64,000 nucleotides of DNA from Variovorax sp. PAMC28562 (lineage in GTDB: Bacteria; Pseudomonadota; Gammaproteobacteria; Burkholderiales; Burkholderiaceae_C). The notes under the pieces are model-generated. The model worked only from the letters and a program-made list of their open reading frames with translations. It was not told the origin of the DNA and searched no databases. Numbering within the stretch: the first letter of the stretch is position 1; each line of letters starts with the position of its first letter. Both the position numbers and the translations under genes were made by a program. The stretch covers positions 4,051,501 through 4,115,500 of the forward strand of contig NZ_CP060296.1 of assembly GCF_014303735.1 (NCBI RefSeq). The letters are read 5' to 3'. Shown piece by piece: positions 1 through 64,000 of the stretch.

Positions 1-3000
1 GTGATCACCACGTCGTAGTCGGTGGCCTTGATCTGCGAGGCCAGCGCGTGGAGAGCCTGCTGCGATTCAGCCTTGATCGCCGACTTGCCGAAGTCGAACA
101 GCGTCTCGGCCTGCAGCGTGGTCTTGGCCGGCAACGCAAGCGTCAACGGTGCCGGCGCGATCACCGGCATGGCGCGGGCCGCTTCGTTGGCCGCGGTAAT
201 GGCATCCACAGGCTTGGCCGCTGCCGGCTCCCCGCCCGCCGACGCAAAGCCCAGCCCCGTCTCGTCGAACTTGAAGCGCAGTCGTACATAAGCGCCTTTG
301 CTCGTGTACTCGTTGGCGGTCAGATCGCGGTCTTTCAGTCCGACGACGTTGTAGCCGGCCGACACCCACGTGTTCTTGTACGCCTGGTACCCCACCTCGA
401 CGCCGGCGGTCTTTTGAAGTCCGCCGCCCTTGCCGTACAACACGCCCGCCTGCACGCCGACGTCCCAGTCAGGGGTCAGGTCCTTGGTCCAACGTCCCTG
501 CATCAGGTGCGCCCAGTAGGTGCTGGCAAGCACCCCGTCGTCGGCGCGGCTGACCTTGGCGGCGTAGCGCGCGGTGATGACGGTGCCGCGTTCAGGATTG
601 AAGTTCAGATGGGCTGAAACGATGTCGGCACTAGTGGTACCCGGCAGGTTGGCATTGCCGAAGTCGCTGCCAAAAGCGCTGCCGCCGCTGAGGGCGCCGG
701 CCGAGTTGCCGCCGCCCACGATCTTCTCGGAGCGATGCTCGTAGCGCGCCAGTGCGTTCCATGTGTCGGTGTCCACCGGGCGATAGGCCAGGCCCAGCTG
801 GTGGCGCTGCAAGTGGCGCTCGTTGCCGGCGTTGGCGCCCTGCCCCTCACTGTCGCTGATCACGCTGCGAGCCAGCAGGCTCACCGCCGGGCTGAGCTTG
901 TAGCCGGCGCCCGCACTGAAGAGGCGCGTGTTGGCGTCGTCACCGTTGCGCGCTTCGAGTACACCGCTGGCCTTGAAGGCGCCATTGCTGTATTCGGCAC
1001 CGCCCGTGATGGCGGTGGATTCGCCCAGGCCGGTGGACGTGTAGCCGTTGCCGCTGTTCACGCTGTTGCTGGCACCGCTCAAGCTGCGGGTATGTTCAAC
1101 CCCGGCCGTCAGGCGCAGATGATCGGTCACCTTGAAGGTGTTGCGCACACCCAAAGCGGCTTGCGCCGATCGGCCGTCGATGCTGTCCGCCAAGCGGTAC
1201 TCGTTGTACACACGGCCGCCCTCCATGTAGGCGCTCTCGATGCCGACGATGCCCACGTTGTGGGTCTGCGTGCTGGTCGCGTCATAGGGCCCGTTCAGCG
1301 ACGAGACCAGTTCATAGCGGGCGTAGGCGCGCGTCTTGTCGGTGATCGCGTAATTGCCACCGACCGCAACCGTATGGCGACTGCCGTCTTTCACGTCTTG
1401 CTCGCCTTCGACGAACACCTGTGCCTGTGGCAGACCGGGCACCGCCGATGAGAGGCGCGCGCGCACCGTGGTGAGGCTCTCGTTCTGCGTGCTGGCGGAA
1501 GTGGCTGCCGAGCCGAGTGCGGTCACGTTGCCGGCACCGACGCTGCCGCCGAGCTGGCCGTTGTAGGTGGAGATCTGCCCGTAGTCGAAGCCCGAGCTGG
1601 AGCCGAGGCCCGTCGTGCTTTGCCCCTGTCGCAGACCGACCTCTGCCACGAGCGTGTCGCTCAGTTTCTTCTGTGCGCTCACCGTCGCACCCTTGGTGCC
1701 GCCAGTCAGCAGTGCGTCTTTGCTGTAGAGCGCTTCAGCGCGCACAGCAGTGGTTGGATCGACCCTGTATTCAGCGCGGGCGGAGACTTCGGTGCGTCCG
1801 GCCATGATGGAGGCGCCGGGGTTGTCGAAACCTTCGCTGGTCTTGCTGGCCAACGCAACGACGGCGAGTTTTTCGTCCTGATAGCGCGCTTCGACCCGGC
1901 CTGCGTTCCCCTTGCCCTTTGCGTCGGATTCGGTATGGACAAGCTCGGCCGCCACGGTCGTGTTGTCGCCGATACGGGCAATGCCGGTCACGGCCTCGAG
2001 CTTGCGTTTGTTTTGCGGGTTCTGGTCGGTGCTGGCGACCACGCCGAGCTGCACGCGCTCACTCACCTTGACCTGGACATCGGTGCCGGCCACGGTGAAC
2101 TTGGGCCCGCCGCTGTCGACCTCATAGGTGACGCGGATCGACTGCGGGTTCAGGTTCGCATCGACCGAAGAGATCGGATGCGTGAACAGAATGCGGCGCG
2201 TCAACGGCTCGACCGTGTAGTCGACAAAGCGCGCCACCGGCGTGCGCAGCAGCACGATGTTCGGCTGGTTGCGGTCGCGCACCATGACTTCGATCTGTTC
2301 GCTGTTGTCGACGAAATCACCGCCCGTGGCGCTCAGGTAATAAGGACCCGAGGTACCGACGGCGCGAAACTCTTCGACTTGCTGGACCTGCGCGGTCCGG
2401 CTCACATAGCTGGTGGCGCGCACCGTGTCGTCCTCGTACACGTGCTTCATGCCGGTGAGCGAACGATTGCTCTGGCTCAGGTTTCGCACTTCAGTGCTGC
2501 TGGCCGTTGTGAAGTCGCCGTACAGCAGGTAGCTGCGATTTTTGTCGATGCGCACATAGAGCTTCTGCGTGCTTTGCGCGTCGAAACCTTTAACAGCCGA
2601 ATCGCCATAGACCGGATAGAACTCGTCTGGACGGATGTCGCGGAACAAGCGGTCTTTTTGTGTTTTGTCGGAATCGAAAGACGCGGTCAGTAGGTAGTCG
2701 CCCTTGACGGTGCCCTTGAAGAAGAACGCGGCACGGCCGGAGGCGCGCTTGTCGCCACTCTGGTCTTTCAAACCCGTCAGCTCGGCCTCGAAGGCGGCGC
2801 CTGCGGGCATCGCGCCCAGAGTCAAACCGCCGCGCTTGGTGAAGTCGAGCACGCCTTCGACGATGCCGACACCGATCATCGGACGCATCTCGGGCAACAG
2901 GGCCAGCCGCACCTCCTTGACGAGGTCGGCTGCCGTGACGCGGATGCGCGCATCACCCGGCTCGCCGGGCGGCAGCAGACGGAACTCCGCCGTGCCGCCT

Positions 3001-6000
3001 TCCATGAACACCTGCGTGCCGGGTTCGGCCGGGTTCAGGTCTTCGTCCAGCCAGCGGCCGCGGTCGCTTTCGAGCGTGAGCTGGGTTCGGGCCGTGACCG
3101 CGACGCCGGCTGCATCGACCAGGCGCACTTTGACGATGACGGGCGTACGCAGGTCGGCGCGTGCCACTTCGGGTAGATCGATCTGGATGGCTGCAAGCTT
3201 GTCGGGCGCGACGATGCTGATTTGCGCTGGCTCACCATGGGCGTTACCAAAATCGTCCATCGCCTCGACCTTCAAGAGGTTGACACCTGGCTTGAGCAGC
3301 ACGCCGATGTATTCCCAGGCACTGATCTTCTTGGCGGCGAGTTGCGTCTTCTTGCCTACGCGCTTGCCGTCGATCGCGGTGCCGTTAACGGTCAAGCGCA
3401 GAGACACGTTCAATTCGCCTTTGACCCGCACGTTGATCGACTGGCTGGGAACGGTATCGCCGTCCTTCAGGCCGATGAAGCCGAGTGCGTTGCTGTCGAT
3501 TTGCGGCAGCAGCACTTCGAGGTCGATGGCGCCCGGCACGGCCTGCACCAGCAGCGGCTGGCTCCGCGGCTCCAGCATGGCACCGGTGGTGTCGATCGGT
3601 CGATCGGCAAAAGCGCCCACGCCGGTGGCACGGCTGCTGATGGTCGACGAAGGCAGGCCGTTGGTCGGCAAGCCATTCAGCGCGCTGAAGAGGCTGCCAG
3701 CCGGCGTCGATGCCGCGGCGCCCGCCGTTCCCAGCGTGCCACCGCCCGTGCCGCCCCCGGCACTCACGAAGGTGCTGGCCTTGCCGGTGGGCACAGGCAG
3801 CGCGATCAGCGGCGCGGAAGTGGCCTGCACGGTGCCTGAACTACCGCCCGCGAGCGACTGCCCACTGGCCGGCAGCGAGCGCGTATCGCCCACCGGAATG
3901 ATCTTGCCCTCGGGGTCCAGACGCAGTCGGACCTGCGCTTCGGCTTCGGTGTCGGGCAGTGCCGCAATGGCGGCGCGACGGGCGGCCACCTCGTCGATCA
4001 CGCCCCTGTCTTCGCAGTTGGTGATGATGAAGTTGGCTTTGTGGAACTCGCCCTTCTTCAAGTCGACGAAGCGGCTTTCTGGTGTGCCCGCGTTGCGGTT
4101 GTCGAGCACTTCGAGCCGCGCACCGCGAGGCAAGGTGGTCTGGTCCAGCCGGAGCACATGCGTGATCGGCTTCAAGCCATACAGGCTCCACTTGCCTTCC
4201 ACATCGGTCACGACGTTGGTCCCGTTTTCCAGGTACAGACGGACGCCGGGCACGCCTAGTTCTTCGAGACCCTCTTGCTTGCCGTCGCGCTTGCAATCCA
4301 GATACACCTTGCCAAAGGCGAATGCGTCGTCCGAGAAAACGCCGCCGGTGACGCGCACGGTCCAACTGGCCAGGTTCGAAGTGATCGGACCGGAGAAGGC
4401 ACGCGCCCGGTTGATGGCATCGCCATTGGTGGGCGCACCGACCCCGATGCGCACGCGATACCGCACCATGGCCGATTGGTCCACGCCGAGCGCCAACGCT
4501 GGAAAGCTGAAGCGGAGCGAAGGCCCCGCGCCCCCTGCCGGGTTGGCCGACACGGCACCGTTCAGCCGCGCGCTGTTGGCCACGAAAGCAAAGCCGGGTG
4601 GCAGGCTGTCGCTGAAGTTCACCCCAGTGATAGGAAAGCCCGTCTTGTTGGTAACGGTCAGCGCGTAGTCGATGAAGTCGCCGAACTCGGCCTGGCGCTT
4701 GCTGCCGTCCTTGCGCAGCAGCAGGCCCAGCACGTTGCCGGGGTCCAGCGGAATGTGGTTGTGCACCACGTCGCAGGCCGTCCCGTCAGGATTGACACCG
4801 GACACGACCGCAAAAAAGTAGGTCGTCGGATCGGCAGATTGCGGCGCCGCGCTGTTGGGCACGATGGCGCCGCAACTCGTATATCTGCCGGGCGTCGGTG
4901 GAATGAGCACCGACGGGTAGACATAGCCACTGCCCGCCGGAGGTGTCACGGAAAGGCCGTAGGTGCACAAGCCGGTGATGGGTGGCGACTGCAGGTAGAA
5001 CTGGTAGGCGCCATCGGCCCCCGTCGTCATCGACAAACTGCCGCTGGCGTTGAAGGTGTACGTGCCTGAATCGGCGCCCGAGATTTCAGCGGTGGTGATG
5101 GGCGTGACAGGGCCGCTATTGCATGACTGACGCGTGTAGGTAACGAGTGCGCCGGCCACCGGCTGGCGCGTGACCGCGTTGTAAACGGTGCCCTGCGGGT
5201 CGATTAGAAGCGACTGCACCGAATTCGAGGTCGCCGCGACCAGCATGGCCGGCGTGACGTTGATCGTGTTTTGCTCGAACGCGGCCGCCCATGCCTTGTT
5301 GATTACTGTCACGCGGTTGCCGATGGCAATAGCCTTTACGGTGACGCGCACCGTGAAGACGATCTGCTCGCTCTGGCCGGGTGCCAGGGCGCGACTGCCA
5401 TCGGTCGTGCTCAGTGCCGCTTCAGTGGGCAGGCTGAAAGGGTCCGCGCTGTTGATCTGGGTGCGGTTGCAGGTTGCCCGGCCAGTGAAATTGGCCGCCG
5501 GATTCAGCAACCCATTGGCTGTCTTGGGCGCACCCATCAGCGCCCAGGAAGCGATCAAGCCTTCCGGCTTGTCCATGTCGAATGTGCAGTTGAGGTTGTC
5601 GATGACGCGCACGTTCGGTGCAGCGGCGACGCCGGTATTGGTGATCTTCAGCGTGTAGTCGATGTCGAATACGCCGGAAGCGACACGACGTGGCAGCGAC
5701 GCGCTCTTCACCAGCGACAACGAAGGCAGCTGCGTCGACACCGGTGTCGGCGAACTGTTGTTGTTCGGGTTGCCGTCGCCATCAGGATCCGGGTCGGCAC
5801 CGTCGACGGAGTCGTCGAAGATCGTCGGAGATCCGCCGGCAGCCAGTGCACTCGATACCTTGACGCTGTTGTAGAGCGTGCCCGCGCGGCCGGTGAAATT
5901 GACGCGTACGTCGAACTGCACGCTCACCTGCGCGCCGACCGGCAACACGGCACCGGGGGACAGCAGGTTGGACGCGGTCGCCGTACCGGAGAAGCTCGTA

Positions 6001-7421
6001 TTGGCGACAGCGAGCGTGCCGCTCACGTTGTTGCCTTGATTGCCACCGATCGACACCGACCCGGGCACGATGGCGTACTGGTTGGCCGCCGGAACAGCCG
6101 CGGCGGTGAAGGTGCCGAACTGGCTGGCGCCGAGGCCTTCGAGCACGTCGGGCGCCAGCACATCGTAGAGCGGCACGGTGCCGTAGTTACGGATGTTGAC
6201 GCTGAAACGCACTGTAGCGGTGCCATCGAGTTGACCGTCAGCGCCACGATTGACCTTGGGCGAAGAAGCCGCCTTGGCGACGCCGATGCGTGCCTGCATG
6301 GACGCGATGACGACCGTGTTGGACGTCGCTGCCGTCGGGCTTATCGCATCGTTGTAGTAACTCTGCGCGGTGTTGCGGATGTCGCCTGTCAGGCTGGCGT
6401 TGACCTTGACGCCGAACTGCATGACGAAGGACGCGTTGCGCACCACCGGCGTCGCAATACCGATGGCAACTTCGATAGCAGAGGCGTCTTCGGCCGTGCG
6501 ATAGCTGAACGGTGCGTCACCCGACAATCGGTAGAGCTTGGTTGAGTTCGCCGCGGCGCTTTGCAGCGAGCCGACGATGTACTGCGTACCGGCGGGCACC
6601 AGGTCGCGCACCAAGACCAGCGCGGTGGGTGCACCGTTGACGAGCACGGGCGTATTGGTGGGCGCCGCGACACTGCTGGGCTGCGCATCTTGCGAACCGA
6701 TGTTCGCGCCCGATACGGCGAAGTCGATCCGGGTCGTACCCGGAATCACCAACCCAGGATAGGCCGCGCTCTTGGTGATCGAGATGACCGCCACGTTGCC
6801 GACCGTTACGACGTCGTGGTTGACGGCGCTCAGCCTTTGCAGCGTTGTGGTGACCACCAGTGCGAGACATGCATTGCCGACACCGACCGTAGGCACGGTG
6901 CCTTGAACCAGAAGCGCAACTGTCTGGCCGGGCTGCAAGAGAAGTGCACCGGTGCTGTTCAGCGCGATGACCGGATCGCTGCTGTCGACGACGCCGTTGT
7001 TGTTGCTGTCGCGCACGATGCGCAGCGAAGACAGGTCGAGCGTGTCCGGGGTACAACCCACGCCGTCGTTGCTTAAGTTGAGCGCGTAGCTGGACGCCAC
7101 ATTGCCGGTGTTGGTGAGCAGGTGGCTCAGCGTGACAACAGCTGCGGGAGGTCGTGTGACCGACTGGTCTTGTGTCAGCGTCAATGCCTCCACCGACAGC
7201 ACGGTAGCAATAACGGCATTGGAAGAAATGGTCTCGGTCTGTGCAAACCCGGTCGGCACATAGGTGCCGGTAGCGACGTTGCGAATGACGGCGCCGCCCG
7301 GTGCCGGCGCCGCCTGCACCAACGCACTGCCGATCAGCAGTGCAGCGCCGGCAATGAGCGCTGCACCGACCTTGCGCCATCGCAACGAGCTGCAGTTCGC
7401 CTTGTCAAAATGGAAATACAC
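1..7421 (-). CDS. Giant DUF11-repeat outer-membrane protein with beta-barrel and OmpA C-terminus (3' end outside window)
   Basis: The frame is open from a GTG at 7421 to the window edge: 2,473 codons with no stop. GGAAGG sits 9 bases before the GTG and decides the start. Residues 1-37 are a signal peptide ending near LVQA. About 40-1000 are DUF11-like beta repeats (phrases such as LLTNTGNVASSYAL and LKITNTG). About 1026-1110 resemble an SdrD-B/Cna-B domain (GKVYLDCKRDGKQEG). About 1310-1470 look Ig-like. About 1574-2400 are alternating amphipathic strands typical of an outer-membrane barrel (RPDEFYPVYGDSAVKGFD, then many ARYE-type strands). From about 2435 an OmpA peptidoglycan-binding domain begins (TLFDFGKSAIKAES) and is cut off. 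A role as a cell-wall-anchored surface structure or adhesin is inferred. It is the third gene of a cluster of DUF11 proteins. Confidence 0.85.
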   Translation of the reverse strand, partial: MYFHFDKANCSSLRWRKVGAALIAGAALLIGSALVQAAPAPGGAVIRNVATGTYVPTGFAQTETISSNAVIATVLSVEALTLTQDQSVTRPPAAVVTLSHLLTNTGNVASSYALNLSNDGVGCTPDTLDLSSLRIVRDSNNNGVVDSSDPVIALNSTGALLLQPGQTVALLVQGTVPTVGVGNACLALVVTTTLQRLSAVNHDVVTVGNVAVISITKSAAYPGLVIPGTTRIDFAVSGANIGSQDAQPSSVAAPTNTPVLVNGAPTALVLVRDLVPAGTQYIVGSLQSAAANSTKLYRLSGDAPFSYRTAEDASAIEVAIGIATPVVRNASFVMQFGVKVNASLTGDIRNTAQSYYNDAISPTAATSNTVVIASMQARIGVAKAASSPKVNRGADGQLDGTATVRFSVNIRNYGTVPLYDVLAPDVLEGLGASQFGTFTAAAVPAANQYAIVPGSVSIGGNQGNNVSGTLAVANTSFSGTATASNLLSPGAVLPVGAQVSVQFDVRVNFTGRAGTLYNSVKVSSALAAGGSPTIFDDSVDGADPDPDGDGNPNNNSSPTPVSTQLPSLSLVKSASLPRRVASGVFDIDYTLKITNTGVAAAPNVRVIDNLNCTFDMDKPEGLIASWALMGAPKTANGLLNPAANFTGRATCNRTQINSADPFSLPTEAALSTTDGSRALAPGQSEQIVFTVRVTVKAIAIGNRVTVINKAWAAAFEQNTINVTPAMLVAATSNSVQSLLIDPQGTVYNAVTRQPVAGALVTYTRQSCNSGPVTPITTAEISGADSGTYTFNASGSLSMTTGADGAYQFYLQSPPITGLCTYGLSVTPPAGSGYVYPSVLIPPTPGRYTSCGAIVPNSAAPQSADPTTYFFAVVSGVNPDGTACDVVHNHIPLDPGNVLGLLLRKDGSKRQAEFGDFIDYALTVTNKTGFPITGVNFSDSLPPGFAFVANSARLNGAVSANPAGGAGPSLRFSFPALALGVDQSAMVRYRVRIGVGAPTNGDAINRARAFSGPITSNLASWTVRVTGGVFSDDAFAFGKVYLDCKRDGKQEGLEELGVPGVRLYLENGTNVVTDVEGKWSLYGLKPITHVLRLDQTTLPRGARLEVLDNRNAGTPESRFVDLKKGEFHKANFIITNCEDRGVIDEVAARRAAIAALPDTEAEAQVRLRLDPEGKIIPVGDTRSLPASGQSLAGGSSGTVQATSAPLIALPVPTGKASTFVSAGGGTGGGTLGTAGAAASTPAGSLFSALNGLPTNGLPSSTISSRATGVGAFADRPIDTTGAMLEPRSQPLLVQAVPGAIDLEVLLPQIDSNALGFIGLKDGDTVPSQSINVRVKGELNVSLRLTVNGTAIDGKRVGKKTQLAAKKISAWEYIGVLLKPGVNLLKVEAMDDFGNAHGEPAQISIVAPDKLAAIQIDLPEVARADLRTPVIVKVRLVDAAGVAVTARTQLTLESDRGRWLDEDLNPAEPGTQVFMEGGTAEFRLLPPGEPGDARIRVTAADLVKEVRLALLPEMRPMIGVGIVEGVLDFTKRGGLTLGAMPAGAAFEAELTGLKDQSGDKRASGRAAFFFKGTVKGDYLLTASFDSDKTQKDRLFRDIRPDEFYPVYGDSAVKGFDAQSTQKLYVRIDKNRSYLLYGDFTTASSTEVRNLSQSNRSLTGMKHVYEDDTVRATSYVSRTAQVQQVEEFRAVGTSGPYYLSATGGDFVDNSEQIEVMVRDRNQPNIVLLRTPVARFVDYTVEPLTRRILFTHPISSVDANLNPQSIRVTYEVDSGGPKFTVAGTDVQVKVSERVQLGVVASTDQNPQNKRKLEAVTGIARIGDNTTVAAELVHTESDAKGKGNAGRVEARYQDEKLAVVALASKTSEGFDNPGASIMAGRTEVSARAEYRVDPTTAVRAEALYSKDALLTGGTKGATVSAQKKLSDTLVAEVGLRQGQSTTGLGSSSGFDYGQISTYNGQLGGSVGAGNVTALGSAATSASTQNESLTTVRARLSSAVPGLPQAQVFVEGEQDVKDGSRHTVAVGGNYAITDKTRAYARYELVSSLNGPYDATSTQTHNVGIVGIESAYMEGGRVYNEYRLADSIDGRSAQAALGVRNTFKVTDHLRLTAGVEHTRSLSGASNSVNSGNGYTSTGLGESTAITGGAEYSNGAFKASGVLEARNGDDANTRLFSAGAGYKLSPAVSLLARSVISDSEGQGANAGNERHLQRHQLGLAYRPVDTDTWNALARYEHRSEKIVGGGNSAGALSGGSAFGSDFGNANLPGTTSADIVSAHLNFNPERGTVITARYAAKVSRADDGVLASTYWAHLMQGRWTKDLTPDWDVGVQAGVLYGKGGGLQKTAGVEVGYQAYKNTWVSAGYNVVGLKDRDLTANEYTSKGAYVRLRFKFDETGLGFASAGGEPAAAKPVDAITAANEAARAMPVIAPAPLTLALPAKTTLQAETLFDFGKSAIKAESQQALHALASQIKATDYDVVI

Positions 7422-7570
7422 GCTATCGACCTTCCGCAGTCCGACGCTTGCGCGGAGACTTTCAATATTTGGAAACTTTTTCCGCTGTGGCTTGGGCGTG
7501 CTTGTGGCGTTGAGCCCGTTCAAGCCGCAGAGGAAAAAGGCGAAACACCTCCGCCGAGGTGGTGCTTCGC

Positions 7571-7603
7571 AAAAAAGTCCGGCGGGCTGGAGACCCGCCG
7601 GAC
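7571..7603 (-). terminator. Rho-independent terminator after the 973-residue DUF11 protein
   Basis: On the minus strand a perfect 10-bp stem (GTCCGGCGGG pairing with CCCGCCGGAC, 7-base loop) is followed at once by six T residues. It starts 13 bases after the stop of the upstream gene and lies 150 bases before the GTG of the giant gene. It should therefore limit read-through into that gene. Confidence 0.9.
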
Positions 7604-7615
7604 GTCAGACGCAGA

Positions 7616-10537
7616 TCAGAAATTGACCTTGACGTTGAACATCAGCGTGGCGCTGCCGCCGGGCTGGACGGTGGTGGCCGGGCCACAGCTCACCGTCGAG
7701 GCGGTCGATGCGTAGTTCGCATTGACAAGCACCGGGGTCGTGTTGACGGAGCTGCACCGCGTACCCGGTTGCGTGGCACCGGTGAGGCTGGTGTAGGCCG
7801 GCACTGCGTCGTTGATCGACATCTGCGTGACCGGGGCTGCACCCTGGTTGGTCGCGACGATCTTGTAGACGATGCATTCGCCTGGCTTGGCAACCAGGGC
7901 AGTGGCTGCAACTGGCGTGACCAAACCGGTGCAAGCCGTGTCGAGCGCTTGCAGCTTGTCAAGGCGCATCTGGCCGGTCACGACGGTGCTCAGGTCGGTA
8001 GCCGATGGCGTACCGCAGGAGGTTGCGCCAGCCGGGAATGTCACCGTCACGGTGGCCGTGTCGGTCGCGCCTGCTGTGGCGCCGCCCGGTGCGAACACCT
8101 TGACCAGCAGCTTTTGCGTGCCACTTGCCAACAGCGGGCCGGCAATGGAGCCCGAGATCAGCGTGTCACCAGCATCGATCATGCCGTCACCGTTGTTGTC
8201 GATGTACAGCGCGGTCGTCCAACCGGCGCTGACGTCTGCAGGCGGCAGGGCTGCAGCAACCGTGTACGGTCCTGCGCAGCTCTGGGCACCGGTGTTGGTC
8301 AGCGTGTGGGCATACACAACGGAGCCGCCAGGAGCGACTTGACCATTGTTGTTTGGCGTCAGCGTGGCGCTGTACGTTGCAGCGATGGTTACCGTCACGG
8401 CGTCCGTCTTGGTGTCCATGGCGATGGCGCCCGTCGACGTTGCGAGGGTCGAGCGAATCTGGAAGTAGATGAACTGCGCGGTCACTGCCACTTGCGATGC
8501 GGGCGGCGTCACGCAGGCTTCGACTTGCATCTGGCCACCGTTGGCCGGCACGGCAACCGTGGTGATGGTCGCAACCGTGGCACAGGTGCCTCCGGACGCC
8601 ACGAACTTGACCGTCCATCCAGCGGGCAGGCTGCCTGGGAAGGACGTCGTCTGGCTCGCAGCAAGGCTGTAGGTGTTGGCAACCGTGTCGTTGTTCTTTA
8701 CGAACAACGCGAAGACCGTGCCGGTACCGGCAGCGGTGCTGTTGGTCGTCGTAGGGCTGGGGCTTGGGCCCGTACCGACGTCGCCGTTGCTGGTCGTGCC
8801 GGCAATGCCGTTGCCGCTGGTGGTATTGGTCAGGTCGACCAGCACGCCGACGATGGCGGTGATGGTGTCGCGCGTCGTTTCAGACTTCGTGCTGTCGCCA
8901 GCCGAAGTACCCGTCACGATGGCGCTGAACGGACCGGCGGGTATGACTGCTGGCGAAGGCAACGTGGCCGCAACCACGATCGTCGCACTCAAGCCGGACG
9001 CGATCGGACCCGTGTCCACGACGCCATCGCTGTTGTTGTCGATCAACGGCGTCAGGCCGTCGGCGGCGAAGAACTTGAAGGTCGTGCCCGCAGGGAAGCT
9101 ACCCAAGGCGGCCGTCAGATTGACGATGTCGCTCGAGTTGCCGGTGTTGAACACCGTCTGCGTGAACTTCACCGTGCTGCCGGCAACGGCGTTTGCCAGG
9201 GTGGTGGTGTCGTTGGCGGTTGCATTGGGCACGCCAGCGCTGGTGTCGATCGCTGTCGTTGAGCTACCGGCAGCAGAACCCAGGACGATGCCGAAGGTGC
9301 CCGTGACGGTGAACGGCGACGGGTTGGTCGGCGAAGTCACACCGATCGGGCTGGTCGAGGTCGAACCTGCCGCGTCGATTGGGTTGTACGTCGCCGTGTT
9401 GGTGGTGGTCGACGTGCCGATGGCGGCCGTGCTGTTCACCATCACCACGAAGCTGATCGTCTGCGAAACGTTGGCGCCCAACGAACTCACCACGGCGGTC
9501 ACGACGTTGCCAGATGCCTGGAAGTCGATGCCAGTCGAGTCACCCAGGGCTGCGTCGGTCAGGGCGACGCCAGGAGCATTGCTCCAGACGGCAGACCCAG
9601 GAACGTACGTGAAGCCTGCAGGCAAGGTGTCCTTGATCGCGAACATGCCGGCAGCAGCGCCAGTGTTGCTGAAATTCAAGGTGTACACGGTGTACACGCA
9701 ACCGGTGGCCGGTGCCGAAGCCCCTGCAACCGTCGCCGCGCAGCTCGCCGCCGAACGGGGGCCGCTGGCCGATGCCGTAGGCCACACGCCGCTATTGGCC
9801 GACCATGGAACAGCCGGGACGTTCAAGCCCTTCGTGGAGTTGAAAGCCGCACCGGTCGTGAGGTTCACGTGGTCGACGTCGGCCGCCGACGTATTGCCAA
9901 CGGCGTAAAGCGCCGTGGTCGTCGGTGTGGCAGTGATCGTGGCCGAGACAGGCGATGTGAACGTCGAGGACGTCGCGCTGCCTGGAATCGAATAAGCCAC
10001 CACGAACTGGAACACGCCGTTGTTGCCGGCGACTGTCTGTGCGGTGACGTTACAGGCGGCAGTGGGCACGGCCGTACACAACGGTGTCGTGCTGTCCGGC
10101 AAACCGTCGCCATTGACATCGGCAAAGACCTGGACCTGCGTGAAGCCGTTCGGGCTCGCAGGTGCGGCGATCGACAGGCTGAAAGTGTCGGTGCCGTTAC
10201 CGGTGTTGGTCAGGACGTGAGGCGCATAGACGGTCGAACCTGCCGCGCCGGTCTTGGTGTTGATGACGGTCGTGGTCACCGATGAAACGGTGTCCAGCGT
10301 GAAGGAGCCGACTTGCTGAACCGTGGTCTGCACCAGGTTAGAGGTCGCCAGTTGACTGGCTCCATTCGGATCGAGGTACGTGGCCGAGGCCTGGTTCCCG
10401 ATGATGGTGTTGGCGGGCGGCGCTGCGGCCATGACTCCGGAACTTCCAAACAGGAAGCCCAGCGTCAGGATTGCGGCGCCAGCCCATGTCTTGCGCGGCT
10501 GGAAGCCTGCGCGACGGGTTGGCAAATTGGAAAGCAC
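7616..10537 (-). CDS. Secreted DUF11-repeat surface protein (973 aa)
   Basis: The start is GTG at 10537, six bases after a strong AGGAGA; the frame stays open 29 codons further upstream, but without a ribosome site. Residues 1-37 form a signal peptide (hydrophobic ILTLGFLFGSS, cleavage near GVMAA). The rest is a run of DUF11-type beta-sandwich repeats, each with a phrase like LTNTGNGTDTFSL or VFNTGNSSDIVNL, rich in Thr, Ser, Ala and Gly and nearly free of Cys. There is no barrel, OmpA domain or sorting signal, so it is probably released to, or held at, the surface by partners. It has the same repeat type and orientation as its two neighbours and a terminator on each side. The function is unknown; a structural surface protein or adhesin is inferred. 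Confidence 0.85.
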   Translation of the reverse strand: MLSNLPTRRAGFQPRKTWAGAAILTLGFLFGSSGVMAAAPPANTIIGNQASATYLDPNGASQLATSNLVQTTVQQVGSFTLDTVSSVTTTVINTKTGAAGSTVYAPHVLTNTGNGTDTFSLSIAAPASPNGFTQVQVFADVNGDGLPDSTTPLCTAVPTAACNVTAQTVAGNNGVFQFVVAYSIPGSATSSTFTSPVSATITATPTTTALYAVGNTSAADVDHVNLTTGAAFNSTKGLNVPAVPWSANSGVWPTASASGPRSAASCAATVAGASAPATGCVYTVYTLNFSNTGAAAGMFAIKDTLPAGFTYVPGSAVWSNAPGVALTDAALGDSTGIDFQASGNVVTAVVSSLGANVSQTISFVVMVNSTAAIGTSTTTNTATYNPIDAAGSTSTSPIGVTSPTNPSPFTVTGTFGIVLGSAAGSSTTAIDTSAGVPNATANDTTTLANAVAGSTVKFTQTVFNTGNSSDIVNLTAALGSFPAGTTFKFFAADGLTPLIDNNSDGVVDTGPIASGLSATIVVAATLPSPAVIPAGPFSAIVTGTSAGDSTKSETTRDTITAIVGVLVDLTNTTSGNGIAGTTSNGDVGTGPSPSPTTTNSTAAGTGTVFALFVKNNDTVANTYSLAASQTTSFPGSLPAGWTVKFVASGGTCATVATITTVAVPANGGQMQVEACVTPPASQVAVTAQFIYFQIRSTLATSTGAIAMDTKTDAVTVTIAATYSATLTPNNNGQVAPGGSVVYAHTLTNTGAQSCAGPYTVAAALPPADVSAGWTTALYIDNNGDGMIDAGDTLISGSIAGPLLASGTQKLLVKVFAPGGATAGATDTATVTVTFPAGATSCGTPSATDLSTVVTGQMRLDKLQALDTACTGLVTPVAATALVAKPGECIVYKIVATNQGAAPVTQMSINDAVPAYTSLTGATQPGTRCSSVNTTPVLVNANYASTASTVSCGPATTVQPGGSATLMFNVKVNF

Positions 10538-10571
10538 TTGATTTCTCCTGGGGATGATCAAAAAGGGAACA

Positions 10572-10618
10572 AAAAAACCCGGCCGATGCTTCTTCGTGGG
10601 GAAAAAGCAATGACCGGG
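10572..10618 (-). terminator. Long-stem rho-independent terminator after the small DUF11 protein
   Basis: On the minus strand an outer stem (CCCGGTC with GGCCGGG) and an inner stem (TGCTTTTT with AAGAAGCA, one G-U) close a 7-base loop and are followed by seven T residues. It begins 65 bases after the stop at 10683 and lies just upstream of the ribosome site of the 973-residue protein. Confidence 0.85.
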
Positions 10619-10682
10619 GTGCACGTCAAACAGAAATAGGGAAATGGGGAGAAATCGCGTGGGCGTCGCTGGGCGTCGGCAA

Positions 10683-11330
10683 TCAGCGCGGCGTGGCGTT
10701 GGCAGCAGGCTGCACGACCACCGGGGGAGCCTGCGGCGCGGCTGCGGACGTCTTCGGCGCGGGCGGCACGACGATCTGCACCTTCGCGCGGGCCGACACG
10801 GCAGTCACGCCATTGGCAGGCAACTGCCCCAGCGTCCAGCGCAACGACCGGTAGTCACCGTACGCAACCGGTTCGGTCTTGCCAGCCACAGTGTGGGTAA
10901 GAGGTTCGGCGGCGAAGACGCCATCCTTGGCAGCAGCCTTGACCAGCGTGGCGCCGGGTTTGGCGCTTTTTGGCAGGTACTCGAGGCCTTCTGGAATCGG
11001 CAGGTTTGCGACCAGTCCGGTCACGGCTTTGCCGGTGTTGTTGGTGTAGGTCGCCTTGTATTCGACGATGTCACCAGGCTTGACCGAAGCTGCGTCTTGC
11101 AACTGTTCGGTGCCGTCGGCGGCCTTGACCACCTTCGACTGCGTCAGCACGACAGCGACGACTTTTTTCTCAGCAAGGGCTGCAGCGTCTTTGGCAACGA
11201 CAGTCTGTGCGAATGCCGGCACAGCCATGAAAGTCATCAGCACGACGCCGGCGTTGATTCGAGCAGCCAGACGCGCAAGGATTTTTCCTGCGGGTCGACG
11301 AGTGCCGGCAGACAAGTTGGTAATTGACAT
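10683..11330 (-). CDS. Small exported DUF11-domain protein (215 aa)
   Basis: The start ATG at 11330 follows CTGGAG by seven bases. Residues 1-42 are a long signal peptide (twin-Arg-like TRRPAG, then a hydrophobic stretch ending VPAFAQ). About 75-190 hold a single DUF11-like domain (DIVEYKATYTNNTGKAVTGL, then PEGLEYLPKSA). The C-terminal 30 residues are Pro/Ala-rich. It is the first gene of the surface cluster and is followed by a terminator. Its single repeat, against the many repeats of its neighbours, suggests an accessory or capping subunit; that role is inference. Confidence 0.8.
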   Translation of the reverse strand: MSITNLSAGTRRPAGKILARLAARINAGVVLMTFMAVPAFAQTVVAKDAAALAEKKVVAVVLTQSKVVKAADGTEQLQDAASVKPGDIVEYKATYTNNTGKAVTGLVANLPIPEGLEYLPKSAKPGATLVKAAAKDGVFAAEPLTHTVAGKTEPVAYGDYRSLRWTLGQLPANGVTAVSARAKVQIVVPPAPKTSAAAPQAPPVVVQPAANATPR

Positions 11331-11988
11331 GAAAACTCCAGTTCAAAGGTCAGTTAAAAGGGATAAAGACAATTCATTAACAATTGCAGTGAATTGATAA
11401 TTCGGAAAAAGCTTTTCGCTCATGGGCTCCGAATGCCGCGAACTTTATTTGTAAACGTCAAAAACGAAGGTGAACAAAATCACGAAATCACACGGTTACG
11501 ACAGTATTTACTTTATTAATTTCTTAATTACATTTAATTCACTTTTGTAAAATATGAAGAAACTTTTGTATTCAATATTTATGAAACCTATTGATGTAGC
11601 AAAGTGTGTTTTTGATTGTTCATGCAACGTTTTAGACGTACCAATCCACCACAAAAACGGATGGGTGTGCGCAAACAACAACTTCCGAAGTAATCGGATG
11701 AGCAAGGCGTTCGTCAGGTCGTCCTGCGAAGCCGCCCGCATTTGCAAAAAGAGTCAGCAGTGGCTATTTGCCGACGCTGAAATAGTGAGCGAGGCAGGTT
11801 TGCCGGCGAGTGGGCACGTTGGCGCGCAGTGGCCCATTCAACCGGGACCGCGCGGCAATCAATAGAAGAGATTCACCACGCGAAGATGTCGATTCATTGC
11901 CGAAGGCACATCAATTGCGGGGAATTCGATATGTTCGATGCGCAGCCGGACGGTTGCATCCGTGGCTTCGATGAAAGCCAGGGTGAAC
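11331..11988. other. AT-rich intergenic region between the surface cluster and the B12 operon
   Basis: About 660 bases with no convincing gene. From about 11340 to 11660 the base composition is much richer in A+T than its surroundings, so it probably holds the promoter of the minus-strand DUF11 cluster. I cannot fix a -35/-10 pair with confidence. Short open frames (for example a plus-strand frame at 11554-11865) lack a ribosome site and family resemblance. The part from about 11750 to 11988 returns to normal composition and shows nothing recognisable. Confidence 0.5.
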
Positions 11989-12987
11989 TTATATAGCCGA
12001 CAGCAGCGCCTGCAAACTTGCCGGTGGCAACACCGCCATGCGCAGGTAACCGGGCAACCCGAACGAGGTGCAGTCGCGCAACTTGACTCCGGAGGAGCGC
12101 AATCGTGTAAGCAAGGGTGTCAGCGGCACACGGGGTTCGACGCAGAAGAAATTAGCATCACTGGACAGGAGCCGCCAGTCCGTCGCGTCCTGAAGCAATT
12201 CCCGTTGCACGGTCTTCCACACTTTCAGCGTGTGTCGGCTCTCTGCGAGCCACGCCTGGGTGTCCGCATGCGTCCAGCAGTCCAGCAGCGCGGCGCCGTG
12301 GGCGCCGACCGGCCACGACGGCGCGAGTGCATCCACACGCTCACGCAAGCGTTGGGCGCCCGTCGCAGGCGCGATGCCGTAGGCCGCGCGGATGCCGGTG
12401 CATCCGAGCGCCTTGTTCGGCGTCCACAGTTGCCATATGCGGTCACGCTGTGCTTCGGTCAGCGCGGGATCGCCTGTCAGTCGGAGGGGCGCATAGGCGA
12501 AGTCGACGATGACCGGTACGGCCCGCGCCTCCATCGCATCGAGCAGTGCAGGTAGTTGGGTCGGGGTTTGCCCGAGCGGACTCGACGGATCGCAAGACCA
12601 CGCCAGGTCGACGACGCTCCAGTCAGATGGCTCGCGCACGATATCGAAAGACCAGCCCCGCGCGGCGCGGGCGTAGTCGCCGTAACTGTGTGCCGGGAGC
12701 GAGACGCATCGGCCACCGCCCTGCGCCACGGCAGCTGTGATGCGGTGGATGAATTCGCTCGCGCTCGCCGCGATCACGATGCGCGCTGAATCGACGCCGT
12801 GAAACGCAGCGAGTCGCTCGCGCAACCTGGTCGAGCGCGGGTCGGGATAGCGGCTCGCATCGACCGACCGCAGCGCCTTCAGTACGGTCGGACAGGGACC
12901 GCAGCCATTGCCGTTGCTGGAAAAGTCGTGCGGTACGGCACCGGCAGCATCGGGGCCACCGTGCTCGTCCGATGAGTCGTTCACCAC
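11989..12987 (-). CDS. cobD: L-threonine-O-3-phosphate decarboxylase (B12 aminopropanol arm)
   Basis: A PLP enzyme of the class I/II aminotransferase fold, 332 residues, the usual length. It decarboxylates threonine phosphate to aminopropanol phosphate, the linker used by CbiB. Visible features are an N-terminal DFSSNGNGCGP-type substrate loop (about 21-31), a conserved RYPDP, an Asp-Phe-Ala-Tyr PLP-ring contact (VDFAYAPL, about 160), and the Schiff-base lysine in WTPNKALGC (about 190). It overlaps cbiB by seven bases, so translation is probably coupled. It is the last gene of the riboswitch-led operon. It is called cobC in the Pseudomonas naming scheme. Confidence 0.88.
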   Translation of the reverse strand: MVNDSSDEHGGPDAAGAVPHDFSSNGNGCGPCPTVLKALRSVDASRYPDPRSTRLRERLAAFHGVDSARIVIAASASEFIHRITAAVAQGGGRCVSLPAHSYGDYARAARGWSFDIVREPSDWSVVDLAWSCDPSSPLGQTPTQLPALLDAMEARAVPVIVDFAYAPLRLTGDPALTEAQRDRIWQLWTPNKALGCTGIRAAYGIAPATGAQRLRERVDALAPSWPVGAHGAALLDCWTHADTQAWLAESRHTLKVWKTVQRELLQDATDWRLLSSDANFFCVEPRVPLTPLLTRLRSSGVKLRDCTSFGLPGYLRMAVLPPASLQALLSAI

Positions 12988-13946
12988 GCCAGCGCGGTGG
13001 CGGCAGCGACGGCTGCCACCGCCAGCACGACCCGGTGGCCGAGTACCACGGCGCGCGCCGTGTCGGCCGCAACCGGTGGCCGCGCCGTCGCGTTGAGCGC
13101 GTACACACCCGGCTTACCGAGCCGCACCCCGAGCGCCAAAGCCATGGCGGCCATGGGCCAGCCGCTGTTCGGCGACGGCGTTCGGGGCGCCTCGCGGCGC
13201 ATTTCGCACCAGGCCCGAAGCGATGCGTGCGACAGGTGCACCGACACCATCAGCAGCACTGCAGTGATGCGGGCCGGCACCCACGACAGCACGTCATCTG
13301 CCCGCGCCGCCCACTTGCCGGCCCATGTCCAGTCGCGCCCGCCACGTGTGCCGCGGTAGCCCCACATCGCATCGGCGGTGTTCGCAAAGCGATAGACGGC
13401 GGCGCCGGGCAGACCGAACAACATGAACCAGAAGATCGGCGCGACCACCGAATCATTGAGATTCTCGGCCAGCGATTCGATGGCGCTTTCGCGCACTTCG
13501 CTTTCGGTCAGTGCGGCGACGTCGCGACTGACCAGCCTTGCGAGTTGCGCGCGCCCCGCGTCGAGCGACGCACCCAGGGCAACCTCCACCGCGACGACTT
13601 CGCGATGCAACATGCGCCATGAGAGCAGCGGCTTGAGCAGCAACGCCAACGACGCGATGGTCGCCCACGCGGGCAGTTCGAGCAGCGACCTCTGCAGCAC
13701 GACGGCAACGACGAAGACGACGCCGGCGCCACCGCACCACGCCACAGCGCCCGCCGCAAAAGCTGGCGCCGGCGGCGTCGGAATGCACCGCCGGATCCGG
13801 TCGAGGTAGTTGCCCATCCACACCACCGGATGCCAGCGCACCGGAGGCTCGCCGAACCAGTGATCGATCGCGAGGGCCAACCAGAGCGCGCCGCTCAAGA
13901 CGCCCGCGCTGGCGACCCACGGCAACGCGTCGAAGGCAGTCGTCAC
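12981..13946 (-). CDS. cbiB: Adenosylcobinamide-phosphate synthase
   Basis: An integral membrane enzyme that joins aminopropanol (phosphate) to adenosylcobyric acid. The frame is 321 residues from GTG 13946, the family's length, and the first residues match the usual N-terminus (IDHWFGEPPVRWHPVVWMG at about 27-45). The open frame continues upstream only through bluB in another reading. Several hydrophobic helices are visible (about 12-28, 70-90, 275-320). Conserved family stretches include ESLAENLNDSVVAP and FRFANTADAMWGYR-like text. It lies nine bases after bluB and overlaps cobD. No strong ribosome site precedes the GTG, so coupling from bluB is likely. Confidence 0.87.
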   Translation of the reverse strand: MTTAFDALPWVASAGVLSGALWLALAIDHWFGEPPVRWHPVVWMGNYLDRIRRCIPTPPAPAFAAGAVAWCGGAGVVFVVAVVLQRSLLELPAWATIASLALLLKPLLSWRMLHREVVAVEVALGASLDAGRAQLARLVSRDVAALTESEVRESAIESLAENLNDSVVAPIFWFMLFGLPGAAVYRFANTADAMWGYRGTRGGRDWTWAGKWAARADDVLSWVPARITAVLLMVSVHLSHASLRAWCEMRREAPRTPSPNSGWPMAAMALALGVRLGKPGVYALNATARPPVAADTARAVVLGHRVVLAVAAVAAATALAW

Positions 13947-13954
13947 GCGGCCAC

Positions 13955-14656
13955 TCAGTCCGTGTTGCAGGTACCGACCTGCGGCGCGTCGAACAAGGCC
14001 GAGGGCCGACCCCAGCGATCGTCGAAGACCATCGACGACAAGGGCGCGCGTTGCGCCCAACGCTCGCGCTGCAGCATCGGCTCGTCGTAGAAACCATGCA
14101 CGGGACCCATGCACAGCAAGGCGATGGGCTCCGCGCCTTCCGGCAGACCGAGCAACGCGCCGACCGCGACAGGATCGAACAGCGACACCCACCCCATGCC
14201 CATCCCTTCGGCCCGTGCCGCGAGCCACAGGTTCTGGATGGCGCAAGCGGCCGAGGCAAGGTCCATTTGTGGCAAGGTGCGGCGGCCGAACACATGGCGC
14301 TCGCGTCCGTCGGTGAGCGTTACGGCCAGCACTTCGGCTGCTTCGAGCAAGCCCTCCACCTTGAGCCGCATGAACGCGTCTTCGCGCTCGCCGAGCGCCT
14401 GCGCCGTCTGCACGCGCTCCTGCTCGACAAGGCCGTGAAGTCGCTGGCGCAGCGCTGCATCGCGGATGCGGATGAATCGCCACGGCTGCATGAAGCCGAC
14501 GCTGGGCGCGTGGTGCGCAGCGTCGAGCAGCCGGCGCAACAACGCGGGGGCCACCTCGCCGCCGGCAAAGTGCCGCATGTCGCGACGCTCATGGATGGCG
14601 CGGTACACGGCGCGCTGATCGGCTGCTGCGAAGGCGTCTGGCGTCGGCTGCGACAT
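13955..14656 (-). CDS. bluB: 5,6-dimethylbenzimidazole synthase (flavin-destroying)
   Basis: A 233-residue nitroreductase-fold protein. BluB uses O2 to break down reduced FMN into dimethylbenzimidazole, the lower ligand of B12. The sequence shows the family opening (ERRDMRHFAGG, about 23-33), the FMN-binding SVGFMQPWRFIRI (about 52-64), the GMGWVSLFDP motif (about 155) and a conserved C-terminal PMLQRERW. It lies three bases after cobO. With cbiB and cobD it shows that this organism makes its own lower ligand and linker. Alternative: a general nitroreductase, but the motifs and context favour BluB. Confidence 0.9.
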   Translation of the reverse strand: MSQPTPDAFAAADQRAVYRAIHERRDMRHFAGGEVAPALLRRLLDAAHHAPSVGFMQPWRFIRIRDAALRQRLHGLVEQERVQTAQALGEREDAFMRLKVEGLLEAAEVLAVTLTDGRERHVFGRRTLPQMDLASAACAIQNLWLAARAEGMGMGWVSLFDPVAVGALLGLPEGAEPIALLCMGPVHGFYDEPMLQRERWAQRAPLSSMVFDDRWGRPSALFDAPQVGTCNTD

Positions 14657-14658
14657 GG

Positions 14659-15228
14659 TCAGTCCTCGATGCCGCGTTGCGTCGGGATGCCGGCGGTGAA
14701 CGCGTGCTTGACCATCTGCATCTCCGTGACCGTATCGGCGAGTTCGATCAACTCCGGCGGGCAGCGCCGACCGGTGAGCACGACGTGCACCTGCTTGGGC
14801 CTTTCGCGCAACGTCACCAGCACGTCGTCGAGCGGCAACCAGCCGCAGATGAGCGGGCAGGTGATCTCGTCGAGCACCACCAAGAAATAGTCGCCCGACA
14901 GGATCGACGTCTTGGCCTTCAACCAGCCATCGCGCGCAAGCTGGCCCGACTGTTCGAGGTCCTGGTCTTTCCCGCTGAAGCCGTCGCCGAGGCCTTCGAT
15001 CGGGATGCCGAGTTGCTCGAACATGCGGTGTTCACCTGAGAGCGCGCTCGGCGCTTTCAGGAATTGCCAGACCTTCACTGGCTTACCGCGCCCATGCGCG
15101 CGCAAGGCGAGACCGAAAGCCGCAGTGCTTTTTCCCTTGCCATCGCCGGTGTTGACGATGACGATGCCGCGGCGCTCCCCTTCGGGCTTTTCATACGGCT
15201 TGGCCGAAGGTGGTGTTTCAATTTCCAT
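14659..15228 (-). CDS. cobO: Cob(I)yrinic acid a,c-diamide adenosyltransferase (CobO/CobA/BtuR type)
   Basis: 189 residues from ATG 15228. It transfers adenosyl from ATP to the reduced cobalt of corrinoids. The P-loop is clear (NTGDGKGKSTAAFGLALRA, about 27-45), followed by the family motifs VWQFLKA, LVVLDEIT and VLTGRRCPPEL. The frame runs open far upstream through btuD, but the family N-terminus fits ATG 15228. The ribosome site is weak. It lies 47 bases after btuD, in a small gap with an eight-base repeat (GTGCGCTT). It adenosylates corrinoids imported by BtuBCDF. Confidence 0.9.
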   Translation of the reverse strand: MEIETPPSAKPYEKPEGERRGIVIVNTGDGKGKSTAAFGLALRAHGRGKPVKVWQFLKAPSALSGEHRMFEQLGIPIEGLGDGFSGKDQDLEQSGQLARDGWLKAKTSILSGDYFLVVLDEITCPLICGWLPLDDVLVTLRERPKQVHVVLTGRRCPPELIELADTVTEMQMVKHAFTAGIPTQRGIED

Positions 15229-15275
15229 GAGAGTCGGTCGTGCGCTTGTGCGCTTGTGCGGTTGATTCGGCGGGT

Positions 15276-16058
15276 TCAGCGAGGCAGAGCGATCCATTGC
15301 TCCGCCACGCGGTGGATGCGAATGCGGCGATCGAACACTTCTTCGAGCGCTGCATGGGTCGCGGGATCGCTGCATGCGCCGTGATGCAGCACCCGACCAC
15401 CCGCCATGACGACAAGCGCATCGGCGGCCAGCGCCATCGAGAGTTCGTGCAGCACGCTCACCACCGTGCGCCCTTCGGCGACGAGCGCGCGCGTGGTCGT
15501 CATCCAGTCGGCCTGGTGCGGTGGGTCGAGATTGGCGAGCGGCTCGTCCATGAGCAGCAGTTGCGCTTCGACCGCCAACGCGCGGGCCAACAACACGCGC
15601 TGCCGTTCGCCGCCGGAGAGCTGGCCGAGCGGCCGCATGCGCCAGTCCCACGCCTGGGTGCTGCGCAGCGCCCGCTCGACGGCTGCGCGGTCGCGTTCGC
15701 TTGGCGCAGCGAGCCAGCGCTGGTGCGGCAGGCGACCGAGCATCGCGACGTCGTAGACCATCAGGTCGTCGGCGCTGCCCTCGCCTGCTCCGCCCTGCCC
15801 GAGCCACGAGAGCTGCTGGGCGCGCGTGCGACCCGAAAGTTTTGCCATCGGTTCGCCGAAGAGCTGTACCTCGCCCCGGTGCGGCAGCAGGCCGGCGAGC
15901 GCCTTCAGCAGCGTCGACTTGCCGGCGCCGTTCGGTCCGACGATGCTCGTCCATCGGCCCGCCTCGATCGCCAGGTCGATGCCGTGCAGCACTTCCGCGC
16001 TCCCGAGCACGGCACTCAACGCTTTGCATTCGACGGCGGCGCGCTTTGTGAGCGTCAT
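15276..16058 (-). CDS. btuD: ABC transporter ATPase for corrinoid import (BtuD-like)
   Basis: 260 residues from ATG 16058, which overlaps the btuC stop as ATGA. Walker A is GPNGAGKST (about 42-50), the signature LSGGERQRVLLARAL (about 150), Walker B QLLLMDEPLANLD and the switch HEL. Siderophore and haem importers use the same family; the location between btuC, btuF and B12 enzymes behind a cobalamin riboswitch points to corrinoid. The ORF is open another 142 codons upstream inside btuC, but that is only a shadow frame. Confidence 0.85.
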   Translation of the reverse strand: MTLTKRAAVECKALSAVLGSAEVLHGIDLAIEAGRWTSIVGPNGAGKSTLLKALAGLLPHRGEVQLFGEPMAKLSGRTRAQQLSWLGQGGAGEGSADDLMVYDVAMLGRLPHQRWLAAPSERDRAAVERALRSTQAWDWRMRPLGQLSGGERQRVLLARALAVEAQLLLMDEPLANLDPPHQADWMTTTRALVAEGRTVVSVLHELSMALAADALVVMAGGRVLHHGACSDPATHAALEEVFDRRIRIHRVAEQWIALPR

Positions 16059-17074
16059 GAAAGGCCGCCCCTCGAACTGCGCCGGTGCATGAGCCACAGC
16101 AAATACGAGCCGCCGAGCACTCCCGTCAGCACGCCGACGGGCAACTCCTGCGGCGCCACGAGCCAGCGCGCCAGCAGGTCGGCCGCCAGCAGCAGCAGCC
16201 CGCCCATCAACGACGACAGCACGATCAACCGCGCGTGCGTGGTCTTGACGGCAGAGCGCACCAAATGCGGCGCGGCGAGGCCGACGAACGCGATCAATCC
16301 GGTCTGCGCGACCGCGGCGCCAGTGGCCATCGACAGCACCGCGACCAGCGCCATGCGCATCGCGCCGAGCGGCAAGCCGAGGCTGCGAGCCGTGGCCTCG
16401 CCGAGCGCAAGGCCATCGAGCACCGGCGCCAACGCCCATGCGCACACAAGGCACACCACCGCCAACACAGCCATCACCCCGCAAGCGCTCCAGCCGATGA
16501 GGCCGGTGCTACCGAGCATGAAGGCCTGAATGGCCTGGAGCAGGTCGGCCGAGGCAATGGTGATGAGATCCTTGGCCGCGCCGAGCACCACGCCGACGAT
16601 CACGCCGGCCAGCAACAGCCGCAACGTTTGCTGCACGCCGCGCGCCAGCAGCAGCGTGAGCAGCACCGCCAGCACAGCGCCGACGAAGGCCGCACCGGTG
16701 AGGCCGAGCCGGACCACCCAATGCGTACTGGCCGGCGAGGCCCCGAACACGACCAGCGCGACGGCCACGCCGAGCGATGCGCCCGAGGCGCTGCCAAGCA
16801 GGTAAGGGTCGGCCAACGGATTGCGAAAGAGCCCTTGCGCAACGGCGCCGGCCAGGCCGAGCAAAGCGCCTGCGAGCCACGCACCGAGCGTGCGCGGCAG
16901 CCGGATCTCGCGGACGATCTGCAATGCGACCGGATCTCGCCAGGCGGCGACCACACTCTCGAAACCGGTGCTGCCGATGCCGATGCCGACCACCACGAGC
17001 ACAAGACCCAACGCGAGCAGAACAACGCCCAGCGTGAGGGCGCGGCGGTGCTGATCGACTTGAGTGATGCTCAT
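16055..17074 (-). CDS. btuC: ABC transporter permease for corrinoid import (BtuC/FecCD family)
   Basis: 339 residues with about nine to ten hydrophobic helices, the usual size of BtuC. Family marks are REIRLPRTLGAWLAGALLGL (about 54-73), the conserved NPLADPYLLGSASGA (about 84-98) and GLAAPHLVR near residue 270. The start ATG 17074 is ten bases after the stop of btuF. The last codon overlaps the btuD start, so permease and ATPase are co-translated. Iron-siderophore permeases share the fold; the substrate is assigned from context. Confidence 0.85.
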   Translation of the reverse strand: MSITQVDQHRRALTLGVVLLALGLVLVVVGIGIGSTGFESVVAAWRDPVALQIVREIRLPRTLGAWLAGALLGLAGAVAQGLFRNPLADPYLLGSASGASLGVAVALVVFGASPASTHWVVRLGLTGAAFVGAVLAVLLTLLLARGVQQTLRLLLAGVIVGVVLGAAKDLITIASADLLQAIQAFMLGSTGLIGWSACGVMAVLAVVCLVCAWALAPVLDGLALGEATARSLGLPLGAMRMALVAVLSMATGAAVAQTGLIAFVGLAAPHLVRSAVKTTHARLIVLSSLMGGLLLLAADLLARWLVAPQELPVGVLTGVLGGSYLLWLMHRRSSRGGLS

Positions 17075-17084
17075 CGTTGTTGCG

Positions 17085-17963
17085 TCATTTCGACGGGTCC
17101 ACGATGCACTGCGCCATCAAACGGGCTGCCTCGCCCATGCGCGGGCCGGGCCGCACCAGCACGTCGGACTGCGCCGCAGTGAAGCGGCAAATGTGCCTGT
17201 CGCGCACGGCACGAATCAGCGACCAGCCGGGCCGTTGTTCCAGCACTTGCGCGCTGCGCTCGCCGACCATGATGAGGTCCGGATTGGCGCGAACGACGTA
17301 CTCCGGGTTGAGCTTGGGAAACGGCCCGAGCGCCGCCGGGACGATGTTCTGCACGCCCAGCCGCGTCAGCGTCTCGCCGATGAAAGAGCTTTCACCGGCT
17401 GCATACGGCGTGCTTTCGATCTCGAAGTAAACGCGCGTCCGCCTGGCTTCGGGCGGTAGCGACTGCGCCGCAGCCGACACGCTGAAATCGATGGCACGCC
17501 ACACGCGCTGCGCATCGTCGGCGCCGAGCATCTGGCCGAGCGCATCGAGCACACGCCGCACGCCGGCATGGTTCTTCGGCTCCAGCACCAGCACCTTGAG
17601 CCCGAGTTGCTCCAGCCGCTGTGTGACGCGCGACGACTTGGCGAGCAGCACCACGTCGGGCTTGAGCGCGACGATGGCTTCGACGTTCGGGTCGAGGCCA
17701 CCGCCCACTTGCGGCAACGCGCGCACCAGCTCGGGTGAATTCGAATAGCGATCGACACCGACGAGTCGGCTGCATGCGCCGAGTGCGCAGACCGATTCGG
17801 TGAGCGATGGCAGCAGCGCGACGATGCGTTGCGGCGGCTGCGGAAAGTCGACGGCGACGCCGCGTTCGTCGGTGACGACGACGGCATGCGCCGGCAGCGA
17901 TGCCACAAACATCAGCGCCATCGGCACGCAGATGGTCCAGAGCGCCGTGATGATCTTGTTCAT
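17085..17963 (-). CDS. btuF: Periplasmic corrinoid-binding protein (BtuF-like)
   Basis: 292 residues from ATG 17963. Residues 1-27 form a signal peptide (MALMFVASLPAHA). A TroA/BtuF-type fold follows: PQRIVALLPSLTESVCALGA (about 42-61), RLVGVDRYSNSP, NVEAIVALKPDVVL, and a C-terminal lobe with VRPGPRMGEAARLMA. It captures corrinoid in the periplasm and delivers it to BtuCD. It sits five bases after cobU. No lipobox cysteine is seen. Iron-chelate binding proteins are similar, so B12 specificity comes mainly from the operon. Confidence 0.83.
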   Translation of the reverse strand: MNKIITALWTICVPMALMFVASLPAHAVVVTDERGVAVDFPQPPQRIVALLPSLTESVCALGACSRLVGVDRYSNSPELVRALPQVGGGLDPNVEAIVALKPDVVLLAKSSRVTQRLEQLGLKVLVLEPKNHAGVRRVLDALGQMLGADDAQRVWRAIDFSVSAAAQSLPPEARRTRVYFEIESTPYAAGESSFIGETLTRLGVQNIVPAALGPFPKLNPEYVVRANPDLIMVGERSAQVLEQRPGWSLIRAVRDRHICRFTAAQSDVLVRPGPRMGEAARLMAQCIVDPSK

Positions 17964-17968
17964 GTCCG

Positions 17969-18607
17969 TCAAACCGGCCGCGCCGGTGCCTTCAACGTCA
18001 GCGGCAAGCCGGCCACCATCAGCGTGACGCGATCGCATGCTGCGGCCATTTCCTGGTTGAGCCGGCCCAACGCATCGACGAAAGCACGCGTTTCACCGCC
18101 CAATGGGATGACGCCGAGGCCGATCTCGTTGCCGACCAGCACGATCGGGCCGCGCGCGCCGCGCAAGGCAGCGACGAGCATTGCAATACGCTGGGTCGCG
18201 TCGATTGCTAAGGCCATGTCCGCCCCCGGACCGCCCGACGTGTACGGCATGTGGGGCGTGTGGGGCATCAGCAGGTGGGTAAGCCACAGCGTAAGACAGT
18301 CGACCACCACCATCGTATCGGCAGCGGAATGCGCAACGATGGCCTCGGCCAGTGCGGAAGACTCTTCGACAGTTGACATCGCTGGCAAGCGAAGAGCGCG
18401 GTCCTGCCGGTGTCGCAGGATGCGCGCGCGCATCTCGTCGTCGTGCGCCTGCGCCGTCGCCACCATCACCGCGCGGTGATCGGATGACGCAGCGAGCCAG
18501 TCGACCGCCCGCTGCTCGGCGAGTCGCGACTTGCCGCTCCTCTGGCCGCCGAGAATGAACTCGCGCGGCCGGTCTGCGCGTTCGTCGGGGTACGAGGAAT
18601 GCGGCAT
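17969..18607 (-). CDS. cobU: Adenosylcobinamide kinase/guanylyltransferase
   Basis: 212 residues from ATG 18607; the frame is open upstream into btuB, but the family N-terminus is just before the P-loop. It phosphorylates adenosylcobinamide and attaches GMP. Visible are the P-loop ILGGQRSGKSRLAE (about 15-28), the guanylate-accepting region around HRQDRALRLP (about 68, where the family histidine lies), VVVDCLTLWLTHLL, and the typical VGNEIGLGVIP (about 150). It lies 40 bases after btuB in the same operon. Also named cobP. Confidence 0.9.
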   Translation of the reverse strand: MPHSSYPDERADRPREFILGGQRSGKSRLAEQRAVDWLAASSDHRAVMVATAQAHDDEMRARILRHRQDRALRLPAMSTVEESSALAEAIVAHSAADTMVVVDCLTLWLTHLLMPHTPHMPYTSGGPGADMALAIDATQRIAMLVAALRGARGPIVLVGNEIGLGVIPLGGETRAFVDALGRLNQEMAAACDRVTLMVAGLPLTLKAPARPV

Positions 18608-18647
18608 CGTCAGCGGCAAGCCATTGCGCAGACCGTCGTCATGGCGT

Positions 18648-20489
18648 TCAGTGTGGCTGCCACTTGACACCCACATAGACAGCACGGCCCGGAGTTGCGT
18701 AGCCATCGACCAGCTGGTAGTTTTTGTCACCCAAGTTGTCGACGCGCGCCAAAAGCGTCACGTCGCGAACAATCTCGGTGCTCGCACTGAGATTGAACAG
18801 CGTGTAACCACCGAGCGTCTTTTTGTTGGCCGCATCCGCATAGCGAAAGCCCGAGGCCTGAACTTCGGCACCCAAGGTCCATCCGGCAACACGCCAGTCA
18901 GCACCCAGCGTGGCATGCCGACGCGAGCGCAGGGCCAGCAGCTTGTCTGTCTCGGCGTCCTTCGGGTCCTGGAAGTCGAGCGAACCGCGCAGCGTCACGT
19001 CGCCGATGTGATGGCTGCCTGCAAGGGTAACGCCCCGCAGCACGGCGCGGGCGGTGTTCGCGTAGCAACCGAAGCCGGAGCTGCACGCGGTCGAGTCATT
19101 GTCGAAAGTGATGAGATTTCGCACGCGATTGCGGTAGGCCACGATGCTGCCTGTTGTCGCGGCATCGGCGTATCGCAATCCGATCTCGGCGTTGAGCGAA
19201 GTCTCGGGCTGCAGGCCCGCGTTGCCGTATTCGCTGAAGCGCTGGTACAGGGTGGGTGCGCGGAATGCCGTGCCAGCGGAAGCGGTCGCACGCCAGTTCT
19301 GCGCAAACGAATAGCCGTAGGCTGCGCTGCCGGTGGTCTTGCCACCGAACTCGCTGTCGTTGTCATGACGCACGTTAAGTTGCAGCGAATGAGCGCCCTG
19401 ATTGAAACCGTAGCCGAGCGCCAGCGCGTCTTGTGAGCGCTTCCTGAAGATGGTGGTGCTGAAGCTGTCCAGTGCCGGGTTGAAGAGCTTGTCTTCACGA
19501 CGCTCCAGCGCCGCGGTGAACAGGCTGGCGCCGAGGCGGTACTCGTTTTGGAACAGGTAGTTGCGCAGCTGCGTTTGCGTGATGTAAGCCGACGGCGTCG
19601 TTTCGTATCGCGAGTTTGAGTCGGTCACCGAAAGCTTGGTGCTGTAGGCCTCTGTCCACTGCGCCGACCAACTCAGGCCGGCGGTGCGCAAATGGTAGAG
19701 GTTGCGGTCGTTCACCGGCTGCTTCGGGTCGTAGCCATAGTTGTCGTAGCCCGAATTGGTTTCGCTTTCGAGCACCGTGGCGTCGATCCGCTGCTGCGCG
19801 TTGATCTGGTAGCCGAGTCGCACGTTAGCCGAGCTCGCATGGTAGTAGTCCTTGTCCGGATCATGGCTGGCGACCGATCGCGTGCGTACGTCGAACCCAG
19901 CGTTTTCCTGGTACGCCGCGCCGATCGAATAGTCGAAAGCGCCGGCCGAACCACTGACGCCGGCCTGCGATGTACGCAAGCCCTTGCTGCCGAAACCGAA
20001 GCCGACATACGGACTGGCAACCCCTTCGCCGCGCCGCGTGAAGAGCTGGATCACGCCGCCAATGGCGTCCGAGCCGTAGACCGCAGCGGCCGGGCCTCGC
20101 AGCACTTCAATGCGGTCGATCTGCGCCAGTGGAATGCTTTCCCACGTGGCACCGCCGGTCGACTGCGAATCGACACGCACGCCATCGACATACACAGCCG
20201 TGAAACGCGTGTCGGCGCCGCGAAGGAACACGCTGGTTGCGTTGCCGACACCACCGTTGCGCGTGATCTCGACGCCGGGCAAACGTGCCAACACGTCGGC
20301 AACGCCGACGGCGCCGCTGCGCTCGATCGTTTCGCGGTCGACGATCGACACATCAGCGACCAATTTAGACAGGGGCTGCGGTACGCGGGTCGCGGTGACC
20401 ACCGTTTCGCTGAGCGATGGCGGGCTTTGTGCGAGCGCAAGGAGTGGCACTTGCAGCAAGGCGGCAAGCAGGAGAACACTGGTTTTCAT
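18648..20489 (-). CDS. btuB: TonB-dependent outer-membrane corrinoid receptor
   Basis: 613 residues from ATG 20489, about the length of E. coli BtuB. Signal peptide 1-20 (LLQVPLLALAQ), then a TonB-box-like ETVVTATR (about 27-34). A plug domain runs to about 150 (VADVLARLPGVEITRNGG, FLRGADTRFTAVYVDGVRV, IEVLRGPAAAVYGSDAIGG), followed by a 22-strand-type barrel. Two barrel cysteines (STACSSGFGCY) resemble a loop disulphide. The last residue is His rather than the usual aromatic, so the final strand may be atypical. It is the first gene after the cobalamin riboswitch and should be repressed when B12 is plentiful. Confidence 0.9.
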   Translation of the reverse strand: MKTSVLLLAALLQVPLLALAQSPPSLSETVVTATRVPQPLSKLVADVSIVDRETIERSGAVGVADVLARLPGVEITRNGGVGNATSVFLRGADTRFTAVYVDGVRVDSQSTGGATWESIPLAQIDRIEVLRGPAAAVYGSDAIGGVIQLFTRRGEGVASPYVGFGFGSKGLRTSQAGVSGSAGAFDYSIGAAYQENAGFDVRTRSVASHDPDKDYYHASSANVRLGYQINAQQRIDATVLESETNSGYDNYGYDPKQPVNDRNLYHLRTAGLSWSAQWTEAYSTKLSVTDSNSRYETTPSAYITQTQLRNYLFQNEYRLGASLFTAALERREDKLFNPALDSFSTTIFRKRSQDALALGYGFNQGAHSLQLNVRHDNDSEFGGKTTGSAAYGYSFAQNWRATASAGTAFRAPTLYQRFSEYGNAGLQPETSLNAEIGLRYADAATTGSIVAYRNRVRNLITFDNDSTACSSGFGCYANTARAVLRGVTLAGSHHIGDVTLRGSLDFQDPKDAETDKLLALRSRRHATLGADWRVAGWTLGAEVQASGFRYADAANKKTLGGYTLFNLSASTEIVRDVTLLARVDNLGDKNYQLVDGYATPGRAVYVGVKWQPH

Positions 20490-20516
20490 TTGAGAGGACC
20501 GGATAGCAATGCCCGT

Positions 20517-20536
20517 CACCGGCTTCCCCGCCGGTG
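20517..20536 (-). promoter_or_regulatory. Hairpin between riboswitch and btuB start
   Basis: A perfect seven-base stem (CACCGGC with GCCGGTG, six-base loop GGGGAA) lies 28 bases before the btuB ATG on the minus strand. No T-run follows, so it is not a classic terminator. It may be part of a translation-control platform, since no clear Shine-Dalgarno precedes btuB. Confidence 0.45.
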
Positions 20537-20599
20537 GTTGAGCGTAATGGCCGGCTGCGCGCACCACCCAACGTTGACGCGCGCGGCTTGCCGCTTCGT

Positions 20600-20800
20600 T
20601 GGCCGGTATCCGGGCTGACAGAGTGCTCGACCCGCCTTCCCAGGCGCCTGTTTCAGGGCGCCCAGTGGCTGCTGGGGAAAGTGATGTCGGCGCGTGAACG
20701 CCGGCATCGTCTGTTTGACCGTTGCGGGGGCAGCGCAGGTGGCTTCGGTCTTCGTTGTGGTGAAGACCGCGACTCCTGCTTCCCGTTGAACTGCGCCGCG
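20600..20800 (-). promoter_or_regulatory. Cobalamin (adenosylcobalamin) riboswitch upstream of btuB
   Basis: Read on the minus strand, the segment shows the order of conserved cobalamin-aptamer pieces: an entry GGGAAGCAGGAGTC-like element near 20775, the CTGCCCCCGCAACGGT core (about 20716-20732), a CAGCAGCCACTGG stem near 20660-20675, and the B12-box-like GTCAGCCCGGATACCGGCC (about 20600-20620). Exact ends are uncertain. It precedes btuB and the whole B12 operon by about 110 bases, the expected place for feedback control. Confidence 0.88.
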
Positions 20801-20879
20801 TGAACCACGGCGCGAGCACCAACGGGCCGGATTCTAAATTGAAAGAACTTGCAATCGCGGGAACCTACAATCCAGACCC

Positions 20880-21107
20880 ATGTCCGCCGCCAGTCCCATT
20901 GACCAGATCGCCGACCGAGTCGAGCGCCTCCTGGTTCGCCACGAAGAGGTGCAACGCACCAATGCGCTGTTGCAGGAACAGGTCGATGCGCTGACGCGGG
21001 AGCGCGACGCGCTCAAATCGCGGCTCGCGGCTGCCCGAACGCGTATCGACGCGCTGCTAGATCGGCTGCCGGCCGACCCACCCTCTCCTGAAGATTCCGC
21101 CGCATGA
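20880..21107 (+). CDS. ZapB-like short coiled-coil cell-division protein (TIGR02449-like)
   Basis: 75 residues, nearly all one amphipathic coiled coil (QIADRVERLLVRHEEVQRTN, then LQEQVDALTRERDALKSRL) with a short Pro-rich tail. The stop overlaps the zapA start as ATGA. In betaproteobacteria such proteins precede zapA and are thought to help Z-ring assembly; that is family knowledge plus context. No strong ribosome site is visible; a TACAAT lies nine bases before the ATG, so the message may have a very short leader. Confidence 0.75.
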   Translation: MSAASPIDQIADRVERLLVRHEEVQRTNALLQEQVDALTRERDALKSRLAAARTRIDALLDRLPADPPSPEDSAA

Positions 21108-21493
21108 AGCAGATAGAAGTACAGATCATGGGCCAGAGCTACTTGCTCGGCTGCCCCGCAGACGGCGAGTCGCAATTGCGCAGCGCGGTCGACCACGTCG
21201 ACGCTGCCATGTGCAAGATTCGCGATGCCGGCAAGGTGAAGGCGCGCGACCGCATCGCCGTGCTGGCCTCGCTGAATATCGCATTCGATTTGATTCAGGC
21301 GCAGGCCGCATCCGCATCTGCTGCCGAGGTCGCGGTCGCCCCCGTCGCCGCAGCCGCGAGCCCGGTCGCACCGCTCTTGCCGATGGCCACGCCCTCAGAT
21401 ACAGCGAATCACGCCGAGCTGGACGACCCACGCCTGCCGCAACTTTTGCAGCGCCTCGACAATGCCCTCGCGGGCGATGGACATTTGCTCTGA
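21104..21493 (+). CDS. zapA: Cell division protein ZapA
   Basis: 129 residues. The first 100 match ZapA: KQIEVQIMGQSYLLGCP (2-18), AVDHVDAAMCKIRDAGKVKARDRIAVLASLNIAFDL-type helix region (about 30-66). It then has an Ala/Val/Pro-rich linker and a short C-terminal helix. ZapA bundles FtsZ protofilaments. It is translationally coupled to the upstream coiled-coil gene, and 6S RNA follows it, the usual order in proteobacteria. Confidence 0.88.
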   Translation: MKQIEVQIMGQSYLLGCPADGESQLRSAVDHVDAAMCKIRDAGKVKARDRIAVLASLNIAFDLIQAQAASASAAEVAVAPVAAAASPVAPLLPMATPSDTANHAELDDPRLPQLLQRLDNALAGDGHLL

Positions 21494-21529
21494 TGGCCTA
21501 CACAGCGAGCGTGGAGCTGGCGTAGACTC

Positions 21530-21715
21530 TTCCTCGTCTGCGGTGTTGTCGAACTTAATATTTCCTTGTTCCAATGCTCTCCGGAGCCGGGCTTGGTACA
21601 TCGCTAGGTAGGCGTGATCATCTCGCGTTAGATGAACCCGAAGCCCTGCTGCCCTCGCCCACCTGAACCCTGGTTCAGGATGCGGGTTCGGCTCCATTCG
21701 CAGACACCTATTCGA
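21530..21715 (+). ncRNA. ssrS: 6S RNA
   Basis: The segment downstream of zapA has the betaproteobacterial 6S layout: a closing stem of GTCTGCG near 21535 with CGCAGAC near 21698, an AT-rich open 5' side (ACTTAATATTTCCTTGTTCC), then the conserved GGAGCCGGGCTTGGTACATCG and a GC-rich central stem. 6S RNA binds the RNA polymerase sigma-70 holoenzyme as a promoter mimic. A terminator follows directly. The ends are estimated to within about ten bases. Confidence 0.83.
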
Positions 21716-21720
21716 AGCAA

Positions 21721-21758
21721 CGGCCCCGAGATCCTTAGGATCCCGGGGCCGTTTTTTT
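21721..21758 (+). terminator. Rho-independent terminator after 6S RNA
   Basis: A long stem (CGGCCCCG-GATCC with GGATC-CGGGGCCG, TTA loop, one bulge) is followed by seven T residues on the plus strand. Confidence 0.92.
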
Positions 21759-21780
21759 GGGTGCGGGTCTGTTCTCGAGG

Positions 21781-21992
21781 TCAGCGCGAGAACAACGCCT
21801 TGTGCTGCTCCCGCAGCAGCGCCTTCTGAACCTTGCCCATGGCGTTTCGCGGCAGTTCGGCGACGACGCCTCGACCGATTTTTCGACCTGCACTGCGGTA
21901 CGCGCGCCGGGCTCCAGATCGAGCGCATCGAGCAGGTTGGCGATCATGGCGCTGGCGCGTTCGAGATCCCGCCACGACCAGAACAAGCCGCG
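21781..21992 (-). pseudogene. Deletion remnant of a malonyl-CoA synthetase-like gene (matB)
   Basis: Two pieces of one acyl-CoA ligase are joined in different frames. The upstream piece reads FWSWRDLERASAMIANLL then GARTAVQVEKSVE, matching the N-terminal part of MatB-type synthetases (RVAVQVEKSAEAL in the Rhizobium enzyme, from memory). The downstream piece reads VVAELPRNAMGKVQKALLRE and ends LFSR plus stop, matching the extreme C-terminus with its catalytic-lysine motif. About 400 codons between them are missing, and the join shifts the frame. It is directly downstream of the hydratase gene and is certainly non-functional. Confidence 0.85.
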
Positions 21993-22778
21993 TCAAAAAT
22001 CGGGAGCGCGTTTGGCGAGAAAGGCGGCAATGCCTTCGCGGTGCTCGGGAGAATCAGCGTAGTCGTACGCGCCCCGCAGCAGGCCCTGAACCTCGCTCGA
22101 TACCGACTCGTTCAAGGCAGCGAAAGTGCGCTTGTTGAATCGCGCGGCCTGTGGTGCCAGCGCCGCGATTCGCAGCGCATGGTCGCGCGCGGCGACGGGC
22201 ACCTCCGCGTCGGGCAGTACATGCAGCAAAAAGCCGGCGTCGTACAAGCGTGCGGCGCTGTGCACGCCGGCCGCCAGCAGCATGTCGCGCGCGAGCACGT
22301 CACCCATCGAACCGTGTACCAACGCGGCTTCGCGCGGCGCCATCGGGAAGCCCAGCTTGGCGATCGGTGCGCCGAACTTCGCGGAGACGCCTGCGATGCG
22401 GATGTCGCAGCAGCTCGCGATCTCCAGGCCGGCGCCCATACAAGCGCCTTCGATCTGCGCGACCAATGGCACGCGGCAGTCGAGCATCGCCTGCAGCGCG
22501 GTCCACACCTCGTCCTCGTGGAAAGCGCGGAGCCGCTCGGTGTCGAATCGAAACGACGGGTACTCCGAGATGTCGCCACCCGCGCAAAAGGCGCTGCCGG
22601 CACCGCGCACGACGATGCACCGCAAGCCTTCGTCGATGCCGACAACGGCGAACACGTCCCGCAGTTCGCGCCACATGGCACGCGTCATCGCATTCAGCCT
22701 GGATGCGTTCGTGAGCGTGACCCATGCGACGCGGCCCTCGCGCTGTAGAGAGACCGAGGCGCTCACCGCAACCGTCAT
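21993..22778 (-). CDS. Enoyl-CoA hydratase/isomerase family protein
   Basis: 261 residues from ATG 22778, which overlaps the stop of the TctC remnant as ATGA. Crotonase-fold marks are NAMTRAMWREL (about 29-39), the first oxyanion strand GAGSAFCAGGDISEYPS (about 59-75) and EGACMGAGLEIASCCDIRIA (about 108-127). The Glu pair of classic hydratases is not obvious, so it may be an isomerase or a decarboxylase-type member. It is the one intact gene of an eroded operon (matB scar after it, Bug-receptor tail before it) and may have lost its pathway. Confidence 0.83.
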   Translation of the reverse strand: MTVAVSASVSLQREGRVAWVTLTNASRLNAMTRAMWRELRDVFAVVGIDEGLRCIVVRGAGSAFCAGGDISEYPSFRFDTERLRAFHEDEVWTALQAMLDCRVPLVAQIEGACMGAGLEIASCCDIRIAGVSAKFGAPIAKLGFPMAPREAALVHGSMGDVLARDMLLAAGVHSAARLYDAGFLLHVLPDAEVPVAARDHALRIAALAPQAARFNKRTFAALNESVSSEVQGLLRGAYDYADSPEHREGIAAFLAKRAPDF

Positions 22779-22882
22779 TCGAGCTTGGCCCCCGAGGCTT
22801 TCACGACGCCAGCCCAGCGCTTGATTTCGCTGCTGACGAAAGCGCCGTATTGCGGCCCGACCAGGTTCGGAAACTGCGCCAT
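22775..22882 (-). pseudogene. C-terminal remnant of a Bug/TctC-family substrate-binding protein
   Basis: A 35-codon frame reads MAQFPNLVGPQYGAF, then KRWAGVVKASGAKLE and stop, which is the standard tail of Bug (tripartite tricarboxylate transporter) receptors. The first 280 or so residues are absent; the gene is cut 16 bases before the lgt stop. It could still be translated as a 35-residue peptide coupled to the hydratase start. Confidence 0.8.
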
Positions 22883-22897
22883 GTCCACGTCCCTCTC

Positions 22898-23728
22898 CTA
22901 TGACGTCGTGACCCGTGCCGGCACCGGGCGCCGCGCGGCCCACAACCAGAGGCCGATGCCGAAGAGCACCATCGGCACGCAGAGCCATTGGCCCTGGCTC
23001 AGGTTGAGCGCCCGCAGGCCGAGAAAGTCGTCCGGCTCGCGAAAGAACTCGGCGATGAAACGGAAGATGCCGTAGCCGATCAGGAACATCGCCGCCACCT
23101 GGCCTTGCTTGCGTTCCTTGCGCGCATAGAGCCACAGCAGCACGAACAGCAGAATGCCTTCGAGCAGGAACTGATACACCTGCGACGGATGCCGCGGGAG
23201 CATCGAGCCGCTCTGCGGAAACACCATGCCCCACGGCAGATCGGGGCTGCTGAAGCGGCCCCACAGCTCGCCGTTGATGAAGTTGCCGACGCGCCCCGCC
23301 GCCAGCCCCAACGGCACGCACGGCGCGATGAAATCCATCACCTGCCAGAACGGACGTGCCCGCGAATGGGAATACCAGATCATGGAAGCGATGACGCCGA
23401 GCATGCCGCCGTGAAAGCTCATCCCACCCTGCCAAACGAAGAAGATTTCGAGCGGATGCGTCAGGTAGTAGCCGGGTTTGTAGAAGAGGCAATAACCCAG
23501 CCGGCCGCCGACGATGACACCCATCACACCGAGAAACAGCATGTCCTCGATGTCTTTGCGCGCCCATGCCGCTGCGCTATCGAGCGATCGGTATGGCTCG
23601 TGACGCAGGCGCCGCGTCGCCAGAAAAAAGAAGAGCGCGAATGCGGCCAGATAGGTCAGGCCATACCAGTGGATGGCGATCGGTCCGAGCTGGAGGGCAA
23701 CGGGGTTGATCTGCGGATACATGAGCAT
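22898..23728 (-). CDS. lgt: Prolipoprotein diacylglyceryl transferase
   Basis: 276 residues, inner membrane. Lgt transfers diacylglycerol from phosphatidylglycerol to the lipobox cysteine. Family marks are [12 protein letters not shown] (about 19-30), [30 protein letters not shown] (about 100-113), the signature [14 protein letters not shown] (about 144-157) and [10 protein letters not shown]. About seven membrane segments are visible. The start may be ATG 23728 or the ATG two codons later. The stop lies next to the TctC scar, so one edge of the deletion falls here without touching lgt. Confidence 0.93.
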
Positions 23729-23794
23729 GCGGACATTGTGCCGCGCCCTGCCGCCATGTTCGAGTCGGCGTCGGGCGTATCGCTGCGGTCGAAC

Positions 23795-24733
23795 TCAGCC
23801 GCCGCCCCGCTGCCGCACGAACGCCACGAAGCGCGCCAGCGCCGCGTTGGTATTTTGCGCAGGCCACACCAGGCTCGTCTCGCAGCCCGGCAACACAGGT
23901 GACGACTTGCGCCGCGTTGCGGATGCCAGTTCCTCTGCTTTCCTATAAACCACGCCGGCACGACGGAATTGCGTCACGCTCTGCGGCACCCACGCCACGC
24001 CGATGGCGCCCCACACGAGGTTCACGATGGTCTGCATCTGGATCGCCTCTTGCGCGATGGCAGGTGCAAGACCGGCCGCGTGATACAGACCGACGATGGC
24101 ATCGTGCAGGGAAGGCAGGATGCGCCGCGGAAAGATCACGAGCGGTTGCGCCAGCACGTCGCTCAGCGCTGGTCGATTTACGCGGGCCAGCGGGTGCCGT
24201 GCCGGCAACGCGAGCACCAGCGGCTCTTCGGACACCGGCAGGCGCTCCAGCCCCGGCGGTGCGAAGCCTGGCGAATGCAGCATGAGGCCGGCGTCGATGT
24301 CGCCGCGCGCAAAGGCTTCGAGCTGCGCATCGCCGGTCGCCTCGACGAGTTCGAGCGCGACCTCCGGGCATAGCGCACGAAATTCACGCACCCAGGCCGG
24401 CAGTGTCTCGAAGCCGATGGTCGAAACGAACGCGAGCCGCACACGGCCCACTTCACCTGCGGCAGCAGCCCGAGCACGGGCGGGGAGCGCCTGCGCTCGG
24501 GCCAACAGTTCGCGCACGTCCGGCAACAACGTTTCGCCCGCCGGGGTCAGCGCAACGCGGCGTCGCGTTCGGTCGAACAGCATCACGCCGAGGGTCTTCT
24601 CGAGCTGCGCGATCGCCTGCGTCACCGGCGGCTGCGTCATGTGCAGTCGCACTGCCGCGCGACCAAAGTGCAGTTCTTCTGCGACAGCGACGAACTGCCG
24701 CCAGGCACGCAGATCCACCATGGCTTCTTTCAT
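23795..24733 (-). CDS. LysR-family transcriptional regulator divergent from ilvD
   Basis: 312 residues. N-terminal winged helix with the family signature (WRQFVAVAEELHFGRAAVRL at about 11-30, then TQPPVTQAIAQLEKTLGVML and RTRRRVALTPAG). A periplasmic-binding-like effector domain runs from about 92 to 300. It is transcribed divergently from ilvD, with a dyad in the 97-base gap, so control of ilvD or of itself is a fair inference. The effector is unknown. BenM/CatR-like members of the HFGRAA type often sense small acids. Confidence 0.87.
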   Translation of the reverse strand: MKEAMVDLRAWRQFVAVAEELHFGRAAVRLHMTQPPVTQAIAQLEKTLGVMLFDRTRRRVALTPAGETLLPDVRELLARAQALPARARAAAAGEVGRVRLAFVSTIGFETLPAWVREFRALCPEVALELVEATGDAQLEAFARGDIDAGLMLHSPGFAPPGLERLPVSEEPLVLALPARHPLARVNRPALSDVLAQPLVIFPRRILPSLHDAIVGLYHAAGLAPAIAQEAIQMQTIVNLVWGAIGVAWVPQSVTQFRRAGVVYRKAEELASATRRKSSPVLPGCETSLVWPAQNTNAALARFVAFVRQRGGG

Positions 24734-24753
24734 ACGCGCAGCATATCAATGCC

Positions 24754-24771
24754 TCCAAAAATAGGATTGGA
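24754..24771. promoter_or_regulatory. LysR-type dyad in the LysR-ilvD intergenic region
   Basis: TCCAA (24754-24758) and TTGGA (24767-24771) form an inverted repeat with an AT-rich eight-base centre. It fits the T-N11-A layout of LysR boxes and lies 20 bases before the regulator's start and 60 before ilvD. A regulatory role is inferred. Confidence 0.45.
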
Positions 24772-24830
24772 AGCAATCAATCGTTCGGCCGATACTGGGC
24801 GTCCCACAAGATCACTCAACGAGAGACACC

Positions 24831-26525
24831 ATGGCCAACGAACCCCTCCAGATCAACCGCCGCAGCGCCAACATCGTCGAAGGCAAAGCGCGCGCGCCCA
24901 ACCGTTCGATGTTCTATGCCATGGGCTACGAGGAGGCCGACTTCAAGAAGCCGATGGTCGGCGTGGCCAACGGCCACAGCACCATCACACCGTGCAACTC
25001 GGGCCTGCAGAAACTGGCCGACGCGGCCATCGAAGGGATCGAGGAAGCCGGCGGCAATGCGCAGGTGTTCGGCACGCCGACCATCAGCGACGGCATGGCG
25101 ATGGGCACCGAAGGCATGAAGTACTCGCTGGTTAGCCGTGAAGTCATCAGCGACTGCATCGAGACCTGCGTTGGTGGTCAGTGGATGGACGGCGTGCTGG
25201 TGGTCGGCGGCTGCGACAAGAACATGCCGGGCGGCATGATGGGCATGCTGCGCGCCAACGTGCCGGCGATCTACGTCTACGGCGGCACCATCCTGCCGGG
25301 CCGCTACAAGGGGCAAGACCTGAACATCGTCAGCGTGTTCGAAGCGGTCGGCCAGAACGCCGCCGGCAACATGAGCGACGAAGACCTGCGCGAGATCGAG
25401 ATGCGCGCCATTCCCGGTCCCGGCTCGTGCGGCGGCATGTACACCGCGAACACGATGTCGAGCGCGTTCGAAGCACTCGGCATGTCGCTGCCCTACTCGT
25501 CGACCATGGCCAATCCGCACGACGAAAAGCAGAACTCGGCCAAGGAGTCGGCCAAGGTGCTGATCGAGGCGATCAAGAAAGACCTGAAGCCGCGCGACAT
25601 CGTGACCAAGAAGGCGATCGAGAACGCAGTGGCTGTGATCATGGCGACCGGTGGCTCGACCAACGCGGTGCTGCACTTCCTGGCGATCGCGCACACGGCC
25701 GACGTCGAATGGACCATCGACGACTTCGAGCGCATGCGCAAGAAAGTGCCGGTGCTGTGCGACCTGAAGCCGAGCGGCAAATACCTGGCGGTCGACCTGC
25801 ACAAGGCCGGTGGCATTCCACAAGTGATGAAGGTGTTGCTGAAGGCCGGCCTGTTGCACGGTGACTGCATCACCATCACCGGCGAGACCATTGCCGAAGT
25901 GCTGAAAGACGTGCCTGACGTCCCGCGCGCCGACCAGGACGTGATCCGCCCGATCGACAAGCCGATGTATGCCCAGGGTCACCTCGCCATCCTCAAGGGC
26001 AACCTGTCCCCTGAAGGCGCTGTTGCCAAGATCACCGGCCTGAAGAACCCCGTCATCACCGGCCCGGCGCGCGTGTTCGACGACGAACAGTCGGCCTTGG
26101 TTGCCATCCTTGCCGGCAAGATCGTCGCTGGCGACGTGATGGTGCTGCGCTACCTCGGCCCCAAGGGCGGACCGGGCATGCCGGAGATGTTGGCCCCGAC
26201 CGGCGCGCTCATCGGTGCCGGCCTGGGTGAAACTGTCGGACTGATCACCGACGGCCGCTTTTCCGGCGGCACCTGGGGCATGGTCGTGGGCCACGTCGCT
26301 CCTGAAGCCTATGCCGGCGGCACCATCGCGTTCGTCGAAGAAGGCGACTCGATCACCATCGACGCGCACAAGCTGGTGCTCGAATTGAACGTGCCCGAAG
26401 CCGAGATCGACAAGCGCCGCAAAGCGTGGAAGGCGCCGGCGCCGCGCTACACGCGCGGCGTGCAGGCCAAGTTCGCGTTCAATGCGTCGAGCGCGAGTTC
26501 GGGTGCGGTGCTGGACAAGTACTGA
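24831..26525 (+). CDS. ilvD: Dihydroxy-acid dehydratase (branched-chain amino acid synthesis)
   Basis: 564 residues, full length. It dehydrates dihydroxy-isovalerate and dihydroxy-methylvalerate to the 2-keto acids of valine and isoleucine. Cluster-binding cysteines are visible in [15 protein letters not shown] (about 44-58), [11 protein letters not shown] (about 124-134) and [14 protein letters not shown] (about 195-208). The C-terminal signature [21 protein letters not shown] is present near 475. It starts after GAGAGACACC. It stands alone with a divergent LysR gene rather than with ilvBNC. Confidence 0.95.
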
Positions 26526-26558
26526 TCGACGCCAGGCGGTCGCTCGATCGCCCTGCGC

Positions 26559-26816
26559 TTACTTGCGCCGCTTCTGCGCCGACCGGCTGTTCAACATGCC
26601 CAGCGCGCTGCGCTGGCGGTCGATGCGGTTTTGCTTGCGCAGGTTTTCTTTCTCGACGACGCGGCGCTTGGTGTAGCCCGACGCATCGGCGTAGGCCCAC
26701 CATGCCACCGCGAGCGCGAAGGGAATCAGCACGATCCACCAGCTCCATTGAGCGATGAAGCCGACCTCGAGGTACTTCAACACCGCGCCCAGCACACCGA
26801 TCAGCAAAAACAACAT
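26559..26816 (-). CDS. Small Trp-rich membrane protein (TIGR04438-like)
   Basis: 85 residues: two hydrophobic helices (LFLLIGVLGAVLKYLEVGF, then WWIVLIPFALAVAWWAYAD with the Trp cluster), followed by a basic tail (TKRRVVEKENLRKQNRIDRQ). The pattern matches a small family common in Burkholderiales and of unknown function. It faces ilvD tail to tail and is divergent from the cytochrome c gene. Confidence 0.75.
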   Translation of the reverse strand: MLFLLIGVLGAVLKYLEVGFIAQWSWWIVLIPFALAVAWWAYADASGYTKRRVVEKENLRKQNRIDRQRSALGMLNSRSAQKRRK

Positions 26817-26918
26817 GGCGCATCCTTCAGGGGGAATCGATCAAGCATTGGGCGCCGGAACACCGGCTGCCTACAATGCCTGTTACCAGAATGTAACCTG
26901 CCCTTCGAAGCACGATCC

Positions 26919-27233
26919 ATGAAAAAAGCACTGTTCTCCGTCGTTTGCTGCCTCTTCGTGACGGGCACCGCCATCGCCGATCCGGCTGATTTGGCGTTGG
27001 CGACATCGAAGAACTGCATGAGCTGCCACGCGGTCGAGCGCAAGGTACTGGGACCGTCTTTCAAGGACGTGGCCGCCAAATACAAGGACGACAAGGGTGC
27101 GGTCGACATGCTGGCGACCAAGATCAAGAGGGGCGGCTCCGGTGTTTGGGGGCCGGTGCCAATGCCGGCGAACACGCAGGTCAGCGATGCCGACGCCCGG
27201 AAGCTGGCTGCCTGGGTCCTTTCGGCCAAGTAA
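26919..27233 (+). CDS. Periplasmic class I cytochrome c (c551/c552 type)
   Basis: 104 residues. Signal peptide 1-20 (LFSVVCCLFVTGTAIA). The haem site is CMSCH (about 33-37), and the sixth ligand Met is in GPVPMPANTQVS (about 79). A typical small electron carrier for terminal oxidases or periplasmic reductases. The frame is open upstream, but the ATG at 26919 begins the signal peptide. No partner oxidase is adjacent. Confidence 0.88.
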   Translation: MKKALFSVVCCLFVTGTAIADPADLALATSKNCMSCHAVERKVLGPSFKDVAAKYKDDKGAVDMLATKIKRGGSGVWGPVPMPANTQVSDADARKLAAWVLSAK

Positions 27234-27258
27234 CCGACAGCGCTGACGGTGCGCCGAA

Positions 27259-27729
27259 TCAGGCGCCCGGCGGTGGCGTGATGATGGTCGCCGAGCGGCG
27301 GTCCAGCCGGTCTTCCAGTTGCCCGATGTGTGCAGCCATCGTGTTGTCCGACTGATCTACCCGGGCCAGCACAGCGCGCTCCATATCGGCGGCACGTGTC
27401 GCCTGTTTCTGCTCCTGCGCCTCGATGAAGGCCCGCAACTCCGTAAAGCGCGAGGCCTCGGCCTTGTCGGCCAATTCACGCTGCGCTTGCAGCTCTTTGG
27501 TGTGGCGACGCGTGTCGAGCATCAACGTGCTCTGCAGATAGAACACGTAGACCAGGAACATCAGCCCGAGCAAGGCGGTCAGCCCCAGCATGATGAGCCC
27601 GAGCGGCGCCGTCACCTGCATCACGCCGATCGACATGATCGTCGGCGCCGACAGCCCGCCCCAGTTGAGCGCAGCCAATGCCGCGATCAACACCACTACC
27701 AATACCAACGCTCCGGTTCTGACACCCAT
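27259..27729 (-). CDS. Inner-membrane protein with two helices and a cytoplasmic coiled coil
   Basis: 156 residues. Two hydrophobic segments (about 6-24 and 43-66) are followed by a charged helix from about 72 to 140 (LQAQRELADKAEASRFTEL, then EQKQATRAADMERAVLARV). The layout resembles LapA-like proteins, but no family-defining motif is seen. It is 24 bases downstream of acs on the same strand and could share its transcript. Function unknown. Confidence 0.65.
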   Translation of the reverse strand: MGVRTGALVLVVVLIAALAALNWGGLSAPTIMSIGVMQVTAPLGLIMLGLTALLGLMFLVYVFYLQSTLMLDTRRHTKELQAQRELADKAEASRFTELRAFIEAQEQKQATRAADMERAVLARVDQSDNTMAAHIGQLEDRLDRRSATIITPPPGA

Positions 27730-27753
27730 GATTCACTCCCGATAAACGACCCG

Positions 27754-29748
<1,995 letters not shown>

Positions 29749-29907
29749 GGTTGTCTCCTGAACCTGCTTGTAATGACGGGGTCGCCTGTGGCCGGTAATG
29801 TCGACGGACGCACTTACGGGCCACTGACGGGTCCATATTAGCCACACGCGACGGCGTAGCAACCCATTTCCGCCCCCTAAAATTGCCTTTTCCACCCTTC
29901 ACGCCCG

Positions 29908-30522
29908 ATGTCCATTCCCGACCCGCAATTTCCCACACAAGGCAAGGTTTCGCCATTGCGCCCCCTGCCCAAGTTGATCTTCGCGAGCCGCTGGCTGCAA
30001 TTGCCGCTGTACCTCGGGCTGATCGTCGCTCAGGGCGTGTACGTGGTGCACTTCCTGGTCGAACTGTTGCATCTGGTCGAGGCGGCGTTCGGCAGCCAGA
30101 CGGCGCTGCAGGCACTGATCAGCAGCATCGGCTACAAGACCGCGGCGCCGATCGTCACGCTCAACGAGACGGTCATCATGCTGGTGGTGCTGGCGCTGAT
30201 CGACGTGGTCATGATCAGCAACCTGCTCATCATGGTGATCGTGGGCGGCTACGAAACTTTCGTGAGCCGGATGGACCTCGAAGGCCACCGGGACCAGCCC
30301 GAGTGGCTGAGCCACGTGAACGCCTCTGTGCTCAAGGTGAAGCTGGCCACCGCCATCATCGGCATCAGCTCGATTCATCTGCTCAAGACCTTCATCAACG
30401 CCGACAACTACACCGACCGGGTGCTGATCGCGCAGACGGTGATCCACATCACCTTCCTGATGTCGGCCATGGCGATTGCGTACACCGACAAGCTGATGGC
30501 GCGCGCGCCGGGCGAGCACTGA
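29908..30522 (+). CDS. YqhA/UPF0114 family inner-membrane protein (TIGR00645)
   Basis: 204 residues with four membrane segments (about 30-48, 88-118, 143-165, 178-195). Family phrases are [19 protein letters not shown], the conserved [20 protein letters not shown] (about 95-114) and [14 protein letters not shown]. Members are widespread in proteobacteria, with no settled function; ion transport has been suggested. It is divergent from acs. Confidence 0.85.
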
Positions 30523-30571
30523 CTCAACGCAAATTCCGGGCGCTCCGCCGGGCGCCCCGGCTTGACAGCTC

Positions 30572-31957
30572 TCAGCGGCCGGTCATGTTTTCAGGAATGA
30601 CCCAGGCATCGAATTGCTCACCTGTGAGATGCCCTGAAGCCACGGCCGCCTCGCGCAGGCTGCTGCCTTCCTTGTGCGCCTTTTTGGCGATGTAGGCCGC
30701 CTTGTCATAGCCGATGTGCGTGTTCAGCGCCGTCACCAGCATCAGCGAGCGTTGCACCAGTTCGGCGATGCGCTCGCGGTTCGGCTCGATGCCGACGGCG
30801 CAATGGTCGTTGAAGCTCACCATGCCATCGGCCAGCAGCCGCGCGCTCTGCAGGAAGTTGTGCGCCACCATCGGGCGGAACACGTTGAGCTCGAAGTTGC
30901 CCGACGCACCGCCGATGTTGATGGCGACGTCGTTGCCCATCACCTGCGCGGCCAGCATGGTGACCGCCTCACTCTGCGTCGGGTTGACCTTGCCCGGCAT
31001 GATCGACGAGCCCGGCTCGTTCTCCGGAATACTCAATTCGCCGATGCCGCTGCGCGGGCCACTGGCGAGCCAGCGCACGTCGTTGGCGATCTTGTTCATG
31101 CTGGCGGCCAATGTCTTGAGCGCGCCGTGCGCATGCACCAGCGCATCGACCGAAGCCATCGACTCGAACTTGTTCGGCGCGGTAATGAAAGGCAGCCCCG
31201 TGAGGCGCGCCAGTTCGGTCGCCACCTGCTCGGCATAGCCCTTGGGCGCATTGAGCCCGGTGCCGACCGCCGTGCCGCCGAGCGCCAGCTCGCACAGGTG
31301 CGGCAGCGCGGCGCGCACATGCGTTTCACCGTGTTTCAGCTGCGCCGCGTAGCCCGAAAATTCCTGGCCCAGCGTCAGCGGTGTCGCGTCTTGCAGATGG
31401 GTGCGCCCGATCTTCACGATGTCGATGAAGTCAGTCGACTTCTGCTCCAGCGTGCCGCGCAGCTTGGCGATGGCGGGCAGCAGCTTGTGGGTGAGCGCCT
31501 CGACCGCGGCCACGTGCATGGCGGTCGGAAACACGTCGTTGCTCGACTGGCTGCGGTTGACGTCGTCGTTCGGATGCACCAGCCGCCCTTCGCCGCGCTC
31601 GCCGCCGAGCAACTCGCTCGCGCGGTTTGCCAGCACCTCGTTCACGTTCATGTTGGTCTGCGTGCCGGAGCCGGTCTGCCACACCACCAGCGGGAACTCG
31701 TCCGGGTGTTTCCCGGCGATGACTTCATCGGCCGCGGCGACGATGGCCTGAGTCTTTTTTTCGTCCTGCAGGCCGAGCGCGTGGTTGACCACCGCCGATG
31801 CCCGCTTGACCTGCGCCAGCGCCGTGATGATTTCACGCGGCTGGCGCTCGCCCGAGATGTCGAAGTTCTGCAGAGAGCGCTGCGTTTGGGCGCCCCAGAG
31901 CTTGTCCGATGGAACGTCGATGGGGCCGAAAGTGTCGCGCTCGGTGCGTGTGGTCAT
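30572..31957 (-). CDS. fumC: Fumarate hydratase class II
   Basis: 461 residues, the family length. It interconverts fumarate and malate without an iron-sulfur cluster. The superfamily signature [16 protein letters not shown] lies at about 316-331 and holds the catalytic serine. [14 protein letters not shown] (about 95-108), [11 protein letters not shown] and the catalytic-histidine segment [18 protein letters not shown] (about 181-198) are present. It faces yqhA and is divergent from the binding-protein gene. A second, unrelated fumarase (fumA) lies 1.5 kb away. Confidence 0.95.
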
Positions 31958-32162
31958 GAGGAGAAGCTGTAGTCGCAGTGATGAAACGGAGCGTCAGTAT
32001 GGGCCGAACAAGAAAGGTTCTCACTGGCAGGGATTTCAAAAGCGCCCGCGGTCAGAGGCATCTAAGGGATAGTCCCTGCGCAGAAATGTCGCGTGGGAGA
32101 CGTTAGCGCCGCGACGCGCGCCCTACTGTCCTTCTCCATAACAAAACCCATTGGAGACACGC

Positions 32163-33419
32163 ATGCAGCGCTTAGGTTTCATCCGCCCGGTCCGGTCGTT
32201 GCTGTGCGTTGCAGCGCTCGCCGCATGCGGCGTAGCGTCGGCCGCAGAGACGGTCAAGATCGCCTTCATCGAGGTGCTTTCCGGCGCCTTCGCATTCACA
32301 GGCCAGAGCTCGCTCAACCAACTGCGCGAAGTCGTCGCGCAACTCAACGCGAATGCCACGCCGACCGACCCGAAACTTGAAATCGTGCCGTTCGACGGCA
32401 AGGGTTCACCGCAGGAAAGCACCGTGGCGCTGAAGGCTGCTTCCGACCAGGGCATCCGTTACGCGACCCAGGGCGGTGGCTCGGGCGTGGCGTTTGCGCT
32501 GGTCGACGCGATCAACAAGCAGGCCGATCGCGACCCGAACAACGCGATGGTCTACCTCAACTATTCGGCGATGGACCCGGGGTTGACCAACGACAAGTGC
32601 AGCTTCTGGCACTTCCGTTTCTATCCCTCAAGCGAGATGCAGATCGAAGGCCTGACGACCTATCTGCAGAAGAAGCCGGACGTGAAAAAGGTGTTCCTGT
32701 TCAACCAGAACTACACGCACGGCCAGCAGGTCGCAAAGGCCTCGCGCGCCTACCTCGCCAGAAAGCGGCCCGACATCCAGATCGTCGGCGAGGACTACGT
32801 GCCGATCGCCACGGTGCGCGACTTCGCGCCCTACGTCGCCAAGATCGCCGCGTCGGGCGCCGACACGGTCATCACCTCCAACTGGGGCACTGACCTCGGC
32901 CTCCTCTTCAAGGCCGCCAAGGACTACAACCTCAACATCAATTTCTACACCTTCAACGCCAACAATCCGGGCATCCCGGCGCAGATGGGTTCGTGGGGCG
33001 TCGAGAAAGTCAACGTGATGTGGAACTGGGGCAGCAACGCACCGACGCCCGCGCTCGAAAAGATCGCCATGGCATACAAGAAGAAATCGCCGGAAGACGA
33101 CTTCATCTACGCGTCGCACTGGTACACCATGAACATGCTGCGCGCTGCCATGCGGCAGGCCAAATCGACCGACCCGAAGAAGGTCGCATTCGCCCTGGAA
33201 GGTATGAAGTACGAGAGCCCGGTCGGCGAAGTCGAGATGCGCAAGGTCGATCACCAGATGCTCGCGCCCATCTACCTCGGCGTGTGGGCCAAGCAGGGCA
33301 GCCCCGGCGTGAAACACGACGCCGACAACACGGGTTACGGCTTCCGCTCCGAAGTGGTGTGGGATTCGTATGTGAGCGCGCAGCCAACGTCCTGCCAGAT
33401 GAAGCGCCCGCCGGCCTGA
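32163..33419 (+). CDS. ABC transporter periplasmic binding protein, branched-chain amino acid (LivJ/K) type
   Basis: 418 residues from ATG 32163 after TTGGAGAC. Signal peptide 1-25 (LLCVAALAACGVASA). A Peripla_BP_6-type fold follows: VKIAFIEVLSGAFAFTG (about 30-46), KVFLFNQNYTHGQQVA (about 181-196) and DTVITSNWGTDLGLLFKAA (about 240-258). The binding phrase of LivJ (GP.SG) is replaced by LSGAFAFTG, so the ligand may be a small aromatic or amide. No permease or ATPase is adjacent, so it is an orphan receptor. Confidence 0.83.
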   Translation: MQRLGFIRPVRSLLCVAALAACGVASAAETVKIAFIEVLSGAFAFTGQSSLNQLREVVAQLNANATPTDPKLEIVPFDGKGSPQESTVALKAASDQGIRYATQGGGSGVAFALVDAINKQADRDPNNAMVYLNYSAMDPGLTNDKCSFWHFRFYPSSEMQIEGLTTYLQKKPDVKKVFLFNQNYTHGQQVAKASRAYLARKRPDIQIVGEDYVPIATVRDFAPYVAKIAASGADTVITSNWGTDLGLLFKAAKDYNLNINFYTFNANNPGIPAQMGSWGVEKVNVMWNWGSNAPTPALEKIAMAYKKKSPEDDFIYASHWYTMNMLRAAMRQAKSTDPKKVAFALEGMKYESPVGEVEMRKVDHQMLAPIYLGVWAKQGSPGVKHDADNTGYGFRSEVVWDSYVSAQPTSCQMKRPPA

Positions 33420-33437
33420 CGCCAGGTACATCGCGGG

Positions 33438-33468
33438 GCGGTGGGGGATAATTTCGGCTCCCCACCGC
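33438..33468. promoter_or_regulatory. Nine-base-pair hairpin just upstream of fumA
   Basis: GCGGTGGGG (33438-33446) pairs perfectly with CCCCACCGC (33460-33468) around a 13-base loop that contains GATAAT, a possible -10 box. No T-run follows on either strand, so it is not a classic terminator. It ends 18 bases before the fumA ATG and may form in the leader or overlap the promoter. Confidence 0.4.
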
Positions 33469-33486
33469 ACAACAAAAGACCGCACG

Positions 33487-35040
33487 ATGACCACCACCAT
33501 CCAGCAGGCCGACCTGATCGAATCGGTCGCCGCCGCGCTGCAGTACATCAGCTACTACCACCCGACCGACTACATCGCGCATCTGGCCAAAGCGTACGAC
33601 CGCGAACAGAGCCCAGCCGCCAAGGACGCGATCGCGCAGATCCTGACCAACAGCAAGATGAGCGCGACCGGCCACCGGCCGATCTGCCAGGACACCGGCA
33701 TCGTCAACGTGTTCCTGAAAGTCGGCATGGATGTGCGCTGGGGCGGCTTCACCGGCAGTCTGGACGACGCCATCAACGAAGGCGTGCGGCAGGGCTACAA
33801 CCATCCCGACAACACGTTGCGCGCATCGGTCGTGGCCGACCCGGAGTTCGATCGCAAGAACACCAAGGACAACACACCGGCGGTGATATTTACCGAGATC
33901 GTTCCCGGCAACACGCTGGAAGTGACGGTCGCGGCCAAGGGCGGCGGCAGCGAGAACAAGAGCAAGCTGGTGATGCTCAACCCCGGCGACAGCGTGGTCG
34001 ACTGGGTGCTCAAGACGGTTCCGACGATGGGCGCGGGCTGGTGCCCGCCCGGCATGCTCGGCATCGGCATCGGCGGCACCGCAGAGAAAGCCGCGCTGAT
34101 GGCCAAGGAAAGCCTGATGGACGACCTGGACATGCACGAGCTGCAGGCCAAGAAGGGATCGGGCGCCGAGCTGACCAAGGTCGAGGCACTGCGCATCGAG
34201 CTGTACGAAAAGGTCAACGCGCTCGGCATCGGGGCCCAGGGCCTGGGCGGCCTGTCGACGGTGCTCGACATCAAGATCAAAATGTACCCGACACACGCTG
34301 CCAGCAAGCCCGTCGCGATGATCCCCAACTGCGCGGCCACGCGGCACGCCCATTTCGTGATGGACGGCAGCGGCGCGGTGTATCTCACGCCGCCTTCGCT
34401 CGACCTGTGGCCCGATGTCGACTGGGCGCCCGACTACAAGAAGAGCAAACGCGTCGACCTCGACACGTTGACGCCCGCCGAAGTGGCGAGCTGGAAGCCG
34501 GGCGATACGCTGCTGCTCAACGGCAAGATGCTCACGGGCCGCGATGCCGCGCACAAGCGAATCGCCGACATGCTGGCCAAGGGCGAGAAGCTGCCGGTCG
34601 ACTTCACCAACCGCGTCATCTACTACGTCGGCCCGGTCGATCCGATGAAGGGTGAAGCCGTCGGCCCGGCCGGCCCGACCACCGCCACGCGGATGGACGG
34701 TTTCACCGAAATGATGCTGGCGCAAACCGGCCTGATCGCGATGATCGGCAAGGCCGAACGCGGCCCGGTCGCCATCGAGGCGATCAAGAAGCACAAGAGC
34801 GCCTACCTGATGGCGGTCGGCGGCGCGGCCTATCTGGTGAGCAAGGCGATCAAGACGGCGAAGGTCGTCGGCTTCGCTGACCTCGGCATGGAGGCGATCT
34901 ACGAGTTCGACGTGGTCGACATGCCGGTGACGGTGGCGGTCGATGCGGGCGGCACCAGCGTTCACATCACCGGCCCGGCCGAATGGCAAAAGCGCATCGC
35001 GTCCGGCGCGCTCAAGACCATCGTGCTGGAAGCGGTTTGA
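33487..35040 (+). CDS. fumA: Fumarate hydratase class I (iron-sulfur)
   Basis: 517 residues, a single-chain class I fumarase. Cluster cysteines fit GHRPICQDTGIVNVF (about 59-73), the GAGWCPPGMLGIGIGGTAEKA region (about 179-199) and AMIPNCAATRHAHFVMDG (about 278-295). The C-terminal beta domain carries GPTTATRMDGFTEMMLAQ and KAERGPVAIEAIKKHK. The enzyme is oxygen-sensitive in known relatives, so pairing with stable FumC suits a life across oxygen levels. The murI start overlaps its stop. Confidence 0.93.
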   Translation: MTTTIQQADLIESVAAALQYISYYHPTDYIAHLAKAYDREQSPAAKDAIAQILTNSKMSATGHRPICQDTGIVNVFLKVGMDVRWGGFTGSLDDAINEGVRQGYNHPDNTLRASVVADPEFDRKNTKDNTPAVIFTEIVPGNTLEVTVAAKGGGSENKSKLVMLNPGDSVVDWVLKTVPTMGAGWCPPGMLGIGIGGTAEKAALMAKESLMDDLDMHELQAKKGSGAELTKVEALRIELYEKVNALGIGAQGLGGLSTVLDIKIKMYPTHAASKPVAMIPNCAATRHAHFVMDGSGAVYLTPPSLDLWPDVDWAPDYKKSKRVDLDTLTPAEVASWKPGDTLLLNGKMLTGRDAAHKRIADMLAKGEKLPVDFTNRVIYYVGPVDPMKGEAVGPAGPTTATRMDGFTEMMLAQTGLIAMIGKAERGPVAIEAIKKHKSAYLMAVGGAAYLVSKAIKTAKVVGFADLGMEAIYEFDVVDMPVTVAVDAGGTSVHITGPAEWQKRIASGALKTIVLEAV

Positions 35041-35909
35041 GCGATCGACCCGTTGGTGTGTTCGACAGCGGCATCGGTGGCTTCAGCGTGCTCAACGCGC
35101 TGCAGGCCGAGCTGCCCGACGAGCGCTTCGTCTACTTCGCCGACACCGCCCACGCGCCGTACGGCGAGCGCGGCGACGACTACGTGGCGGCACGCACTCG
35201 CGCGGTAACGCGCCACCTGGTCGACGCGCACGACATCAAGGCGATGGTGGTCGCATGCAACACCGCCACGGCCGCCGCGATCCACGTGTTGCGGGTCGAC
35301 CATGCTGCACTGCCCCTCGTGGGCGTCGAGCCTGCCTTGAAGCCGGCGGTGGCGATCAGCCGCACGCGCCGCATCGCCGTGCTCGCGACGCGCGGCACCC
35401 TGGCGAGTGCCAAGTTCAACGCCTTGCTTGCATCGCTCGCCGCGCAGGCCGACTTCAGTCTGGTGCCATGCGACGGGCTCGCGGCGGCCATCGAGGCGAA
35501 CGACGCCGCCGGCATCGCGTCGCTGTGCGCCAGGTACGCCGCGGCTGCGGGCACGTTCGGCATCGCGGCCGGCGAGGTCGATACGCTGGTCCTCGGCTGC
35601 ACGCACTATCCGTTCGTCGCGGAGCAGCTTCGAGCAAGCACCGGCGCCGAGGTGCACTACATCGACACGGGTGCGCCCGTGGCGCAGCAGACACGGCGGT
35701 TGCTCGCTGCGTCACAGCAGCTTGCCGTGAGCGCGACCCGACAAGAAGATACGGCCGACGCAACCGATACGACACGCGATAGAACCCGCACGACCTTGCT
35801 CTTGACCAGCGGTGACCCGTCGCAACTCGACGCGGCAGCGAGCCGGTGGTTGCTTCGATCGGCGGCGCCGGCCGCCGTGTTTTCAGCCACGGCTATGGCA
35901 GCGGCCTGA
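35037..35909 (+). CDS. murI: Glutamate racemase
   Basis: 290 residues from a TTG at 35037 that overlaps the fumA stop (TTGA), with GGAAG four bases before it. The frame is open further upstream inside fumA, but the family begins at RPVGVFDSGIGGFSVLNAL (about 4-22). The catalytic cysteines lie in VVACNTATAAA (about 74) and LGCTHYPF (about 186). It makes D-glutamate for peptidoglycan. Coupling to fumA is unusual and may be chance. The C-terminal 45 residues, rich in Asp and Thr, are longer than usual. Confidence 0.88.
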   Translation: MSDRPVGVFDSGIGGFSVLNALQAELPDERFVYFADTAHAPYGERGDDYVAARTRAVTRHLVDAHDIKAMVVACNTATAAAIHVLRVDHAALPLVGVEPALKPAVAISRTRRIAVLATRGTLASAKFNALLASLAAQADFSLVPCDGLAAAIEANDAAGIASLCARYAAAAGTFGIAAGEVDTLVLGCTHYPFVAEQLRASTGAEVHYIDTGAPVAQQTRRLLAASQQLAVSATRQEDTADATDTTRDRTRTTLLLTSGDPSQLDAAASRWLLRSAAPAAVFSATAMAAA

Positions 35910-35977
35910 TCGAGGTGCTCGACGCGCTGCGCCCGCCCTGCACGACGTACCTGACCCGCATGACGCATTGGTTCCAC

Positions 35978-36748
35978 ATGATCAGCCGCCTGCGACTGCC
36001 GCTCGTGGCCGCCGTCCTGGCAGGCTACGGCATCGCAGGCCACGCATCCTGCGACAGCGGCCTTGCAGAGCGGATGCACGAGAAACTGCATCCCAAGCGA
36101 CAGCTCGACCACGAGCGGGCCGTCTGCCAGCCGTGGCGCGGCGTGCCGGGGCGTTTTATCGTCGTGCTGCCACTGGTCCGGGCAGGCTCTGAAGCGGACA
36201 TGGCCGATTTCGACCTCGATGTCATGGTCGTGCAGCAGGCCGACAACGGCAATACCGAGCGGGCCAAAGTCGTCAGCCGGACCTTCGAAGAGTCGGCGCT
36301 CTCCGAAGACGCGGTGCGCATCGCCGACATCAAGGTCGACACCGCGCGCTACACGCTCGCGCCGGAAACGCGCGCGTTCGGCTTGCGCATCGTCCGTCAG
36401 GGCAGCTCACGCGCCAATCCGTTCTCGAACGAGACGCTGACCCTCTACCTGCCGCACGGCCCCAAGCTGCTGAAGGTGCTGGACAAGCTCGAGACGACGG
36501 TCGAGCGCGGCGAATGGGACACCAACTGCAACGGCAACTTCGAGACGGTGCAGGGCAGCCTGTCGATCGCGCGGACGATCAGCAATGGTTATGCCGATCT
36601 CGTGCTGCATCAAACGCGGTCGGGAACGCGGTCGGTTGCCCAGGGAGACGAATGCACGACGCAGGAACGGCCGACTAAGTTCGGCTCGAAAACGCTGCGC
36701 TTCGATGGCACGGCATATCGCGCATCGGAAATCAGCGCGGGATACTGA
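35978..36748 (+). CDS. Secreted protein of unknown function
   Basis: 256 residues from ATG 35978; an ATG six codons earlier (35960) is also possible. Signal peptide 1-22 (LPLVAAVLAGYGIAGHA). The mature part has two cysteines near the N-terminus (ASCDSGLAER, AVCQPWRG) and two more near the end (DTNCNGNFE, DECTTQERP), probably two disulphides. It is beta-rich in the middle (TLTLYLPHGPKLLKVLDKL). No family is recognised. It begins 68 bases after murI on the same strand. Confidence 0.7.
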   Translation: MISRLRLPLVAAVLAGYGIAGHASCDSGLAERMHEKLHPKRQLDHERAVCQPWRGVPGRFIVVLPLVRAGSEADMADFDLDVMVVQQADNGNTERAKVVSRTFEESALSEDAVRIADIKVDTARYTLAPETRAFGLRIVRQGSSRANPFSNETLTLYLPHGPKLLKVLDKLETTVERGEWDTNCNGNFETVQGSLSIARTISNGYADLVLHQTRSGTRSVAQGDECTTQERPTKFGSKTLRFDGTAYRASEISAGY

Positions 36749-36766
36749 CGCGCTGGGAAGGACGAC

Positions 36767-37408
36767 TCAGTGAAGGTGGCGCGGCCGGCGGCCACCGCCG
36801 TGTCCGCCACCGCCCGAACCACCGCTGCCACCCGTGCCACGCGGGCGCTTGCCGATTTCCAGCGAATTGACGAGCGCGTCGAAGCGCTCGCCGAAGAGCT
36901 TGTCTATTTCTGCGACCACGCCGCTCAATTCGGCACCGTCGAAGTGGCGCTCCATCAGGTTCACCACGTCTTCGACCAACAGGTCGCGCTGCACCTGCAT
37001 GATCGCGGCCGGATTGGGGCCGACGAACAGCATGATGAAGTCGTCGCGCGATTCGTCTTCAGGGTCGCCGTCTTCTTCTTCGTCGAACTCGGTGTCGTAG
37101 AAGGTGATTTCGATGGCGGCGCCGCGGTCGGAGAGTTCGTTGAGCGCCATGGCCATCTCGTCGAGCGCTTGGCGAAAATCTTCATCGCCCGCCACGGTCC
37201 AGCACATCTGGAGCACATGCTCCTTTTGCTCGAACCGGATGCCGGGCTCTTCTTCATAAACGCTGGTGGCGCCGTCGGCGAGCGACTTGGCACCTGCGTA
37301 TTGCCAGAGCGGCGTCAGCGCCTCCTGGATCTGCGCAAAGGTCACATCGGCGCGCAACGGTACATCGCCGTGCACATGAATTTCGAACGGAGCGTTGTAG
37401 CGAGGCAT
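36767..37408 (-). CDS. Conserved hypothetical protein with acidic middle and Gly-rich tail (DUF6806-like)
   Basis: 213 residues. An N-terminal alpha/beta domain (RYNAPFEIHVHGDVPLRADV) is followed by an acidic stretch (DTEFDEEEDGDPEDESRDD, about 107-125), a helical region and a Gly/Arg/His-rich tail (GGSGGSGGGGHGGGRRPRH). The tail looks disordered and could bind metal or nucleic acid. Similar proteins are common in Comamonadaceae; no function is established. It marks the left border of the mobile-element scar. Confidence 0.7.
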   Translation of the reverse strand: MPRYNAPFEIHVHGDVPLRADVTFAQIQEALTPLWQYAGAKSLADGATSVYEEEPGIRFEQKEHVLQMCWTVAGDEDFRQALDEMAMALNELSDRGAAIEITFYDTEFDEEEDGDPEDESRDDFIMLFVGPNPAAIMQVQRDLLVEDVVNLMERHFDGAELSGVVAEIDKLFGERFDALVNSLEIGKRPRGTGGSGGSGGGGHGGGRRPRHLH

Positions 37409-37430
37409 GAAGTGCTCCCTTGTGTCTGGT

Positions 37431-37493
37431 TGGTGCCCGGAGCCGGAATCGAACCGGCATGCTCCTTATTCAGGAAGCGGCGGATTTTAAGTC
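37431..37493 (-). pseudogene. 3' half of a tRNA-Leu(UAA) gene
   Basis: On the minus strand this reads from the anticodon loop to the end: GACTTAAAATCCGC, a variable arm (CTTCCTGAATAAGGAG), a perfect T-arm (GCCGGTTCGATTCCGGC) and CCGGGCACCA. The 5' half (acceptor strand, D-arm, 5' anticodon stem) is absent; the bases before it (GGCTT) cannot pair to close the anticodon stem. The break at the anticodon loop is where tRNA-targeting integrases cut, so this looks like an attachment-site scar. Confidence 0.85.
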
Positions 37494-37650
37494 AAGCCTA
37501 AACACATCCGAGCACAGATCAATGATTGTCCACCACAAGGGAAACCGGTCCTTTGTGGTGCAGCTTGGTGGTCGCTGCGTGCTGGATTGTGTCGCGCTGT
37601 GGTGGTTTGCTACGCACGCTTTACGCACCGTCTATCATGGTGTCTGTGCT

Positions 37651-37737
37651 GCGTGGGTGACGGAATAGGTAGACGTAGCGGGCTTAAAACCCGCCGCCTT
37701 CACGGGCGTACGGGTTCGATTCCCGTCCCGCGCACCA
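37651..37737 (+). tRNA. tRNA-Leu (anticodon UAA)
   Basis: 87 bases including an encoded CCA. The acceptor stem GCGTGGG pairs with CCCGCGC (one G-U). The anticodon stem-loop is GCGGG-CTTAAAA-CCCGC, giving UAA. A long class II variable arm (CGCCTTCACGGGCG) and a T-arm (ACGGG-TTCGATT-CCCGT) are complete. Its body differs from the nearby fragment of a UAA-Leu gene, so the two are not duplicates. Confidence 0.95.
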
Positions 37738-37878
37738 CCTTCATGCTGCTCATATTCCTGGTGGGCAATGTGGCCAGCCCGATCCTGAGATCCTGATGCG
37801 TTTTCCGATTCAGATTTACCCGGGCGTTCAGCCTACCCCGCTGTTTTTTCAAGCAGTGGGGTACGAGGAGTGATCACC

Positions 37879-37974
37879 ATGGCCATGATTGGCAAGGTCA
37901 TGTAGATGCACCACCGCGACAAGAAATCGGTCCGCGAGATCGTTTGGGCACCGAGCCTGGTGCTCACACGGCAC
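37879..37974 (+). pseudogene. 5' remnant of an IS21-family transposase (istA)
   Basis: After GGAG and an ATG at 37879 the frame reads MAMIGKVM, a stop, then MHHRDKKSVREIV, which matches the N-terminus of IstA proteins (IGKVRRM..RDKKSVREIA). It has one internal stop and then loses similarity as it runs into the end of the MFS gene. The bases from about 37800 to 37878 are probably the element's left end. Non-functional. Confidence 0.75.
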
Positions 37975-39175
37975 TTCCGCGCCGTGCCATCCTTATCAGC
38001 GCCAGACATCCCAGTGCGACCAACAGCAAACCGTAGCCCACCGAAGCGGCCTGCAGTCCGATCACGCCGGCCAGCAGGCCGGCCGCGATGGCGGGCAGGC
38101 TGAACGCCAGATAGCTCAACACGAAAAACGTCGACATGAGTCCCGCGCGTTCGTGCGCCTTGGCCAACGGCACCAGAGTGCGCATCGTCGCGTTGAAGCC
38201 CGATCCGAACCCCACGCCGGCGATGACCGATCCAGCGAAGAACGCGATGGTCGAGTGCACCTGCACGCCTGTCAGCGTCACGCCCACGCCGATGACCAGC
38301 GCGACCGCCCCGCCCGCCAGCACAGTTCGCGCCGGGCGCGTGCGCACGGCCAGCACCGCGATCGCGCCGCTCAGCACCAGCGTCGCGACCACCGCGCCGC
38401 CGAGTAGCGGCGAGTGGAGCCCCGTGACGATGCGGGCCAGTGACGGACCCAGCGAGGCCTGGAAACCGCCGAGCGCCCAAAGCGCTGTGTTCACGGGCAG
38501 CACCTGCCACAGCGCCGGCCACGCGCGCGCCGGCACTACAAGGTGCGGCTTCATCGAGGCCAGCGCGCCGGGTTGCCGGGCCACCGTTTCGGGCAGCCAG
38601 AACGACGCCAGCGCCTGCACCGCCACGAGAACCAGCAGGATGTCGAACACCAGGCGCGTGGGGGAAGGCGCAAACTCGGCCAACGCACCCGCACCCAGCG
38701 CGCCGAGGCCCATGCCGAACAGCGGCGCCACGCTGTTCAGCAACGATCCACGCTCGCGGTGGATGTCCAGCATGCCGGCGCTCAACGCGCTGGTGGCAAT
38801 GCCCGTGGCCAAGCCCTGTATTGCGCGCGCCGCCAGCAGCCACCCCACCGACTCGGCATGCCGGAAGACGAGCAGGGACACGAACTCCAGCACCAGCGCG
38901 CCAATGATGACTTCACGCCGCCCCCGGTGGTCGGACATCGAACCGAAGAACAGCAGCCCGCCCAGCAGCGCGAACGCGTAGATCGAGAACACAAGGGTCA
39001 GCGTCAACGCGCTGAAGCCCCAGGCCTCGCGGTACAGCGCATAGAGGGGCGATGGCACGGTAGACGCTGCCAGGTACGTGACGAAGATCGAAGCGATCAG
39101 CCACAGCGCGCCCGTGCGGCTCAGACGGCCTGCGCCGCTGGCTGCGGTGACGAAAGGGACAGCGGCTCGAGACAT
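37964..39175 (-). CDS. MFS transporter, probable drug or metabolite exporter
   Basis: 403 residues, 12 predicted membrane segments. The MFS loop motif appears as GSMSDHRGRREVIIG (about 78-92). The start ATG 39175 follows AGGAG by five bases. It is divergent from a TetR gene with two operator-like palindromes between them, the usual layout of a repressor-controlled efflux pair. The IS21 scrap touches its 3' end, and the last codons (RMARRGSAV) may have been altered by that insertion. Substrate unknown. Confidence 0.85.
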   Translation of the reverse strand: MSRAAVPFVTAASGAGRLSRTGALWLIASIFVTYLAASTVPSPLYALYREAWGFSALTLTLVFSIYAFALLGGLLFFGSMSDHRGRREVIIGALVLEFVSLLVFRHAESVGWLLAARAIQGLATGIATSALSAGMLDIHRERGSLLNSVAPLFGMGLGALGAGALAEFAPSPTRLVFDILLVLVAVQALASFWLPETVARQPGALASMKPHLVVPARAWPALWQVLPVNTALWALGGFQASLGPSLARIVTGLHSPLLGGAVVATLVLSGAIAVLAVRTRPARTVLAGGAVALVIGVGVTLTGVQVHSTIAFFAGSVIAGVGFGSGFNATMRTLVPLAKAHERAGLMSTFFVLSYLAFSLPAIAAGLLAGVIGLQAASVGYGLLLVALGCLALIRMARRGSAV

Positions 39176-39193
39176 GGCAGCTCCTGTACTTGT

Positions 39194-39214
39194 TAACGCA
39201 AAGGTTTTGCGTTA
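39194..39214. promoter_or_regulatory. TetR-type operator copy 1
   Basis: The palindrome TAACGCAAAGGTTTTGCGTTA, short of perfect by one base in the centre, lies 19 bases before the MFS start. It is the reverse complement of copy 2. Such paired palindromes in a divergent regulator-pump gap are typical TetR binding sites. Confidence 0.75.
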
Positions 39215-39239
39215 GAGCATTGTGCTCGCACGGCAGGCC

Positions 39240-39260
39240 TAACGCAAAACCTTTGCGTTA
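39240..39260. promoter_or_regulatory. TetR-type operator copy 2
   Basis: AACGCAAAACCTTTGCGTT with flanking T and A lies nine bases before the TetR start. Centre-to-centre spacing to copy 1 is 46 bases. Its position over the likely TetR leader suggests autorepression. Confidence 0.75.
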
Positions 39261-39269
39261 GCATGGGGG

Positions 39270-39878
39270 ATGGCGATAACGAACACCACGACCCCGCGCC
39301 CTGGCGGCCGCAGCGCCCGCGTTCAAGCAGCAGTGCACCAGGCAGCGAGCGACTTGATGGCCTTGGGCGGCCGGGCGGGGCTCACGGTGCCCCTGATCGC
39401 CGCGCGCGCCGGCGTCACGCCGTCGACGATCTACCGACGCTGGGGAGAGTTGTCCGACCTTCTGGCCGATGTCGCCGTGCAGCGCATGCGCCCCGACAGC
39501 GAACCGGCCGACACCGGCAGCGTCGCGGGTGATCTGATTGCGTGGGCAGAGCAATACAGGGACGAGATGTCGTCGGAGGTCGGGGTCGGCATGATGCTGG
39601 ACGTGCTGTCATCGCGCAACGGTGTTTCGGTTGAAGGCCGATTGCCGGTCCCTTGCCAGTGCGCCGCATTCACCGCATCGCAAATTCGGACCATCGTCGA
39701 GCGCGGCGTCGAGCGTGGCGAACCCGTACCCGTAGTCGACACCGTGATGGACACCGTGGTCGCGCCCATCATCTATCGCTCGCTGTTCGGATCGGCGCCG
39801 ATCACATCGGCGCAAACTCAGACGTTGGTTGGGGCATGCATGAAAACAGCACGGCTGTCGGCGCCGGTTGAACTTTGA
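39270..39878 (+). CDS. TetR/AcrR-family repressor, 3' end set by an IS
   Basis: 202 residues. The N-terminal helix-turn-helix is AALGGRAGLTVPLIAARAGV-like followed by TPSTIYRRWGELSDLLADV (about 51-69). A ligand-binding helical domain runs to about 195. The stop TGA is the first three bases of the IS3 inverted repeat (TGACCCA), so the native C-terminus has been cut or replaced. The loss is probably small because the length is near normal. It is divergent from the MFS gene with two operators between. Confidence 0.82.
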   Translation: MAITNTTTPRPGGRSARVQAAVHQAASDLMALGGRAGLTVPLIAARAGVTPSTIYRRWGELSDLLADVAVQRMRPDSEPADTGSVAGDLIAWAEQYRDEMSSEVGVGMMLDVLSSRNGVSVEGRLPVPCQCAAFTASQIRTIVERGVERGEPVPVVDTVMDTVVAPIIYRSLFGSAPITSAQTQTLVGACMKTARLSAPVEL

Positions 39879-40428
39879 CCCACCGGGGGTGCAGCGGATT
39901 TCTTGGACTATCTGAAAGTAGTTCATGTATTCATACGACGATCGCGTACGGGCCGTCGAGCTCTACGTCACGCTGGGGCAGCGCACCGGCGCGACGATCG
40001 GCACGCGACCGGACGCTGAGCTCGTGAACACGATGGTGGACGCAGCCATCGAGACGATCCCCGCCGACAGCGAAGGCCCTGTCGTGCACTCCGGTCGCGG
40101 AGCCCACTACCGCTGGCCTGGATGGCAGTCGCGCATCGCGGATGCCAAGCTGATTCGGTCGATGTCACGCAAGGGCTGCTCGCCTGACAACGCAGCCTGC
40201 AAAGGCTTCTTCGGTCAATTGAAAACGGAGATGTTCTATCGTCGCGACTGGCGGGCAACAAGCATTGACCAGTTCACCCAAGCTCTGGACTCATACATTC
40301 GCTGGTACAACGAGAAGCAGATCAAGATCTCCCTCGGCGGTCTCAGTCCAGTTGAATACCGCACAAGCCTGCTGATCGCGACGCAACCCGATCCAAGAAA
40401 TCCGCCGCATCCCCAACAGGCTGGGTCA
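39876..40428 (+). mobile_element. Decayed IS3-family element with both terminal repeats
   Basis: The left end TGACCCA...GCGGATTTCTTGGA (39876-39907) is matched by the inverted right end, TCCAAGAAATCCGCCGC...TGGGTCA (40392-40428), with five extra bases inside the right copy. Only about 550 of the usual 1,250 or more bases remain because of an internal deletion. No target duplication is obvious at the edges. Confidence 0.8.
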
Positions 40429-40476
40429 GCATCACCTGACAACTCTTCGGTCGGGCGTCCGCTTGTCCGCCGCTGA
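39925..40476 (+). pseudogene. IS3 transposase OrfA-OrfB deletion fusion, catalytically dead
   Basis: The frame starts as OrfA (MYSYDDRVRAVELYVTLGQR, 1-20) and jumps at about residue 26 into the OrfB core (GTRPDAELVNTMVDAAIE onward). The second catalytic Asp of the DDE triad, expected in HSDRGAHY, is Gly (VVHSGRGAHY). The Glu expected in NAACEGFFG is Lys (NAACKGFFGQLKTE). The C-terminal part (YIRWYNEKQIKISLGGLSP) is intact and runs past the IS end. It cannot transpose itself. Confidence 0.85.
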
Positions 40477-40529
40477 TCAGGCCCCAGACCGTTCGAGTGC
40501 GCTAACGCCCAAAATAGCCGGCCGTCTGC

Positions 40530-40796
40530 TCAGTGAGTGCGAAGTTTTTCTTGCAGCCAGACCTTGATCAGCGACTGGTAGGGCACATCGCGGGCGTTCG
40601 CCGCGACCTTGATCGAGTCCAGCAGGTGCTGGGGCAAGCGCAGCGAAATTGTCTTGGTCGTTGGTTTCAAGTTGGGCAGCGTCACCTTCTTGGCTTTCGA
40701 CCAGTCAAGATAGTCCGCGGAATCGTGCTTTTCCCAGTACGCACGCTCCTGCGCCTCAGTAGCAAACTTCGGGATCGCTTTAATCTGCTTGGTCAT
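40530..40796 (-). CDS. brnA: BrnA-type antitoxin (ribbon-helix-helix)
   Basis: 88 residues. It has an N-terminal toxin-binding part (IPKFATEAQERAYWEKHDSA, about 8-27) and a C-terminal CopG-like DNA-binding part (TKTISLRLPQHLLDSIKVAA, about 47-66, then YQSLIKVWLQEKL). It overlaps brnT by 17 bases. The family neutralises BrnT and represses the operon. It lies between IS and integrase remnants, so it probably came with the lost element. Confidence 0.85.
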   Translation of the reverse strand: MTKQIKAIPKFATEAQERAYWEKHDSADYLDWSKAKKVTLPNLKPTTKTISLRLPQHLLDSIKVAANARDVPYQSLIKVWLQEKLRTH

Positions 40797-41079
40797 AGAT
40801 GGCTCGCTCCTTTCGGTGCATGTCCCTGGCTGAAATCACGCGAATCAACAAGTTGGCCTGGCGCAAAGTGAACGTGATGTGCAATGTGCGTCCTTCACCG
40901 GTTCTGGCCAAGGCGTGGAGGCGGAGTTCCTGACGGCTGTGAGCCCCATCTTCCAAGAGCAGCAGGGGCGCATTGAAGAACACTTGCTCCGATTCAGCCG
41001 TGGAAACACCATGCTTTTCATTCTTGCGGGCATTGCCTTCGTCCCAGTCGAACCCCGTCACACGGCTCAGGTCTACCAT
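40780..41079 (-). CDS. brnT: BrnT-type ribonuclease toxin
   Basis: 99 residues. Family marks are TGFDWDEGNARKNEKHGVS (about 8-26), EQVFFNAPLLLLEDGAHSRQ, GRTLHITFTLR and the C-terminal RVISARDMHRKERAIYDQ. Toxin first and antitoxin second is the normal order. A strong promoter sits so close that the message may start at or beside the ATG. No Shine-Dalgarno is visible. Confidence 0.85.
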   Translation of the reverse strand: MVDLSRVTGFDWDEGNARKNEKHGVSTAESEQVFFNAPLLLLEDGAHSRQELRLHALARTGEGRTLHITFTLRQANLLIRVISARDMHRKERAIYDQAD

Positions 41080-41086
41080 GGTTTGT

Positions 41087-41115
41087 ATATTACCATCATG
41101 TACATTCCTGTCGAA
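41087..41115 (-). promoter_or_regulatory. Sigma-70-like promoter of brnT-brnA
   Basis: On the minus strand TTCGAC is followed by exactly 17 bases and TAATAT, a near-consensus promoter. The -10 ends eight bases before the brnT ATG, so initiation would give a leaderless or near-leaderless toxin message. The promoter lies inside the tail of the integrase remnant. Confidence 0.65.
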
Positions 41116-41279
41116 TGGCGTGTGCGAAGACAGTGAAGTTCATGGCCATGGTCTCGGGCAGCGAGATGTTCTGACGCCCGGCCTCTGTCGCGAAGCAGGC
41201 TCTCAGCGAATGCGCGCTGAAATCTCCCTCAACTCCGGCAAGTGCGCATCTAGCCTTCACGATGTCCCGCACCGTCGCG
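41096..41279 (-). pseudogene. C-terminal remnant of a tyrosine recombinase (integrase)
   Basis: On the minus strand the frame reads DATVRDIVKARCALAGVEGD, then FSAHSLRACFATEAGRQN and ISLPETMAMN before losing similarity and stopping. The HSLR text is the conserved His-x-Leu-Arg of tyrosine recombinases; LVKARCALAGVEG and TEAGRQG-type phrases are typical of Burkholderiales integrases. The catalytic Tyr region is gone. It may be the integrase that used the tRNA-Leu site. Confidence 0.72.
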
Positions 41280-41285
41280 TCCCGG

Positions 41286-41460
41286 TCAAGTTATTTCGGA
41301 CACACCGGTAGGTCCATTGATTACCGATTTCTGCTCGAAGGCATTGGGTGGCAAGTTGCCCAGTGTGGAGTGCAGCCGCACACCGTTGTAGAAGCTGACG
41401 ATGTAGTCGGCAATGTCGCTCATGGCTTCGGCATGATTGGCGTAATCTCGCCCCGGATTC
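41286..41460 (-). pseudogene. C-terminal remnant of an IS3-family (OrfB) transposase
   Basis: The minus frame reads RDYANHAEAMSDIADYIVSF, then YNGVRLHSTLGNLPPNAFEQ and ends VSEIT plus stop. This is the standard OrfB tail (FYNxxRLHSxLGNLxPxxFE). The DDE core is missing. The text is unrelated in detail to the IS3 remnant at 39.9 kb, so it is a separate insertion. It abuts the hemerythrin stop. Confidence 0.82.
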
Positions 41461-41484
41461 AGGCACGGCCGCTACGCCCTCCAC

Positions 41485-42069
41485 TCACACCTCCGCTCCC
41501 AGGCCGATCGGCGCCGGCACCATGTTGACGATGCGAGTGAAGAGCGCCTGGTACGGCGCGTCGGGCGTGCAACCGGTGAGCGGATCGCGATTGGCGCTGA
41601 AGGCCGCGTCGAGCTCGCGCCAGTCTTCCGGCGTGAGCACCCTTTCGGCCAGCGGCAGGATCTCGCGCTCTTCGAGAGCCATGTGTTCCAGATAGAAATC
41701 GGTATACCGCTCCAGCGCGGACTCGAAGTCCATCCGGTGCGACTCGCCCATCATCTCGAAGCCGAGCAATGCATGCTCCACGTTGCGGATCTTTCTTTCG
41801 CCACGCGCGTGGTCGTCGTCGAGCCGGTCCAGCAGTTCGCGCGATATCGGGGTCCTGGCGCGCAATCTGGGAAACAGCAACTCCGTCTCCTTGCGGTGAT
41901 GGCGCTGTTCCGGAAACTCGTCGACGTAGAACAGCATCGCGCGCAGCACCGCAAAGTCGGGCAGCGTGCCCTTGCGGCGGTGCTGCGCCAGCAGCATGAC
42001 CGCGGAGCGCAACATGGCAGCAAGTGCTGCGTGTTCCTGGCGAATGATTCGGGCGGCGAGATGTGGCAT
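41485..42069 (-). CDS. Hemerythrin-domain protein
   Basis: 194 residues from ATG 42069 (GAAAGAAG upstream). The four-helix hemerythrin ligand pattern is visible: RQEHAALAAML (about 10), FPEQRHHRKETELLFPRL (about 52-69), DDDHARGERKIRN (about 84) and YLEHMALEEREILPLAERV (about 126-144). Di-iron hemerythrins bind O2 or NO. A C-terminal extension of 45 residues follows. An FNR-like dyad lies upstream with good spacing, fitting an oxygen or NO role. Cytochrome c and lipid genes lie next upstream. Confidence 0.83.
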   Translation of the reverse strand: MPHLAARIIRQEHAALAAMLRSAVMLLAQHRRKGTLPDFAVLRAMLFYVDEFPEQRHHRKETELLFPRLRARTPISRELLDRLDDDHARGERKIRNVEHALLGFEMMGESHRMDFESALERYTDFYLEHMALEEREILPLAERVLTPEDWRELDAAFSANRDPLTGCTPDAPYQALFTRIVNMVPAPIGLGAEV

Positions 42070-42121
42070 GCGCTTCTTTCGTTGCAAGCCGAAAGGATCA
42101 CTCGTTCAGCGGACGAGCCGT

Positions 42122-42135
42122 TTGTCGCAGATCAA
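42122..42135. promoter_or_regulatory. FNR-like dyad upstream of hemerythrin
   Basis: On the minus strand it reads TTGAT-CTGC-GACAA. Twenty-two bases further is GATCCT (42094-42099), a possible -10. The second half-site departs from the consensus, so this is the weakest of the set. Confidence 0.45.
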
Positions 42136-42164
42136 ATGTTCTGCCTGTCGGTGAGCGACAAACC

Positions 42165-42527
42165 TCAATGCGAACTGCTGGCGGTCGATGACTCTGGCGG
42201 TCGGCTGCCGACCGCGTTCGACGCCGGATAGTTGTAATACAGATCATTTAAATAGCGCGTCACTTCGATGATGTCGTCGTCGCGCCAGCCGAGCGATGCG
42301 ACGTCCTGCCAACGTCGCACCTGTTCTCGCAGTGAGCCCCAATCGGTCGCCAGCTTCTTGTCGCGCCAATGCACTTGAGTGCTGTGACACGCGATGCAAT
42401 TGGTCGAATAAAGCAACTCGCCGCGTGGCTGACTCGCTGCAACCTCGTACAAGGACAGCACGCCGACAACCAGGAATCCGGCGAAGCGCAGTCGCCTTGC
42501 AACGACTTTTAAAAAAACGTTTTTCAT
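42165..42527 (-). CDS. Mono-haem cytochrome c, membrane-anchored or exported
   Basis: 120 residues from ATG 42527. The start region is basic and then hydrophobic (RRLRFAGFLVVGVLSLYEVA), a signal peptide or anchor. The haem site is CIACH (about 44-48). There is no clear Met ligand after it in the usual position, so the sixth ligand is uncertain. The frame is open 26 codons upstream into the FAD gene. It lies 59 bases after the FAD oxidoreductase on the same strand and could accept its electrons; that is inference from order. Confidence 0.8.
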   Translation of the reverse strand: MKNVFLKVVARRLRFAGFLVVGVLSLYEVAASQPRGELLYSTNCIACHSTQVHWRDKKLATDWGSLREQVRRWQDVASLGWRDDDIIEVTRYLNDLYYNYPASNAVGSRPPESSTASSSH

Positions 42528-42586
42528 TCGAATAGCCTCGTGCAAATGGCAATAAGGGACATTGCGGTAGATCAACTCGTTGAACG

Positions 42587-43948
42587 TCAACGACCCATCA
42601 CGCATTTGTCGTACAGATGCGGCGCCAGACGCTTTGGGTCATATCTCTGCTTTAGCGCCTCGTACCGCGGCATGCCGTAGGTGTGCCCGAATTCGTCACG
42701 GGTGAAGTAGCAGTCGGAGTACAAAGACTTGATGCCGCCGAGCCGCAGCACTTCCTGCTCGATCAGGCGGTTGAAATACCCGGGCTCGTGCACCTGGCGT
42801 GTTTTCACCACATCCCAAAACCCAAAGTTGACATACAGCTGCCCGGCCCGCAGCGGATACAACGAGAAGTTTGCGCTGGGGTCGGGCGCATGCACCGGAC
42901 AAATCCATACGGGATGAATACCGATCTCGCGCTGCAGGAAGTCCAGAAACTCACCCGCCGATGCAATGGGGATATCGACATCCTGAATCACGGACTCGGC
43001 GAACATGCCACTCAAACGCGCGAGGCGCTGGGTCAATCCCACCCGTGCACCCATCCGCATCAGGCGCGCGTAGGTCTTTGAATTCAGGTGCGACCGGCCG
43101 AACAGGCGGCGCACTACCGGGTTCTGCGCGCCAAAGTTCTTGGAGCACCAGAACCAGTCGGTGTCCCAGCGCCAGAGATAGTCCTTAACACTCAGATGAT
43201 CCACCGGCTTTGCGAGCAGGGACCGGTAATAGATCTTCTCGAAGTCATAACGGCTGAGTGGTCCTCCGACCTCTTCGAATCGTGCGATGTTCAGCACGAA
43301 TGTCGCAGGACTGAACACCACGCCATCGACGAAATCCGCGTCTCCCTCGCACGCCTCGGAGAGCGCGACGAAAAAGTCAGCCGCGGATTCAAACGGAATG
43401 TGCTCCACCCTCACGCACGGTTTGACCGGCAGGATTCGAAGCACGAGGCGCAGTGCGTAGCCCAGCGATCCATAGGAGTTCGGAAAGCCGAAGAACAGAT
43501 CCTGGTGCGCATTGGTGGGCGTGCACGTCACGATCTCGCCACCCGGCAACAACACGTCGAACTCGACCAGCGTGTGATGAACCAGCCCCTGCCTGAACGA
43601 TGTCGCCTCGATGCCAACGCCCGCTACCGCACCGCCTGCCGTGATCGTCTTGAGCTGCGGCACCACGGCAGGCATGGCGCCATAGGGCAATGTGCCTGCG
43701 ACGATGTCTTCGTAGGTCGCCAGGCCTTCGACCTGCACTGTGCCTGCCATCCGGTCGACGCCCAGGACATGATTGAAGCCACTGAGGTCCAAGCGATGTT
43801 TGGTGCCTTCCCGGCGAGCCCGGAAAAGATTGGAGGTCTGCTTGCTCAGACCGATGCGAGCGCCTTCCGGCACGGGATCGCTATGCAATGTCCTGAGCAG
43901 CCGTTGCCGACGTTCGCCATAGCTCGCCGCTTCAGCGCTCATACACAT
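42587..43948 (-). CDS. FAD-binding (VAO/PCMH-type) oxidoreductase paired with a Cfa-type methyltransferase
   Basis: 453 residues. A PCMH-like FAD domain covers about 30-210: LDLSGFNHVLGVDRMAGTVQ, YEDIVAGTLPYGAMPAVVPQ, ITAGGAVAGVGIEATSFRQG (about 103-122) and FGFPNSYGSLGYALRLVLRI. The C-terminal half resembles DHCR24-like and TmsA-like proteins (WFWCSKNFGAQNP, LYVNFGFWDVV). In actinobacteria TmsA reduces a 10-methylene fatty acid made by TmsB. Here the gene overlaps the methyltransferase by 17 bases, so the same lipid pathway is likely. A following cytochrome c suggests that electrons might flow outward instead. Confidence 0.82.
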   Translation of the reverse strand: MCMSAEAASYGERRQRLLRTLHSDPVPEGARIGLSKQTSNLFRARREGTKHRLDLSGFNHVLGVDRMAGTVQVEGLATYEDIVAGTLPYGAMPAVVPQLKTITAGGAVAGVGIEATSFRQGLVHHTLVEFDVLLPGGEIVTCTPTNAHQDLFFGFPNSYGSLGYALRLVLRILPVKPCVRVEHIPFESAADFFVALSEACEGDADFVDGVVFSPATFVLNIARFEEVGGPLSRYDFEKIYYRSLLAKPVDHLSVKDYLWRWDTDWFWCSKNFGAQNPVVRRLFGRSHLNSKTYARLMRMGARVGLTQRLARLSGMFAESVIQDVDIPIASAGEFLDFLQREIGIHPVWICPVHAPDPSANFSLYPLRAGQLYVNFGFWDVVKTRQVHEPGYFNRLIEQEVLRLGGIKSLYSDCYFTRDEFGHTYGMPRYEALKQRYDPKRLAPHLYDKCVMGR

Positions 43949-45152
43949 GCTCCCGTCCCATCGGGTAGCTGTCGGCTGTCACGTTGCCCTTGCTGAAGAC
44001 AATCTGAAAGAGGTGGGTGTATCCGCCGGGCGAGCGAAACATCTCCGCGCAGCCAGTGAGATAAGTGCGCCAGACACGTCGGAATCGTTCATCGAACCGC
44101 GCCGGGTCGAGCTCATGGACAGCGGGCCAGCGCTGCTCGAAACGTTCGGCCCAGGCATCGAGCGTGGGGGCGTAGTGACGCCGCAGATTCTCTATGTCGA
44201 GCACCTCGAGTCCGTTGCGCTCCATCTCGACGATCACGTCCGCAAGACTTGGAATCCAGCCACCCGGAAAGACATGCTTGCGAATGAACAGCTCGGTTTC
44301 GTAGTGCCCCACATGCCCGATGAAGTGAAGGATGCCGATCCCGCCGGGCTTCAGAAAGGCGGCATGCGCGCGAATGACCTCGGGCAACTGGTCGCGCCCG
44401 GCGTGCTCGAGCGTGCCGATGGAAACCACCTTGTCGTACTGCTGGTCGACCTCCCGAAAGTCCGCTTCGCGCACGCTCAGCGCGTCGGCCAGGCCGCGCC
44501 GGGTGATCTCGTCGCGCAGCCACACCACTTGCTCGGTGGTCGTGTTCACGCCCACGCCCGATGCACCGGTCGTTTCGTGAGCGCGAAACATGAAGCCGCC
44601 GAATCCGCAGCCGATGTCGACGAAGCTGTCGTCGCGCTGCAGACGGATCTTTCGGCAGACATGATCGATCTTGTTGCGTTGTGCCTGCTCCAGCGTCTCA
44701 GTACCTGCGGGCCAGTAGCCGAATGTGTACATCAGCAACGGCTCATCCAGCCAGAGCCGGTAGAAGTCGGTCCCGAGTCCGTAGTGCGCACGTGCGTTGC
44801 ACTTCGCTTTGGCCGGGTCGCGGTTCGAATGACGCAATTCGAGCAGTTCGTTCTCCATACCGTTGACCGCACCCGACTTCCGGTCGAAGCCGGATGCCAT
44901 ACCGGCTGCCAACGCCGCACCGAAATCACCCTCCACGTCGACCGCTTGGTCAAAGTACGCCTCCATCAGCCCCATATGGCCACGGGTGGCTGTCGAGAAG
45001 AGGGCGGCGTCGGTATGGAAGACGACAGTGAACGCAGGGTTCGCGCCACCGACATGGAAGGCGATGCCGTCTGGCAGCCGCACGGCAAAAGACGTCGCCG
45101 CACGCTCACCGAGGCCATCGAGCATGTCGCGCAGAGTTGAGGGCAGCTTCAT
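43932..45152 (-). CDS. Cyclopropane-fatty-acid-synthase family SAM methyltransferase (TmsB/UfaM-like)
   Basis: 406 residues. It acts on unsaturated acyl chains of membrane lipids. Visible are HYGLGTDFYRLWLDEPLLMY (about 124-143), AQRNKIDHVCRKI, the SAM site FVDIGCGFGGFMFRAHE (about 178-194), SIGTLEHAG (about 248) and LHFIGHVGHYETELFIRKH. The usual YSCAYF-type Cys of CFA synthases, a bicarbonate ligand in E. coli Cfa, is Phe (MYTFGYW), while the Glu, His and Tyr of the site remain. An N-terminal SCP2-like part precedes it. The start overlaps the upstream gene as ATGA. Confidence 0.87.
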   Translation of the reverse strand: MKLPSTLRDMLDGLGERAATSFAVRLPDGIAFHVGGANPAFTVVFHTDAALFSTATRGHMGLMEAYFDQAVDVEGDFGAALAAGMASGFDRKSGAVNGMENELLELRHSNRDPAKAKCNARAHYGLGTDFYRLWLDEPLLMYTFGYWPAGTETLEQAQRNKIDHVCRKIRLQRDDSFVDIGCGFGGFMFRAHETTGASGVGVNTTTEQVVWLRDEITRRGLADALSVREADFREVDQQYDKVVSIGTLEHAGRDQLPEVIRAHAAFLKPGGIGILHFIGHVGHYETELFIRKHVFPGGWIPSLADVIVEMERNGLEVLDIENLRRHYAPTLDAWAERFEQRWPAVHELDPARFDERFRRVWRTYLTGCAEMFRSPGGYTHLFQIVFSKGNVTADSYPMGREHVYER

Positions 45153-46765
45153 TGAAAGTTCCGGCTGCGCCGGCTATCGGCGTCGGCGTCGATGTCGATG
45201 TCGGTGTCGATGTCGATGTCGATGTCGGTGCAAACATCGAACGTCAGTGCACGTTCTTCGGCACTCAGTGGCTCGTGGGTCGCGAGCTGGCGCTCCAGCA
45301 CGTCGAGGTCTGCATCGGACGCATCGTTGTCCAGCGCGGTCCGGCGTGCGACGCGCTGCCGCAATGTCGCTTCAGCCGCGCGGCAATGCAGGATCGCGAA
45401 TGGCACGCCGAGCGACGAGGCCAGCGCACGAAACGCACGCCTCTCTTCGCCCCCGAGAAATGCCGCGTCGACGATCACCAGGTACCCCGCTCGCAACACC
45501 TCTGCGGCACTCGCCCTCAGATGGTCGAAGGTGCGGCGCGTCGCTTCGGTGGCGTAGAGATCGATGCCGTGCCCGGACGAGCGCGCGAGCGCATCCAGGC
45601 CGAACAGGCGTTTGCGTTCCACGTCGGATCGGATGCGCACGGCGCCCGCTTGCTGCACCAGCTTCATGGCGACGCTCGACTTGCCGGAGCCCGAGAAGCC
45701 ATAAGTGATGAGCAGGCGTGGGCCACCGGGAGCGGCGTGCGTCAAGCGCTCCGCCGTGGCGATGTAGTCGGGCACGTCTTGCGTGCCGCCATGCCCTGCA
45801 GCAAGCGAAGACGCCAGCGCCCGCACCAGCGACCGATACACCTCGTAGAAACGAAACACGGCCATGCCGGCGTAGTCGCCACTGAGCTGCAGCCATGCGT
45901 CCAGGAAGCGGAAGGCAAGCCGCGGCCGATGGTGCGCTGCCAGGTCCATCGTCAGGAAGGCTACGTCGCTCATCACGTCGATCCAGCGCAGGGCCGGATC
46001 GAACTCGATGCAATCGAAGGCGGTGAGCTCGCCGCCGAGCCGCACGATGTTGGCCAGATGAAGGTCGCCATGGCATTCGCGTACGGCACCGGCGAGTCGG
46101 CGCGCTTGCCACGCTGGCTGCAACGCCTGCGCGCGGTCCTGCGTCCAGGATCGGAGCTTTTCAAGTCGATCTGCGGTTGCGCCTTCAGCATCGGTCGGCA
46201 ATGCGTTAAGGACCCCGTGCATTGCTCGCATGATCTGCGCAGGCTCGCCGAAGGCAGAGTCCGCTGCAGCGCGCTCGGCACGGGCGTGGAACGACGCGAG
46301 TCGTTGGGCGAAGCTGTCGAGCATTCCGGCCGCGCCGACCACGACGTCGTTCACCACGAGATCGCGCAGCAGCGCCGAATCAGGAAAGCGCCGCATGCAC
46401 ACGACGTGATCGATCGGCTCTCCTCCGCCCCCGATACGAGGTTGTGCAGGCGTGCCGCGAACCGAGAGAACCCGCAGATACAACGACGGCGCCAGGCGCT
46501 TGTTGAGCCGCAGCTCTTCGTCGCAAAAGTGCTTTCGTGCCTGCAGCGTACTGAAGTCGACGAACGACAGCCGCACCGGCTTCTTGAGCTTGAAAGCCAG
46601 CCGGGGCGTCAGCAGCACCCACGAGATGTGCGTCTCCACCATGTCGACGTTTTGACCGGTGGCGTCGGCCAGCCAGGCGCGCAAGGCTTGCACGGAAACA
46701 TTGGCCGACGGAGGCCCGCCATCGCCAGAGCGAGACGGTTCCGGGCGTGAGCCGACCGTATTCAT
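45149..46765 (-). CDS. Aminoglycoside-phosphotransferase-like/P-loop kinase fusion
   Basis: 538 residues from ATG 46765. The N-terminal part (about 35-330) is an APH-like kinase fold: FKLKKPVRLSFVDFST lysine region and the catalytic loop ECHGDLHLANIV (about 235), then AFDCIEFDPALRWIDVMSD. The C-terminal part (about 350-530) is a zeta-toxin/AAA-like kinase with Walker A YGFSGSGKSSVAMKL. The tail is a run of Asp-Ile and Asp-Ala repeats. Substrate unknown; the fusion is widespread in proteobacteria. It is translationally coupled to both neighbours. Confidence 0.83.
   Translation of the reverse strand: MNTVGSRPEPSRSGDGGPPSANVSVQALRAWLADATGQNVDMVETHISWVLLTPRLAFKLKKPVRLSFVDFSTLQARKHFCDEELRLNKRLAPSLYLRVLSVRGTPAQPRIGGGGEPIDHVVCMRRFPDSALLRDLVVNDVVVGAAGMLDSFAQRLASFHARAERAAADSAFGEPAQIMRAMHGVLNALPTDAEGATADRLEKLRSWTQDRAQALQPAWQARRLAGAVRECHGDLHLANIVRLGGELTAFDCIEFDPALRWIDVMSDVAFLTMDLAAHHRPRLAFRFLDAWLQLSGDYAGMAVFRFYEVYRSLVRALASSLAAGHGGTQDVPDYIATAERLTHAAPGGPRLLITYGFSGSGKSSVAMKLVQQAGAVRIRSDVERKRLFGLDALARSSGHGIDLYATEATRRTFDHLRASAAEVLRAGYLVIVDAAFLGGEERRAFRALASSLGVPFAILHCRAAEATLRQRVARRTALDNDASDADLDVLERQLATHEPLSAEERALTFDVCTDIDIDIDTDIDIDADADSRRSRNFQ
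45184..45230. repeat. Hexanucleotide GATGTC-type tandem repeat in the 3' end of the kinase fusion
   Basis: About seven units of GATGTC/GGTGTC in the plus-strand reading encode alternating Asp-Ile and Asp-Thr/Ala on the minus strand. Unit changes keep the frame, so only the length of the acidic tail varies. Confidence 0.85.
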
Positions 46766-47142
46766 CAAGTCTTCATCGGCGCGGCCATTCCCGCATGCTT
46801 CGTGAAGTAGCGCCTCGCCAGGGCGACGAGCGCGTGGGCGCTCAAGTGCCCCGTCGTCTCCCACCCGGCGATGCGAAGTCCCACCTCGGGGCGGTGCTTC
46901 TCGACGTAGTGCCGGAAGTCCGCCTGCGCGGTATGGGAGCCGGCGATCAGCACCTCGGTGATGCCCTGCATCGCATCGCACACGGCACCGAAGAACTCAT
47001 GCTCGCTACGGACCTCGCTGCCATGCTGGCGCGTGTAGTGCTCGTGCGCCTTGACCTGCTTTTCGAGCACTTGCGCAGCGTCGAACTGCAGGACTTGCGC
47101 GGTGTGGTGGTCGACCCAGACGACGGCATGAAAAAGCGACAT
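46765..47142 (-). CDS. eRF1/pelota-domain-like small protein (translational machinery protein family)
   Basis: 125 residues from ATG 47142. The family opening FHAVVWVDHHTAQVLQFDA (4-22) is clear, then HEHYTRQHG, EFFGAVCDAMQGITEVLIAG (about 63-82) and HYVEKHRPEVG. Relatives are annotated as translational machinery proteins for their likeness to a release-factor domain; a stress role is assumed, not shown. The stop and the next start overlap as TGATG. It is the first gene of the operon that ends with the cytochrome c. Confidence 0.75.
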   Translation of the reverse strand: MSLFHAVVWVDHHTAQVLQFDAAQVLEKQVKAHEHYTRQHGSEVRSEHEFFGAVCDAMQGITEVLIAGSHTAQADFRHYVEKHRPEVGLRIAGWETTGHLSAHALVALARRYFTKHAGMAAPMKT

Positions 47143-47239
47143 GGATTTGCCTTTTTGTTGAGTGCGGTGCCCGAAGACATCGCCGGTTGAGGAGCAGCTC
47201 CTGAAGCGCACAGCATCCTCCGGATGCACGAAGAAGCAC

Positions 47240-47253
47240 TTGATCTGGCGCAA
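47240..47253. promoter_or_regulatory. FNR-like dyad between the divergent lipid operon and DegP-like gene
   Basis: TTGAT-CTGG-CGCAA. On the plus strand TAGCCT (47276-47281) follows after 22 bases; on the minus strand GATGCT (47212-47217) does so too. It could serve both directions as a class II site. Confidence 0.65.
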
Positions 47254-47316
47254 GTCCCGGGTGCTCGAGGTCCTCTAGCCTTGGGCTTCCCGTCAGGTCT
47301 GCAAAACGCACAAACC

Positions 47317-48816
47317 ATGTTCCGCTCCGCTCTCCCGAAGTCGCGGCTTGCTACAACCGCTCGCTGCGCGATACAGGCCTTGACCTGCATTGCAATGTCG
47401 AGTGCGTGCATCGCTATCGACGCGCAGCCGATGGCGCCATCTGTCGCGGCAATCCCCGTTGCGGTCTCTCCGCCCTCCTTCGCCGAAGTCTTCGCGACGC
47501 GAAGCGCAGCGGTCGTCGACATCACAACGCTGAGCTTTGCCAGTAACTCGACCACCGACGACGGCGAACTCGAAGTCGAACCCGGCAGCGACTTTGCCGA
47601 CCGCCTGCCCAGGCCACTTCCTGCGAGCTTGCCTGCCGGTGGCTTTCGGGACACCGCAACAGGTGTCGTGATGGACCGCAACGGCCTGATCCTGACCAGT
47701 GCGCACGTCATCACCGGCATCGACGAAGTGCAGGTCTACCTGAGCGACGGTCGCCGCTTCGTCGGGCGCGTGCTCGGCGTCGACAAGGCCACCGACACCG
47801 GCTTGCTGCGCATCGACGCCACCGACCTGCCCGTCGCAGTGTTCGGCGATTCGTCGGCGCTGGCCGTGGGCGACTGGGTCGCCGCCATCGGCTCCCCTTT
47901 CGGCTTTCACAACACGGTGACCGCGGGGGTGGTGAGCGCCACCGGGCGCTACCTGCCGGGTGCGAACGATCTGCCTTTCGTGCAGACCGATGTCGCCATC
48001 AACCCCGGTAGCTCAGGCAGCCCGTTGTTCAACGAACGCGGTGAAGTCGTCGCCATCAATTCGATGATCCTGAGCGGCAGCGGTGGCTACATGGGATTGT
48101 CTTTTGCAGTCCCCATCAACCTGGCACTCGAAGTGGCGGCGCAATTACGCGACCACGGGTCGGTACGCCGCGCGCGAATCGGCGCGGCCTTTCAGGAAGT
48201 CACCGCGGGGCTGGCACGTTCGTTCGGCCTCGACGAAGCGGCGGGCGCCGTGGTGATTCAGGTCGACGCTACCGGCCCGGCCGCCACCGCGGGCCTGTTG
48301 CGTGGCGATATCGTGCGCACCGTCGACGGCACACGCATGCCGCACTACACCGACCTGCGCCGCAATCTCGCGCAACGCCCGCCCGGCTCCAGAGTGCGGC
48401 TCGAACTGTGGCGCGGCGCACGCTCGATGACACTCTCGGTCACGTTGGCCGAGGAGCCGAAGCCGGGAAACGGGACCGCAGGCAAAGGAGCGACGGCGCC
48501 GGCGCCACCGGCGTGGAACGACGGGCTCGGACTGCGGCTCGCCGAGCTGTCGCCTGCGCAACGGATCCGACTCGGCGAAGTGAACGGCTTGCTGGTCCGC
48601 GAAGCTGCCGGCGCTGCGCGCAGCGAAGGGGTTCGGACCGGCGATGTCATCGTCGCCGTCAACGAGACCGCGGTCGATCGCATCGACGCCTACGTGTACA
48701 TCCTTTCGCGCTTGCCGCCCGGCCGCACGGCCGCCTTGTTGGTGCGGCGCGACAAGGGCCTGGCCTACATACCGGTTCGGCTGCCCGAGCGTGCGGCCAG
48801 GAGCGACCTCCGATGA
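47317..48816 (+). CDS. Periplasmic trypsin-like serine protease with two PDZ domains (DegP/HtrA family)
   Basis: 499 residues. Signal peptide 1-36 (IQALTCIAMSSACIAIDAQ). The protease domain is about 65-290 with His in LILTSAHVITG, Asp in DKATDTGLLRID and Ser in VAINPGSSGSPLF. PDZ1 covers about 295-380 (GPAATAGLLRGDIVRTVDG) and PDZ2 about 410-490 (GVRTGDVIVAVNETAVD). It removes or refolds damaged envelope proteins. The stop overlaps the next gene as ATGA. The FNR-like site upstream suggests low-oxygen induction. Confidence 0.9.
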   Translation: MFRSALPKSRLATTARCAIQALTCIAMSSACIAIDAQPMAPSVAAIPVAVSPPSFAEVFATRSAAVVDITTLSFASNSTTDDGELEVEPGSDFADRLPRPLPASLPAGGFRDTATGVVMDRNGLILTSAHVITGIDEVQVYLSDGRRFVGRVLGVDKATDTGLLRIDATDLPVAVFGDSSALAVGDWVAAIGSPFGFHNTVTAGVVSATGRYLPGANDLPFVQTDVAINPGSSGSPLFNERGEVVAINSMILSGSGGYMGLSFAVPINLALEVAAQLRDHGSVRRARIGAAFQEVTAGLARSFGLDEAAGAVVIQVDATGPAATAGLLRGDIVRTVDGTRMPHYTDLRRNLAQRPPGSRVRLELWRGARSMTLSVTLAEEPKPGNGTAGKGATAPAPPAWNDGLGLRLAELSPAQRIRLGEVNGLLVREAAGAARSEGVRTGDVIVAVNETAVDRIDAYVYILSRLPPGRTAALLVRRDKGLAYIPVRLPERAARSDLR

Positions 48817-49904
48817 ACGATATCGAAACCGACCTGTTCGCTGCGACCGGGAGGCCCGATGCGCAGTTGCACCCCCAGTTTCTGGTGCTCCGCGACTCGC
48901 CCTTACTGGCGCCTGCGCGCAACATGCTCCGCGATCTGCATGTGCTGTGTCATCGGGAGAGTCGCGACTTTCAGGATTACTTCCAGACCAACGGATTCGA
49001 CACTGCGATGTGTGACATCTACCTGCTCGCCATGTTTCGCGACGCCGGCCACACCGTCGACATGAGCCGTCACAGCCCTAACTTCATGCTGCGCCGTGAC
49101 GGCATCGTTGCCGCTGTGGAGGCGACCACCGCGCTCGACGCAGGCAGTCGTCGTCGAGTCCTTTCGACACGCGTCCCGCACGACGTTTCCATCGGGTCAG
49201 GTGGCGCCCTCATTCGCAAACTGCTGCAGGCGCCATGGCACTCGCCGGGCGTTGCCGACACGCCGCTGGTCATTGCGATCCACGATCTGCACAGGGGCGA
49301 AGCCTCGGGCAACAAGCTGCCCATGGCATTGCTCCACTTCCTGTTCGGTTCGCGGCATCACGACTATGTCGACTTCGAGAGCCACTTGGAGATTCATGGG
49401 TCCGCCGCACAGTCCAGAGAAATCGACTGCATGTTCCCAGCCGGCTTCTTTGCACAACCCGGCGCCGAGAACATCGCGGCCATATTGCTGTGCAGCGACG
49501 GCGCCATGGTTTCCAAATTCAACCGCATGGGCCAGGAAGGCGTGCACCACAGCGACGCCGTGCGAATCCTGCGTCACGGCCGCTGCCGCCCGCACCATCG
49601 AGCTGCCGGCAGCGCCACCTGCTTTGCCTACGAAGTCGGTTCGCGCGGCGCCGAGCACGAGTGCTGGAACGAAGGCACGTTGCTGGTTCACAACCCACGC
49701 GCTATCCATCCGTTGCCCCGGAACTGGCTGGGCGCATCGGCGGAAGTGGCGCTGCGGGACGGTCATCTCGTGGCGACCTTCTTGCGAGACTTCCACCCCT
49801 TCACCTCGGTGACCGAAACGCTGACGGGCGCGACGCCTGGCTGGTGGGTCGAAGCCCGCAAGGCACGACTGGCGAGAGACCTGCTCGATCACGCATCACG
49901 ATGA
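48813..49904 (+). CDS. Uncharacterised protein, possible PD-(D/E)XK-like fold
   Basis: 363 residues, start coupled to the protease by ATGA. No family is recognised with certainty. The stretch SPNFMLRRDGIVAAVEATTA (about 90-109) resembles the PDF...VEATT core seen in some nuclease-fold proteins, but the Asp is Asn and no Lys follows, so activity is doubtful. A His/Cys-rich part (RHGRCRPHHRAAGSATCFAY, about 262-281) and a C-terminal FLRDFHPFTS are also visible. No signal peptide, so it is probably cytoplasmic despite the coupling. Confidence 0.65.
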   Translation: MNDIETDLFAATGRPDAQLHPQFLVLRDSPLLAPARNMLRDLHVLCHRESRDFQDYFQTNGFDTAMCDIYLLAMFRDAGHTVDMSRHSPNFMLRRDGIVAAVEATTALDAGSRRRVLSTRVPHDVSIGSGGALIRKLLQAPWHSPGVADTPLVIAIHDLHRGEASGNKLPMALLHFLFGSRHHDYVDFESHLEIHGSAAQSREIDCMFPAGFFAQPGAENIAAILLCSDGAMVSKFNRMGQEGVHHSDAVRILRHGRCRPHHRAAGSATCFAYEVGSRGAEHECWNEGTLLVHNPRAIHPLPRNWLGASAEVALRDGHLVATFLRDFHPFTSVTETLTGATPGWWVEARKARLARDLLDHASR

Positions 49905-49912
49905 CGCGCTGG

Positions 49913-50600
<688 letters not shown>

Positions 50601-50608
<8 letters not shown>

Positions 50609-51839
50609 GGATCGCCACCACCGGGTCGAGCCGTGCGGCACGCAATGCCGGCGCAAAAGCCGCGACGAGGCCGGTGAGCGTGGCGAGCAGCAACGAAGCG
50701 ATGAAGAGCGACGGTTCGGCGGCCAGCGGAAACAGCGGCGTTCCGTCGGGGTTGCGCGCATAGCGTTGCCACAGCATCAGTGCCGCCCAGCCAAGGCCCG
50801 ATCCGACAACGGAACCGAGCAGGCCGAGCAGGCCGCCCTGCACCAGAAAGACACGCAACACCTGGCCGCGTGAAATGCCCATGGCGCGCAGGATGCCGAT
50901 CTCCCGCGACTTCTGCACCACCGACACCACCAGCACGCTGGCAATGCCGAATGCGACCGACAAGCCGACGAAAAAGCGGATCGTCGTGTTGGATGTTTTC
51001 TGTGCCTGTACGGCGGTAAAAAACTGCGCGTTGGTCGCAATCCAGCTGTCGGCTTCGACACCGGTGGTCGCCGTGATGCGCTGCGCGATGACTTCGGCCG
51101 CATAGATGTCCCTGACCGTCACTTCGATATCGGAGACGCCGCCGACCAGCCCGAGCAGGCTCTGCGCAGTGCGCACCGCGACATAGGTGGTGCGCTGATT
51201 GGCGGGCTTGCTGCCCAGGTCGAAGATGCCTGTCACCGTGAGCGTCTGGACCACACCGTCGGCCGACGACACGCGCAGCTTGTCCCCCACGTCGACGCCC
51301 AGGTCGGTCGCCAGGTCGGTGCCAATGAGCATGTCGGTCGATGTCAGACGCGTGCTGCCGCGAACCATCTTCTCCGGCACGGTGACGATGCGAAAGTACA
51401 GCGCCGGATCGACGCCGATGACGGAGATGGCGCGGCTCGCGCTCCCCCGAGTGACCAGTGCCGAACCACTGGCCGTCGGAGCGACTACCAGCACGCCGGG
51501 CATCGCTCGCACCTCAGTCGCCACGGCTTGCCACTGGTCGATGGATTTAACGCGCTGCAACGGCGGCTGCACGATCGGGGCTTCGCGCACGACACCCGCG
51601 GCGTCACGCTGCGAACCCAGCACGCGCGCCGTGTCCTTCGGCGGCAGCAGCTGAATGTGCGCCTGCGCCGTCAGCACCCGGCGTATGAAATTGCCCTGCA
51701 AGCCGGTGAGCAGCGCCGACATGAACACGATCACCGCTACGCCGATCGCGATGCCGGCGACGATAAAGAGTGTCTGCAGGCGGCCTTCGCGCAGAAAGCG
51801 CAGCGCGACGATCCACTCGAAGGGCAGCCAGCGGCTCAT
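50601..51839 (-). CDS. ABC transporter permease, MacB/FtsX type
   Basis: 412 residues. The first membrane helix ([20 protein letters not shown], about 24-43) is followed by a large periplasmic domain (about 45-285) and three C-terminal helices (about 290-400), the FtsX/MacB layout. [21 protein letters not shown] (about 312-332) is the conserved coupling segment. The start overlaps the adaptor's stop as ATGA. It probably works as a mechanotransmission pump that moves periplasmic or membrane substrates outward. Confidence 0.88.
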
Positions 51840-53215
51840 GTCGGAGATGCGGAGGATGCGGGAGGCGCCTGTTTCGCCGGTGCGGTGGTCCGCAGTCGCG
51901 AGCCGTCCGAAATGCCGACAGCGCCGACCGGCACCACGCGGTCGCCGGCATGCAGCCCTTGCAGCACTTCACTGACACCACCGCTGCGCAACCCCAGCGT
52001 AACCGCCTGCCGGCGCACCCTGCGCCCATCGACTTTCAGCACCCAAGGCTGCGCCAGATCGGCATCGTGCACCGCGTCCGACGACACCAGCACCGCCTGC
52101 TTGCGCGAAGCTACGTGAATGTCGACCGACACGGTCATGTCCTGCCGGAGATACGCTGGTGGCCGCGCCACGTCGAACTTCACCTCGACCGAGCCGCGCT
52201 GCACATCGACACCGGGATTGATGTAGGCCAGTTCAGCGTCGAAGCGCTGGTCCGGGTAGGCATCGGCCGAGGCCTGCGCCGCCTCGCCGACCGCCAGCAT
52301 CTGAAGATTCTTTTCGTCGATCTGCACCACGAGCTGGGTGCTTCCCTCAGGCGACAGCACCATCAGGGCCTTGCCTGGCTGCACCACGTCACCCGGCTCG
52401 ACGGCGCGGTCGATAAGCGTGCCTGCAACCGGAGCCAGCACGGTCGCATACAGCAGTCGCGAACGTGCAGCCGCCGCACCCGCGCGCGCCTGATCGAGCG
52501 CCGTCGTCGCCACCGCTTCGTCGCTGCCGCCGGGTCGCGTGCCGGCAAGCTGACTCCGTACCGAATCGAGTTGCGACTCGCCGACGGCAACGACCTTGGC
52601 TGCGTCGTCGAGCGCCGCCTGGCCAACGAAGCCCATCGCGGAAAGCTCCTTGCTTCGAAGCCACTGCGCACGCGCGTTGTCGACATTCACTTGCGCCTGC
52701 CGCAGCGCCTGCTGTGCCATCGGCGCCTGCACCTCGCGCAGCTGTCGCAGTCGCGCCTGGGCTTGCAGCACGGCCGCATCGGCCTGCGCCAATGCCGCAT
52801 TCGATTCTTTCGCCTCCAGCTCGATCAGGATCTGCCCTGCACGCACGGACTGACCTTCGCTGACCGGCACGCGGGCGACGGTACCCACGATCTGCGTGCC
52901 GAGACTCACGCGGTGCGGTGTCTCGACATGCCCGCTCGCCACGACCGTGCGTACGAAGTCGCGCTGCACCACCGTGTCGACCGCAATGCGCGGTCCGAAG
53001 ATCAGCCCCGGCCCCTGCCAGACCGCAAGGGCTGCGAGGAGTGCAACCACCAGAGCACCCATGCCGAAACGTTTGAACGTGTCGCGCAGGTGGGCCGGTA
53101 CCGCGCCATGGCTTTCGGGCAATGCGACCGTTGCCGTTGCCGGTGCCAGTGCCGGCGCCGCGACTTCGACAGGCCCCAAACGCGGCCCGACTGGCTCAAG
53201 CTTTGGCACTGGCAT
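51836..53215 (-). CDS. HlyD/MacA-type periplasmic adaptor
   Basis: 459 residues. A cytoplasmic N-terminus rich in Pro and Ala, one membrane helix (GALVVALLAALAVWQGPGLI, about 52-71), a barrel-sandwich (VEGQSVRAGQILIELEAKES-like, about 118-137), a coiled-coil hairpin (about 140-215) and beta domains (DIHVASRKQAVLVSSDAV). It is the first gene of the three-gene export operon. The outer-membrane channel partner is not in the window. The long N-terminal tail is unusual for MacA. Confidence 0.88.
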   Translation of the reverse strand: MPVPKLEPVGPRLGPVEVAAPALAPATATVALPESHGAVPAHLRDTFKRFGMGALVVALLAALAVWQGPGLIFGPRIAVDTVVQRDFVRTVVASGHVETPHRVSLGTQIVGTVARVPVSEGQSVRAGQILIELEAKESNAALAQADAAVLQAQARLRQLREVQAPMAQQALRQAQVNVDNARAQWLRSKELSAMGFVGQAALDDAAKVVAVGESQLDSVRSQLAGTRPGGSDEAVATTALDQARAGAAAARSRLLYATVLAPVAGTLIDRAVEPGDVVQPGKALMVLSPEGSTQLVVQIDEKNLQMLAVGEAAQASADAYPDQRFDAELAYINPGVDVQRGSVEVKFDVARPPAYLRQDMTVSVDIHVASRKQAVLVSSDAVHDADLAQPWVLKVDGRRVRRQAVTLGLRSGGVSEVLQGLHAGDRVVPVGAVGISDGSRLRTTAPAKQAPPASSASPT

Positions 53216-53371
53216 GGCAAACAGTCGTTCCGCGCGCGATGTGGTGCTGCCGTCGAGTGGCGACAAAAAAGCGTTGGTGCATGGCGAGTCCGGCGGAAGT
53301 ACGAGGGTGACGAAGGAGACGAAGGGCAACCCCAGTCTCGACGCAGAGTCGCCCCGCGGGCTTGACCTGCA

Positions 53372-53947
53372 TCAACCCAATCGACGCCCCCAGTGGTGCA
53401 TGCGAGCAAGCCAGCGGGCACGCTGCGACTCGGTCAAGGTCTCGACCGAACCGACCACGGCATCGCCCACGGTCTTGATGCCGACGAGTCCGAAGACATT
53501 GCGCTTGAGGAGCCGCAGGCTGTGAGCCCGGTAGTACAGGCGATAGAAAAACGCCGGCATGCCCATGGTGACCACAATGCGCGCGGTGCAGCCCGCCAGA
53601 GGCTTCGACTTGAAGCTCTCCGCTTTTGGGACCGCGAAACCGGGACGCATCACCTGTTCCAGAAATCCCTTGAAGAGCGCCGGCATGTCGCCGAGCCACA
53701 GCGGAAAAACGACCATGAGATGCTGTGCATGCCCGATGGCGTTTTGCGCTGCCTGCAGCGAAGGCGGAAGTGGCTCCGACTCCCATTCGTGCCGGCTTCG
53801 CAGCAGCGGAAAGTCGAGCACACGCACATCGATGCGCGCAACCTCGTGCCCGGCGGCACGCGCACCGTCGGCATAAGCATCGGCCAGCGCGTCGCATAGG
53901 TGCGAAGCTTTCGGGTCGGGATGTCCGTTGATGATCAGCACGCGCAT
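53372..53947 (-). CDS. NAD(P)H-dependent oxidoreductase, flavodoxin-like fold (YwrO/NQO type)
   Basis: 191 residues from ATG 53947; the frame is open 21 codons upstream. It has MRVLIINGHPDPKASHLCDA (1-20), the FMN-binding start of the quinone-reductase family, then VVFPLWLGDMPALFKGFLEQ (about 79-98) and MGMPAFFYRLYYRAHS. It probably reduces quinones or protects against electrophiles. An FNR-like site lies just upstream and the export operon follows 156 bases after its stop. Confidence 0.83.
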   Translation of the reverse strand: MRVLIINGHPDPKASHLCDALADAYADGARAAGHEVARIDVRVLDFPLLRSRHEWESEPLPPSLQAAQNAIGHAQHLMVVFPLWLGDMPALFKGFLEQVMRPGFAVPKAESFKSKPLAGCTARIVVTMGMPAFFYRLYYRAHSLRLLKRNVFGLVGIKTVGDAVVGSVETLTESQRARWLARMHHWGRRLG

Positions 53948-53984
53948 AGAGCGCGCATCTTCAGTCAGGCGGGGATGCTGCGCC

Positions 53985-53998
53985 TTGATCCAGCGCAA
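53985..53998. promoter_or_regulatory. FNR-like dyad between the oxidoreductase and DksA-like genes
   Basis: TTGAT-CCAG-CGCAA. On the plus strand TAGAGT (54021-54026) follows after exactly 22 bases; on the minus strand GAAGAT (53957-53962) lies at the same distance. The predicted plus start site near 54033 places the CCCTCT repeat in the leader of the DksA-like gene. Confidence 0.68.
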
Positions 53999-54066
53999 CA
54001 CCTCCTTCACGACAGGCTTCTAGAGTGAATGCTTTCACGGTCGCGCAGACCCCGCCGGCCCTTTAC

Positions 54067-54138
54067 TCCCCCTCCCTCTCCCCCTCCCCCTCCCTCTCCC
54101 TCTCCCTCTCCCTCTCCCTCTCCCTCTCCCTCTCCCTC
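54067..54138. repeat. CCCTCT-type hexanucleotide repeat tract
   Basis: A pyrimidine-only tract of about 72 bases. From 54090 to 54138 it is about eight exact copies of CTCTCC; before that the copies are irregular (runs of C). It ends 13 bases before the ATG of the DksA-like gene, with AAGGA between them. The length is likely to vary between strains by slippage. Confidence 0.92.
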
Positions 54139-54151
54139 AAGGATTCGCTAC

Positions 54152-54520
54152 ATGACCCAACTCACTGCCCAGGACATTCAGGTTCTCTCGCGGCAACTTC
54201 ATGCGATGAAACAAAGCGCACAAGGCGAAATACGTCTTGCCAACGACGACCTCAGGCAGGCACGGCAGGCTGGCGCAAGCGAGGTTCACAACTTCAGCGA
54301 CGACGCCGAAACGCTGCAGGCGCAAAACGTTCGGGTCGAAGAGATCGAGATCGACCAGACCCGGCTGGCCGAGATCGAGCTCGCGGAAAAACTGATCGCC
54401 GATGGCCGTTACGGGAAGTGCATCGACTGCGGCTGCGACATCGCGCTGCAGCGTTTGACGGCGATGCCGACCGCCGTGCGCTGCGCTGCATGCCAGACCG
54501 CTGCGGAACAAAGTCTCTGA
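54152..54520 (+). CDS. TraR/DksA-family zinc-finger protein
   Basis: 122 residues from ATG 54152 with AAGGA upstream. A helical N-terminus (LTAQDIQVLSRQLHAMKQS, coiled coil to about 85) leads to a zinc finger with CIDCGCDI (about 90-97) and CAAC (about 113-116). Such proteins bind the RNA polymerase secondary channel. The DXXDXA tip motif of true DksA is not clear (NFSDDAETLQ may be its counterpart). An upstream in-frame ATG (54029) would add a Pro-Ser repeat but lies before the predicted transcription start. Confidence 0.83.
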   Translation: MTQLTAQDIQVLSRQLHAMKQSAQGEIRLANDDLRQARQAGASEVHNFSDDAETLQAQNVRVEEIEIDQTRLAEIELAEKLIADGRYGKCIDCGCDIALQRLTAMPTAVRCAACQTAAEQSL

Positions 54521-54529
54521 GCCGATCGA

Positions 54530-57139
54530 TCAGTCGACATGGCGGCTCCGCACACGGATGCGCCATTTCACGCCTTCGAACCAAAGCAGGCTCAAGGCCG
54601 CCATGCCGAGTCCACACAGCAGCATGAATGGCGGCGGCATCGTGAAGGCGAACAGCCGACCGATCGCGGGCACGCTCAACACCACCCCCAACATGGCCAG
54701 CGTTGCCAGAACGATCCAGCCGAACTGACCCCCCGTCACCGCACGGCCCCACCAGACAGTGCGGCTCCACGATCGGTTGGTGTGGATCGACGCGAGATTG
54801 GCCAGCACCAGCACGACGAAGGTGAGCGCCCGCGCCATGTTGTCCCGGCCCGCATCCGATGGCGCCATGAGCCGGGCCCCGGCATAGGTTGCCAGCAGCA
54901 GCAGCAGCAAGCCCAGGCCCTGCCACAAACCACGCATCAGCACCACGCTGTCGAACAGGCGCTGGTCGGGCCGGCGCGGCGGCACGGTCATCGCATCCGG
55001 CTCCAGCGGCTCGGCCTCGAACACGATCGAGCAGGCCGGGTCGATGATCAGTTGCAAGAACACGATGTGCACCGGCATCAGCAGCATCGGCCAGCCGAAC
55101 AGCACCGGAAGGATCGACAGGCCGATGATCGGCACGTGCACCGCCACCACGAAAACAATGGCCTTGCGCAGGTTGGCGAACACGCGCCGACCGTAGCGAA
55201 CCGCGGTCACGAGCGATGCGAAGTCGTCGTTCAGCAAGACCAGCGCCGCAGCCTGGCGCGCCACCTCTGTGCCGCGCGCGCCCATCGCCACGCCGATGTC
55301 GGCCGCCTTGAGCGCAGGCGCGTCGTTGACACCGTCGCCGGTCATCGCGACCACGTCGCCGCGCGCACGAAAGGCGCGCACGAGCCGCAGCTTCTGCTCG
55401 GGCCGCACGCGACAGAAGATGTGCGTCGCGGCCAGGCGCGCATCGAGTTCGGCATCGCTCAAATTGGAAAGCTCGGTGCCGGTGATGACCGGTGCATCGG
55501 TGCCCAGGCCTGCCTGCTTGGCCACCGACAGCGCCGTGGCCGGATGGTCGCCGGTCATCATCACCACGCGGATGCCGGCGGCCCGGCATTCGGCGATGGC
55601 CTGCGGCACGTCCGGGCGCACCGGGTCTTCGAGCCCGACCAGCCCGAGAAACTGGAAGTCGAAGTCGTGCTGCAGACCGGGCAGCACACCGGCAGCGAAG
55701 GTCGCCTGGGCCACGCCCAGCACGCGCAATCCGTCTGCCGCCATCGCGACGACCTGCTCGGCGACCGACGCACTGCGACGGGCGTCCAGATGGCATAGAT
55801 CGACGATGGCCTCGGGGGCGCCCTTCGCGGCGATGAGGAAGGCCCGCAGATCCGGCGATTGCCAGACCCGCGACATCGCCAGCATCTCGGGTGACAGGGG
55901 ATAGTCGTCGATCAAGGTCCAGTCGGTGTGCAGGTGTTCGGTGTGCGCCAGCAGGTGTTGACCAGCCTCGCCGATGGCCGATTCCATCGGATCGAAAGCG
56001 CGACGGTGGCTGGCAAGCACCGCGTACTCCAGCACCCCATGGAGTTCTTCCTGCAGCGGCGTGGCATCCGCCTTCTCGCTGTCGCGTAGCGTGTCGCGCC
56101 CCATGTCGTGCACCGCCGCTTCGGACCACAGGCGCCTGACGGTCATGCGGTTGGCCGTCAGCGTGCCGGTCTTGTCCACGCACAGCACGGTGGTGGCGCC
56201 GAGCAGTTCGACCGCGGGGATGCTGCGGGCCAACACCTTTTCGCGGGAGAGGCGCCATGCACCGAGGCCTAGAAACAGCGTCAGCACCATCGGCAGCTCT
56301 TCCGGCAACAACGCCATGGCCAGCGTCAGGCCGGCGAGCAGCCCTTGCAACCAGTCGCCACGCAGCAAGCCGAAAACAATGGCCAGTGCAGCCGCCAACG
56401 CCAGGCCGACGATGGCAACGCGCGTGACCACACGTCGCGTCTCCTGCTGGATCGGTGTGGACTCGGTCTTGATCGCAGCAAGCGACTGGCCGATGCGGCC
56501 CAGCGCGCTATGCACGCCCGTGGCAGTGACCCGGCCTTGCGCCGTGCCGCGTGTGACAAGGGTGCCGGCAAACACCGCGCCTGCGAGCGACGCCGCCTGC
56601 TTGGCCACAGGCACCGACTCCCCGGTCAGCAGGGACTCGTCGACCGCAAGATTGACGCAAACGATGAGCGACAGATCGGCCGGCACACGATCGCCCTCGG
56701 CCAGCATCACGATGTCGCTCACCACCAGATCGCGGGCTGCGACGGTGCGCTCCTTTCCATCGCGGACGACGCGAGCCTGAGGACTCGACAGATCGCGCAA
56801 GGCATCGAGCGAGCGTTCGCTGCGCCGCTGCTGGACGAAGCTGATGGCCATCACGACGAAGACGAAGCCCAGCAGCATCAGCGCCTCCTGAAGGTCGCCC
56901 AGGGTCAGGTAGAGGGCGCCGCACGCCACCAGCAACAGGAACATCGGCTCGAACGCCACCTCGCGCGCCAGCCGCAACATGCTGCGTGGGCGGGAGATCG
57001 GCAACTCGTTCGCGCCGTCACGCACCAGTCGGCGTTGTGCTTCGGCCTCTTTCAACCCGACGGGGGGTGCCGGTGCTGGCGCGGCGAGCGGCCCACCGGT
57101 GATGAGGTTCTGGTGCTCCGTCGGGCTTGGGGATCGCAA
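54530..57139 (-). CDS. Cation-transporting P-type ATPase (P2-like, PacL/Pma-like)
   Basis: About 869 residues from TTG 57139; the frame is open further, so the start is uncertain. N-terminal cation-ATPase domain (GLKEAEAQRRLVRDGANELP, about 24-43). The actuator motif is DESLLTGESVPVAK, helix 4 carries ALLPEELPMVLTL, the phosphorylation site is CVDKTGTLTANRM (Asp near 320), and the hinge is AMTGDGVNDAPALKAADIGV. Six C-terminal helices follow. PEELP with a soluble core of this length fits Ca2+ or H+ type pumps; the ion is not decided. It is divergent from the Ala-rich gene over a shared FNR-like site. Confidence 0.87.
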   Translation of the reverse strand: MRSPSPTEHQNLITGGPLAAPAPAPPVGLKEAEAQRRLVRDGANELPISRPRSMLRLAREVAFEPMFLLLVACGALYLTLGDLQEALMLLGFVFVVMAISFVQQRRSERSLDALRDLSSPQARVVRDGKERTVAARDLVVSDIVMLAEGDRVPADLSLIVCVNLAVDESLLTGESVPVAKQAASLAGAVFAGTLVTRGTAQGRVTATGVHSALGRIGQSLAAIKTESTPIQQETRRVVTRVAIVGLALAAALAIVFGLLRGDWLQGLLAGLTLAMALLPEELPMVLTLFLGLGAWRLSREKVLARSIPAVELLGATTVLCVDKTGTLTANRMTVRRLWSEAAVHDMGRDTLRDSEKADATPLQEELHGVLEYAVLASHRRAFDPMESAIGEAGQHLLAHTEHLHTDWTLIDDYPLSPEMLAMSRVWQSPDLRAFLIAAKGAPEAIVDLCHLDARRSASVAEQVVAMAADGLRVLGVAQATFAAGVLPGLQHDFDFQFLGLVGLEDPVRPDVPQAIAECRAAGIRVVMMTGDHPATALSVAKQAGLGTDAPVITGTELSNLSDAELDARLAATHIFCRVRPEQKLRLVRAFRARGDVVAMTGDGVNDAPALKAADIGVAMGARGTEVARQAAALVLLNDDFASLVTAVRYGRRVFANLRKAIVFVVAVHVPIIGLSILPVLFGWPMLLMPVHIVFLQLIIDPACSIVFEAEPLEPDAMTVPPRRPDQRLFDSVVLMRGLWQGLGLLLLLLATYAGARLMAPSDAGRDNMARALTFVVLVLANLASIHTNRSWSRTVWWGRAVTGGQFGWIVLATLAMLGVVLSVPAIGRLFAFTMPPPFMLLCGLGMAALSLLWFEGVKWRIRVRSRHVD

Positions 57140-57198
57140 TGTGTTGTCTCGAAGGGTGCATTGGTGCTGCAGTTCATCACGCGCCGCAGCGTCCCGCC

Positions 57199-57212
57199 TT
57201 GATCTGGCGCAA
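57199..57212. promoter_or_regulatory. FNR-like dyad between P-type ATPase and Ala-rich protein genes
   Basis: TTGAT-CTGG-CGCAA, identical to the copy at 47240. On the plus strand AAGAAT (57235-57240) follows after 22 bases. The minus strand has a weaker TGAACT at the same distance. Confidence 0.68.
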
Positions 57213-57265
57213 GCCCCGCCGGACGCGCCAGCCGAAGAATCGCCGCACCGAACAAGGACACCGCC

Positions 57266-57895
57266 ATGAAACCGACCCCACGACTTCCGAGACTCATCGC
57301 GCTCACTGCCGCCGCAGTCGCTGCTGCGGCTGTCGCCGCCGCCATCGTGATGTTGCTCAGCACGCCCGCGATGGCCGCCGGTGCTGCGGCACCGAGCCAG
57401 TCGAGCGCGCCGCCGGGGGTGGCGTCGAGCGCCAAAAGCGCAGCCATCAAGGCAGCGCACGAAGCGGAAAGCGCAGCGCGTGAAGCCGCCCATGCGGCGC
57501 GACTCGCCGCACGGCAGGGCTTGGCGACAACGGGCAAGGTGTCCAGGTCGATTGCCGAAGGGGTCCGGCGCGCGGCGCAAAAGGCCGCCGAAGCCGCCAC
57601 TCGCCTCGAGGCCAAGGCCTCCGCTTCGTCAGGCCGGGCGCTAGAAGGAACCCGGGAGGCCGCCAGGGCCACGGAGGCAGAAAGCAAAAAGGCTACCGCC
57701 GCCACCAGGGAGGCGCTGGCCAAGGCCGAGGACTCGCTGCAGCGCGCGACGCAAACCAGCAAAGAGGAAGCAGAAAAAGCAGCGCAAGCCACACGCGACG
57801 CACTGAACACGGCAGTGACCGCAACGGGCGCCGCTGCACGCTCGGCCAAGGAAGCCGTCGAGCGAACGGTCGAAGCCGCACGACACAAGACTTAA
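57266..57895 (+). CDS. Ala-rich exported or anchored helical protein (LEA/apolipoprotein-like)
   Basis: 209 residues, about 40 percent Ala. Residues 1-37 are a signal peptide or anchor (IALTAAAVAAAAVAAAIVML, cleavage near TPAMAA). The rest is an amphipathic helix with an 11-residue-like rhythm of Ala, Lys and Glu (AAHEAESAAREAAHAARLAA, then EEAEKAAQATRDALNTAV). The pattern resembles LEA, apolipoprotein and phasin-type proteins, which protect or coat membranes. It is 35 bases upstream of mgtA and probably co-transcribed. Function is inferred only from composition. Confidence 0.72.
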   Translation: MKPTPRLPRLIALTAAAVAAAAVAAAIVMLLSTPAMAAGAAAPSQSSAPPGVASSAKSAAIKAAHEAESAAREAAHAARLAARQGLATTGKVSRSIAEGVRRAAQKAAEAATRLEAKASASSGRALEGTREAARATEAESKKATAATREALAKAEDSLQRATQTSKEEAEKAAQATRDALNTAVTATGAAARSAKEAVERTVEAARHKT

Positions 57896-57930
57896 CCCGG
57901 ATCTGACCGGTCTCTGATCTCCGTCGCGCC

Positions 57931-60468
57931 ATGGTCGAAGCCCAGCCTCTGGATGCGCCCGCCCAATGGTGGCTCGAAGCACCTGCGGCCACGAGCGGCC
58001 TGACGCAAACGCAAGCCGAAGCCGCCCTCGCACAGTACGGTGCGAACCGCTTCGAGTCCCGACAGGCCAAGCCGTTGCTGGTGCAGTTCGCTGCACGCTT
58101 TCGCAATCCGCTCGTCCTGATCCTGCTGGTCGCCAGCGCCGTTTCGGCCATGACCGGCGACCTGTCGAACTTCGCCATCATCATCACGATGGTCGTGCTG
58201 AGCGTGGCAATGGACTTCTTCCAGGAGCACCGCGCCGGACGCGCCGCTGACCAGCTGCGCGACTCGGTCGCGCTGCGCACCCAGGTCGAACGCGATGGCA
58301 AGGCGCAAGCGGTCGCGGTCGTGGTCGCCGATGTCGTGCCGGGCGACATCGTCCGGCTGTCCGCAGGCGACCGTGTGCCCGCCGACGGCGTGCTGCTCGA
58401 CGCACGGGACTTCTTCGTCAATCAGGCGCTGCTCACCGGCGAGTCGTACCCGGTCGAAAAGCGACCGGGCATCGACAGTGCGCACGAAGCGGGCAATGCG
58501 GTCTTCATGGGGAGTACGGTGGTCAGCGGAAGCGCGCGGGTACTGGTGCGCCTGACGGGTCGGCGCACCGCACTCGGTGCCGTGGCGCACAGCATCCTCG
58601 CCGACCCGCCACCGACCGCGTTCGAGATCGGCACCCAGCGTTTCGGCAGCATGATCATGCGGCTCACCCTGCTGCTGGTGCTGTTCGTGCTGCTGGTCAA
58701 CGTGTGGCTCGATCGGCCGCTCATCGACTCCTTTCTCTTTGCCGTCGCACTGGCGGTCGGGCTGACGCCGGAGCTGCTGCCGATGGTCATTTCGGTGACG
58801 CTCTCGCGCGGCGCCATGCGGATGGCGGCGCTGCGCGTCATCGTGAAGCGGCTACCGGCCATCCAGAACCTGGGCGCGATGGATGTCCTGTGCACCGACA
58901 AGACCGGCACGCTGACCGAGGCCAATATCCGGCTCGACCACTGCGTGGATGCGGAGCATCGTGATACCGGTCGCGTGCTGACGCTGGCGCACCTGAACAG
59001 CCGCTTCGAGAGCGGCTTGAAGAGCCCGCTGGACGATGCGGTCCTGGTGTGCGGAACGGACGATGGTGGATGGACCAAAGTGGACGAAGTGCCCTTCGAC
59101 TTCGAGCGCCGGCGAGTGTCGGTGCTGCTGGAGCGTGCCGGGCAGCGCTGCCTGGTGGTCAAGGGCGCACCGGACGATGTCCTGAAGCTTTGCAGTCACT
59201 ACGAGGTTTCGGGCGGCCAGGCGCGCGTGCTGCTGGACGACGCGACACGCGAGCGGCTCCACGACGATTGCCGGGCGCTGGAGCGCGAAGGCCTGCGCGT
59301 GCTCGGCGTCGCATCGCGCGACATGCAGAGCACGCAGAGTCACGTGGTCGTCGGCGACGAAAGCGGAATGGCCTTCGCCGGCTTCGCTGCGTTCATCGAC
59401 CCACCCAAGCCTGGTGCGGCCGAAGCCCTGGCTGCGCTGGCGCGCAGTGGTGTCGAAGTGAAGATCGTCAGCGGCGACAGCGAGCTCGTCACACAGCACC
59501 TGTGCGCTCTCCTGAAGCTTCCGGTACGTGGTGTCCTGACAGGCAGCGAACTGGCGCAGATGGACGAGACCACCCTGCGAACCAGGGCCGGCCAGACCAC
59601 GCTCTTTTGCCGCGTCAACCCGGCGCAGAAGAACCGCATCGTGCTGGCGCTCAAGGCGCGCGGGCACGTGGTCGGCTACCTGGGCGACGGCGTCAACGAT
59701 GCCCCGCCGCTGCGCTCGGCCGACGTCGGCATCACGGTCGACAGCGCCGTCGACGTGGCCCGAGAAATGGCCGACCTGGTGATGCTCGACCACGACCTGG
59801 CCGTGCTCCACGAAGGCGTTCTCGAAGGCCGGCGCACCTTCGGCAACGTCATGAAGTACATCATGATGGGCACCAGTTCCAACTTTGGAAACATGCTCAG
59901 CATGGCGGTGGCTTCGTTGTTCCTGCCCTTCCTGCCGATGCTTCCGACGCAGATCCTGCTGAACAACGTCCTGTACGACTTGTCGGAGGCTGCAATTCCC
60001 CTGGACACGGTCGATGCCGAGGATTTGCGCCAGCCCCATACGCTGGACATCGGCTTCATCCAGCGCTTCATGTGGCTCTTCGGGTCGATCAGCTCGCTCT
60101 TCGATGCGCTCACTTTCTGGCTTCTGTTCCACGTGCTGGAGGCCAACGAAACGCTGTTTCGCACCGGCTGGTTCGTCGAGTCGCTGGTGACTCAGGTGCT
60201 GGTGATCTTCGTCATTCGGACGCGCGGCCGGCCGTGGGCAAGCCGTCCGAGCGGTGTGCTGACGATCGCCTCGCTGGGCACGGTGGCGGTGGCGCTCGCA
60301 CTGCCGTTCACGCCGCTCGGCGCACTCTTCCACTTTGCGCCGCCACCGCTGGTTTTCTTTGGCTGGCTGGCCGGCATGGTGATGGCGTATCTCGTGACAG
60401 TCGAGGTGGCCAAACGATTCTTCTACTCGCGCATCAGGAACCGTTCTACGGCAGTTCAGCCCGCCTGA
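57931..60468 (+). CDS. mgtA: Magnesium-importing P-type ATPase (MgtA/MgtB type)
   Basis: 845 residues. Motifs are LLTGESYPVEK (about 169), AVGLTPELLPMVISVTLSRG (about 275-294, the P3B hallmark), VLCTDKTGTLTEANI (Asp near 325), GYLGDGVNDAPPLRSADVGI and LLNNVLYDLSEAAIPLDTVD (about 677-696), close to the NNLLYD.SQ..IPFD of MgtA. It moves Mg2+ inward with its gradient at ATP cost in known members. No Mg2+-sensing leader is visible in the 35-base gap, so control probably comes from the upstream FNR-like promoter. Confidence 0.9.
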   Translation: MVEAQPLDAPAQWWLEAPAATSGLTQTQAEAALAQYGANRFESRQAKPLLVQFAARFRNPLVLILLVASAVSAMTGDLSNFAIIITMVVLSVAMDFFQEHRAGRAADQLRDSVALRTQVERDGKAQAVAVVVADVVPGDIVRLSAGDRVPADGVLLDARDFFVNQALLTGESYPVEKRPGIDSAHEAGNAVFMGSTVVSGSARVLVRLTGRRTALGAVAHSILADPPPTAFEIGTQRFGSMIMRLTLLLVLFVLLVNVWLDRPLIDSFLFAVALAVGLTPELLPMVISVTLSRGAMRMAALRVIVKRLPAIQNLGAMDVLCTDKTGTLTEANIRLDHCVDAEHRDTGRVLTLAHLNSRFESGLKSPLDDAVLVCGTDDGGWTKVDEVPFDFERRRVSVLLERAGQRCLVVKGAPDDVLKLCSHYEVSGGQARVLLDDATRERLHDDCRALEREGLRVLGVASRDMQSTQSHVVVGDESGMAFAGFAAFIDPPKPGAAEALAALARSGVEVKIVSGDSELVTQHLCALLKLPVRGVLTGSELAQMDETTLRTRAGQTTLFCRVNPAQKNRIVLALKARGHVVGYLGDGVNDAPPLRSADVGITVDSAVDVAREMADLVMLDHDLAVLHEGVLEGRRTFGNVMKYIMMGTSSNFGNMLSMAVASLFLPFLPMLPTQILLNNVLYDLSEAAIPLDTVDAEDLRQPHTLDIGFIQRFMWLFGSISSLFDALTFWLLFHVLEANETLFRTGWFVESLVTQVLVIFVIRTRGRPWASRPSGVLTIASLGTVAVALALPFTPLGALFHFAPPPLVFFGWLAGMVMAYLVTVEVAKRFFYSRIRNRSTAVQPA

Positions 60469-62086
60469 AGGCCTTCCAGCGATGCAGCAGTTCAGGCTCC
60501 GCAAGATCGCTGCGGCGGTCGAGTTGCCTCACCACCGATTGCACGGAGCGCTCGAGGTCCTGCTCCTTCTGCACGAAGTCGTGCAGCAGTCGCCCGGCCA
60601 CTTGCGCATCGTTGAGTTGGCCGAGCGCGTCCTGTAACTTGCCAAGGCGCCTGACATAGCGATGCGCCGCCTTGCTTGGATACAGCGACTGAAAAGAATC
60701 GATGGCATAGCGCAGGCGCTTGGCCGCAATGCGGACCCGGTGGCGCTGCTCGGGCGTGGCGCGCGCCAGGCGTTTTCCGGTGTCGCGCAGCTTGCGATGA
60801 AGCCGCATGACGGCGCCCCGTGCCAGCGCGTGCAACGGTTGCCGCAATGCCTTGCGCGCACGCTTGCCCGACGACGACTGCCAGGACTCGCATCCGAGCC
60901 ACGCAGCCAGCCCCAACGTCAGACGCGCATAGCGAGGCGATGCGAGGGCTTGCGCGGCGCGGCTGCGATGCGTGTCGGCCGAGAGCGAAGCCGTCCGCAA
61001 AAGTGAGGTCCATTGCACCGCAGCAGTGCGATCCGAATCCGAATCCGAATCGGCGGTCAGTGCCGGCAGGGTTTCGCCCGCGAGTACCTCGGCGTCGCGT
61101 GCCGCGCCCAGCGCCGCCGAAAGCCATCGCAGCTCGCCACCGAGCAGCGCCGGCGTGGGGATGATGGTGGAGAAGAGTCGCAACGCGGAACGAAGTCGCC
61201 GAATGCCCACGCGCATCTGGTGCACGCTCTCGGAGTCGGTCCCTCGCATGACGCCCGCCTCGTTGCCGAAGGCGTGTGCCAAGGAATTTTCGATGATGGC
61301 TTGAAAGCCCTGTTCGACGGTCACACCCCGCGCGAACAGCACCGGCTGCGCGGAGGTAACCGTCGTCGCCGTCGTCGTCGTCGTCGTTGCTCGCGGCGCA
61401 TGGGTCCGACCCGCCAGCAGCGCATATCCCCGGTCTGCCTTGCCCAGACGACCGATGCGCAAGGGCACGTCGTCCTGCAGCAGCAGGGCCGCGTCGAACA
61501 GCGCCGCGGGCGCGCCAGCCTTCAGCTCGAACTCGACCTCGCAAATCGGCTCGCGCGCAGCGCCGCAGCGCAGCTCGCCTTCGTCGAGCGTCAGTTCGAT
61601 GCGAGTGCCTTCCAGCGGAGACAACTGCCAGAGCGAGCGGCGCACGACGACATCGAACACCGGCACCAGCCGCTGCGCCAGACCCGGTTCCGCCAGGATC
61701 AGGGCCGGCCTCGCATCCGGCTCGATCCGCATGCGCAACGCCGCGAGATCGGGCTCCGCGCTGTCGATGTGGGCCTCCCATTCGCCGCGGTCGTGCAGTC
61801 CGAAACCACGGCCGGGCGATTCGATCGTCTTGACGGTTTCGGTCCACCGCTCGCCCTGCTTTCTGACGCGCAGTTCCAGCCCTTGTCGGCGCAGGGACAG
61901 GTCTGGCGTGTCGAAGTAGGTTGTATGAAGGCGGGACACGCCGGGCAACGGCTTGACCGGCGCCAATCGGGTGGTCACGGCCGTCCTGAACGTGTCGACG
62001 TCCGAGGGCGACAACAGGAGCTTGAGTTCGACCTCGCGTGAAGCGCGGTCGGCCGGAACATTCGACTGGGTCGCGAAGTGGCGCAT
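60446..62086 (-). CDS. CYTH-CHAD domain protein (inorganic polyphosphate-related)
   Basis: 546 residues. The CYTH domain (about 15-215) opens with REVELKLLL, the ExExK triphosphate-binding motif, and carries RLHTTYFDTPDLSLRRQGLE and further acidic pairs (EVEFELKAG). The CHAD domain (about 255-540) has SVHQMRVGIRRLRSALRLF (about 283-301) and RVRIAAKRLRYAIDSF, the conserved His/Arg helices that bind polyphosphate. The linker holds a Thr-rich run encoded by a GTC repeat. Likely a tripolyphosphatase or polyphosphate-granule protein. Its stop overlaps the mgtA end by 23 bases. Confidence 0.87.
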   Translation of the reverse strand: MRHFATQSNVPADRASREVELKLLLSPSDVDTFRTAVTTRLAPVKPLPGVSRLHTTYFDTPDLSLRRQGLELRVRKQGERWTETVKTIESPGRGFGLHDRGEWEAHIDSAEPDLAALRMRIEPDARPALILAEPGLAQRLVPVFDVVVRRSLWQLSPLEGTRIELTLDEGELRCGAAREPICEVEFELKAGAPAALFDAALLLQDDVPLRIGRLGKADRGYALLAGRTHAPRATTTTTTATTVTSAQPVLFARGVTVEQGFQAIIENSLAHAFGNEAGVMRGTDSESVHQMRVGIRRLRSALRLFSTIIPTPALLGGELRWLSAALGAARDAEVLAGETLPALTADSDSDSDRTAAVQWTSLLRTASLSADTHRSRAAQALASPRYARLTLGLAAWLGCESWQSSSGKRARKALRQPLHALARGAVMRLHRKLRDTGKRLARATPEQRHRVRIAAKRLRYAIDSFQSLYPSKAAHRYVRRLGKLQDALGQLNDAQVAGRLLHDFVQKEQDLERSVQSVVRQLDRRSDLAEPELLHRWKAFRRAELP

Positions 62087-62119
62087 CAGTCACTGTGACG
62101 CACCCACCGTCTCACGGCG

Positions 62120-62133
62120 TTGATGCGCATCAA
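62120..62133. promoter_or_regulatory. Perfect FNR box between CYTH-CHAD and adhP
   Basis: TTGAT-GCGC-ATCAA, a perfect palindrome that matches the FNR consensus. On the minus strand CACAGT (62092-62097) lies 22 bases away. It is the best single site of the set. Confidence 0.8.
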
Positions 62134-62157
62134 TGGCCGCGGCGATGGCGTGCTTAT

Positions 62158-62171
62158 TTGATCCAGCGCAA
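62158..62171. promoter_or_regulatory. Second FNR-like dyad upstream of adhP
   Basis: TTGAT-CCAG-CGCAA, identical to the copy at 53985. On the plus strand TAAAGT (62194-62199) follows after exactly 22 bases, giving a predicted start near 62206 for adhP (ATG 62235). Confidence 0.7.
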
Positions 62172-62234
62172 CACCGCTCGCCAAGCCGCTTTTTAAAGTG
62201 AAGGCTTCCTACCCATTCGTTCTGAAAGCCACCC

Positions 62235-63266
62235 ATGCAGACCATGAAAGCCGCTGTCGTCCGCGAGTTCGGCAAGCCCCTGTGCATCGAGGAAGTCGCC
62301 ATTCCCGAGGTCACGCCGGGCCAGGTGCTGGTGAAAGTGGTGGCATCGGGTGTGTGCCACACCGACCTGCATGCCGCCGATGGCGACTGGCCGGTCAAGC
62401 CCTCCCTACCCTTCATTCCGGGCCATGAGGGTGTCGGCTTCGTGGCGGCCCTGGGTGCGGGCGTCAAAGGAATCAAGGAAGGCGACCGCATCGGCGTGCC
62501 GTGGCTGCACACCGCCTGCGGACATTGCGAGCACTGCATCACCGGATGGGAGACCCTCTGCGACGGACAGCAGATGACGGGCTACACCGTCAACGGCGCC
62601 TATGCCGAATACGTGCTGGCAGACCCCGGCTACATCGGGCAGTTACCGGCCAATGTGGGCTTCAGCGAAATTGCGCCGGTGCTCTGCGCCGGCGTCACCG
62701 TCTACAAGGGCCTGAAGGTTCTCGAATGCAAGCCGGGCGACTGGGTCGCCATCTCCGGCGTGGGCGGGCTCGGCCATCTGGCGGTGCAGTACGCCAAGGC
62801 CATGGGGTTTCATGTGGTGGCCGTCGACATCCACGAAGGCCAGCTCCAGCTCGCCAAGGAATTGGGCGCCGACATGGTGATCAACGCCGCCCTGCAAGAC
62901 CCGGTCAAGGAGCTGCAGACGGCCTTGCGCGGTGTACATGGCGTGCTGGTTACCGCCGTGTCCCGCAGTGCCTTCTCGCAAGCCCTCGGCATGCTGCACA
63001 AGCGCGGAACGATGGCCCTCGTCGGCCTGCCGCCGGGCGACTTCGCCTTGCCGATCTTCGACGTCGTGCTCAATGCCAAGACGGTGCGCGGCTCGATCGT
63101 CGGCACCCGCAAGGACTTGCAGGAGGCGCTGGCGTTCGCAGGCGAAGGCAAGGTGCATACGGTGTTCACCGAAGACAGGCTGGAGCGCGTCAACCAGGTG
63201 ATGGACCGGATGCGTGCAGGTGAAATCCAGGGTCGCGTCGTGATGCGAATTTCAGACGTGGCATGA
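62235..63266 (+). CDS. adhP: Zinc-dependent alcohol dehydrogenase, AdhP type
   Basis: 343 residues. The catalytic zinc ligands are in ASGVCHTDLHAADGDWP (Cys near 40) and GHEGVGFV (His-Glu near 63). The four-Cys structural zinc lobe is complete (CGHCEHCITGWETLC, about 95-109). The NAD-binding loop is ISGVGGLGHLAVQYAKAMGF (about 173-192). It interconverts ethanol and acetaldehyde, useful as an electron sink at low oxygen, which fits the two FNR-like sites upstream. Confidence 0.92.
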   Translation: MQTMKAAVVREFGKPLCIEEVAIPEVTPGQVLVKVVASGVCHTDLHAADGDWPVKPSLPFIPGHEGVGFVAALGAGVKGIKEGDRIGVPWLHTACGHCEHCITGWETLCDGQQMTGYTVNGAYAEYVLADPGYIGQLPANVGFSEIAPVLCAGVTVYKGLKVLECKPGDWVAISGVGGLGHLAVQYAKAMGFHVVAVDIHEGQLQLAKELGADMVINAALQDPVKELQTALRGVHGVLVTAVSRSAFSQALGMLHKRGTMALVGLPPGDFALPIFDVVLNAKTVRGSIVGTRKDLQEALAFAGEGKVHTVFTEDRLERVNQVMDRMRAGEIQGRVVMRISDVA

Positions 63267-63337
63267 GCCGATGCCAGTAGCCTATGCCAGCAGCCGTTGC
63301 CAGCGGCTGCGCGTCACGCGCATTGCGCGCAACGCTG

Positions 63338-63763
63338 CTACTTCACGAGGACGACTGGCTGCTTTGCCAGCGACATCACACGCTGCGCCACCGAGCCGAC
63401 CAGCAGGTCGACGAAGGCGCCTCGCCCCTTGGCGCCCAGCACGAGCAGATCGAACTTGCCGGAGTTCGCGCAGTCGACGATCTCCTGCGCCACCGAGCCC
63501 GTGCGAATCACCGCGTCGTGCCTGATACCGGCCTTGTCGAGCAAACTTCTCGCGGGCTTCAATTCGGTATCACTCAGTTCACGCAGGTAGTCGGCAACCT
63601 GCTCGCTGCCGACCAGCGCTTTGGCATGGCGCAGCCCGGTGTCGTCATGCACGCTGACCAGCGTCACGACGCTGTGGGCCTTCAGGAGGCCCACCAGTTT
63701 GGCGGCGTACTTCACTGCGCGCAGCGCGTGCTTGGAGCCATCGATGGCGACGAGAATTTTCAT
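63338..63763 (-). CDS. Universal stress protein (UspA family)
   Basis: 141 residues, one Usp domain. It opens with MKILVAIDGSKHALRAVKYA and ends with the ATP-binding motif VLGAKGRGAFVDLLVGSVAQ followed by RVMSLAKQPVVLV, the G-2x-G-9x-GS pattern of ATP-binding members. It lies nine bases after a P-type ATPase gene, so the two are co-transcribed. The gap to adhP (63267-63337) has a GCAGCCG/CGGCTGC hairpin that may end both converging messages. Confidence 0.9.
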   Translation of the reverse strand: MKILVAIDGSKHALRAVKYAAKLVGLLKAHSVVTLVSVHDDTGLRHAKALVGSEQVADYLRELSDTELKPARSLLDKAGIRHDAVIRTGSVAQEIVDCANSGKFDLLVLGAKGRGAFVDLLVGSVAQRVMSLAKQPVVLVK

Positions 63764-63772
63764 TGTCTTCTT

Positions 63773-64000
63773 TCAGCGTTGAACAGGTTGAGGGGCGTCG
63801 ATCGATGCACGCAGCGGACGGCGCACGAAGCGCCCCAAGAGACGAACCACCAGCTTGCGAAACTCGCTGTACCAGAGCACTGCGCTCGCCATCGCGATGC
63901 ACACGAGCCACTCGTCGAAGGAGAGCGGCGCGGTGCCGAAGGCCAGGTTGAGAAAGCCGAGGTGGACCACCGCCACCTGCAACAAGGCAGACAGCGCGAC
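63773..64000 (-). CDS. C-terminus of another cation-transporting P-type ATPase (5' part outside window)
   Basis: 76 codons are open to the window edge. They encode the last two membrane helices and the tail: LSALLQVAVVHLGFLNLAFG, then PLSFDEWLVCIAMASAVLWY and SEFRKLVVRLLGR. This matches the extreme C-terminus of P2-type ATPases (VPLS..EW......S..W..E..K). It would be the third P-type ATPase within 10 kb. The tail beyond the last helix (about 20 residues, basic) is longer than usual. Confidence 0.75.
   Translation of the reverse strand, partial: VALSALLQVAVVHLGFLNLAFGTAPLSFDEWLVCIAMASAVLWYSEFRKLVVRLLGRFVRRPLRASIDAPQPVQR

Follow-up and report, generated by a model that had tools for sequence, protein, structure and literature searches.

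bfaAB, earlier called tms, serves 10-methylstearate synthesis in actinobacteria. BfaB makes a methylene group that BfaA reduces with NADPH, and bfaA stands before bfaB (PMC5660069, PMC7791843); a further paper concerns tuberculostearate (PMC10127668). BfaA has been described from actinomycetes. For proteobacteria, the work on tmpBA reports 10-methylpalmitate in Desulfobacter, Marinobacter, and Thiohalospira and describes the reductase TmpA as resembling geranylgeranyl reductases, unrelated to BfaA, and inactive in its hosts (PMC7791843). In furan fatty acid formation the known desaturase is UfaD, a flavoprotein resembling phytoene desaturase (PMC7380195). The lxa locus of Burkholderia is a low-oxygen-activated locus (PMC4981469; PMC6127331), whose published gene list (PMC4981469 Table 2) includes a putative cytochrome c, BCAM0284, and names no methyltransferase or FAD enzyme.

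The methyltransferase-flavoprotein pair

We analysed a stretch of 64,000 nucleotides of the Variovorax sp. PAMC28562 genome, here called the window. The genes concerned are the following.

45149..46981, minus strand: AAA_33 kinase-like gene (PF13671 9e-37), 4-bp overlap with the methyltransferase start, Variovorax-cluster homologue at 580 bits
43932..45152, minus strand: CMAS-family S-adenosylmethionine methyltransferase (MT), 406 aa (PF02353, E 5e-67)
42587..43948, minus strand: FAD_binding_4 (VAO/PCMH fold) oxidoreductase of BfaA/TmsA type (FAD protein), 453 aa (PF01565, E 8.5e-11)
42165..42527 (open frame to 42605), minus strand: small monohaem c-type cytochrome with an apparent signal peptide, single CXXCH (CIACH)

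The first-pass annotation described a three-gene run of MT, FAD protein, and cytochrome. All three frames are real, as their matches and the one CXXCH indicate, but the run is longer and takes in the AAA_33 kinase-like gene, which overlaps the start of the MT and may share its transcription unit. The MT and FAD frames have 17 bp in common. Among 96 distinct FAD loci, 61 have a CMAS frame immediately before the FAD gene and 13 have one downstream of it; an adjacent full CMAS match is absent in 22, four of which (L065, L070, L081, and L101) have partial or more distant CMAS matches.

The FAD protein shares 49-50% identity with five actinobacterial FAD proteins and 43-50% with three MAG proteins (labelled Nitrospira, Woesearchaeota, and Patescibacteria), with an invariant core in common; its likeness to BfaA was judged from actinobacterial FAD proteins encoded before a CMAS gene. 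Delta(24)-sterol reductase is the UniRef name of 4 of 120 relatives among the matches listed. PF01565 was the sole Pfam match at E <= 1e-3, which rules out a flavoprotein of the TmpA (geranylgeranyl-reductase) type.

The MT scored 206, 190, and 143 bits against three solved cyclopropane synthases. In local alignments it is 92% identical to the MT of the sister and ~51-78% identical to the proteins of other proteobacterial loci of the MT clade; it is no nearer to the actinobacterial partners (31-37%) than to the strongest CMAS match of its own genome, presumably Cfa (32%), so that its position specificity is uncertain. The actinobacterial partner methyltransferases cluster with the presumed Cfa, outside the window MT clade (one unrooted FastTree tree, support 0.99). 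Judged by these relationships, the window MT belongs to a different CMAS subfamily from the actinobacterial partners and is not a BfaB orthologue.

The likeness to actinobacterial tmsB-tmsA proposed at first holds for the FAD family and the adjoining CMAS methyltransferase, and fails for the gene order, which is reversed (actinobacterial FAD genes directly precede the CMAS gene), and for the MT subfamily. The window pair also differs from bfaAB (tmsAB) in its setting, a probable low-oxygen cluster. With tmpBA the pair shares the order of methyltransferase first and flavoprotein second; the flavoproteins differ, that of the window being BfaA-like and the geranylgeranyl-reductase-like TmpA not being homologous to BfaA. 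Because the FAD protein resembles BfaA/TmsA-type proteins, the pair is likely to methylenate its substrate and then to reduce the product, leaving a saturated methyl branch rather than a furan or diene. We infer that in the first step the MT would add a methylene group from SAM at a double bond in the acyl chain of a phospholipid. In the second, the FAD protein would turn this group into a saturated mid-chain methyl branch, the probable reductant being NADPH. The pair would then be a proteobacterial form of actinobacterial bfaAB, with the same FAD family, the opposite order, and another CMAS subfamily. Published fatty-acid profiles of Variovorax kin were not useful as evidence: in the one paper considered, 11-methyl C18:1 is reported for Caenimonas koreensis only, and 10-methyl C16:0 appears nowhere except as part of a summed feature that was not resolved (PMC9628874).

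A probable low-oxygen cluster and CRP/FNR-like sites

In V. paradoxus VAI-C (CP063167), the same pair lies amid genes for Usp, phosphoketolase, a PAS kinase, a Crp/Fnr regulator, PHA, a P-type ATPase, and hemerythrin. The window holds these cluster genes and sites:

41485..42069, minus strand: hemerythrin-domain protein (PF01814 2e-13), downstream of the cytochrome and present in the CP063167 cluster
47224..48816, plus strand: trypsin-like/PDZ protease gene (PF13365, PF13180), cluster member, 548 bits to a CP063167 cluster protein; true start probably further in than 47224
53372..63266: flavodoxin_2 reductase, DksA-like protein, two P-type ATPases, CYTH/CHAD protein, Zn-alcohol dehydrogenase
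42562..42575, minus strand: CRP/FNR-like site TTGATCTACCGCAA, 1 mismatch to TTGATCYRGCGCAA, centred ~41 bp before the start codon of the cytochrome
47240..47253: exact TTGATCTGGCGCAA site, close to where the minus-strand run gives way to the plus-strand trypsin/PDZ gene
53985..53998: exact TTGATCCAGCGCAA site
57199..57212: exact TTGATCTGGCGCAA site
62120..62171: FNR-type site TTGATGCGCATCAA (62120) and exact TTGATCCAGCGCAA (62158), between the divergent CHAD and Zn-ADH genes

Nine of 21 VAI-C cluster queries match the window; those for PHA synthase, Crp/Fnr, PAS kinase, phosphoketolase, and BON found no match there, whereas in CP063167 the set around the pair is complete. All the genes of 53372..63266 have Pfam matches except that of the DksA-like protein, and the flavodoxin_2 reductase, DksA-like, ATPase, and ADH genes are matched by the VAI-C cluster. 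At the sister locus (L032), a hemerythrin-domain gene follows the FAD gene. Genes for a cbb3 oxidase (FixG, FixP, FixO, and COX1) begin ~28 kb past the MT, and the genome also has hemN. The exact TTGATCYRGCGCAA occurs in 5 copies in the 4.69 Mb genome, 4 of them at window positions 47240-62171, and the reversed control gave 0.

These surroundings (the VAI-C cluster, the cbb3 genes, and the TTGATCYRGCGCAA sites) support the suggested tie to respiration at low oxygen, and the cluster genes are probably switched on when oxygen is short. The tie appears limited to Variovorax and some kin, because only 5 of 61 MT-FAD loci have a site in the 350 bp preceding the MT and cluster markers occur within the fetched flanks of only 11 of 80 loci. 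VAI-C has no site directly upstream of the cytochrome or the MT.

Taken together, the Variovorax clusters and the window share with the lxa locus Usp, BON, PHA, Zn-ADH, P-type ATPase, ribonucleotide reductase, MacB-like ABC, Crp/Fnr, and cytochrome c genes. They differ in that the published lxa list has neither a CMAS nor an FAD oxidoreductase, and the set of the window genome is partial and rearranged. No BfaA-type pair in a low-oxygen cluster was found in the literature searched, which comprised few subscription papers and the original lxa report (Sass 2013) through citing papers. The low-oxygen setting is the unexpected part of the finding.

From gene content and order, we consider it probable that the locus encodes a BfaA-type two-step methyl-branching pair, which in Variovorax would be one component of a low-oxygen/persistence cluster controlled through CRP/FNR-like sites, and that the cytochrome is a separate member of the same regulon, happening to stand right behind the FAD gene here, rather than the electron acceptor of the FAD protein.

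The cytochrome c gene

An FAD/cytochrome overlap of 19 bp holds only with the first ATG as the start. Met27 (42527) is the better start, because the apparent signal peptide begins there and both the homologue P0004 (75-76% identical to the window cytochrome) and the sister's remnant start there; it leaves a 59-bp gap and no overlap. The signal peptide was judged from sequence reading and hydropathy: the best 19-residue value was 1.7 in the cytochrome leader region, versus 1.3 for the FAD protein and 1.1 for the MT, neither of which has a hydrophobic stretch by this measure. The cytochrome is expected to be periplasmic, on the opposite side of the membrane from the FAD and MT proteins. It has 419 homologues at E <= 1e-3 and itself matches no Pfam family at that threshold; cytochrome c Pfam domains occur on 4 of 120 homologues among the matches listed. 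A fold search with its structure model (mean pLDDT 62) gave no match at E <= 0.001. A site lies upstream of 15 of 29 cytochrome homologues, and the reverse complement of TTGATCTACCGCAA stands upstream of the homologues L116 and L117. With start codons chosen by us, the site-to-start distance is ~41 bp for the window cytochrome versus ~60-80 bp for most relatives.

No CXXCH frame of at least 60 aa was present within 600 bp downstream of the FAD gene at 90 other FAD loci (duplicates and the sister included), 83 of which had enough downstream sequence. At the same place, the 90%-identical sister carries a deleted cytochrome remnant with ~310 bp missing. The absent adjacency (83/83 testable loci) and this remnant rule out the cytochrome as a conserved third gene. 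The first-pass annotation had named rare adjacency of the cytochrome in relatives as grounds for refuting its model, and rare adjacency is what these loci show. The cytochrome and FAD genes co-occur above chance in both samples without adjoining. A functional link would equally yield such co-occurrence. Eight other genomes of the family sample have both genes, on separate contigs in seven and ~1 Mb apart in one. The cytochrome lies 7-20 kb from the pair in four other genomes of the genus (G014, G048, G009, and G040) and ~6 kb upstream of it in VAI-C. The proposal that the cytochrome accepts electrons from the FAD protein loses ground on three counts: it is rarely adjacent in relatives, is expected in the periplasm, and has a possible regulatory site of its own. 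Membership of the probable low-oxygen gene group is a likelier role for it than that of electron partner to the pair, and what concerns the cytochrome is for the most part local.

An indirect tie, in which pair and cytochrome would serve the same low-oxygen membrane and the cytochrome would feed or sense for the cbb3 oxidase branch, seems to us somewhat unlikely. It is consistent with the co-occurrence, the nearby cbb3 genes, the FNR-like sites before cytochrome homologues, and the putative cytochrome c BCAM0284 listed for an lxa locus. Usual class I cytochrome donors have a conserved Met ligand, however, and 17 aligned cytochrome sequences hold no conserved Met beyond the start. We regard as improbable that an accidental rearrangement in one lineage joined genes with nothing in common: the confinement of the adjacency, among the loci seen, to the window genome and the sister's remnant would fit, but the co-occurrence in both samples and the 7-20 kb placement in the four genomes argue against it.

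Proposed chemistry of the pair and its possible place in Variovorax

Returning to the two-step methyl-branching pair, among the best 50 structure matches per list, those of the FAD protein were oxidases or dehydrogenases (cytokinin oxidase, which was the Foldseek top match, alditol oxidase, and DprE1), with no C=C reductase. These fold neighbours would suit a functional analogue of UfaD, a desaturase or oxidase that works on the methylated chain with O2, a reading that we find very unlikely, given the membership of the FAD protein in one family with the actinobacterial bfaA-position proteins and the lesser likelihood of O2 use in a low-oxygen setting.

In the UfaM/UfaD/UfaO pathway, too, an acyl chain of the membrane is methylated from SAM before a flavoprotein acts; the pathway differs in that UfaD is phytoene desaturase-like and the window flavoprotein belongs to PF01565, and in the absence of UfaO at the pair. 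We take UfaO to be a DUF1365 protein. No DUF1365 gene lies near the MT-FAD pair, and the genome's single DUF1365 match falls in a furan-type gene set at 3.93 Mb. These observations speak against a furan pathway at the MT-FAD locus, and the furan or unsaturated product first proposed is also disfavoured by the reductases among the kin of the FAD protein. Hardly credible, finally, is dehydrogenation of the methylated chain by the FAD protein with electrons passing to the cytochrome and an unsaturated or furan-type methylated chain as product, in view of the cytochrome not being adjacent elsewhere, the opposite membrane sides expected, an NADPH-dependent reductase in the FAD family (PMC7791843), and the separate furan-type set.

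More broadly, we suggest tentatively, from comparison of genes and sites, that saturated mid-chain methyl-branching of membrane phospholipids may serve Variovorax and related Comamonadaceae as a persistence response to low oxygen under CRP/FNR control, in which a BfaA-type reductase would have been recruited to a different methyltransferase, within an lxa-like regulon that would also hold an unusual Met-less monohaem cytochrome c. A BfaA type with another methyltransferase in proteobacteria would offer new enzyme pairs to try. A lipid-modifying arm would be added to lxa-type clusters, the published lxa gene list naming none, and branched lipids would gain a testable role in membrane adaptation as oxygen runs out.

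A same-strand run around the methyltransferase and FAD genes

The genome is a single contig of 4.69 Mb, with Variovorax as its closest named relatives. The first-pass annotation placed a fatty-acid methyltransferase (MT), an FAD oxidoreductase and a cytochrome c in one operon. This is partly confirmed: all three genes are present on the minus strand, but the run of genes on that strand extends to either side of them, with an AAA_33 gene upstream and a hemerythrin gene downstream.

Features of the gene run (window coordinates) and of two other regions of the genome's contig (G000:C1; L188 and L190 are fetched loci)
Upstream of the MT gene, 4-bp overlap with it: AAA_33 kinase-like gene
45152-43932, minus: CMAS methyltransferase (MT)
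43948-42587, minus: FAD_binding_4 oxidoreductase, 17-bp overlap with MT
42165-42527 from Met27, open frame to 42605, minus: monohaem cytochrome c
Next after the cytochrome: hemerythrin gene
G000:C1 4,124,580-4,133,331 (L188 9581-18332): cbb3-type oxidase genes (COX1, FixO, FixP, FixG), HMA P-type ATPase, HemN
G000:C1 about 3,930,600-3,935,600 (L190 8572-13568): sigma/anti-sigma-like frames, flavin amine-oxidase-like protein, DUF1365, CMAS

For the cytochrome, Met27 at 42527 is a better start than the frame opening at 42605, because an apparent signal peptide (judged by eye) begins there, and because both the homologue P0004 (75-76% identical) and a remnant in a 90%-identical relative, the sister, begin at that residue. 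In the sister, only about 17 codons of the gene are left, and a deletion of some 310 bp follows them (L032/L176 against window 42165-42605). Just before the MT gene, window 45153-45240 is a GATGTC-type simple repeat encoding the tail of the kinase; the sister has instead an intergenic stretch, with TTGATCTTGCGCAA beginning 81 bp ahead of its MT gene. By the cluster edge, at 39925-41079, a transposase-like fragment (read by eye) and a CopG-type antitoxin with a partner frame may mark a rearrangement.

Partners and product of the FAD protein

The MT and FAD genes are likely a BfaA-type methyl-branching pair, from which the cytochrome is set apart. Proteobacterial and actinobacterial FAD proteins are near 50% identical; the window MT shares only 31-37% identity with the actinobacterial partner MTs and 32% with L160, the strongest CMAS match of its own genome and presumably its Cfa. 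In a single automatic, unrooted and indicative FastTree of trimmed open frames, the actinobacterial partners group with L160, apart from the window MT clade (support 0.99). A third group consists of the Nitrospira-type loci. Members of the FAD family seem to have acquired different CMAS partners. An adjacent full CMAS match is absent from 22 of 96 distinct FAD loci, four of the 22 having a partial or more distant one. No CMAS gene was detected in the fetched flanks of the FAD-family genes at L049, L055, L061-L064, L067, L068, L071, L074, L076, L077 and L079, a mostly gammaproteobacterial set. In three loci from Nitrospira-type MAGs (L084, L093, L099), a gene of the same FAD family has a CMAS partner of a third type, and a fatty acid desaturase gene lies close by.

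The furan-type product once suggested for the pair finds a better home at another locus. DUF1365, which we take to be the UfaO family, has a single match in the genome, at 3,933,463; flavin-dependent amine-oxidase-like and sigma/anti-sigma-like frames (labelled by eye) precede it and a CMAS gene follows. This layout recalls the Rhodobacter furan pathway as outlined in passages of PMC7380195, and the furan idea therefore fits that locus better than the MT/FAD pair.

By position, the cytochrome is not the partner of the FAD protein: none of 90 other FAD loci (repeats kept in; 7 with less than 600 bp of downstream sequence) has a CXXCH frame in the 600 bp that follow the FAD gene. The proposed electron transfer from the FAD protein to it is unlikely. 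Four further genomes of the genus (G014, G048, G009, G040) have the two genes 7-20 kb apart on the same contig; in the eight other genomes of the family sample with both, they lie on different contigs in seven (mostly fragmented assemblies) and about 1 Mb apart in one. They do co-occur. Own genome included, the cytochrome (E <= 1e-12) is found in 10 of 11 FAD-positive (E <= 1e-60) versus 22 of 90 other genomes among 101 relatives, the eleventh being the sister with its remnant, and in 9 of 19 versus 33 of 380 among 399 family genomes (one-sided Fisher p 2.9e-5 in both samples; 1.3e-4 in the family sample without the own genome; kinship not corrected).

The cytochrome has 419 homologues at E <= 1e-3. 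Cytochrome c Pfam domains were found on 4 of the 120 homologues listed, and no Pfam family matched the window protein itself. CxxCH, QxHWR and several Trp are invariant in the family, and no Met past the start is conserved in an alignment of 17 sequences. The single CXXCH and the lack of a conserved Met do not point to an ordinary class I cytochrome with His-Met ligation. These cytochromes are common in the family sample (42 of 399 genomes), mostly without a Pfam label.

CRP/FNR-like sites and a possible low-oxygen setting

TTGATCYRGCGCAA has five exact copies genome-wide, and window positions 47240, 53985, 57199 and 62158 account for four; a reversed control pattern has none. Allowing up to two mismatches, the window holds 9 copies versus 2.07 expected, and 0 of 100 shuffles come up to 9. 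One of the nine, TTGATCTACCGCAA, is centred about 41 bp ahead of the cytochrome start codon. In 15 of 29 distinct cytochrome homologues, the 400 bp ahead of the matched core contain a TTG[AC][TG]N4[AC][GT]CAA site; the window's own, counted in the 29, falls outside the 15 because its match starts upstream of the site. Random stretches from the same short loci carry the site in 11% of cases, a figure inflated by the sites themselves. Most relatives have a site-to-start spacing of about 60-80 bp (starts picked by eye), so the window site is atypical.

The V. paradoxus VAI-C stretch with MT and FAD genes (CP063167) encodes a phosphoketolase, a PAS-domain protein and response regulator, a Crp/Fnr regulator, two BON proteins, five universal stress proteins, Zn-ADH, P-type ATPase, AAA kinase, hemerythrin, PHA synthase, a DksA-type protein, a trypsin-like protease, flavodoxin, and the cytochrome, with a fatty acid desaturase coming next. 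Matches in the window were found for 9 of 21 query proteins taken from it, the best hits at 42-64 kb, and none for the PHA synthase, Crp/Fnr, PAS, phosphoketolase and BON queries. Within 37 kb, VAI-C has nine sites broadly like those above, none directly ahead of the cytochrome or MT gene.

To the right of the window lie Usp, FixG, FixP, FixO, COX1, HMA-type P-type ATPase and HemN genes; the cbb3 oxidase region begins about 28 kb past the MT gene and comes with four FNR-type sites TTGATNNNNATCAA. For B. cenocepacia H111, PMC9104464 proposes TTGATCTCGATCAA as an Anr box. The gene make-up resembles that of the low-oxygen-activated (lxa) locus in Burkholderia, a locus tied to anoxic persistence (PMC4981469 Table 2; PMC6127331). 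A cytochrome c and putative CRP regulators are on the published lxa list, which names no CMAS or FAD enzyme (PMC4981469 Table 2).

From the sequence, low-oxygen control of the pair is plausible. Among the 61 MT-FAD loci, 5 have the site upstream of the MT, against 0 for the reversed control; it is present at 0 of 13 FAD-first loci and at 2 of 22 FAD loci without an adjacent MT, and cluster markers lie in the flanks of 11 of 80 loci (generic protease, ADH and desaturase queries left out); the low-oxygen tie thus belongs to Variovorax and some of its kin, not to the whole FAD family. We tentatively suggest that methyl-branching may here be a CRP/FNR-controlled low-oxygen response, in which a BfaA-type reductase with a different MT would belong to an lxa-like regulon that includes the Met-less cytochrome.
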